Shown one piece after another: positions 1 through 34,074 of a stretch of DNA of 34,074 bases. The notes below the pieces were generated by a model, which saw only the letters and a list, made by a program, of their open reading frames with translations, made no database searches and had not been told where the DNA came from. Position 1 is the first letter of the stretch, and each line of letters starts with the position of its first letter. This stretch comes from Candidatus Woesearchaeota archaeon (GTDB taxonomy: Archaea > Nanobdellota > Nanobdellia > Woesearchaeales > SKGA01), in contig JAIPJP010000009.1 of the NCBI GenBank assembly GCA_021734105.1, forward strand, positions 1 to 34,074. The letters run 5' to 3'. The translations under genes and the position numbers were made by a program.

Positions 1-423
1 ACAACAAAAGAGTAAAATGAGTTGTAACACATGTTCTATAAAACTTCCAACGCGAATATAACCTTTAATATGTAATGGAATTGGCCAAAAAGAAAGCCCT
101 TCTTTAGTGATTGCATCTAATAGTAAATGAGAAAAGACTCCTAAACCAAAGGCCATTCCAAAAACAGGCGATGATAATTCTACAACTATAAGAGTAATAA
201 GAAAGGCAAAAAGAAGTGAGTGAAAAAAACCCCTGTGCTTGAAAAGAAATCCTATAATTTTTACTCGTCGTCCGAGAAGAGATGTTGTCGTATCAATATC
301 GGGCAATAAGGACCCCACAACTGCTAAAAAAAGAACGATAAAACTATGTAGAATAGTGTCTACAAATGAAAAAAAGAAGAATCCTATAAGGAGTCCTGCC
401 AATAAATGTGTTCTTCCTTGCAT
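1..423 (-). CDS. DUF457/YdjM-like membrane-bound metal-dependent hydrolase, partial (C-terminus beyond window)
   Basis: The frame is open from the ATG at 423 to the window edge, giving 141 codons with no stop. Hydrophobic stretches alternate with polar motifs typical of the YdjM/DUF457 family: RTHLLAG near residue 4, a PDID motif at 41-44, HRGFFHS at 63-69, and SHLLLDA at 98-104. In this family such His and Asp residues are thought to bind a metal at the membrane face. The substrate is generally unknown, and bacterial YdjM was linked to membrane or SOS phenotypes. The start lies 5 bases after the stop of the RPA gene upstream, so the two are probably co-transcribed. The family call rests on motif order and hydrophobic pattern only. 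The C-terminal part is missing from the window. Confidence 0.8.
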   Translation of the reverse strand, partial: MQGRTHLLAGLLIGFFFFSFVDTILHSFIVLFLAVVGSLLPDIDTTTSLLGRRVKIIGFLFKHRGFFHSLLFAFLITLIVVELSSPVFGMAFGLGVFSHLLLDAITKEGLSFWPIPLHIKGYIRVGSFIEHVLQLILLFCC

Positions 424-428
424 AAGAT

Positions 429-1601
429 TTAATCAAGCGCTTTATCAATATCATCAATGCTAAGCAGTTCTTCGTCTTCATCACCAATAAGTTCTTCAGT
501 AACATTTTCAGCTGTTGGCAGTTCTTCTTTAACTGCAGGAGGCGTTTCTTCTTGCTTTGATTTATCTTCTGATGCATCTTGTTTTGTATTCTTAACAGCG
601 ACATCAGGTTTTACTTCTTTATCTTTCTCTGAGGTGCTAGTTGCTTCTAAAGATTCTTTTTGAGAACCTGTTGTGTCGGGTGTTTCTTGTGTTGTTTCTG
701 GTGGTTTGGGATTTGCTTCTATATTATAAAGCACTAATTCTTTAGTATTATATTGTTCATTGATTTTAACCCGTGCTCGAGCACCAATAATTCTTCCTAA
801 AAGATCTGTTTTAATTTGTTCCCAAGAATCCGCATCATCTCGAATCTTAAGAATTTCTTCATCACTTAGCGTAAGCAATGTTTGTAATTGTTCTTTCCAC
901 ACTGTTGCACGCATATTTCCTGTTTGATCATCAAGTAGAAGGTTCATTACATAGTTCGTGGTGGTTTTCCCGTCTGTTGTTCGCTCAAAGTATCGCGGGT
1001 CAAATGCTTGCACAATAGTTCCTAAGACTTGCACAAACGTATCGCTATCAGCAATGTCACCTATTTTTTTATTTGGCGCTTCTTGTTGCGCAGCGCGCAG
1101 GGGAACGTCTACTGTTTTTCCTTCTGGATTAACAATGATGTGTGATGCATTTCCCATGTGTAATTCAATTCGATCATTATTTTCTTTCGAATATGCGCTT
1201 TGCACTTCAAGAATATCTCCTTCATTCACCTTTGCTAAATAATCTGTTTTATCATTCCAAAAGGTGAGTCGCATAAATCCTGAGTCATCGCCTACAAAAA
1301 GACTGCCTACCTGTCCTTTACCATCTTGACCAAACATTCTAACTTCATATTTTCGAAGAACTTTAACTAAGGTAGTCACGTTTCGCATACCAGCTAATAC
1401 ATCTTTAAGCTTGACTGTTTGTGCTGGCGCGCTTCCTAAAGAGACTCCTAAGTCATTTGCAATAATATGGACTGCTCCTTCTTCACTAATAAGACCGCCT
1501 AGTGATTTAAGTTTCTCATCAACTTTTGTTTTGAGTTCTTCTTCGGTAATTTTTCCTGATGCTAGAATTTGAGTGGTAATTTGTTTTAATCGTTCATCCA
1601 T
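429..1601 (-). CDS. rpa: Archaeal replication protein A (ssDNA-binding, two OB folds)
   Basis: This 390-residue protein has a short helical N-terminal region (1-55), an OB fold at about 62-158 (VKLKDV followed by beta-strand patterns with GSLFVGDDSG and RLTFW), and a second OB fold at about 180-295 (VQVLGTIVQAF, then MRATVWKEQ). An acidic, low-complexity tail from 300 ends in a conserved-looking IDDIDKALD segment that may recruit partners. RPA binds single-stranded DNA in replication, repair and recombination. The residue order matches euryarchaeal and DPANN RPA rather than bacterial SSB, and this is the best phylogenetic clue in the window. The ATG start has a GAGG ribosome binding site 7 bases upstream and a TATA-like box at 1640-1648. 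No zinc finger is seen. Confidence 0.9.
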   Translation of the reverse strand: MDERLKQITTQILASGKITEEELKTKVDEKLKSLGGLISEEGAVHIIANDLGVSLGSAPAQTVKLKDVLAGMRNVTTLVKVLRKYEVRMFGQDGKGQVGSLFVGDDSGFMRLTFWNDKTDYLAKVNEGDILEVQSAYSKENNDRIELHMGNASHIIVNPEGKTVDVPLRAAQQEAPNKKIGDIADSDTFVQVLGTIVQAFDPRYFERTTDGKTTTNYVMNLLLDDQTGNMRATVWKEQLQTLLTLSDEEILKIRDDADSWEQIKTDLLGRIIGARARVKINEQYNTKELVLYNIEANPKPPETTQETPDTTGSQKESLEATSTSEKDKEVKPDVAVKNTKQDASEDKSKQEETPPAVKEELPTAENVTEELIGDEDEELLSIDDIDKALD

Positions 1602-1639
1602 GATAATCCCTCACTTGATGAAGTTTACAAAGAAAGGTT

Positions 1640-1648
1640 TATTTTTAA
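1640..1648 (-). promoter_or_regulatory. TATA-like box for RPA
   Basis: TTAAAAATA reads on the minus strand 39-47 bases before the RPA ATG. A start about 26 bases downstream would leave a leader of roughly 17 bases that contains the GTGAGG ribosome binding site. It suggests that RPA is transcribed separately from the surface-protein operon upstream. Confidence 0.5.
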
Positions 1649-1657
1649 GTCTTATGG

Positions 1658-2197
1658 CTACACTTCCAGTGCTCGCAAGAGTTTATTTATAAATGACTGT
1701 TCATAGCCACGAGCAAGGAGCATATTTGCTATCTGGTCATCTGTATAGCCTGCTTGTCTATATTGGTGCAAAGTAGGAAGAAGCTTCTCTACAGCCTCTT
1801 TATGTGTATGATGGAGGTGTCGGTATCTCCAGACGAGCAGAATACATAAACTTCCTAACAACAAAAAACCCGCTATAATAAAGAATTGTGTGAAAGTTGT
1901 TGAGTCGTCCAGCATCTCATCAGGAAAATCTGAAGAAAAATCTTGCCTTGAAGAATTGTTTCGAGTTGGAAACGATAATGAAGAATCATTATATGCTACA
2001 CTATCTTCTTGTAAGCCCGCAAGTGTCCCTCGATATGCTAAATCAACGTTAGTCTCGCAAAATGCGTAATAATCATCACCTAGTTCTGCTTTTGCTTGCT
2101 GTGGTGTGTCACAAATAGAAAAGTCAAATGCAAAAACAGTTGTTACTAAAAGTAAAAATATAATTCCCCATCCCACATATTTGTTTAAATGTTGCAT
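1658..2197 (-). CDS. Unrecognised single-pass membrane protein with cytosolic helical tail
   Basis: This 179-residue protein has an N-terminal hydrophobic signal (about 9-23, ending near VFAFD), then an extracytoplasmic Ser/Asn/Asp-rich region with two early cysteines. A second membrane segment lies at about 105-123 (FFIIAGFLLLGSLCILLVW). The basic, His-rich C-terminal region carries LHQYRQAGYTDDQIANMLL followed by GYEQSFINKLL, a short helical hairpin-like motif (G-Y/F...I...L...GY...I) that I cannot assign to a named family. The ATG overlaps the end of the 1276-residue peptidase-like gene by 13 bases, so this is the last gene of that operon and probably an accessory subunit. The inferred topology is N-terminus processed, middle outside, tail inside. 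Function unknown. Confidence 0.7.
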   Translation of the reverse strand: MQHLNKYVGWGIIFLLLVTTVFAFDFSICDTPQQAKAELGDDYYAFCETNVDLAYRGTLAGLQEDSVAYNDSSLSFPTRNNSSRQDFSSDFPDEMLDDSTTFTQFFIIAGFLLLGSLCILLVWRYRHLHHTHKEAVEKLLPTLHQYRQAGYTDDQIANMLLARGYEQSFINKLLRALEV

Positions 2198-5100
2198 GTT
2201 TTTGTCCTATAATCATCTGCATGCGTTCTACCATAATAACAACAAGATGACGTTGCTTGTGCATCCATTGCTTTTTCCCACATTTTTGTACCCATTTCAA
2301 AATGCCACCACTCCCAACCATATCGAACAAAACCAAAACCACACATAAATGTTTCTTGCTCAATATAAGATATTTGATTTTTTGATGCATCAAGTATGTT
2401 AATGTCTATTGCACCCCCAACCATGTGCGGACAAAGATACGGTTGTTCTTTTGTTTGGGGATCGCACGCCATGCTACGGTCAAATCCTGATTGTTCCCAA
2501 AGAGTATTTTGAATTTTCCAGGATCGATGAGCTTGTGAAATGACCATGGTCCAATCGTTAGCCTCTAATGCAGAAGATAATTGCTGTAAGGCAGTTACTA
2601 GTTGTTCATTCCCAGCGCAAATTTTTCCAACAGTTGTTGCTGATTCATCACAGATAATGTTTGGAATGCCTTGAATGTGATAAAGTGGTTCTGATGGTTG
2701 TAAGGGGTCGACAAGACCAGGGTATACAGCAAGATTGTTTGATGTTGGTGGCAAGAAATGATCCATACCAAGGAGAACGTTTTGATTGTATACACATACG
2801 TAGTCTTCTATATTTCTTGTTGAAAATTGTGTTCCTTGTTTGAGTAATTCGAATTGTTTTGAAGAAAGCGGTAGACCTGAATTATCTTTGGGACTGGTGA
2901 ACGTAAAAGTGCCTGTCGTTGATGCTTTTCCTCGGTTCCCATACTCATCAACAGGAATTATTCGGTAAAAATAAGGAGTGTTTTCTGCGAACGTATTGCC
3001 TGCTAAAGAGGGTTTGTTTATCCTGTACTTATAGGAAGTAATGCCATAACTTGCTGGTGTTTTGATGAGTTGTTCAAGCAGCAATGCTTGGTTGTTGATT
3101 GGAGTTTGTTCTAGTGCTGTTGCTGTTTGGACGGTTCTTGTTCCTAGGAGTTGAGTAAACGAAGGGTCTTGAGACACATCTATAATGAATGCATGTAAAG
3201 GTTCGTCGTGATTAATAAGATTCCAAGAAAGTGTTGCTGTATGAGTCAGTCCTACAATATCTTGTGATGAAGATAGCCAATTGAGATTTCCTGCAAAAAA
3301 ATCTTGTGCATCCACAAAATAAGGGTTTTGTAATGGCGTATTAAAACAAACACTTGTTGTTGTAGTTGTTACTATATTATCTTGTGGTGGTTGTGTATCA
3401 TCTAAATAAACGCTGAAGTTAAGTACGTCTCCTGTGCTTTGTATTGTTGCTTGAAATCCAAAGTAATGTTTGTTTGCTTTACAAGTGAGATGCGTATTAT
3501 TTTGTTGATAGGGTAACCATGAAAGTGCTGAGTAAGTATGTTTTAATAATCCGAAAGCAAGCACCGCTTCTCCTTTAACTGAATCTGCAGGTAATTCAGG
3601 AGTAATAAGATGCCAACCTTTTTTCTTTGATAAAATTTTATCCTCTCCTTTATCATTAACATAAAGACTTGCTGCTTTATTCCCATCTAACTCTAAGATA
3701 ATTGCTGATTTAGCTAAAGAAAGTTGTTCTGTTGGTATTGCAGGGTTAAAATCAAATTCATAAATAACATCATCCTCAGCAACAAATCTACCATCTGAGA
3801 AAAAAACCATTTTTTTTTCTGACTCACCACTTCCATTATAATAAGGAATGATAGGGCAAATACAGCCTTTTTGTTCGTTATAGCGACAATCTAATACTTG
3901 TTCAGCAATACTTGTTGCAAAAACATTATTTTTTGCTAGTAAAGTAATATGCACCGCATCATCATGCTCATTATTAAACTGCTCAACCACTTCTGTAACG
4001 CAGGTCTTGAGTTGATTATCACAAGCATAAACTTGTGGTAAAAAGTCTGTCGTAATTAAGTTCATTGCAGATAAATCAAGTCGTGTAGATGTACTAAATG
4101 CAGGATTAAGAGTAATTTCTGATGTTGATTGTAAAGACGTTAATGAAGAAAGGTCATTCCAGTTTGCATCAAAATAAGCTCTCCATGAACAATAAATTCC
4201 TTTTGCTCGTTCTGCATACTCGCAGGTTTTGTCTTGTAAGAAGTATCTTTTTCCACTTCCAATTACTTTATCATAACTTCCTTGATAAATGCAAAAAATA
4301 CAATTCCAAAAAACTTCAGGATCTTCTTGATAGGCAGAGCATTCTTCATAGAGTCCTACAACTGCGTGAGTGCCGGATAATGCTTCTTTATATGCAGCCA
4401 TATCTGTTGTTGCTGTGCAAGCAATTTGTGCTTCATCTGAAACAATCCATTGACTTTCACATTTGCATCCCGATGCGCAAGATTCTGGCCAACCGCATCC
4501 TGTAAGAGCGCTTTTTTGTTGAGAAGTACATTTATTGTTTTGTCCAAGACTTGATTCTAAAACAGCATGAGTAATAAGAAGCGCAGGATCAATACCTTCA
4601 GTAATGCCTTTTTCTATTGCTAAAGTATAATAATCTTGTTGTGGTGAGTTATAGGGTTGCTGTTGTAATTGTTGTAGATAATTATCCGAAGGCAAGTCAA
4701 TAGTTTCTGCGCTGCACCATTCAAAAGGTCCAACAAATGGAGGAATAGCACTCAAATCAGTAGGTAGTTTCGTATAGCCATTTGGTTGATAAATCGGTCG
4801 TAGAATTGTTTCTATTGCTGAGTGTTGTGAAGAAATAAATTTTTCTGGCAAATATTCCTTAACAAGTCCTTTTTGTGGCGTTGCGTGAATAATTATTGGT
4901 CGATTGGTTATATTATCTTTTGCCACATATAATGCAAGATAAATTCCTCCGGCGCTAATTGTTGAACCGTCTTCTAAGATTTTTTCTTGATCACGTATAA
5001 AAAATACATCGCCCACTTTTGCATCATTAAGAACTACTGTTTGCGTGCAGGCATCTCCTTTACAAATTGTTTGTTTACTTTGTGCTGCTTGAAAATATTG

Positions 5101-6015
5101 TGCTTGGCTAAGGCGCTCATTAAAAAAGGTTATGTTTGCGTGTTTCCCCACCCACCATAACCATCCGGCGCTATCAAAACCAGGCGATGTGCTTATTCGT
5201 TGGTTAAATCTATCTTCAGAAATTACTATATTTGAAAAAAAGGAATCATCACCTGCTGCAAGAGTTCTTACATCTTGTGGACAATAGGGAGATTCTCCAC
5301 TAATAATATAAGGATAGTTTTTATTTTGTAATTGATAAGTTTCATACAAGAGCGTTGCAACTTGTGAAAAACACTCCCCACTTGAACAAGTTATAGGTTT
5401 CTCAGCAGTATAAATTCCTAATGCCGTTTTAGGATATTGTTTTCGAACTAAAAATATGTTTTGACACGTATTCTCTGAAGTGGTAGAATCCTCAACACGT
5501 TTTGTTCCAGTAAATGGTAATGCTACTGATTCGCCTGCTGCTCGGATTACTAGTTCTTGTGGTGATTTTTGTTCAAAATTTAAATTGTATAAAAAGTATA
5601 ATGATCTTTCTGAGGGATAGTCTTGGAGATAATTAAAAAATAAATCATCAAAATAATTTGCAAAGGACGCAGTATAAGTTGGTAAACAATTAGATGTTTT
5701 AGAGTTATAATTTGGATATAAATGCGTGCCACAAGTTGAAGACATAATAGTTCCTGTTGGACTTAGTGGTTGATAAACTCCTCCTGATTGTATTACTGCA
5801 TATTTTGCAAAAGAAGCTGCATTTTCTGCAGCTAAATCAATATAAACATTTGCGCTTGTTGCTTGTTCTATTTTCATAAGAATATCATATTGGCTATTTC
5901 CTATATCGTTTTCTACAGAAGTAATTGAATTGTTTGTAATAAGAACTGCTGTTGCTATTAAAAAGAATAATGCGATAAGGGGTAATTGAACTCCTGCTTT
6001 TTTTCCTCGTATCAT
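2185..6015 (-). CDS. Surface protein with NlpC/P60-like (degenerate), lysozyme-like and M15 D,D-peptidase domains
   Basis: This is a 1276-residue membrane-anchored protein. The N-terminus MIRGKKAGVQLPLI leads into one membrane helix (about 12-28). Residues about 265-390 resemble NlpC/P60: FDSAGW sits where FDCSG is expected (Cys replaced by Ser282), GDVFF follows, GGIYL lacks the usual preceding His, and IIHATP follows. Residues about 460-585 look lysozyme/GH73-like (GIDPALLITHAVLESSLG, candidate acid Glu487). A fibronectin-III-like region spans about 920-1040. Residues 1135-1250 form an M15 (VanX/VanY) peptidase: the zinc motif PHMVGGAID supplies His1197 and Asp1204, and EWWHFE supplies Glu1235 and His1238. 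The spacing agrees with the family signature SxHxxGxAxD...ExxH. The start at 6015 forms an ATGA overlap with the gene upstream; a 15-codon longer frame is less likely. The M15 call is firm, the other domains are tentative. Probable substrate chemistry is D,D-dipeptide or peptidoglycan cleavage. Confidence 0.85.
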   Translation of the reverse strand: MIRGKKAGVQLPLIALFFLIATAVLITNNSITSVENDIGNSQYDILMKIEQATSANVYIDLAAENAASFAKYAVIQSGGVYQPLSPTGTIMSSTCGTHLYPNYNSKTSNCLPTYTASFANYFDDLFFNYLQDYPSERSLYFLYNLNFEQKSPQELVIRAAGESVALPFTGTKRVEDSTTSENTCQNIFLVRKQYPKTALGIYTAEKPITCSSGECFSQVATLLYETYQLQNKNYPYIISGESPYCPQDVRTLAAGDDSFFSNIVISEDRFNQRISTSPGFDSAGWLWWVGKHANITFFNERLSQAQYFQAAQSKQTICKGDACTQTVVLNDAKVGDVFFIRDQEKILEDGSTISAGGIYLALYVAKDNITNRPIIIHATPQKGLVKEYLPEKFISSQHSAIETILRPIYQPNGYTKLPTDLSAIPPFVGPFEWCSAETIDLPSDNYLQQLQQQPYNSPQQDYYTLAIEKGITEGIDPALLITHAVLESSLGQNNKCTSQQKSALTGCGWPESCASGCKCESQWIVSDEAQIACTATTDMAAYKEALSGTHAVVGLYEECSAYQEDPEVFWNCIFCIYQGSYDKVIGSGKRYFLQDKTCEYAERAKGIYCSWRAYFDANWNDLSSLTSLQSTSEITLNPAFSTSTRLDLSAMNLITTDFLPQVYACDNQLKTCVTEVVEQFNNEHDDAVHITLLAKNNVFATSIAEQVLDCRYNEQKGCICPIIPYYNGSGESEKKMVFFSDGRFVAEDDVIYEFDFNPAIPTEQLSLAKSAIILELDGNKAASLYVNDKGEDKILSKKKGWHLITPELPADSVKGEAVLAFGLLKHTYSALSWLPYQQNNTHLTCKANKHYFGFQATIQSTGDVLNFSVYLDDTQPPQDNIVTTTTTSVCFNTPLQNPYFVDAQDFFAGNLNWLSSSQDIVGLTHTATLSWNLINHDEPLHAFIIDVSQDPSFTQLLGTRTVQTATALEQTPINNQALLLEQLIKTPASYGITSYKYRINKPSLAGNTFAENTPYFYRIIPVDEYGNRGKASTTGTFTFTSPKDNSGLPLSSKQFELLKQGTQFSTRNIEDYVCVYNQNVLLGMDHFLPPTSNNLAVYPGLVDPLQPSEPLYHIQGIPNIICDESATTVGKICAGNEQLVTALQQLSSALEANDWTMVISQAHRSWKIQNTLWEQSGFDRSMACDPQTKEQPYLCPHMVGGAIDINILDASKNQISYIEQETFMCGFGFVRYGWEWWHFEMGTKMWEKAMDAQATSSCCYYGRTHADDYRTKTCNI

Positions 6016-6692
6016 GTTCCCACCACACCTTGTACTCCTGGTTTCACTGCTTGAGACCATACTTTTAGAACTGCATTTCGCATATTCGTTTTTGGTTGAT
6101 GAAGCTCGACAATAATAATAAATTCATTTGGTGCGAAGTTGCCTACTTGTTTTCCAGGAATAATTACTTGTGCTTGAAGTGGTTTCTCAATTGCTTTGTC
6201 TGATGGATGAGAAATCCTATAGACGTCTTGTTGAGTTGTAGTATCCACCAATCGAATAACATAATAAATATCTTTTGCATAATGTGGAGAATCAACTGCT
6301 AACTCTTCGCTAAGGACTTGATACTTGTTAAGCGTTGGTTCAAATGAATTTTGAATAAAATCGTTTTGAATAAGTATTCTCCTTTTTGTTAAATCTGAAT
6401 CTTTATGATGTACAAGCCAATTACTAAGCAGTATGTATTCTGCGATAAGTGATTGCGCATCTGTTGTCTTACCATCAAGAGTGATTGGTGTTTGCATATA
6501 CGTTTCTAATAGTCGTTGTTGTTCATAGAGTGTGTGGGCATCGTATGCCTCTTGAACTGTTGATTGTGCTACCAAAGTATTCACTTGATTAAATATAACA
6601 AAACCTATGATAATAAGTAAGAGCGCAAAAAATGCTGAAGCAACATCATCAGGCATCCAACCAACTCCTTTTTTGTTCATAGGCTTAATCAT
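6012..6692 (-). CDS. Unrecognised pseudopilin-like membrane protein, cysteine-free
   Basis: This 226-residue protein has the N-terminus MIKPMNKKGVGWMPDD followed by a hydrophobic helix (about 18-37). The basic NKKG placed just before the helix resembles archaeal class III prepilin signals. The remainder is a soluble ectodomain with a heptad-like region (about 38-70) and beta-rich second half, and it has no cysteine, unlike most neighbours. An AGGTGA ribosome binding site precedes the ATG at 6692. A second in-frame ATG four codons later also fits. It overlaps the previous gene by 8 bases and the next by ATGA, so translation is probably coupled within the operon that includes the M15 protein. 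Function unknown; a structural subunit is inferred. Confidence 0.75.
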   Translation of the reverse strand: MIKPMNKKGVGWMPDDVASAFFALLLIIIGFVIFNQVNTLVAQSTVQEAYDAHTLYEQQRLLETYMQTPITLDGKTTDAQSLIAEYILLSNWLVHHKDSDLTKRRILIQNDFIQNSFEPTLNKYQVLSEELAVDSPHYAKDIYYVIRLVDTTTQQDVYRISHPSDKAIEKPLQAQVIIPGKQVGNFAPNEFIIIVELHQPKTNMRNAVLKVWSQAVKPGVQGVVGT

Positions 6693-7512
6693 AGAATATC
6701 ACCTGAAGTTCTGCAGGATGTGTTTTTCCATAACTTGCTTTTGTTTGACAACTTCCTTTGTAATCAATAAGAAAGTCATTATAAGTGCAGGGGCCTTCTT
6801 TACTATAACAAAAATCGCTAAGATAAGGTGAAGGATTATATGATGTTGATGAAACACTTAATTTTAAAGAACAAGGACCAAAATTTGAACCGCTATATGT
6901 ACATTGCTCAATAGAGTTTTTTATTGCTAAAAAATCTTCGGGTTTAAGTAAAAGATGATTCTGAAAAAGATTGTCCCCTTGGTTTTCTGCTAAAGAAATA
7001 GCATTCTTTCTCATCTCACAGAGGTCTTCTTCATAAACTTCTTTTGCAAGTACGTATCTTGGTTGTAACGCGCGAGGTTTTTTCCCTGTTAGTGCATCAA
7101 CAGGAGTTCTTGTTTGGGAAAAGTCATCGAATAAAACTGCTCGACGAGAAGAAAAGGTAGGCATCGTTGTGGATAAAGGCTTAATAGTAACCGTTGCAGC
7201 GGGGGTACTTTCGCCTATAAAACAAGAGTGTAAATGTTCATTTGAAACTAATGATAAATCTATGATGTTGGGGTGTTGTTCTGTTTGTGTTGGCGTTGTT
7301 TGCTCAGTTAATGCAAAGCAAGTGTTTGTTATGCGAGCAATAAAAAGATCTTCTTTGAGTATTTCAGGTGTTGCGGTAAGTGAATTAAAAAATGATGCTC
7401 CAAAGCCCCAAATAGAAAAAACTAGCATGATAGCAAGAGCCAACCCTACAAGCCAATAAAATACTTTGCTTGTTGTAATTTCTTGTCCTTTTTTGTTAGT
7501 AAATAATCGCAT
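6685..7512 (-). CDS. Unrecognised pseudopilin-like membrane protein, cysteine-containing
   Basis: This 275-residue protein begins MRLFTNKKGQEITTSK, with the Gly-Gln of a typical class III cleavage site, followed by a membrane helix (about 19-42). The ectodomain contains eight cysteines (for example NTCF, HSCF, DLCE, EQCT, GPCS, DFCY, GPCT, GSCQ), suggesting disulfides outside the cell. It is the first gene of the operon 7512 to 1658. A TATA box lies at 7544-7551, and its start region shares 16 identical bases with the start of the other operon (12688-12703). It overlaps the next gene by 8 bases. No recognisable domain. The position and N-terminus suggest a subunit of the same surface assembly. 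Confidence 0.75.
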   Translation of the reverse strand: MRLFTNKKGQEITTSKVFYWLVGLALAIMLVFSIWGFGASFFNSLTATPEILKEDLFIARITNTCFALTEQTTPTQTEQHPNIIDLSLVSNEHLHSCFIGESTPAATVTIKPLSTTMPTFSSRRAVLFDDFSQTRTPVDALTGKKPRALQPRYVLAKEVYEEDLCEMRKNAISLAENQGDNLFQNHLLLKPEDFLAIKNSIEQCTYSGSNFGPCSLKLSVSSTSYNPSPYLSDFCYSKEGPCTYNDFLIDYKGSCQTKASYGKTHPAELQVIFYD

Positions 7513-7518
7513 AGCTAT
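7503..7518 (-). repeat. 16-base operon-start repeat, copy 1
   Basis: The minus strand reads ATAGCTATGCGATTAT here and again at 12688-12703. Each copy spans the start codon of the first gene of an operon, encoding MRL and the following aromatic position. Exact identity through the untranslated part as well as the codons suggests duplication or a conserved initiation context. Confidence 0.7.
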
Positions 7519-7543
7519 CTCAAGAAAATTATCGCAGTAAGTA

Positions 7544-7551
7544 CTTATATA
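7544..7551 (-). promoter_or_regulatory. TATA box for the 7512-1658 operon
   Basis: TATATAAG on the minus strand, 32-39 bases before the ATG at 7512, predicts a start near 7521 and a very short leader. It lies immediately downstream of the T8 tract that ends the preceding operon, as expected for a new transcription unit. Confidence 0.55.
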
Positions 7552-7581
7552 CCTTACCTTATAGAAAAACCACTCATAAGT

Positions 7582-7589
7582 AAAAAAAA
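7582..7589 (-). terminator. Oligo-T terminator after the 12697-7609 operon
   Basis: Eight consecutive T on the minus strand begin 20 bases after the stop of the 303-residue gene, with no hairpin. Archaeal RNA polymerase commonly terminates on such tracts. A new TATA box follows at once. Confidence 0.55.
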
Positions 7590-7608
7590 CCTTTGCTAAG
7601 GGTTAAGT

Positions 7609-8520
7609 TTATTGTAAGGATAATTGTGCTTGAGGATAGGTCTTCTTAACAGCATCGGCGAGTGCTATTCCTATCGTTCGTTGCAAACTAGAATCGCGAC
7701 GAAGTTCTCCAAATTGATCATGTTGTAATCCAAATGAAATATCTATGTGTGCTTGTGTTGTTTGAGGAAATGTTTTAGAGCCTCCTAAAGAAGAGTCAAT
7801 TAAACCTTGCAATGCACTCTGCACGTTTGTGGCAAGTAAAGTGACTGCATCAGAATTAAAGTTTGAATAATAAATACTGTGTGAATCATCATCTGAAAAA
7901 CTTAGTTGGATAAGAATTGTTGCTAAGTGAGATGATACTAGTTGAATTTGTTTGTCGCGAAGTTGATCAGTTAATGCTTGGTGTATAGTATTAAGAACCT
8001 GTGCATCACCACTATTTCCTGAATCAACAACTATTCCTATGCGAACATCTTTAAGTCCCGTGCTTAAAACTAAACTATCGTCAAATAAAAATGAGCCGTC
8101 ATGCACAGCATAAGCGTTCCCTTGTTTAGTAAGTAATATGTGGGCTGCATCAATAAGTAATTTATCTGGCAGAACCGCTTCTTGTGTGGTATAAAAAAAA
8201 TAATTTTGAAAGGTGTCGAGTCGCTCGGCTTTGTTTTCAGATATTTCTTCTTTTGCAACGACTCGCACAATATTATGTTCCATGTCGACATTTCGTTCTT
8301 GTAAGGAAACAGGATATCGATAGTTCACATCGTAAGGCGATGTGTGAATAGCGTCCATAGAAAGCGCGATGTTTTTTGCAAGAATGGTTGATTCTGCTGT
8401 TTGCGGATATAAATAAGCATTGACCACGGTAAACAAGGTGATACCAACAAGCGCGGCTATAAGAATGCCTCCGATGGTAGTAAGACTCCATTCTATTGAA
8501 CCTTTTTTGTTAAAAAACAT
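7609..8520 (-). CDS. Pseudopilin-like membrane protein with possible degenerate amidase_3 fold
   Basis: This 303-residue protein begins MFFNKKGSIEWSLTT and then has a membrane helix (about 14-36). Residues about 158-295 follow the strand/helix order of N-acetylmuramoyl-L-alanine amidase type 3: VRIGIVVDSGNSGD in place of the DPGHGG strand, ATILIQLSFSDD in place of the SIHAN strand, SIYYSNFNSDAVTLLATNVQ in the position of the YYS..S..LA..IQ helix, then HIDISFGLQHD and a final LADAVKKTYP helix. The zinc-binding histidines of active enzymes are absent from the first two motifs, so it would be catalytically dead if the assignment is right. The match is by eye and tentative. Its ATG shares one base with the stop of the previous gene (TAATG). 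It is the last gene of the seven-gene operon. Confidence 0.7.
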   Translation of the reverse strand: MFFNKKGSIEWSLTTIGGILIAALVGITLFTVVNAYLYPQTAESTILAKNIALSMDAIHTSPYDVNYRYPVSLQERNVDMEHNIVRVVAKEEISENKAERLDTFQNYFFYTTQEAVLPDKLLIDAAHILLTKQGNAYAVHDGSFLFDDSLVLSTGLKDVRIGIVVDSGNSGDAQVLNTIHQALTDQLRDKQIQLVSSHLATILIQLSFSDDDSHSIYYSNFNSDAVTLLATNVQSALQGLIDSSLGGSKTFPQTTQAHIDISFGLQHDQFGELRRDSSLQRTIGIALADAVKKTYPQAQLSLQ

Positions 8521-9992
8521 TATTCTGTTTCCTCAGAAGTTCTCATGACTTGTTCACTAAGACCGGTAAAGAGTAAAATATTATCTGTGTCTAGATTATC
8601 GTCTGATTTTAATTCTATAGTAAAATCTAGCGTATTAAGCAAAGAATATGTTAGTTTATACTCTTGATTTATATTGCTACAGAGTTGTTGTGGTGTTTGC
8701 GATAGCAGTTGGAATACAGGCAGTTCATCCTCTTGATTTGTTGTGACATTAACTACATAAAAATGAGTTGTATTAAGCACGTTCGATTGTTTAAATCGCA
8801 AAGGGAGATAGACTTTGAATGATTCTCCATGCATAATTTCAATAGGTTCTTGATTATTACACGTATTTGTAAACAATATTTGTGGCGTTATTGTCCAAAT
8901 GTCGTTTTTTTCTTGAGTAAATTCAAGTAAAGGAATTAATGCTTTATCTTGTAAACTAACTGGATTATTAATGAATGCTGACGAGGTAAGTGGAAATGGT
9001 GATATCCTTTTAATGGATAAATTGCAGGATTTTGCTTCTTGATCTGAAACCGAAGTAGAGATGCAATCATCAGATAACGTTGAAAAAACGCTATGTTGTT
9101 GTTGTTCCACTAAACCTGTTAAGGAAAACGCTATAGAAAATAAATTCTTATCTAAATCTAATGATAAAGAAGGTTGATTAGTAAAACAAACCTCGTGTAG
9201 ACACACACCATAAATTCCTTCTGTAGAACTTTTTTCCATACGAAGAATAGTTTGTACAGGCTTCATTTCTTTATCTTTTTTTGTAATAGTTGCAACACCA
9301 CCTATAACAACGCCGCCTTTCCATTCATAGTTTGTTGTTAAGTCTTCAACATAACTTTTGGCTTGTTTTGCAACACTATATGAACGACTAACCTTACCTT
9401 GTAAAGTTGTTTGACCAAGAAGTAAAATATCTAAAGGTATAGGATAATAATAAATATCATTTGTATCAAACTCTTTTGTTTTTTCCAAAATAGAGGTGTA
9501 GAATTCATTGTTTCCTCGGGAATTTCCAAAAAAAGCTTCTTCATTTGCAAATGTTTGGCAGGTGAGATATGGTGTGGGACAAGCATATGGCTCGTTAAGT
9601 AAAAGAGTGAAGGATAATTTGTCTTTGACTTGATTCCAATAAGGACCCGCACCGCAATGACAAACGCAGGCTTGATTTATGCAGGCTTCATCTGTTGGTC
9701 GCTGAAAAATAAATGTGTTGTCCGAGTTTTTTGACTGTAAACGTATGGGTGCTACACCTGCTGAAAAAAACAAGAATAAATCTTTTTCATGAATAGAAAA
9801 TCCTTGATATAAACCTTCACCCGGGTCTACATTTTCTAGATAATGGGATTGTTCTATAATTTGAGCAACGAGTTGTGAACCTGAAGAATCGCTATTGCTT
9901 AAAAATATATAATCAAAATGTGCGCAGCCTTTAAAGAAAAGCATAAGTATAATCCCTGTTAAAATAAGACTAACTAAAGTTACAAGACTCAT
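8520..9992 (-). CDS. Unrecognised membrane-anchored ectodomain protein
   Basis: This 490-residue protein starts MSLVTLVSLILTGIILMLFF, a single membrane segment with little basic sequence in front, followed by KGC and a large mostly beta-rich ectodomain. A CVCHCG cluster occurs near residue 110, with other cysteines scattered. The frame is open for a further 74 codons, but that extension overlaps the upstream gene and is Lys-rich. A GGAG ribosome binding site at 10001-10004 sits 8 bases before this ATG, and the start comes 17 bases after the upstream stop, so I place it here. The stop shares a base with the next start (TAATG). No family recognised. It is probably an extracellular subunit or adhesin-like component of the operon. 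Confidence 0.75.
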   Translation of the reverse strand: MSLVTLVSLILTGIILMLFFKGCAHFDYIFLSNSDSSGSQLVAQIIEQSHYLENVDPGEGLYQGFSIHEKDLFLFFSAGVAPIRLQSKNSDNTFIFQRPTDEACINQACVCHCGAGPYWNQVKDKLSFTLLLNEPYACPTPYLTCQTFANEEAFFGNSRGNNEFYTSILEKTKEFDTNDIYYYPIPLDILLLGQTTLQGKVSRSYSVAKQAKSYVEDLTTNYEWKGGVVIGGVATITKKDKEMKPVQTILRMEKSSTEGIYGVCLHEVCFTNQPSLSLDLDKNLFSIAFSLTGLVEQQQHSVFSTLSDDCISTSVSDQEAKSCNLSIKRISPFPLTSSAFINNPVSLQDKALIPLLEFTQEKNDIWTITPQILFTNTCNNQEPIEIMHGESFKVYLPLRFKQSNVLNTTHFYVVNVTTNQEDELPVFQLLSQTPQQLCSNINQEYKLTYSLLNTLDFTIELKSDDNLDTDNILLFTGLSEQVMRTSEETE

Positions 9993-10000
9993 CCGTGTTT

Positions 10001-10004
10001 CTCC
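10001..10004 (-). promoter_or_regulatory. Ribosome binding site fixing the start at 9992
   Basis: GGAG, 8 bases upstream of the ATG, lies just after the stop of the preceding gene and inside the discarded 74-codon N-terminal extension. Confidence 0.6.
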
Positions 10005-10011
10005 ACGGGAC

Positions 10012-10710
10012 TTATGATTGTCTTTCTTGTTTATCTGCATTTTTAGCTTCTTCTTTTTCTGCTGCACAAGCATTTTCTCGAAGTTGTTTGCACGAGTCAG
10101 CATCATTGGGTATGAGACATGCTGTTTCATACGTGTATTTGCTTTCTTTAACAAAGAAATCTTCTTTAAAATCTTCAATAGTGCAATCAATTGTTTTTGA
10201 AAAACAAATATCATTTAAGTCCGGGCTTTGAGTTTTCGGTTCAAGTCCTGCTTGTTTAAAAACTAATTTAGGCTTATTGTCTTGTATACAGTCATCTCCT
10301 TGTGCGTTGCATGCTTCTAATTCATAAACATATTTTGCTAGTCGCTGTACGTCTTCAAAGCTAATACGCGAAGGTAGTGAGCCATCAATTAATTTAAACA
10401 ACTCTTGTGCTTTGTGTTTTTCTGTATTAGTAACAAAAGGCACATCTATAAGATAGAATTGGTTTGCAGGAGTATCCTCATTACATATACAAGTCCCGAG
10501 TTGTTGTTCTATACCATCTCGTTGACCATCACCATCTGTATCTACGTTTAAACAAAAATGGCTTTCAATACTTGAAAATCCTTGGCCAACCATATTTGGG
10601 ATAGCTACTGCTAAAAGCACCATAACAATAACAGCCGCGCCAATTTTGGGCCATAAAGAGGTTGCTCCCCCATCGCCTTTTTTATTTTTCATCATGGTAT
10701 TAATCATCAT
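10012..10710 (-). CDS. Pseudopilin-like membrane protein with EF-hand-type calcium loop
   Basis: This 232-residue protein has the N-terminus MMINTMMKNKKGDGG followed, after a short spacer, by a helix at about 22-40. Residues 57-68 read DTDGDGQRDGIE, a textbook 12-residue EF-hand/thrombospondin-3 style loop with Asp at positions 1, 3, 5 and 9 and Glu at 12. CIC and further cysteines follow, and the C-terminus is Lys/Glu/Ala-rich. Extracellular calcium binding is the likely property; no enzyme domain is seen. AGGTGATAT directly precedes the ATG, and the start at 10707 is an equally good alternative. The start region resembles that of the gene at 6692. The gene lies 21 bases after the stop of the 315-residue gene. 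Confidence 0.75.
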   Translation of the reverse strand: MMINTMMKNKKGDGGATSLWPKIGAAVIVMVLLAVAIPNMVGQGFSSIESHFCLNVDTDGDGQRDGIEQQLGTCICNEDTPANQFYLIDVPFVTNTEKHKAQELFKLIDGSLPSRISFEDVQRLAKYVYELEACNAQGDDCIQDNKPKLVFKQAGLEPKTQSPDLNDICFSKTIDCTIEDFKEDFFVKESKYTYETACLIPNDADSCKQLRENACAAEKEEAKNADKQERQS

Positions 10711-10731
10711 ATATCACCTGTACGCTCCTCT

Positions 10732-11679
10732 TTAAATTTTTTCAACTAGTCCCTGAGTTAGTAGTTCTGATACTACATCATCAGAAATTAACCTATTACC
10801 GCCTTTTAATTGTAATGTATCGCTTATGTTTTCTAAAGATAAACCGCCACTAGACCCTCCCGACTTTTGCGCTCGCACCATAACACAAACATAATTATCA
10901 TACACCCACACTAAAAGTCCTTCAGTATAAATTGAATCATCAGGAACTGCGAGTTTACGAGTAATATCTTTTTGTTGAGGCTTTGCAGAATTACTATACT
11001 GGCTAGTAAAATGAAGAGATTCATCATCTTTTTTATCTTCATCTAACAATTGGCGAAAAGAAACATAAGATACCTCGTAGTTTTTTGCTACAGTTGAAAT
11101 AGTAATGTCATCGTTCGGATAATCGGGATACTCTGCTGCAATGTCTGAAATATCATGTAGTAGTGGTGCGTGAACTGCTGCTGGAAGATAACAGAGTTTT
11201 CTAAATTTAAGATATGATGTTGTATCGTAGTCAGTAAGCAGTGATTTTGTTAGGATATCGCCATTTTTGTTTGTCAGATAAGAAACAACTCCTCGAGGAG
11301 CTGATTGAAATTGTAAACCTATTTCTGTTCCTTGTGAAGTAAAAAATTCATTAGCATCGCTAATAGACGTTAGTAAAACAAGCTGGCCGTTGGGATACTT
11401 GGTAGTATTAGAATATTTTTTAGTCGCAGCAAAAAAATCAAATTGTATATCTAATGTTCCTTGCACTTGTTGTGTCGAAAGCATATTTTTTATTGAGGAG
11501 GCTAGCGCTTCTTCCCCTTCAGCGTCGCTTTCAAAAAATTTATCTGGATTAAATTCTTCATCTACTTGGTGTCGTGCTTCAGAAAAGAGTTTTCCAAATG
11601 CTGTTGCAACGATGAGTACTACCAGTAATAAAATAAATAATTGTTTAATGGTTGATAATTGTGCTGTTGTTGATTTCAT
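10732..11679 (-). CDS. Unrecognised single-pass membrane protein
   Basis: This 315-residue protein has a membrane helix at about 12-28 (LFILLLVVLIVATAFG) preceded by a short polar N-terminus, and a soluble, mixed alpha/beta ectodomain with only two cysteines (KLCYLP and NYVCVM). A Ser/Gly-rich linker (about 270-278) precedes a C-terminal helical segment. Its ATG overlaps the stop of the 53-residue ORF as ATGA, implying coupled translation and supporting that tiny ORF. No recognisable family. By context it is another subunit of the seven-gene operon. Confidence 0.7.
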   Translation of the reverse strand: MKSTTAQLSTIKQLFILLLVVLIVATAFGKLFSEARHQVDEEFNPDKFFESDAEGEEALASSIKNMLSTQQVQGTLDIQFDFFAATKKYSNTTKYPNGQLVLLTSISDANEFFTSQGTEIGLQFQSAPRGVVSYLTNKNGDILTKSLLTDYDTTSYLKFRKLCYLPAAVHAPLLHDISDIAAEYPDYPNDDITISTVAKNYEVSYVSFRQLLDEDKKDDESLHFTSQYSNSAKPQQKDITRKLAVPDDSIYTEGLLVWVYDNYVCVMVRAQKSGGSSGGLSLENISDTLQLKGGNRLISDDVVSELLTQGLVEKI

Positions 11680-11837
11680 CGAAAACCCAACCCTCTAAAA
11701 CCAATTTTTGTTACTCCTGATGATGCTTCAAAAAGATGTTCTTTGAGTATGAAAAAGAATCCTATAATGAATCCTGCAATAATTACCCACAAGATAATTT
11801 TTTGTAGTTCTTGGGAAAATCCTTTTTTAGTCCACAA
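11676..11837 (-). CDS. Small pseudopilin-like membrane protein, TTG start
   Basis: This 53-residue frame starts at a TTG (11837) and begins M/L-W-T-K-K-G-F-S-Q-E, followed by a strongly hydrophobic helix (about 14-31), then a short polar tail ending GFR. The KKG before the helix matches the N-termini of its neighbours. It overlaps the end of the 249-residue gene by 11 bases and the start of the 315-residue gene as ATGA, filling exactly the gap that would otherwise be about 150 bases of non-coding DNA in a packed operon. A GGTG lies 8 bases before the TTG. No ATG is available. A one-helix linker or minor pilin is plausible. Confidence 0.65.
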   Translation of the reverse strand: MWTKKGFSQELQKIILWVIIAGFIIGFFFILKEHLFEASSGVTKIGFRGLGFR

Positions 11838-12576
11838 ATTCCCTACACCCCATCTTTTGTCCTATAGCATATTGATAGGTGCTAAACATAACTATATTTG
11901 TATCTGCAGATAATTTTGATTTACCAAAAAAGGGCGCATCAGGACTACCTACTGAGATTGCGTAAACTTCTCCTGGTTTAATGATTCCATTAGCGTCTTC
12001 ATCTGGAAATAAGTAAGCTCCTTCTCCTCCTTTTGATTGAACATATTCTGCAAAGGTGTAGCGTAATTCTCCTTGTTTACCGTCTGTTCGAGGAAATGAT
12101 GCATAATATTCTTGTGCAAAATAATTGTCCATTTGTTGGTAAGTTATTCCTGGATAGCTCATACCAAAAAGCGGAGTTGGATTAAACCTGAGTTTGTAAA
12201 TAATCATACATTCGCTTCCTGATTTAAACAAATCAACTAAATCAGTATCCCACATTTCTTCTTTTATTGTTCCTTCGTGTGTTATTTTCCATGCGCGTGC
12301 CATGTTCATCGCTATTTCGTGTTGAATGCCTTCTGGCGAACTTACATCTTTATCAATAAGTGGTTTATTAATAGTTTCGCAGGCTTTTAAAACCATATCT
12401 CCCGTGACCGATTGCACACCTAGTTTTTGCAGGTTAAGTACAGCCCAACATTCCATTCCTTCAGAAGAGTCTTCAACATCTTTGGTGCATGATTGAAATA
12501 AAAGCATTGCTACAATTAAAAAAAGAGATACCATAATAACGGATAAAATAGTTGAATTCACTCCTTTGCTATCCAA
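11827..12576 (-). CDS. Pseudopilin-like membrane protein with EF-hand-type loop, TTG start
   Basis: This 249-residue protein starts at TTG (12576) and begins DSKGVNSTILSV, with a membrane helix at about 9-28 followed by a QSC. Residues 192-203 read DEDANGIIKPGE, matching the EF-hand consensus DxDxNGxIxxxE, so extracellular calcium binding is likely, as in the gene at 10012. Five cysteines lie in the ectodomain. The start overlaps the stop of the 42-residue ORF by 8 bases. The only in-frame alternatives are far downstream in the helix, so TTG is the best choice. No family recognised. It is the second gene of the seven-gene operon. Confidence 0.7.
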   Translation of the reverse strand: MDSKGVNSTILSVIMVSLFLIVAMLLFQSCTKDVEDSSEGMECWAVLNLQKLGVQSVTGDMVLKACETINKPLIDKDVSSPEGIQHEIAMNMARAWKITHEGTIKEEMWDTDLVDLFKSGSECMIIYKLRFNPTPLFGMSYPGITYQQMDNYFAQEYYASFPRTDGKQGELRYTFAEYVQSKGGEGAYLFPDEDANGIIKPGEVYAISVGSPDAPFFGKSKLSADTNIVMFSTYQYAIGQKMGCREFVD

Positions 12577-12697
12577 GTTCTTTCACCGCCGTCATGAATA
12601 TATAAATAACAAATCCAACAAGAAGCGAGACTAAAATAACTATGGCTATTGTTCTCATTCCGTCAGCGTTACCTTGTTTAGACGAGTATAATCGCAT
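12569..12697 (-). CDS. Small single-pass membrane protein, first gene of operon
   Basis: This 42-residue protein begins MRLYSSKQGNADGMRT and continues with a hydrophobic helix (about 17-35), ending VKELG. A GAGG ribosome binding site at 12705-12708 is 7 bases before the ATG, and a TATA box lies at 12732-12740. The 16 bases around the start are identical to those at the start of the 275-residue gene at 7512. The stop overlaps the TTG start of the next gene by 8 bases. All of this supports a real gene despite its size. It looks like a minimal pseudopilin or a linker; function unknown. Confidence 0.7.
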   Translation of the reverse strand: MRLYSSKQGNADGMRTIAIVILVSLLVGFVIYIFMTAVKELG

Positions 12698-12703
12698 AGC
12701 TAT
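12688..12703 (-). repeat. 16-base operon-start repeat, copy 2
   Basis: The minus strand reads ATAGCTATGCGATTAT, identical to 7503-7518, again spanning the start codon of the first gene in an operon. Confidence 0.7.
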
Positions 12704-12731
12704 TCCTCAGAGTAGTATTTGAAGAGTAATT

Positions 12732-12740
12732 CTTTTTAAA
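12732..12740 (-). promoter_or_regulatory. TATA box for the 12697-7609 operon
   Basis: TTTAAAAAG on the minus strand predicts transcription starting near 12710, giving a leader of about 12 bases that just contains the GAGG ribosome binding site of the 42-residue ORF. Confidence 0.55.
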
Positions 12741-12765
12741 TGTGGCGGTTAGAAAAAGTATCGCG

Positions 12766-13941
12766 CTAAGAAGTTACTAGCACGCATTCATTCTTTTTAA
12801 AGAAATTTGTTTTCCATTTACAAGAAAGCTCGGCAGGACAAAGTTGTTCCTCGCAAGCAATTTTATCTGGATAATCCCCGCAAGCAACAACATCATCACA
12901 ATCAAAACAAGTTTTCTTTCCCCACTCACAGTCACCAACAGCACAAGAATCTATAATGCAAGATTCATTTACTCCATAATCGCGACACTCGTTAATAGTA
13001 CAATCAACACAGGTTTCGCTCGTAGTCCAATAACAACCATTACATTCGCTTACCAACGCATTATCTGCATTACAAGTTGTCGTGTTTTTATAAAAGGAAC
13101 ATGGTGTGCACGCTCCCAGCGGATTTGAAATCGTATCAGAAGATATAGCTTCTGTGTCTGCCGCGTTTGGATTTTCTGATTTGAGGAGATAAAATTGTTG
13201 AATATTTTTTTCTGAACTTTTTACTGCATAAGTTAAGAGATAATAAGGTTCATCTCCGGCTAACCCTGCTAGTTTTCCAGTAATTTGTACTCCTGTTCCT
13301 TTCTTACAATTTGTTTTTTCATAGTCAAATCCTGGTTCGGGAGGCAGGAGTGTACCTTGGGCAGTGCTTAGAGGATGATAAGTAGTATTCGATGTAGTTC
13401 GTGATGCTTTTCGAATGGTTAATGAGCAAGTGCCATCTGCAAATTCATTAATACCTACAATATCAATTATTTCTTGCGGTGTGATTTCAGCAGATGAGTA
13501 GTTAGTAGGATAAGACGTTGTTTTAGAGGTTACTCCAAGACTGTTTAAGTCATTATCTTTATGAAGATATAATCCTATGTTACCATCAGGACAGTTAAAA
13601 TTTGTAATATCTTCTAGGAGAACAATTTTTCTATCAGTACCGCTTGTTGTTGCTGCAATTGAGTCTGACCATCGTTGAAATTCCTCTTTTTTACCTGGCT
13701 GCGCTATGCAACAAACTCGCCCCGTTTCATCAGGTTCAATAAAATTATTGCGTATGGAAACATCTTCATCGCAAGATCCTGTTCGTATACCATTTTGTTG
13801 ATTACAAGGATCTGTTTGTAAAGGATTTATAATAAGTGGTATGATAATAAAAATTACAACAAGAAGAACAATAATACCAATAATTATTTTGAAGGGTAAT
13901 TCTGTGCCCATGTCTGCTTTGTTGGAAAATAAAAGTTTCAT
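12766..13941 (-). CDS. Membrane-anchored protein with three C-terminal cysteine repeats
   Basis: This 391-residue protein begins MKLLFSNKADMGTELPFK with a long helix (about 18-40). A mixed ectodomain follows. The C-terminal third (about 277-377) contains three roughly 30-residue modules, each with several cysteines and an aromatic (C-x-W or C-Y-W) near the end: one ending CNGCYW, one with CRDYGVNESC then CAVGDCEW, one with CGDYPDKIAC then LSCKWK. Related modules occur in the 1339-residue protein encoded at 19941-23960. Disulfide-stabilised extracellular repeats are inferred. A GTGAGG lies just before the ATG. It is separated from the upstream gene by T-tracts and from the next by about 70 bases, so it may be transcribed alone. 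Function unknown. Confidence 0.75.
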   Translation of the reverse strand: MKLLFSNKADMGTELPFKIIIGIIVLLVVIFIIIPLIINPLQTDPCNQQNGIRTGSCDEDVSIRNNFIEPDETGRVCCIAQPGKKEEFQRWSDSIAATTSGTDRKIVLLEDITNFNCPDGNIGLYLHKDNDLNSLGVTSKTTSYPTNYSSAEITPQEIIDIVGINEFADGTCSLTIRKASRTTSNTTYHPLSTAQGTLLPPEPGFDYEKTNCKKGTGVQITGKLAGLAGDEPYYLLTYAVKSSEKNIQQFYLLKSENPNAADTEAISSDTISNPLGACTPCSFYKNTTTCNADNALVSECNGCYWTTSETCVDCTINECRDYGVNESCIIDSCAVGDCEWGKKTCFDCDDVVACGDYPDKIACEEQLCPAELSCKWKTNFFKKNECVLVTS

Positions 13942-13951
13942 ATTGCCTCAC

Positions 13952-13974
13952 AAAAAAGAGTAAAAAAGAAAAAA
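13952..13974 (-). terminator. Oligo-T terminator between the 84- and 391-residue genes
   Basis: Three T6 tracts lie in close succession on the minus strand beginning 11 bases after the stop at 13985. This fits an archaeal intrinsic terminator, although read-through into the next gene is possible because its promoter is not obvious. Confidence 0.4.
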
Positions 13975-13984
13975 TAAGCACAGT

Positions 13985-14242
13985 TTAACTTTGTGTTTTA
14001 AGGGAAATATAACATTTGCCACCTAAATCTTTACATTCTCCATCTCCTGCTGGATAACGCAACGTGTGCGTGGTGTCTGGATTACACATGCCGTTCATTG
14101 CAAAACATCCTGTTGATTTTTCAATATTGTTTCCTGATTTAAACACAAACATTGCCAAAATGACCAGTACTAAAACTGCAATTGCAGCAATAATAATAAC
14201 ATTCATAGAGAGTTCTGAGCCTTTTTTATTCTTAAATACCAT
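13985..14242 (-). CDS. Small pseudopilin-like membrane protein with four-cysteine ectodomain
   Basis: This 85-residue protein begins MVFKNKKGSELSMN and continues with a helix of about 20 residues, very like an archaeal class III prepilin. A compact ectodomain follows with four cysteines (GCFAM, GMCNP, GECKD, GKCYI), perhaps two disulfides. The frame is open for ten more codons upstream, but GAGGT at 14251-14255 sits 8 bases before this ATG, so I take 14242 as the start. A TATA box lies at 14290-14298. Monocistronic by context. A minor pilin or small surface subunit is inferred. Confidence 0.7.
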   Translation of the reverse strand: MVFKNKKGSELSMNVIIIAAIAVLVLVILAMFVFKSGNNIEKSTGCFAMNGMCNPDTTHTLRYPAGDGECKDLGGKCYISLKTQS

Positions 14243-14289
14243 ACGTATCAACCTCACGAGTCTTTTCAACAAGTTTTCTATAAAAATCT

Positions 14290-14298
14290 TTATTTAAA
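14290..14298 (-). promoter_or_regulatory. TATA box for the small pilin-like gene at 14242
   Basis: TTTAAATAA on the minus strand predicts transcription near 14269 and a leader of about 27 bases holding the GAGGT ribosome binding site. Confidence 0.5.
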
Positions 14299-14303
14299 TG
14301 TTT

Positions 14304-14447
14304 CTATGAGTCTGAGAAGACGTGAAGTTGCGCGTAAGGCAAAATAAAGAGCTTGAAGCAATAAACTGCTAGCGCCACTAACACCCAAAAAAACAATAGC
14401 TGGGCTGTTACTATGTCCAAACCTCTACTAGACCATCTTTTGTTAAT
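14304..14447 (-). CDS. Possible tiny membrane ORF with non-ATG start
   Basis: An open frame ending at TAG (14304-14306) encodes a basic INKRWSSRG segment, then a hydrophobic helix (LLFFWVLVALAVYCFKLFIL) and a short tail. The layout imitates the 53-residue ORF at 11676: a basic R/K-G motif, then one helix, directly after a pilin-like gene. There is no ATG. Candidates are an ATT at 14447, overlapping the previous stop and 7 bases after AGGA, or a TTG at 14420 that would discard the basic segment. Without a convincing start it could be a chance open frame, but the helix and position argue for a gene. Confidence 0.4.
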   Translation of the reverse strand: MNKRWSSRGLDIVTAQLLFFWVLVALAVYCFKLFILPYAQLHVFSDS

Positions 14448-14937
14448 TACAAATTCCTAATTCTAATCGTACAGCTCCAGTCCATGGATAAAGAGGTATA
14501 GAATAAGGGCTTATGGGGCTTCTTCCGACCGTTTCTGCTGTGCAAAGGCCTTGCCCTGCAGTAATATCCTTTGCAGATGTTGAGGGGAAGTCAATTCGAA
14601 AATCATAGATATACCCCCATTCGTCAAGTGTTTGGTTCGTAATATTATATAGGGTGTCATTAATCGCAGCACAAGAGTTCATACCATGACATCGTATGGT
14701 TCTTGTTGTTGCGCAATCGTAAATGAGACTATCTATTGTTGTTCCGCACAAAGAGGTGTCGATAAATGCTTTAATAAAACTTGCTTGGAGTGCGTTGTTG
14801 GTGTATTGTGTGAATAATCGTTTTTTTGATGAATCAGCAGCGTTTATACTTGAGGAAAGGTAAAAAAGTAAGACTATGGAGATGATAATAACTATAATAA
14901 CTAGACCTATTATTTCTGATTGTGCTTTTTGTTTCAT
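14443..14937 (-). CDS. Type IV pilin-like protein (K-A-Q-S-E class III signal)
   Basis: This 164-residue protein begins MKQKAQSEIIGLVIIVIIIS, a near-ideal archaeal prepilin N-terminus: basic residues, Ala-Gln cleavage site, Glu at mature position 3, then a hydrophobic helix to about 28. The ectodomain has six cysteines and an N-glycosylation-type NDT/NIT/NQT run. Processing by a prepilin peptidase (not encoded here) would be expected. The ATG overlaps the upstream stop as ATGA. It is the last confident gene of the operon starting at 23960. The pilin-like class is well supported; its role in a filament is inferred. Confidence 0.8.
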   Translation of the reverse strand: MKQKAQSEIIGLVIIVIIISIVLLFYLSSSINAADSSKKRLFTQYTNNALQASFIKAFIDTSLCGTTIDSLIYDCATTRTIRCHGMNSCAAINDTLYNITNQTLDEWGYIYDFRIDFPSTSAKDITAGQGLCTAETVGRSPISPYSIPLYPWTGAVRLELGICN

Positions 14938-15485
14938 CGTCTATCATACGCTGTTATAAATAACACGCCAAACGCTGTGTCTTTGGTAATGCCATGTTGT
15001 AAGGAGAGAGGAGTGATTACTTGGCGAACATTTGCAATGGATTCGTTTAATGAGTTATTATATAATACCCACTTTCGTTTTCCTGGATATATTTCTTGCA
15101 CATAAATAGTAATGGTTCCTAATTGTGTTGCATAATATTCTTCTGTTAATATTGCTTCGCTCTTAAGCATTGTTTCAAAGGCATCAAGTTTTGTTGTGTC
15201 AAAGCAAGAGTTTTCAGTTATTTCTAGCTCTGCGCATGCAAGTTCGGGTAAAGTTCCTATAAATTGCGCGAGCGCTATGGAATCTAAGTCATCAAATTTT
15301 GATCGTTGCTCATTAAAGTCTTCTTCTTGTACGTTTGAGTAAAACACCAGTCCAAAAATAATAATAAAAAGTATAATGATAATGGCAAAAATTGATTCTC
15401 CCATTTGTATTTGTGCGCGTTCGGTTTGTTTTGGTGCGCAGCGTTGATGCGAGGAATTATTTTTTATTGTGTTCTTTGATTTCAT
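14934..15485 (-). CDS. Minor pilin-like membrane protein
   Basis: This 183-residue protein has a 28-residue polar, basic N-terminus containing ERAQIQMGES, then a helix (about 33-50, IFAIIIILFIIIFGLVF). The R-A-Q site followed by a Glu resembles a class III signal with an unusually long leader. The ectodomain includes LACAELEIT, CFD and a YPGKRKWVLYNN strand region. It starts 4 bases after the previous stop and overlaps the next gene as ATGA. No ribosome binding site is obvious, consistent with coupled translation. It belongs to the same four-gene pseudopilin block as its neighbours. Function inferred only. Confidence 0.75.
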   Translation of the reverse strand: MKSKNTIKNNSSHQRCAPKQTERAQIQMGESIFAIIIILFIIIFGLVFYSNVQEEDFNEQRSKFDDLDSIALAQFIGTLPELACAELEITENSCFDTTKLDAFETMLKSEAILTEEYYATQLGTITIYVQEIYPGKRKWVLYNNSLNESIANVRQVITPLSLQHGITKDTAFGVLFITAYDRR

Positions 15486-15489
15486 CGTG

Positions 15490-16647
15490 TTAGTAAAGCG
15501 AAAGGCAGTTTTGTGATGCTGTGACTTGGTTATTTATGGTAGCAAGTTTGTTTAGAGAGTTCGTCGTACGTGCTATGGTGGTAAAATTAAATGATTCTTG
15601 TAATGTTTTGTTAAGTTCTTGAAGATAATGTGTTGCTCCCGTATCAACAGTGTTATCAAGAAGATAGGTGCAGCTTGCAGAAACAAAGGCGGGCGTTAAA
15701 GAAGTAATTTCTTTAATGCGATAGTAATGGAGCATGCTTGCCATGCGTAGTCGTTGTAATGCTTTTTGCATAGTGCATGCATAGGTTTGTTTTGATTCTG
15801 AGAACATTGCACCATAAATACTTGCTTTATCTAAATAAGGCGAAGGATAGGCATTATCTGAGTCTGTAAGAAAATTCACTAACTTTTTCGTCGAGTTAAC
15901 AGTCTGTTGTTTAATTATGCTTAAAGGAATAAAATAAATTGTTCCGTTAAAAAAAGGATCTGCGTTGTTTGCAGGTTCTATGACAAGAACATTTCCTCGA
16001 GCATCCAAATCTGCATTCTTAAAATTTAATTCAATCTCGGAGTTGGTATTAAGTTGTTGTTTAAGAAATACGTACGTGTATCTATCCATGTTTAGCTTGA
16101 TATCCTCTTCGCTTTTATTCCATGCGTAGCGACTAAAGTTTTCTGGAAAGTCTTTATATAAATCATTCATGTGCGAGTATTGGTCTGGTTGATAAAACAC
16201 AAAATGTTCTTTGTCATTGGTTACATACAAAAAGTTTCCAACGCTGTATGTTGGCGACCAACTCTTTGTCCATGTATAAATTACATCACCTTGTAAATTA
16301 TAAGGTGAAAAATAAATATTATATTTGGTATTCACCATTTTTATATCTTCTATTGCATAATAATAAAGATTCTCTTGAGTATTGCATACGAATGAAAGTT
16401 CAAATGGCGGTATTCGCTCATAGATTTTTATGGTACCTGGTTGTTGCTCTGTAGCTGAGAGAATGGTTTTCATGCGTTGTGCAAAATTAATACTTATGGT
16501 TTGTTCGCTTGTTTTACTTTGCCCTCCAATGATGGTAAAGAAAAAAAGGAGAATGACGGCGCCAACTATTAAAACGAATATCCAATTAAATTGGAGTTCC
16601 ATTTGAGCTTTTGATGAACGAGTGAGTGGTGGTTTGGTTGATTGCAT
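15490..16647 (-). CDS. Pseudopilin-like membrane protein, large ectodomain
   Basis: This 385-residue protein begins with 12 polar residues, then SKAQMELQFNWIFVLIVGAV, i.e. a K-A-Q-x-E site at the start of a helix (about 20-40). The ectodomain is rich in aromatic residues and predicted mixed alpha/beta, with four cysteines mostly in the second half. It starts 4 bases downstream of the previous stop without a clear ribosome binding site. I recognise no domain. The set of a short K-A-Q-I-N protein, this one, a G-E-S protein and a Q-S-E pilin in fixed order looks like a co-evolved structural block. Confidence 0.75.
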   Translation of the reverse strand: MQSTKPPLTRSSKAQMELQFNWIFVLIVGAVILLFFFTIIGGQSKTSEQTISINFAQRMKTILSATEQQPGTIKIYERIPPFELSFVCNTQENLYYYAIEDIKMVNTKYNIYFSPYNLQGDVIYTWTKSWSPTYSVGNFLYVTNDKEHFVFYQPDQYSHMNDLYKDFPENFSRYAWNKSEEDIKLNMDRYTYVFLKQQLNTNSEIELNFKNADLDARGNVLVIEPANNADPFFNGTIYFIPLSIIKQQTVNSTKKLVNFLTDSDNAYPSPYLDKASIYGAMFSESKQTYACTMQKALQRLRMASMLHYYRIKEITSLTPAFVSASCTYLLDNTVDTGATHYLQELNKTLQESFNFTTIARTTNSLNKLATINNQVTASQNCLSLY

Positions 16648-16651
16648 AGTA

Positions 16652-17167
16652 TCATGGTTTGCTAACGAGTGTTGTTTTTCCTTGGCCTGTAAAAATAAAG
16701 GTGAATTTATTTTGTCGCGCGTTAAAACAAGTTACATTATTAGGATCTACAAGTGCGAGTTGTGGCGCGTAACCCGCGTCTAATGCAAGTCCTTGGTCAT
16801 CGATAAGAAACACGTTTGTTTGCACGCCATCTTTTACTGTATTTTTAATCAGCGTTGCTCCAGGAAAATCTTGGTCCGCATTATCAAGGCTCGAGTGTTT
16901 ATCAATTGCTTTCGCATCAACTAGACAGAGTGTTTTATAAGAGCAAGGCGCAAGATAGGTTTCTTGAACAACTCCTCCATAGTCATTGTTAGTACGAATT
17001 GATTCTTTAAATGTATCGCCGAAAATAATTATATCTGTTGCGCATTTATCTTCAAAAGTTCCTCCGAGCATTTTTGTTGCAATAAGTACTATTGCACCTA
17101 TAATGAGCAGGGCCACTATGAAAGTAAATATCATGTTGATTTGTGCTTTATTTGTTGTTAGTATCAT
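16652..17167 (-). CDS. Pseudopilin-like membrane protein
   Basis: This 171-residue protein begins MILTTNKAQINMIFTFIVAL, with an N-K-A-Q class III-like site and helix to about 30. The ectodomain has four cysteines (DKCAT, APCSY, TLCLV, VTCFN) and a C-terminal beta-rich FTFIFTGQGKTTLV. The start overlaps the end of the 925-residue gene by 20 bases, with AGGAAAAG upstream. First of the four-gene pseudopilin block. Function unknown. Confidence 0.75.
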   Translation of the reverse strand: MILTTNKAQINMIFTFIVALLIIGAIVLIATKMLGGTFEDKCATDIIIFGDTFKESIRTNNDYGGVVQETYLAPCSYKTLCLVDAKAIDKHSSLDNADQDFPGATLIKNTVKDGVQTNVFLIDDQGLALDAGYAPQLALVDPNNVTCFNARQNKFTFIFTGQGKTTLVSKP

Positions 17168-19925
17168 CTTTCTTTTCCTTTTTTTGTTTGGTAGTTATCT
17201 TTTCAAGGTCAGCAAAAACATCTGTAGAGGATGCATCTTCTGTTAAGGTCTGAGGTTTGCCTTTAGAACCTAAGTCTTCAAGAGGAACAAAATCTCCTTG
17301 TAATCCTTCATCTAACTTTGCTTGCTCTTGAGGAATTACTGTCTGTTTTTTTTGCTGGGCTAGTATTTGTTCAGGTCCGAATATATCTTCAACTACAGTC
17401 TTGTTCGTCTTAGGTACAACACCTTGTTCAGATTTAGTTTTTTCATCTACAAAAGAATCAATAAGTTCGCTTCGTGCATCTTTTTTGTCTGCTGAAATTT
17501 TTGCTCGTTTAGCATCTCCTGCTTCTCGTTTTGTTTTAAGTTCTTCAAGGTATTTTTTTTCATCAGCCAAACGTTTTGCCGCAAGGGCTTGCTGTTGTGC
17601 TGAGTTATTTTGTGTTTGAAGCGATTTTTGTTTGTAATATGATTGTTTTTGTTTTTCGCTATACACAATATATCCTGCGCCGCCAGTAATAAGGACTAAT
17701 CCTCCGATAAGAAGAAGAAGTCCTATAAGCGATGGTCCTTGTTGTTCATCAGAAATACTGACACACTCATTTTGTATACATTGCGTATCTAAACCGTGAC
17801 AGTCATAATCAGTGAGACATTCATACGTTGATTCGTCTAAGCCATCATCGTCATCTGATTCGTTTTTATCATCTGTTTGATTATCATCAACATCAAAATC
17901 ATCATCTGGACAGGGAGGGTAACTTCCGCAAATTCCACCACAATCAACACCTTCTTCTTCAACGTCCCAAAATCCGTTTGAACAGGTTTGATTAATAATT
18001 TGATCAGTATCAAGTTCGAGAACGAATTGTTTTGTTTTATTATTTCCTGCAATGTCAAATACTGTATAACAAATTTTTTTATCTGTTTCAAAAATAAATG
18101 GATTTGCACTATAGGATGATACGCTTGCTGTTGAATAATTACAGCTTTCATTTAATGCAGCAGTCACAAGATCAAATATAGACGTACAATTTGTTTCTGC
18201 ATCTCGACAACCAAAAGTGACTTCATAGCCACTTGTTGTTTTGTTAATGTGGACGTATGCTGTTGGTGGATACACATCACAAGATATGCTATCAGGTGCA
18301 ACTTTTGTAACGGTGTGTTTTGTTGCTGTTCCTTTATTTCCTGCTCGATCAAGTGGCGTGATAACCCAGGTGTATGAACTATTTTGTTTTGTTTTCACGC
18401 TTCTTGGTGCTTTGTAAAGTAAATCTTTTTTTGTTGTAATAGTAATATCTGGACCGTGAATAAGATGTGCTTCATTCGTTGTTGTGCTGTTGTATAAAGA
18501 AATATTATATTTCACCGTATCTTCTGGATTTGGCGCGTTAATAAGCACGCTCATTATATTTTCACACTGATTTGTTCCACTTCCTATTACTGGCGCGAGT
18601 GGTTGTGTTACATCAACCGCGAGAGTGAATGTTTTTGTTTCTACTATGCCTTGTTCTGACTGGCAGGAAATCACAAGTGAATTTGATCCTTCTTTAAATG
18701 TTTGTCCAGTTAAGAGGTGTTGTTTATTTGTGGTCGTAGCTAAAATAGTAGTATTTTCATCTGTTTCATAGCGACAACTCGCGTTAAGATTTGTTGTAAA
18801 AACAAGTTCTGGTTCTGTTGTTGCAACAACGCTTTCTAGTAAATTAATATGTAAAACATTACTAAGTTCTATGGTAAAGCTTTCTTTAGTTATGCTTGAT
18901 AATCCTGCAGGATTTGTACAATTAGCAGCTAGGTTAAAGACAAACGGTGTGTTAAATCCATACAAACCTTTGTCATCATTAAAAGAAAATTTGCGGGTAA
19001 CAGTTGAAAAGTGGTTTGTAAACGAGGTGAGTTCTCCTGGAATACTCCCTTCTTTAAAATAATCTCCTGGTCCTGTTAAGTTATAATCGCAAACAACTAG
19101 GTCTCCTGAAGAACTTAAGTTCATCGTTGTTGTTACATCTGAAAAATCAACAATAGTTTTTGGTTCAAAATCAATAGTGATTTCTGGTGGCGTTGCATCA
19201 TAACCAATATAAACTATTTTTGCATGGTATGCGCTTTCTCCTAAATTGTTTTGTTTGCAAATAACAAAGTAATCATTTCTCGAAAGATCTGCATAATCTA
19301 GGGGTAGCCCTTGGAGTAGAGTGTTGCTTCCTGCTGGATTTGCTACAATTGTTATGTTGTGTGTTGTTTGGGATGTTGGTGATTGTTCATTAAAAAAAAA
19401 TGCTGCTCGATTAAATTCTGCTTCAAGGTCGGTAACATCTGTAGTATAAGATCGTATCCTGCAAACTACATCTGCTGCAGTTTCTATACTCACATTAAAG
19501 GGCAAGCTTGTTCCTACGGCAAAGTCTTGTGTGTCAAATAATGGGTGTTGTGGTGATAACACAACAATAGGCATAGAGTCTACATCTACAGTAAAAGAAT
19601 ATATGTCTTCTCGAGGATTTTTATTTACATCTATTGCTGAAATGGTAAATGTATAATCATCATTAGGAAGATAATATGTTGACGTATAGTTAAATTGCCA
19701 AGGAGAAGTTGGAGAATTATTAGCGGTTTGGTTCAGCGGATAAATTAGTTTGTTTTTATTTTCTAATTGAACTGATTCAATTTGTATTGGTGCGTTGTTC
19801 TCGTCGTAAGCAAGAGAAAATGTTGGATAAGGATTATGTATAATTGTTGGCTCGGGCAGTGCCAGAACAAAAGGTATCATGACTAGTAAAACTAAGAAAA
19901 GTAAGCTTGTTCTCTTAAGTATCAT
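17148..19925 (-). CDS. Large surface protein with Ig-like domains, C-terminal membrane anchor and cytosolic coiled coil
   Basis: This 925-residue protein has a signal peptide at 1-22 (ending VLALPEP), then several Ig/FN3-like beta domains with many N-x-S/T sites to about 640. A cysteine motif of the form CSNGxxDxxEEGVDCGGxC follows at about 647-670, an Asp-rich linker at about 675-700, and a second small cysteine motif (YECLTDYDC...CV). A membrane helix lies at about 733-757 (GLLLLIGGLVLITGGAGYIV). The remaining 165 residues are a charged Lys/Gln/Ala-rich coiled coil and linker, inside the cell by the inferred topology. It is the only protein here with a long cytosolic tail, so it could connect the assembly to the cytoplasm. 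Gene start has a GAGGT ribosome binding site, 15 bases after the previous stop. Confidence 0.8.
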   Translation of the reverse strand: MILKRTSLLFLVLLVMIPFVLALPEPTIIHNPYPTFSLAYDENNAPIQIESVQLENKNKLIYPLNQTANNSPTSPWQFNYTSTYYLPNDDYTFTISAIDVNKNPREDIYSFTVDVDSMPIVVLSPQHPLFDTQDFAVGTSLPFNVSIETAADVVCRIRSYTTDVTDLEAEFNRAAFFFNEQSPTSQTTHNITIVANPAGSNTLLQGLPLDYADLSRNDYFVICKQNNLGESAYHAKIVYIGYDATPPEITIDFEPKTIVDFSDVTTTMNLSSSGDLVVCDYNLTGPGDYFKEGSIPGELTSFTNHFSTVTRKFSFNDDKGLYGFNTPFVFNLAANCTNPAGLSSITKESFTIELSNVLHINLLESVVATTEPELVFTTNLNASCRYETDENTTILATTTNKQHLLTGQTFKEGSNSLVISCQSEQGIVETKTFTLAVDVTQPLAPVIGSGTNQCENIMSVLINAPNPEDTVKYNISLYNSTTTNEAHLIHGPDITITTKKDLLYKAPRSVKTKQNSSYTWVITPLDRAGNKGTATKHTVTKVAPDSISCDVYPPTAYVHINKTTSGYEVTFGCRDAETNCTSIFDLVTAALNESCNYSTASVSSYSANPFIFETDKKICYTVFDIAGNNKTKQFVLELDTDQIINQTCSNGFWDVEEEGVDCGGICGSYPPCPDDDFDVDDNQTDDKNESDDDDGLDESTYECLTDYDCHGLDTQCIQNECVSISDEQQGPSLIGLLLLIGGLVLITGGAGYIVYSEKQKQSYYKQKSLQTQNNSAQQQALAAKRLADEKKYLEELKTKREAGDAKRAKISADKKDARSELIDSFVDEKTKSEQGVVPKTNKTVVEDIFGPEQILAQQKKQTVIPQEQAKLDEGLQGDFVPLEDLGSKGKPQTLTEDASSTDVFADLEKITTKQKKEKKDDTNNK

Positions 19926-19940
19926 GCAGTACCTCTTTTT

Positions 19941-22900
19941 TTAGACGATTAAAATTTCAGGTTCATCAAAGACAGTGTTTCGAATGTGGAGATGTTCACG
20001 ATGAATAGTTGATTCTACGTTTCCTTTCTTATCTTCGGCGTAAAAGTAAATGTATTTTTGTCCGTATGTTGTTAAATCGTCGCTACTTCCATCAATGATA
20101 ATGTCTTTATACTCGCCAGTAAACGTTTTCACAGAACAAAAGTCACTTAACGTTTCTGGGGTTGCAGTGGTATTAAGAATTCGCGAGAAACAATAATGTA
20201 TTTCTTCACATCCTGCACTGCCTAAAGGCATACCTGTATCATCTGAGCAGTTTATTCTGAAGTGTTTGCTAGTACTCCATTCTTCACCTGTTGTTCTGTA
20301 TGTTTCAAAATTATCATTTCCTCTATTAATAAGTAAAGCAGATGTTGGTGGAACACCATCAATAGTAAAACTTATAGTGTCTGCCGGATCATTTTCCACC
20401 GTTTTTGAAAGTGGCGCATCAAAACTACAACGAACAAAATAGGTGTGTGTGCCGTTGTCAATGGAGAAATCTGAAACAGCTGCATAACGAAGTGAGTGTG
20501 TTAAACTATCATCGCTTCTTTTCATCTCATCCCCCGATATTGAAGAACTAAATTCTTTTTTTGATACGTTACAATTTGCTGGATTCGCTGTTGTTAAACT
20601 AAACAGTATATTATCAACTTCAGTAACACCAAATACATTACCCATTGGTTCTGTGTCTGTAACACTTTGATCTCCTTGCACTTTAATTGTTTCTGTATGT
20701 TCTTTAACGTTGCCAAACTCATCCTCACAATAACCGTGTAAATAGTATTGGCCGTCACGAAGGTAATTATATGTTAAAACCATTTTCTCCATAGCAAATA
20801 ATTCTTTATCATTTGCTGGTTGCGTGCGCGTATATAAATTTTGATCGTTGTAAAGAGAGAATGCACAATGTGCTTGTTCACTAACCTCTATTCCCGCGTT
20901 GAGCGTAGTGACATAGACATCCGGCTTGAGTTCTTCGTAAATAAATTCTGTTGTAATAGTTGGTTGTGGTGCAGTCATATCAACATGTATATTTTTTGTT
21001 TGTACAAATTCCCTATTATCCGCAGGATCAAAAGAGAAATAAGCAACAGTGTAGTTTGCGTCCGCAGTGATACTGTTTCGTAATACTGCAGCATCATCTG
21101 ATTTTAAGTCTTGGAGAGTATAGTTGGGATAACTAAATGTATCTTCATATATTGCAAAAAGGGTTGTTAGTTTTGAAGGCTGAAATGATGCATCAGAAAC
21201 GGTAACAGCAAGATTAACTAATTCAAGAGGACCGTAGGTAGGCTTATCGCCTGGTTTCCATAAAATAGTTGTGTTTGGCGGTTCATTATCCGTAAGGCAT
21301 TGCAAATTTTTGTTTGAGTTAGATATTTCTAGACAATCTTCTTGTTTATCCTTGTTCGATTTATGAAAAAAATAATTATTAGTGTTTTTTATACAGACAT
21401 TGTTGGTGTCGTCCCAAACACAGGTACCAAAGCCAAAATAATCTTGACTCGCACTAAGTTGCGTATTAGTTCCAGCAATTGGTTTTGCAGCTGTTGTGTC
21501 ACTTGAAGGATCATCAGCAACATCATAGCTAATATTATACGATGCATTTTGCCCAGTCTCACCTATGCAATCTGTTTTGGTGTCATAAAAAGCGCATCCG
21601 ACATCGTTTTTATGCACACAAGTTGGTACAAGTGGAGTGCCCTTTCGTTCTAAAACATTAGTAAGCTTTGAATCCAAAGTATTTTTTTCTTCGTTGTAAT
21701 AACAAAGCGAGTTATTGTTTTCGTCAAGTTTTCCATAAGTTACTTCGCACATCGTTTCTGTGCAAAAACCTAGTGGTGATTCTGCATCGCAAAGTCCACA
21801 AACTACGGCTTCATCTTCTAGGGGACTACAAACGCCTATGCCGAGTTCTTCGTTGTAAGGAGTCCATTCACATCCTAGTCCTTCCCCTTGAAAGTTCATG
21901 CAAGGATCATTTAAGCATGCGCCTTCTCCATCATAGTCATAACAGCTCACAACACTTTCACATTGTTTATACATTGGTTGTGTGTAAAGTGTTCTGTCTT
22001 TGTAGCATTGACCTATATCCTTTGATAAACCGAGCACTTTATCTCGTTCACGCGTTGCTGCTCCATAATATTGTAATGCGCTGCAAGATATCGTTCGCTC
22101 ATCATCAGTAGTGATATCTAAATCGAAATTTGCATACAGTCCAAAAAGCCCGTTGCATCGATCACAGTCAGTAACAGGTAAACATTTTGCTCCTGGCTCA
22201 TCAATGGTTTCAACACAAACCTCCGAGGATAAACACTCCTCGACTCGTTCTAAGCTAAGATTGGTAAGAATGCCATATTGTTCTGTTTTATATTCGCCTC
22301 CTTTGCTGCATTGTACGGGAACCGCATTTGTTGAATCGTCGCTAAAAGGTTTACAATTTGCGCCTAGTGGTCGGTATGGATCTCTGCATTCTTTATCTCC
22401 TGAACTAAAACAAGGCAAGTTGTTAGAATCATAAGCACATATTCGTTCATTTCCTTTAGTTAATGCGCATACGTTGTAGCAATACGACGTATCATCTATA
22501 AGAAAATTGTTTAATGTGCCTGTATGCTGTGTTGGTGAAAATATTATTTTTTCTTGAAGTGTTTGTGAGCTGCATTTGTTCTGGTTGCCATCTTTTTTGC
22601 AGCCTTGAATAATAAATCCTACGATGTTTGTTTCGCAGCCTTGTTCATAATCCCATGTCAAAGTAACATCTTTTGATCCGAGTTGGTAAGCAACTCCAGG
22701 AAATAAAGGCGCGTTTTCTAAATTTTCCTTTTGTAAATTTGAATATAGGCCATATACATTACCATCGCTACTGTAGTCGCTTTGATTTGAGAGGAACTGT
22801 GGTTTTGTTGTGTCGCAAGTAGTATCACAGATTGCTCTTCCAGCTTCTGTTTGGTCACACAAATTAGTACAATCACATTTTAATGTTGAATCGCACGTGC

Positions 22901-23960
22901 CTGTGCATGCAGGATTACAATCAGCTATATCATACGTACAAAACTCGGTGCAACCCATAGTTCCTTGTGCATATACGTCTGTTCCAAAAACGTCTTGACA
23001 AGAAACAGAAGAAGAAAATATTTTTGTGGTTCCATTTGCTAATAAAAATCGAGAAGAATCTCCAGTAATATCGCATTGTTCCCCCATATCTAATGTCCCG
23101 TCGTTACAAACGCCGTAATTGTTTGGCTGATCAGCACATAGTTGTGATGTCGTGTTAGGAAGTGGGAGGCTGCAATTATTTCTATCATGAATTTCTCTTG
23201 TTTTAAAATAATTACCTGCATACAAAAAGCAATCACTCCATTCGCCAATAATCCAGTCTGGAATGCAAGCTCCTTCTTTTTGTGTGCACGTTAACGTAAA
23301 ATTATATTCTTGATTTCCTGCTCTTAAAAACACGTCCTGTGTAGTACTTGGGTCACAATCAAAAAAAGCATGATCGCTTGGCGTGGTAAGCGTGATATCT
23401 GCAATACCTACAGGTAAATCCTCAGTAAAATTGTAATAGCCGTTTGTTGTGGTTGTTTCATATGTTCCTGTTGGTTCGAATTGAAGTGTGACTTTAATAT
23501 CTGTAAGTCCATCAGAAGAACTATTTTCAAAGACATAGCCCGCTACATGTGCAGGTGTCAAAGAACTAGCTGAACTACAAGCATTACTACATGATGCATA
23601 TGGTGCTAAGGGTTTGCTTTCGTAATCCCGTCCTTTGCAATAAGCAACAAGAACATCCGAAAGGTTTTTTTCTGCATCGCCTGCTTCTTTACTAAATGCT
23701 GCCTGAATTCCGTTGCAACAACAACGAGTTTGTGTAAGTGAATCGTTAAACAAGGGGGCTGTTTTGACCCCCGAATAGCATTGTTCTTGCCATAATTGAC
23801 CTCCTGCGCAATCATCTGCGGTTGCATCTGGGTTTAATGGTATGGCTGCAAAAGGTGTTAAGCAACAGCTATGAGGATATGTTTCCTCTTCTGCTAAAAC
23901 TACAGCCATTGCTGTTAAGAAAATAATGACTAGAACGATTACATAACGTATTTTTTTCAC
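19941..23960 (-). CDS. Giant secreted cysteine-rich protein with CarboxypepD_reg-like and Ig-like domains
   Basis: Starting at GTG 23960 gives 1339 residues beginning M/V-KKIRYVIVLVIIFLT, a signal peptide cleaved near VLAEE. An N-terminal cysteine region (PHSCCLT, RCCCNG) precedes a carboxypeptidase-regulatory-like beta sandwich at about 140-225 (VAGYVFENSSSDGL..., NGYYNF). Next come a CNDGTLDMGEQCD motif akin to the DUF4215-type cysteine repeat, an FN3-like region near 400-490, a long cysteine-rich block with modules like those of the 391-residue protein, and Ig-like domains towards the end. No C-terminal anchor is visible. An ATG five codons upstream (23975) is in frame, but AGGGTG lies 6 bases before the GTG, matching the layout of the 1800-residue gene. 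First gene of the pseudopilin operon. Likely extracellular; adhesion is inferred. Confidence 0.75.
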   Translation of the reverse strand: MKKIRYVIVLVIIFLTAMAVVLAEEETYPHSCCLTPFAAIPLNPDATADDCAGGQLWQEQCYSGVKTAPLFNDSLTQTRCCCNGIQAAFSKEAGDAEKNLSDVLVAYCKGRDYESKPLAPYASCSNACSSASSLTPAHVAGYVFENSSSDGLTDIKVTLQFEPTGTYETTTTNGYYNFTEDLPVGIADITLTTPSDHAFFDCDPSTTQDVFLRAGNQEYNFTLTCTQKEGACIPDWIIGEWSDCFLYAGNYFKTREIHDRNNCSLPLPNTTSQLCADQPNNYGVCNDGTLDMGEQCDITGDSSRFLLANGTTKIFSSSVSCQDVFGTDVYAQGTMGCTEFCTYDIADCNPACTGTCDSTLKCDCTNLCDQTEAGRAICDTTCDTTKPQFLSNQSDYSSDGNVYGLYSNLQKENLENAPLFPGVAYQLGSKDVTLTWDYEQGCETNIVGFIIQGCKKDGNQNKCSSQTLQEKIIFSPTQHTGTLNNFLIDDTSYCYNVCALTKGNERICAYDSNNLPCFSSGDKECRDPYRPLGANCKPFSDDSTNAVPVQCSKGGEYKTEQYGILTNLSLERVEECLSSEVCVETIDEPGAKCLPVTDCDRCNGLFGLYANFDLDITTDDERTISCSALQYYGAATRERDKVLGLSKDIGQCYKDRTLYTQPMYKQCESVVSCYDYDGEGACLNDPCMNFQGEGLGCEWTPYNEELGIGVCSPLEDEAVVCGLCDAESPLGFCTETMCEVTYGKLDENNNSLCYYNEEKNTLDSKLTNVLERKGTPLVPTCVHKNDVGCAFYDTKTDCIGETGQNASYNISYDVADDPSSDTTAAKPIAGTNTQLSASQDYFGFGTCVWDDTNNVCIKNTNNYFFHKSNKDKQEDCLEISNSNKNLQCLTDNEPPNTTILWKPGDKPTYGPLELVNLAVTVSDASFQPSKLTTLFAIYEDTFSYPNYTLQDLKSDDAAVLRNSITADANYTVAYFSFDPADNREFVQTKNIHVDMTAPQPTITTEFIYEELKPDVYVTTLNAGIEVSEQAHCAFSLYNDQNLYTRTQPANDKELFAMEKMVLTYNYLRDGQYYLHGYCEDEFGNVKEHTETIKVQGDQSVTDTEPMGNVFGVTEVDNILFSLTTANPANCNVSKKEFSSSISGDEMKRSDDSLTHSLRYAAVSDFSIDNGTHTYFVRCSFDAPLSKTVENDPADTISFTIDGVPPTSALLINRGNDNFETYRTTGEEWSTSKHFRINCSDDTGMPLGSAGCEEIHYCFSRILNTTATPETLSDFCSVKTFTGEYKDIIIDGSSDDLTTYGQKYIYFYAEDKKGNVESTIHREHLHIRNTVFDEPEILIV

Positions 23961-23966
23961 CACAAA

Positions 23967-23972
23967 CACCCT
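23967..23972 (-). promoter_or_regulatory. Ribosome binding site selecting the GTG start at 23960
   Basis: AGGGTG, 6 bases before GTG-AAA-AAA. It lies inside the coding part of the alternative ATG start at 23975, so using it makes GTG the start. Confidence 0.6.
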
Positions 23973-24005
23973 CATGTTGTATTAATGCTAATAGGAAGTG
24001 CTTTC

Positions 24006-24013
24006 TTTATAAA
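24006..24013 (-). promoter_or_regulatory. TATA box for the 23960-14304 operon
   Basis: TTTATAAA on the minus strand predicts transcription near 23983 and a leader of about 23 bases holding the AGGGTG ribosome binding site. Confidence 0.6.
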
Positions 24014-24058
24014 CCTTTTGCAGCGAATACCATTTGTAACAGACCCCTATCATCGCTT

Positions 24059-24074
24059 AAAAAAGAATAAAAAA
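24059..24074 (-). terminator. Oligo-T terminator after the 1083-residue gene
   Basis: Two T6 tracts start 6 bases after the stop at 24081, followed by the TATA box of the next operon. Confidence 0.55.
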
Positions 24075-24080
24075 GGTAGA

Positions 24081-27000
24081 TTAGTCCCATTCTCTTGTTG
24101 AAGGCAGGCATGTATGTGAGCAATATTTTTTAGTAGTGCTTGTCGTAACTGTTTGCACGTAAGTATTGTACGGTCCCAAATAGTCATCACAAAAAAGAAG
24201 TGAGTTCCCACAAAGAAGCGCCTCGCCATATGGCGTCTGGACTAAATTATTTTCTTCTAGCACCTCTCCTTGAAAACATGCACGTGTGCCATCAGGTATA
24301 ATGAAAATATTTGAGGATCCTGTTTCGCAACAATTTCCAGCCATATAAATTCCGTTTCGACACTCGCACGCTGCCTGACTATTTTGTGGCGCAATTTGAC
24401 AATTGGAAAGACAAGCTGTATTCTCAACACACCGATAGTCTTGTAAACTACCCTGATCAGTAACAAAATCAGCTGCAGTAAAGTCCTTACAAACTGGATT
24501 TCCATCACACGTGCAGGCAGAAAGATCGCTTAAACCACACGCTCCACTCTTACAAACACCCATACAACTAAAATCTCCTGCGGATGGCTGCGGCGCAATA
24601 ACGCCGTTATCTTGAAGGTTTCCTCCTTGTGGTCCTGCGCAATAACCTTTTTGAATATACTCAAATACATCTTTATCATACTTTTTGTCATAAAATTCTT
24701 TGAATGCAGGTTCGAGTTCAGAATCGTCATTAAACGAATCATAAAGTTGTTTTTCAAAAGTTGTTGAAGAATAATCCCTGCAAACAAGATTCTCTTCTTC
24801 CTTGTTAAAACCAACGATTGATGGTCCTGCGCATCGCGCAAATTGATTTTCTAAAGCGGGGGTGAAATCAGTGCACTCGGTTTCAATCCACTCGGTATTA
24901 ATAGTTCCACCGCACGTGTTTCCTCGTTGCGCACTACAAAATTGTTTAAAGTTCACGCTAAAAAAATTATTCATACGATTATCACTAAAAGAAATATCCG
25001 ATGGTGAGTGTGTAAAATCTTTTCCTCCATAAGCATCTGCTAAGAATTTATTGCCATAACTAGTCTTGTTCACATCAACAACTGTTTTGTCCTTATCTAA
25101 GATTGCTGTTTGGAGTAAAGTATAGTCTTGGTAAGGATAGGTAATCTTAAAATCTTTTTCATAGCATACCATTGACGAGTCTGCATAATCGCCACCTCGT
25201 AACCCCCCAGAAGGTATATTATCTTGCGACAGAGGGTTTTCTACAACGCAGCATACGTGGGATGCTTGATATTCTTCTCCTGAATAATATGGGTAAGGCA
25301 ATGATTCATAATCATTTTTGGAAATAGCCTCATTGCTTATCGTTCCTTTATAACCATGTGGCAAACATGCTGCTAAGTGTATAGTTTTAACATCTGGATC
25401 GCTTGTAAGCCCTTCTTGTGATACTGCCAAACTCACCTGTCTTTTTTCGATTACATTTCCTGAAAAATTTTCTGCGGAGAACCAAACCGCGGTGACATTG
25501 TGAATAGTGATATCCTCTTGAATGGGCAAAGACAATACATTATTCGAAGTAGTTATTATTTTTCCGTCTTTATTATCAATAAAGGTATAAACTAAACTAT
25601 CATCATCACGTAATAATGCTGGTTGTGAATTTGAGGCATTCAAAATATAAGGATCTTCTATGGACGCATATGAATTATTAATATCATCAAAAAGATTTCT
25701 TAGTTCTAGAACAGCAACGGGTAAGTCAAAAACAAGTATGCGCACTATTTGGAAATCTTTAAGACCGTGCGCGTCTGTAACAATTACGGTTACATTGTGT
25801 AGTCCTATATCTTCATCGGTCGTATCATACCATGTTTGAGAAGTTGCTTCTGCGTTAAAGTCTTTCCATTGATTAACAAAGTCTTCGGGAGGATCGTTGT
25901 CTCGAACAACACATTGCCAATGGTTAGCAAGCGCGCAACCATCATCTAATTCGTCGCAACAGGTCTCGTTAAACATATCGTTTGCGTCTGCTTTCCAACC
26001 AGTTAGTTGTACAGTTACTTCACTACCGTCCGGGTCGATAAAATCTATGGGAATCGTTACTCTATCACCTATTTGATGTTGAAAATTAACAACGTTCTCA
26101 TTAATAATAGTTGGTGGTGTTCTTGGCCAGTGTAAATAGTCTAGTGCTGGTTTTCGTTGTTGTATTGCAAAATTAAATGTTAATGGTTTTCCTAGAACTT
26201 GCGATGAGGTGTCCGTGACGCGTAAGACTTGATCAAGGCAAACGCTTCCTTCTATATCGCAGTCAAGTTCTGAAGGTAACACGTTAACATCATAAAAAGG
26301 ATAGTAAAAAGGATTAAAATCTGGATTATCCCACTCTTCTCGAACATCAAAATAAGGATTCCTCACCATGTTTTTCACAAGAATATATATAAAATTGTAA
26401 AATTCGTTAATGTTAATAGAAAATTTTTTTTGAAAATCAAATTGTCTAATAATAGGTTCTTTTCCTTGAACACGCACAATAAAAGGATAGCTTGCTATAA
26501 CTTGCATGCCTCTTGGTTGTTGAAAATATATAGAAACATTAGGTTCGTCAATAACAGTAATGTTGCTTCCTAAAATATTTTCGTACATCGTAAAATTAAC
26601 ACAAACAGGAAGTTCGTATTCGACAAATGTTTGTAATTGTCGCTCCAAAGAATTATTTTTCGCCATGGAGTCAAAGCCGTAAAGCGAATTACAAACAAGT
26701 GTATTTTTGTTTGGCCCATCATATGAGCAAAGGGGCGGCATGTTGTTTTTTCCTAAAAAACCACTCCAGCTTATTTCTCTGGAGAGCAGATTGCATCCTG
26801 GTAATGAGTCAAAGAAATTATTTGCGTAGCGAGTCGTGTAGGCTGTAAAAAAAGTATCTTTGATAGGGTAATAACTTGTTTCTTCGTTTGATAAGTTAAT
26901 AGGTCTTGGTGGTAAGGCTATTGGGCAGTCGGCATAATCTCGAATGCCATAACTAATATTGAACTGTTTTTCCACTAGGTTTCCTCTTTCAAGCGTTGTG

Positions 27001-27332
27001 TAGGTAAAAGGATAGTAGTGGACTCCTTGTTTAAAAGACTGATCAGCATCAGTATTTTGAGTTTTATCTGGCGTCAATCCCCCTTGACTTTCATAAATAA
27101 CTCCTCCTTGTTGACTAAGAAGTACAATTCCTTCAGAGGTTACTTTATCTAGACAACTTGAGACGTAATGATGCAACGCGCTTGTTTGTACAAATTCTTC
27201 AATTAGATTGTCTGCCTCGGCATCAAGTCTTGCTTGCTCGGTTAAATTTCTTGCTGAAAGAACTATGGCTACAACGATGACTAGAAGAATTCCAATAATT
27301 ACAAAAAGTGTTATCTGACCTCTTTTTTGCAT
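24081..27332 (-). CDS. Large pilin-like-anchored surface protein with cadherin/PKD-like domains and cysteine-rich C-terminus
   Basis: This 1083-residue protein begins MQKRGQITLFVIIGILLVIV, an R-G-Q-I-T class III-like signal and helix, placing the rest outside. Residues about 40-400 are an unrecognised region with scattered cysteines. About 411-537 looks cadherin/dystroglycan-like (IPIDFIDPDGSEVTVQL and VTVIVTDAHGLKD). Another Ig-like domain follows to about 655. The last 230 residues are cysteine-rich (for example ACTCDGNPVC, QAACECRNG, GNCCETG). It has its own TATA box 23 bases before the ATG and therefore appears leaderless, and T-tracts close the unit. The family is unknown by name. The protein looks like a pilin-type stalk carrying a very large adhesive ectodomain. 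Confidence 0.8.
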   Translation of the reverse strand: MQKRGQITLFVIIGILLVIVVAIVLSARNLTEQARLDAEADNLIEEFVQTSALHHYVSSCLDKVTSEGIVLLSQQGGVIYESQGGLTPDKTQNTDADQSFKQGVHYYPFTYTTLERGNLVEKQFNISYGIRDYADCPIALPPRPINLSNEETSYYPIKDTFFTAYTTRYANNFFDSLPGCNLLSREISWSGFLGKNNMPPLCSYDGPNKNTLVCNSLYGFDSMAKNNSLERQLQTFVEYELPVCVNFTMYENILGSNITVIDEPNVSIYFQQPRGMQVIASYPFIVRVQGKEPIIRQFDFQKKFSININEFYNFIYILVKNMVRNPYFDVREEWDNPDFNPFYYPFYDVNVLPSELDCDIEGSVCLDQVLRVTDTSSQVLGKPLTFNFAIQQRKPALDYLHWPRTPPTIINENVVNFQHQIGDRVTIPIDFIDPDGSEVTVQLTGWKADANDMFNETCCDELDDGCALANHWQCVVRDNDPPEDFVNQWKDFNAEATSQTWYDTTDEDIGLHNVTVIVTDAHGLKDFQIVRILVFDLPVAVLELRNLFDDINNSYASIEDPYILNASNSQPALLRDDDSLVYTFIDNKDGKIITTSNNVLSLPIQEDITIHNVTAVWFSAENFSGNVIEKRQVSLAVSQEGLTSDPDVKTIHLAACLPHGYKGTISNEAISKNDYESLPYPYYSGEEYQASHVCCVVENPLSQDNIPSGGLRGGDYADSSMVCYEKDFKITYPYQDYTLLQTAILDKDKTVVDVNKTSYGNKFLADAYGGKDFTHSPSDISFSDNRMNNFFSVNFKQFCSAQRGNTCGGTINTEWIETECTDFTPALENQFARCAGPSIVGFNKEEENLVCRDYSSTTFEKQLYDSFNDDSELEPAFKEFYDKKYDKDVFEYIQKGYCAGPQGGNLQDNGVIAPQPSAGDFSCMGVCKSGACGLSDLSACTCDGNPVCKDFTAADFVTDQGSLQDYRCVENTACLSNCQIAPQNSQAACECRNGIYMAGNCCETGSSNIFIIPDGTRACFQGEVLEENNLVQTPYGEALLCGNSLLFCDDYLGPYNTYVQTVTTSTTKKYCSHTCLPSTREWD

Positions 27333-27354
27333 GAAAATATTTAAGACTCTCGTT

Positions 27355-27362
27355 CTTTTAAA
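27355..27362 (-). promoter_or_regulatory. TATA box of a leaderless promoter for the gene at 27332
   Basis: TTTAAAAG on the minus strand centred about 27 bases before the ATG. This places transcription at or next to the start codon, consistent with the absence of a ribosome binding site. Confidence 0.65.
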
Positions 27363-27479
27363 TGTTACTTAAGAAAACTCAAAAATTACCTTAAAGAATA
27401 TCTACAGGCGTGTATTCCTTGTAAAAAGCACAACTAAGTATCAGTGCTGGCTGTAAATAATTAAAAGAACTTATTGCCT

Positions 27480-27516
27480 AAAAAAGAATACAACAATTTG
27501 ATGTTAGAACAAAAAA
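27480..27516 (-). terminator. Oligo-T tracts after the MEMO1-family gene
   Basis: A T6 tract at 27511-27516 immediately follows the stop at 27520, and another lies at 27480-27485. The rest of the spacer to 27362 holds no gene that I can see. Confidence 0.5.
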
Positions 27517-27519
27517 GTA

Positions 27520-28398
27520 TTATTCTTTTTTCTTTACAACAACCGATGCAAAACTTACTGTGGTGTGATAATCGTCATTAAGGTCTCCTGAGAGATAGTT
27601 TTGTTCGAGTAATATTTTTTCTGGCTGCAGAACTTGAAAAAAAAGTCGAAGCGCGTGAAAACCACTAATTGGTGCCATGGTTTCATCAACCGCTGTTAAA
27701 AATCCTTCTTTGTCAAACGCAGTGAGTGCATTAAATAGTTTTTTATCTACTGCCGCAATGTTTTCTGGAATGTGTTCAGTAAAGGGGACATAGTGGAATT
27801 TTCTTCCATAACTAGTAAAATGAGTGATAAAGATGTATGTCGCTGTTTTTTTTTGCTCAAGAAGTGTTTCTTTGATATCGACGGAGAGTTCTTCAACATT
27901 GGTTTCTGGTCCAACAATAAGCGGCGCTATTTTTATTTTTTCTGCGTGTCCTTTGTTAATGAATTGCAAGAAAGGGAGTTGTACTTCTATAACTGATTCG
28001 ACGTTATGTAGTTCGTCGTTAAGCGCGATGTTTCCTTTGGCAACGAGTTCTCGAAGAAAATTCTGGTCTGCACGTACCTCGCCATAAGGCATTTGAAATG
28101 TTTGCATGGTGGTTCCTGTTTTTGTGCTGTGTTGTGCTTGCCCAATAATAATGTAGAGGTCTGATGCAACGCCTTCTTCTGCTAGTGCTGCATAGCTCCA
28201 CGCAGCGCAAGGTCCTGCTAATTCATATGATGCGTGCGGTACAATAATTGCTTGCACGTTTCCTTCTTTTGGCTTAGTAAGTTTTCCTGCTGGAAGCGCT
28301 CCAGGACCCAGTTTATGGTGAAAGATGTCGTCGAATTGTTTATCAAGAAGGGTGACGCCGTTTGCGTAGTGGGTTTTGTTTGCTATTGGTTGTCTCAT
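27520..28398 (-). CDS. MEMO1-family protein (AmmeMemoRadiSam protein B-like), divergent metal site
   Basis: This 292-residue protein has the length and motif order of the MEMO1/MJ0403 family: a PHASYELAGPCAAWSY motif near residue 54 (PHAGYxYSG in relatives), GQAQHS near 87, NVESVIEVQLPFLQ near 133, an ITHFTSYG strand where SSDFSHYG is usual, and ISGFHALR where a CG motif is usual. Two of the usual histidines are kept (PHA and QHS), but the third His and the Cys are replaced. The fold resembles class III extradiol dioxygenases. The cellular role in archaea is unresolved, and copper binding is known for the human protein. A TTG six codons upstream is in frame, but the TATA box at 28422-28429 places transcription at this ATG. 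Own promoter, own terminator; a link to the surface genes is not shown. Confidence 0.85.
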   Translation of the reverse strand: MRQPIANKTHYANGVTLLDKQFDDIFHHKLGPGALPAGKLTKPKEGNVQAIIVPHASYELAGPCAAWSYAALAEEGVASDLYIIIGQAQHSTKTGTTMQTFQMPYGEVRADQNFLRELVAKGNIALNDELHNVESVIEVQLPFLQFINKGHAEKIKIAPLIVGPETNVEELSVDIKETLLEQKKTATYIFITHFTSYGRKFHYVPFTEHIPENIAAVDKKLFNALTAFDKEGFLTAVDETMAPISGFHALRLFFQVLQPEKILLEQNYLSGDLNDDYHTTVSFASVVVKKKE

Positions 28399-28421
28399 GT
28401 CATGAGTTAAGAGCAAAGAAG

Positions 28422-28429
28422 TTAATAAA
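28422..28429 (-). promoter_or_regulatory. TATA box for the MEMO1-family gene
   Basis: TTTATTAA on the minus strand, centred about 27 bases before the ATG at 28398, indicates a leaderless transcript and decides against the upstream TTG start. Confidence 0.6.
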
Positions 28430-28458
28430 TCTTGCGTAGCGTAGAAGCTTACATTAAT

Positions 28459-31400
28459 TCAATCTGCAGGGTTATAACTCATATCAACAGTATCAATAGG
28501 AACATAACTTATATTAACGGTTGCGTTGCAATAAGAATTGGTTTTACAAGCATCTAGAGACTTTGAAGAACAATAACTATAGTTAGTATCGCAAACTGAA
28601 TCATACGCTCCCGACGGGTACTCAGTACAATAAGGAAAATTCTCTTCACAACCATCATCTATACATTCAGGGTCTAAAGGAGATTGATCTCCACAAACTT
28701 GTGCTTGCGTACACGGCAGTGGCATCGTATCCCAGTCACAGCTAATAAGTGTTTCAACAGCTTCGCAACCACTTTCTTCAACTTCATCATCATCACAATT
28801 TGTTTTGTTTGCCACAAATTCCCAGCCCTTTTCAGAATCACAGATGCCGCAGCTCAGCATAGCAGAAGAATCTGAATCGTCACAATCATCATTCTCATCG
28901 CAAGCGGTATCTGTTGTAGAAGGTGTTGGTTTGAGCTCACAACTAATATTATTTAGTTGCCCATGATCACAAGTCATGTTTGAATCTTTTGTATAACTTG
29001 CATTCCAAAATCCGCAGGAATTGTTTCCAAATTTAAAAATCTCTTTTCCATCAGTATTATTATCACATGCTTCTGCGTATTCTAAAATACCGTTGCCTAG
29101 CGTTGAAGTATATGTTCCTGTGGTGTAGGGGATAGTTGGATCAATAGCAAGTGCTGTTGTTAGTCGTTTCCAATCAAAAGAAACTTCATAGGAATACTTT
29201 TTTTGGGGATTAACTAACGAAATTATTTGTCGTTCGATACTTTTGTTTGAGCCATAACTATAGTTCAGTGCGTATATTTCATCATTATAATATCGCTCAG
29301 CAAGTGGCTCAACAGAGGTGTTAATGTTTATGTACTCTATGGTGTAATACTTATTATTTAACTTCTCTTTGGTTTCTTGTAGGCCAATAAGGGTTTTATT
29401 TCCTCGTTGTTCTAAGTAAAAATCATCAAAGACAATGGTTTCATCGGCAAACAAAGAGAGGAGTGCTTCGGGGTTAAATGTTTCTTGTACTAAATCATCT
29501 TTTTTGGTAAACCATCCTGAAAAGAATTTTTTAATACCGTCTAAAATATTTTGTGTGAATGAACCAATTGAAGCGCCATTGTTAAAAACTTTATCAAAAT
29601 CATAATCGCCATTTTCCGTATATGCTAAGAATAGTATGTTAAATTCTGGGTTGTATGCAAAACGTAATCCTGATGAACCTTCATAGTCGCAACCTGTAAA
29701 GAAGTCATCTTCTTCTCGTTGATCTGCAGAAAGCACATTCTCACATGCAGTACTAAATGCTTCTTTCTCAGTTTCATCATCTGTTGCTAATTCTATGTCA
29801 AAAATCTTTGCGTGTTGATAAAAAAGGGTCATGAATTCTTTAATAGTTACTTCCGAGTCTAATCCTAATCCTATGAGTACTTGGTCTGTTGGATTGGTTG
29901 CCGAAAGACCATAACTGAGCACACAAGAATCTTTAATATTGTTCTGCACAGCAGATAAACCTAATGCACCAGAACCATCTGAAGATTGTTCTAGTCCTGC
30001 GATGTCTCCACAAAAAATGTTAAAGTTTGTGCTGTCTTCAGTAACTTCTTCTGATGCGATATCATACATTTTTGCTGCGATAATTCTTGATTTTGATAAG
30101 CTTCGAACATCTACCCAGTCTCCTCCTGGCGTACATACATGTGTTCCTAAGGCGTCAAAATCAGTTTTTAGATATTCTGACGCTGTATCTACAAGTAATT
30201 CGTCACGAGAATCATCATCTGCATAATCTGCATAAGAAACAAATTTATCTTCATAAGCGTTTCCATCGCGGTTGCAAATATAGAATGCTGCATCGCCGTT
30301 GGCATTAACAAAGTAAAGTAAATCGTTATAGTTTGGATCGTTGAGTGCTTCGCCTACAGTCATATCGCTATAAACAGTTGCTCCAGAAAAACAAGCTGCT
30401 TCGCTATCTACATAATATTCTCCTGCTCCGTTTCGCTCTCTGGTGTCATCTCCACAACAGCGACTTCCTGTCCAGTCAAAACTTGCTTGCGCTTCGCATG
30501 CATACCAATAAGGTCCTTTTTCAGAAAGCTCTACATCTTCATCAAATCCTACATCCGTCGGACCATCAAGATTTTTGACCCATTGTCCGAAGTTTCCTGC
30601 ACAATAATAATTATCAGTATTATTTTTATCAGCTGCACTCCCATCTTCGCTTAAGAAAAAACTATCTGCTGCAACTTGAAGATTTGACTTTGCGACAGGA
30701 TTATAGGTTGTTCTAATTTCTAGCGCAATAACATCTTTAAAGTTAAAACCCGCACAATTAAAATCTGTAAGTGGTACAACTGCATGATGCCAGCGATTAA
30801 GACCTTCGCCATTAACTAAATAGGTGCTAAAGGACTCATCCGCAATACAAAAAAGAGAATTGTTATCTTGTAATACTATTTCTTCGAGCCTGTCTAAATT
30901 ATAAGCAATATCAAATTCAAGGTTATCAAACGTTGACCAGTCTTTGAGTCGTCTAAAATCATCTCGATAATTTTTTGATTCTCTAAACTCGACATCGAAA
31001 GGTTTTGATAAGGAAATTCCTCGTTGTATACTAATATAATCGATTAAATTATTATCGGCAATTTGATCAAAATTCATAACCGTATGTAATGCGCCACCTT
31101 TACCATAATAGCCATACTTATGTTCATTCTGAGTGGAGAATAAGGATTCTGATTGACTATTGTGGCAGACACTAAAATCAGTGCAACATTCAGAAATGTA
31201 ATTATTACTTGATTGTTCGTAGCAAATAAATGCATTTGATTGAGTGAATGACGTTGCTGAGCTGCTAAGCGCGATTCCTTTTGATTGCCAGTTCGCACGT
31301 TCTCCTATACAACACTTTCCATAAGCGATACCGCCCGTACATTCCGAAAATAATAATGAGTCTTGGGCACCTTCAAAATAAACTCCTCCTTCTTGGATAC

Positions 31401-33861
31401 AAGTATCTCTATTTGGCTGTTTTGAAATTGGTTTGCAAGCTGATGCCTGTTCAGTATCTGGTACTATGCAACAAATTTCTCCAGGAGCAAGACTATTTAA
31501 AGGTAAATGTTCTCCAAATGAGCAGTATGCCGGCGCCATATCGTCACCGCAAGTTTTCCCCACGTAAGTTTCTGCAACACCGTCTTCATCTCTATCTTGT
31601 GCAAATGAAACATCGCTACAAGCGCCATCTAAAGGTGTGGTGTCTAAAAGACAAGCAGCTAAAGAGAAAGTGCATTGGCTTTTTGGAACAAGCTCATTCT
31701 TATCGGCAAAATCTAATGACTTTGTTAACTCCTTGCAAGAATAATCGTAAGGATATCGTTTACAATACTGTTCTTTTAAATCGTTAAAATCATCCATATT
31801 ATTAAAATAATTGCCTAAGGTTTGATTGTCAGCCACATAACAAGAACTTCTACACGCAGAGCCCTGATCAAAAAAGCCATCTTGTAAACTAAAAGAACGC
31901 ACTTCAGCACCATTATTTTGGCAACAATAAAAACGCCCCTCAGCATCATTTTGACACTCAGTGAATGATGTTTCGAAATGACCTAACTCATTAATTGCTG
32001 AAACACAATCTAACTCGCCCGGATCTGTTGCGCTCGAAAAGTTCTCTCCTTCGGCAATTGCTGTTCCTTTTCCTTTTGCAGGAACATCTCCTGTTGCATT
32101 ACAGTAAAACCATTCTTGTCCATTACTAATGTAATCAACGCCATTTGTGGTATGAATTTTAAATGGAACGTTTGCAGCTCCAGCATCCCACCAGTGCCAT
32201 TGTGCGCTTGTAAAAAGCGAAAGTTTATTTTCATTATCTGCGGCTTCAGTTTCTGGAGCTTTATCTTTTCCACAGAAATATTCCCCGTCTAAAGAAACAT
32301 AACCTACATCTGATAAATCTGAATTGATTTCGCATAAAGAATTTGCAGAACAGTCTGTTGATGATAAAACTTCACAATAAGTTGAAATATCTGCATCTCC
32401 AGTAAAATATTCACCGGTTGCATCACCATAAATATTATTACAACCCATTTCTATTAATACATCGACAGTAAAATCATGATCATCATACAACATTTGACAA
32501 TCAAACTTGTGTTTAGGAACGCAACCTATATCATCCCCACAACAACCATCAAGACCGTTTAGTGCTGAGAAATCATATTCGCCTTCATTTGCAGCTAAAA
32601 CATCATCATTTAAAGAATTGTCACACCAGCCATCCGTCCATTCATACTTGCCAACATCGGAATTATATCCGCATCGTTTACCTGATGAACCATCGATATA
32701 ATTATCCATCGTATCAAGCATACCACAACAGGAAAGTTCGGCATCCCCATCATAATCGCCACCCATACCTGTGCAAACAGCTTCATATGCATGTCCATCA
32801 TAGAATGTTGATGAAATAGTTTTACCATCTATTGCAAAAAGGTAATCATACAAATTCACAAAATTCCTAACTTGCGGTTCATTCGTCAGAAGTTTTGCCA
32901 TTGAAATATATGAACTTGTTTTACTATTATCAGTCAAGTAAGCTAAAGTATGTTCTCGTTCTCCTCCATCTCTATCATCAGAGGCAATAAATGAAAAATA
33001 ATAAACATTTCCTGGTTTAAGCAATAAAGATTCAAGCTCGTCAGCGTTTTCTAATTGTTGAGGAATTATGTGAGTGAAATCATTACGTACTTCAGTTTCA
33101 TCAGATATATTTTCCGCCCAACCATCAGCCAATCGAATAATATCATAAAAATCTTTTCGAAGAGCACAACAATTGTCTAAACCATCAGAATAGTCTTCTG
33201 CTTTAATTAAAAAATCAGTATACGGAATTTCTTTAATAACATAACTTCCATAATCATTATGTTTCCACTTTAAAGAAAACGGAGTTTCTTCATTAACAAC
33301 TAAAAAGAAAGCAATCTGATCAAAATACTTTCCAGTATCAGCGTAAAATAATTGCTCATCGTTTTCTAAAGCGGGTTCGTGAATAAGCTGATATTTGAAA
33401 TCTTGTTTTTTCTCGTCTGTTTTAAAAAGCCAAGAATCTGCAAAAGAGCCATCTTGAGTATATCTTATAGGGCAAGAAAATTTTTGAGGATTAAACTGAG
33501 TAGGATCTGACTTCAAATCATATGCACAAAAAGAAATAGGATCGCGATAAGGCGAGTCTGTTTCATCGCGTTCTAAATATTGTTCATATGGAACTAATCC
33601 AAAAGTTGGAAGAACGCCATAATACAAATAATAATTTTCATAACTATAAATGGACTTGTAAAAATCAGGAAAGTGTGTTGAAAGGCTTGAAGCATCTAAG
33701 TATTCAACCTCTGATTTTTGATCAAAATCAACAAATAATCGGGCTAAATTAAATTCTTCATCGGTTAAAGAATATGACCGAACTTCCTCAGCACTAAGCA
33801 CCAAACCAATCATAGAACTAAAAATAAGTAGGATAACAAGTAACATAACTAATTTTTTCAC
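28459..33861 (-). CDS. Giant secreted cysteine-rich surface protein (1800 residues)
   Basis: The GTG start gives M/V-KKLVMLLVILLIF and a signal peptide ending near VLSAEE. No later membrane helix is seen, so it is probably secreted or held by partners. It contains at least eight Cys-Cys dipeptides spread through the chain (for example NNCCAL-type, DGCCGDD, SRCCGDD, EICCIV, GKCCIG). An Asp-rich calcium-type loop (DRDEDGVAE) lies near 750, a jelly-roll, carbohydrate-binding-like region at about 925-1080 (WHHAVVPLTDF...IALEIRTTY), a GNGILEYAEACDNN motif related to DUF4215 near 1590, and a terminal cysteine-rich, acidic segment. AGGTG lies 7 bases before the GTG. It resembles the 1339-residue protein in signal, start layout and cysteine density. 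Extracellular adhesion or armour is inferred; family not recognised. Confidence 0.8.
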   Translation of the reverse strand: MKKLVMLLVILLIFSSMIGLVLSAEEVRSYSLTDEEFNLARLFVDFDQKSEVEYLDASSLSTHFPDFYKSIYSYENYYLYYGVLPTFGLVPYEQYLERDETDSPYRDPISFCAYDLKSDPTQFNPQKFSCPIRYTQDGSFADSWLFKTDEKKQDFKYQLIHEPALENDEQLFYADTGKYFDQIAFFLVVNEETPFSLKWKHNDYGSYVIKEIPYTDFLIKAEDYSDGLDNCCALRKDFYDIIRLADGWAENISDETEVRNDFTHIIPQQLENADELESLLLKPGNVYYFSFIASDDRDGGEREHTLAYLTDNSKTSSYISMAKLLTNEPQVRNFVNLYDYLFAIDGKTISSTFYDGHAYEAVCTGMGGDYDGDAELSCCGMLDTMDNYIDGSSGKRCGYNSDVGKYEWTDGWCDNSLNDDVLAANEGEYDFSALNGLDGCCGDDIGCVPKHKFDCQMLYDDHDFTVDVLIEMGCNNIYGDATGEYFTGDADISTYCEVLSSTDCSANSLCEINSDLSDVGYVSLDGEYFCGKDKAPETEAADNENKLSLFTSAQWHWWDAGAANVPFKIHTTNGVDYISNGQEWFYCNATGDVPAKGKGTAIAEGENFSSATDPGELDCVSAINELGHFETSFTECQNDAEGRFYCCQNNGAEVRSFSLQDGFFDQGSACRSSCYVADNQTLGNYFNNMDDFNDLKEQYCKRYPYDYSCKELTKSLDFADKNELVPKSQCTFSLAACLLDTTPLDGACSDVSFAQDRDEDGVAETYVGKTCGDDMAPAYCSFGEHLPLNSLAPGEICCIVPDTEQASACKPISKQPNRDTCIQEGGVYFEGAQDSLLFSECTGGIAYGKCCIGERANWQSKGIALSSSATSFTQSNAFICYEQSSNNYISECCTDFSVCHNSQSESLFSTQNEHKYGYYGKGGALHTVMNFDQIADNNLIDYISIQRGISLSKPFDVEFRESKNYRDDFRRLKDWSTFDNLEFDIAYNLDRLEEIVLQDNNSLFCIADESFSTYLVNGEGLNRWHHAVVPLTDFNCAGFNFKDVIALEIRTTYNPVAKSNLQVAADSFFLSEDGSAADKNNTDNYYCAGNFGQWVKNLDGPTDVGFDEDVELSEKGPYWYACEAQASFDWTGSRCCGDDTRERNGAGEYYVDSEAACFSGATVYSDMTVGEALNDPNYNDLLYFVNANGDAAFYICNRDGNAYEDKFVSYADYADDDSRDELLVDTASEYLKTDFDALGTHVCTPGGDWVDVRSLSKSRIIAAKMYDIASEEVTEDSTNFNIFCGDIAGLEQSSDGSGALGLSAVQNNIKDSCVLSYGLSATNPTDQVLIGLGLDSEVTIKEFMTLFYQHAKIFDIELATDDETEKEAFSTACENVLSADQREEDDFFTGCDYEGSSGLRFAYNPEFNILFLAYTENGDYDFDKVFNNGASIGSFTQNILDGIKKFFSGWFTKKDDLVQETFNPEALLSLFADETIVFDDFYLEQRGNKTLIGLQETKEKLNNKYYTIEYININTSVEPLAERYYNDEIYALNYSYGSNKSIERQIISLVNPQKKYSYEVSFDWKRLTTALAIDPTIPYTTGTYTSTLGNGILEYAEACDNNTDGKEIFKFGNNSCGFWNASYTKDSNMTCDHGQLNNISCELKPTPSTTDTACDENDDCDDSDSSAMLSCGICDSEKGWEFVANKTNCDDDEVEESGCEAVETLISCDWDTMPLPCTQAQVCGDQSPLDPECIDDGCEENFPYCTEYPSGAYDSVCDTNYSYCSSKSLDACKTNSYCNATVNISYVPIDTVDMSYNPAD

Positions 33862-33868
33862 AACATCA

Positions 33869-33873
33869 CACCT
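33869..33873 (-). promoter_or_regulatory. Ribosome binding site for the GTG start at 33861
   Basis: AGGTG on the minus strand, 7 bases before GTG-AAA-AAA. There is no in-frame ATG until codon 6, inside the signal peptide. Confidence 0.6.
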
Positions 33874-33912
33874 TTCCCTAAACTTAATGTTACTTAAAAA
33901 CAGAATTCGTCA

Positions 33913-33920
33913 TATATAAA
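33913..33920. promoter_or_regulatory. TATA-like box usable in both directions
   Basis: TATATAAA on the plus strand reads TTTATATA on the minus strand. Leftward it predicts a start near 33890 and a 28-base leader for the 1800-residue gene. Rightward it predicts a start near 33943 and a leader of about 93 bases for the gene at 34036, carrying the hairpins below. Confidence 0.45.
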
Positions 33921-33977
33921 GGTTTGTGCTCTTGTGGGTTTGTCCCAAGTCTCTAACTTTTTAGAAAGAAATATATG

Positions 33978-34007
33978 CTCCCACTGCCAAAAGTAGCATT
34001 GTGGGAG
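33978..34007 (+). other. Inverted repeat, predicted RNA hairpin 1
   Basis: CTCCCAC at 33978-33984 is complementary to GTGGGAG at 34001-34007, and TGC/GCA just inside adds three pairs with a two-base bulge. It directly abuts the next hairpin. Confidence 0.6.
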
Positions 34008-34034
34008 GGAAAAACAGATTGAGGCTGTTTTTCC
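34008..34034 (+). other. Inverted repeat, predicted RNA hairpin 2 with GAGG in the loop
   Basis: GGAAAAACAG (34008-34017) and CTGTTTTTCC (34025-34034) form a perfect 10-base-pair stem with a 7-base loop ATTGAGG. The loop carries the only ribosome-binding-like GAGG before the ATG at 34036. The stem ends one base before that ATG. Confidence 0.7.
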
Positions 34035-34035
34035 A

Positions 34036-34074
34036 ATGAAGAAAAAAGATAGATTAATTAAAAAAGTTAAGCAT
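34036..34074 (+). CDS. Start of a plus-strand gene, partial
   Basis: ATG at 34036 opens a frame of 13 codons (MKKKDRLIKKVKH) to the window edge. It is Lys-rich and too short to identify. It is supported by the divergent promoter-like element and GAGG upstream. It is the only plus-strand gene I can propose, and it may be a chance frame. Confidence 0.4.
   Translation, partial: MKKKDRLIKKVKH

Follow-up and report, generated by a model that had tools for sequence, protein, structure and literature searches.

In bacteria, membrane-anchored conjugation lysins of the CwlT/VirB1 type combine an SLT domain with an NlpC/P60 domain, i.e. a glycan cutter with a peptide cutter, and open the wall of the cell that produces them. 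The protein considered here, encoded in a 34,074-nt window (the whole stretch of DNA that was analysed) of a Woesearchaeales contig, likewise unites a predicted glycan cutter and an NlpC/P60 domain in one membrane-anchored chain, but its cell is apparently wall-less, its peptide module precedes the glycan module and its NlpC/P60 domain looks dead. Modules that are swapped on a common frame would follow a logic similar to that of polymorphic toxins, here perhaps with apparently wall-less archaea set against bacterial cell walls.

Archaeal peptidoglycan hydrolases as such are already known. Some kill bacteria, and they have been described as modular, with shuffled domains, and as prominent in Nanoarchaeota (PLoS Biol 2025, PMC12352652). 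To be included there, a protein needed at least one cell-wall-binding domain, and the signals scored were Sec/Tat; the window family, by contrast, begins with a pilin-type sequence, and none of the known wall-binding families is prominent in our tallies, so the survey may have missed it. Closest in host and size are the large transglycosylase-domain proteins of Woesearchaeota and Pacearchaeota (fam00969; Castelle et al., 2021, PMC8204110) and the GH23 proteins of 'vampiristic' Woesearchaeota (Vigneron et al., 2022, PMC9723730), which are likewise very large and extracellular, come from the same archaea, carry a wall-cutting glycosidase and have a suggested bacterial target. These reports deal with one enzyme class, in passages that mention neither a pilin-type anchor or fixed operon position nor exchange with M23, amidase, NlpC, M15 or YkuD, and it is by this published description that the window family would be set apart from fam00969. 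One of the isolates among our loci, bin.69 (L079), is likely, judging from its name, to be the 'Bin 69' reported by Vigneron et al. (2022). Accounts of the scaffold, of the fixed slot or of cassette exchange were sought in the open-licence literature and none was found; within this known kind of enzyme, an exchangeable pilin-signal scaffold in a fixed slot appears to be new.

A long gene with a pilin-like start

The genome (1.07 Mb, about 97% complete) carries a long ORF on the minus strand, at 2185-6060 of the window. The gene that had been predicted at 2185-6015 is real, and the ATG at 6015, giving a protein of 1276 aa, is its likely start, since this codon (6015-6013) shares bases with the upstream gene's stop (6014-6012), the two reading ATGA, and since the class III motif 'MIRGKKAG' comes after it. 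Residue numbers count from the ORF start at 6060 (1291 aa), which makes the ATG at 6015 residue 16. The features of the gene and its surroundings are as follows.

429-1601, minus: RPA-like OB-fold gene, 3' marker of the slot across the order
1658-2197, minus: small membrane protein, encoded between the enzyme and OB genes, seen in close relatives
2185-6015, minus: whole gene, 1276 aa (ORF call; ATGA overlap with the upstream stop)
5917-6015, minus: class III/pilin-like signal (MIRGKKAG) and transmembrane helix (sequence, hydrophobicity, helix in the model)
5572-6003, minus: conserved domain of the anchor (residues 20-163), without a Pfam family (HMM over relatives, alignment, AF2 mean pLDDT 83)
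4834-5364, minus: NlpC/P60-like domain, residues 233-409, apparently catalytically degenerate, with Ser297 for Cys (codon 5170-5172)
4285-4647, minus: probable lysozyme-superfamily domain, residues 472-592, with Glu502 (codon 4555-4557)
3856-4116, minus: 'mod645', the second conserved module of the scaffold (residues 649-735), in which no Pfam family recurs
3331-3534, minus: module of residues 843-910, found in close relatives only
2275-2667, minus: M15 (VanX/VanY-type) peptidase, residues 1132-1262, with H1212, D1219, E1250 and H1253
6012-17167, minus: upstream run of small proteins, mostly with K[GA]-type pilin-like N-termini, partly conserved in relatives
17148-33861, minus: large surface proteins of the same locus (925, 1344, 1083 and 1800 aa)

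The AF2 model of the anchor domain shows two helices, one of them transmembrane and the other long, and a small alpha/beta part. A solved relative was sought with Foldseek and with a PDB profile, but none came to light (no PDB match at E ≤ 0.001), and the predicted fold matched none of the solved pilin heads. At its N-terminus, a K[GA] motif lies just before the hydrophobic helix, as in class III/type IV pilin-like proteins, and the genome encodes a prepilin peptidase (Peptidase_A24, on contig C12, away from the locus) as well as GspE-type (pilus-type) ATPases elsewhere. The neighbourhood of pilin-like subunits that had been proposed is borne out, K[GA]-type N-termini being present in 14 of the 19 window genes scanned (this gene included, and one of them marginal). 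The accompanying idea that the enzyme sits at a surface tip fared less well: the flanks examined in relatives held no pilus ATPase or platform gene beside the operon (by blastp, which divergent ones could escape), and the anchor is unlike the solved pilins. These observations also bear on a narrower form of our preferred explanation (see below), namely that the protein opens the wall of a recipient for a pilus, DNA-transfer or secretion apparatus. The pilin-like neighbours, the pilus-type ATPases of the genome and the pairing of a peptide with a glycan cutter, which recalls CwlT, would fit such a role, but the lack of ATPase or platform genes in those flanks and the unfamiliar anchor fold make it rather unlikely in our eyes.

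When the first 140 aa were made into a profile and the search was iterated, about 95 strong-scoring proteins were retrieved, mostly one per locus, and the domain recurs in 106 of the 234 genomes of the class. In the other orders of the class almost all anchor proteins are shorter than 400 aa, so that it seems to be mainly this order that has the form with enzymes.

Two peptidoglycan-type domains and a probable third on one anchored chain

Used as a single query, the full-length protein found neither a PDB sequence match nor relatives among the genome contigs; relatives were gathered by genome search and alignment of the OB gene. The original prediction placed three peptidoglycan-type folds on one membrane-anchored protein, which the domain matches support. 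For the C-terminal one, the zinc motifs with VanX/VanY spacing that had been read from it hold up. PF02557 (VanY) matches at E 4.7e-6 (26.9 bits against a curated cut-off of 25), the only VanY match in the genome, and the alignment shows the M15 motifs that hold the zinc ligands and the catalytic Glu, HxxGxAxD (H1212 and D1219, in 'HMVGGAID') and ExWH (E1250 and H1253, in 'EWWHFE'). Solved M15 structures are retrieved by a profile built from eight relatives, VanX (1r44) with the best E-value (1.7e-8). Both motifs are shared with the VanX/VanY peptidases (PDB 1r44, 4ox3), but unlike these the window M15 is fused into an anchored protein of 1276 aa, as its C-terminal portion.

The middle domain probably belongs to the lysozyme superfamily (GH23/GH73-like), an assignment based on weak scores and unanimous structural neighbours. 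In isolation it has a Pfam Glucosaminidase match below the cut-off (E 0.0052), and a PDB sequence-profile search with its alignment returned nothing meaningful. An AF2 model built from a three-row alignment (pLDDT 66, pTM 0.72) has lysozyme-superfamily entries as all of its first 37 Foldseek neighbours, at E 0.34 or worse, if one counts two Tse3 entries and one autolysin, which we take to be members. The nearest in the PDB are E. coli MltE, goose-type lysozymes, MltC and MltF. Glu502, on a conserved helix, is invariant among the three closest domains. The lysozyme-like helix proposed earlier keeps its glutamate, and the fold around it is probable.

For the N-terminal third, homology to NlpC/P60 is established through relatives. 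The window region alone has a sub-threshold Pfam match (E 0.1), but it aligns at 31-34% identity with same-position homologues of the genus or family (G001, G002 and G003) that exceed the NlpC/P60 cut-off (E 4.3e-8, 9.8e-13 and 1.1e-10, the second value being for the whole protein over two stretches), and the profile finds LytE (4.2e-7) and Spr/MepS. The wall-degrading activity ascribed to this region is not supported: the catalytic Cys is Ser297 in the window (Gly in G001, Ala in G002), and alignment with the homologues shows no active-site His, so that the domain looks like a catalytically dead, degenerate relative. The Cys is kept in G003 and in two further loci, L109 and L141, none of which shows an M15. 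Where the NlpC is dead, in the three genus members, a further peptide cutter follows later in the chain: in the window protein and in G001 this is M15, whereas G002 has an additional NlpC/CHAP-like domain. In these small numbers there is a hint that M15 or a second NlpC has replaced the dead one. At residues 814-987 and 1133-1239, the slot protein of the genus mate G002 (L033, ORF 6673-11325, minus strand) has a GDSL esterase and this second NlpC/CHAP-like domain, the latter with an apparent catalytic Cys.

A fixed operon slot with varying cassettes

The enzyme gene sits just 5' of the RPA-like OB-fold gene, with the small membrane protein intervening in close relatives. Among 80 named OB-gene loci, 65 have an anchor-domain protein upstream on the same strand, and several of the other 15 are cut by contig ends; 43 of the 58 non-duplicate anchor proteins at OB loci terminate no more than 300 bases away from the OB match. 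The named relatives in public records are mostly Woesearchaeota, Nanoarchaeota or Nanoarchaeia. At some loci, L049 among them, anchor and enzyme are split into neighbouring genes. Bacterial-type domains in a fragmented, probably metagenome-derived genome might point to bacterial contamination of the assembly, but genes of this kind accompany the one archaeal RPA-like gene in many independent records of Woesearchaeota type, and the anchor recurs across the class as given above; this conserved gene context refutes contamination, to which we assign practically no weight.

What occupies the slot varies. With profiles seeded from this family, a peptidoglycan-hydrolase cassette (SLT, M23, NlpC/P60, amidase, M15 or YkuD) was found in 43 of 89 non-redundant anchor proteins. 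It lies between the anchor and mod645 in 30 of the 30 cassette proteins that have both modules, and where two enzymes are present the peptide or amide cutter comes first and the glycan cutter second (15/15), counts that are not independent trials and for which binomial figures overstate independence, because the proteins and genomes concerned are related. When both modules occur with no detected cassette (n = 31), the gap between them has a median of 33 residues, with one outlier of 264. The position is also apparent from Pfam alone, in tallies that count families and not distinct proteins: 66 slot ORFs next to the OB gene, from Woesearchaeota-type records, gave SLT 16, M23 7, NlpC/P60 4, 3D 4, Amidase_2 3, Lysozyme_like 2 and GH25 1, against SLT 2, M23 1, NlpC/P60 1 and Amidase_2 1 in 118 ORFs from elsewhere in these loci, a few of these control matches belonging to split slots.

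Whole genomes tell the same story. When the slot was defined as the 6.5 kb upstream of the OB gene in 98 genomes of relatives, it held 15 of 102 SLT, 15 of 56 M23 and 5 of 9 VanY matches, where uniform placement would have put 0.28, 0.15 and 0.02 there; in total, 35 of 167 matches fall in the slot (about 0.45 expected), and 31 of 91 genomes have at least one. The slot is thus strongly enriched without being the sole home of these families, and with 132 matches elsewhere these archaea possess other enzymes of the kind.

A quickly built tree of 65 OB proteins requires at least 19 changes of cassette label, and at least nine of cassette presence or absence. Fully supported sister rows can differ, as L122 (NlpC and SLT) and L136 (M23 and SLT) do, which is consistent with cassettes being swapped between lineages. 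A fully supported clade of 23 rows has the anchor protein with no recognised cassette (one has an amidase in the neighbouring ORF), so cutting walls would not be the only role of the anchor. The window protein is, as far as these comparisons of sequence go, one member of an order-wide modular family with exchangeable cassettes.

Such variety matters for the view that the domains mainly bind the bacterial wall, or similar glycopeptides, and anchor the archaeon to a host, with catalysis secondary or lost. Several losses agree with it, since the window NlpC/P60 has neither Cys nor His, two genus mates also have no Cys, and the M15 of one relative (L041) has lost the first zinc His ('PYRVSGAVAI'); the same locus holds large surface proteins, and attachment is what Castelle et al. 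(2021; PMC8204110) suggest for the large transglycosylase-domain proteins of Woesearchaeota and Pacearchaeota. Yet the window M15 retains its H/D/E/H set and the lysozyme-like domain its Glu502, an 'ES' helix motif is seen in most SLT cassettes (helix extraction missed the correct helix in several rows), and plain adhesion would not predict varied enzyme classes at one position, for which reasons we consider adhesion as the main function unlikely.

Three minor observations concern the slot and its borders. The small membrane protein (1658-2197, minus) has a C-terminal helical motif (DDQIANMLLARGYEQSFINKLL) matched in close relatives only. The RPA-like OB-fold gene, which almost every genome of the order possesses, keeps its place beside a surface-protein operon. 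Beside the slot of L045, a gene at 8262-12221 (plus) combines polysaccharide deacetylase, M15 and NAGPA, and the gene that precedes it is an anchor with SLT.

Target of the enzymes

The original prediction had left two targets side by side, a bacterial partner or prey and the cell's own unusual envelope. Neither a Mur ligase (Mur_ligase_M) nor a penicillin-binding transpeptidase was found in the about 97% complete genome, and on this ground the cell appears to make no peptidoglycan and a wall of its own is an unlikely target. Maintenance of the archaeon's own envelope would agree with the predicted surface location and with the habit of bacterial enzymes of these folds, which usually remodel the wall of their owner, but the missing synthesis genes, and a frequency of cassette change among relatives that does not fit a housekeeping substrate, leave it very improbable. 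The same missing genes, together with other peptidoglycan hydrolases at the same position in relatives, argue for the bacterial target.

We therefore think it probable that the protein is a surface-displayed peptidoglycan hydrolase, built on an exchangeable-cassette scaffold and aimed at bacteria. The class III (prepilin-type) signal and the transmembrane helix would keep the anchor domain in the membrane, as sequence and model suggest, and the cassette inserted between anchor and second module, here the dead NlpC/P60 and the lysozyme-like domain, is joined by M15 at the far C-terminus. In such an arrangement, (i) the lysozyme-like domain would cut glycan strands, (ii) M15 would cut stem peptides, possibly substituting for the dead NlpC, and (iii) the latter may bind wall peptides. 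Because the cell appears to be without peptidoglycan and would need no self-protection, the enzymes could be kept on its surface, where they might serve to breach the walls of bacteria, be these partners or prey, to feed on such walls, or to attach. A wider proposal, which we put forward tentatively, is that of an order-wide anti-bacterial system in which one pilin-signal scaffold, in a fixed slot and with swapped hydrolases, is displayed on a dedicated surface appendage.

The family speaks to the question of whether, and how, Woesearchaeota and the DPANN archaea related to them make a living from bacteria. A single scaffold with swapped enzymes offers (i) a defined set of proteins for expression and testing, (ii) a marker of archaea likely to attack or feed on bacteria, (iii) through the type of cassette, a possible clue to the walls that these archaea meet and (iv) natural peptidoglycan hydrolases whose domains are arranged in new ways.

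The remainder of the locus offers some observations of its own. The ORF at 8520-10214 (minus) overlaps the gene at 10012-10710 by 203 bases, and translation of it probably begins at an ATG inside the frame, near residue 75. Further upstream, a Memo-like gene (27520-28416, minus; PF01875, 9e-28) lies between large surface-protein genes, with a homologue at the corresponding place in L162, and two relatives have very long single frames upstream (L147, 3-18233, plus, 6077 aa; L149, 2222-19147, plus, 5642 aa) that match the large surface proteins of the window.
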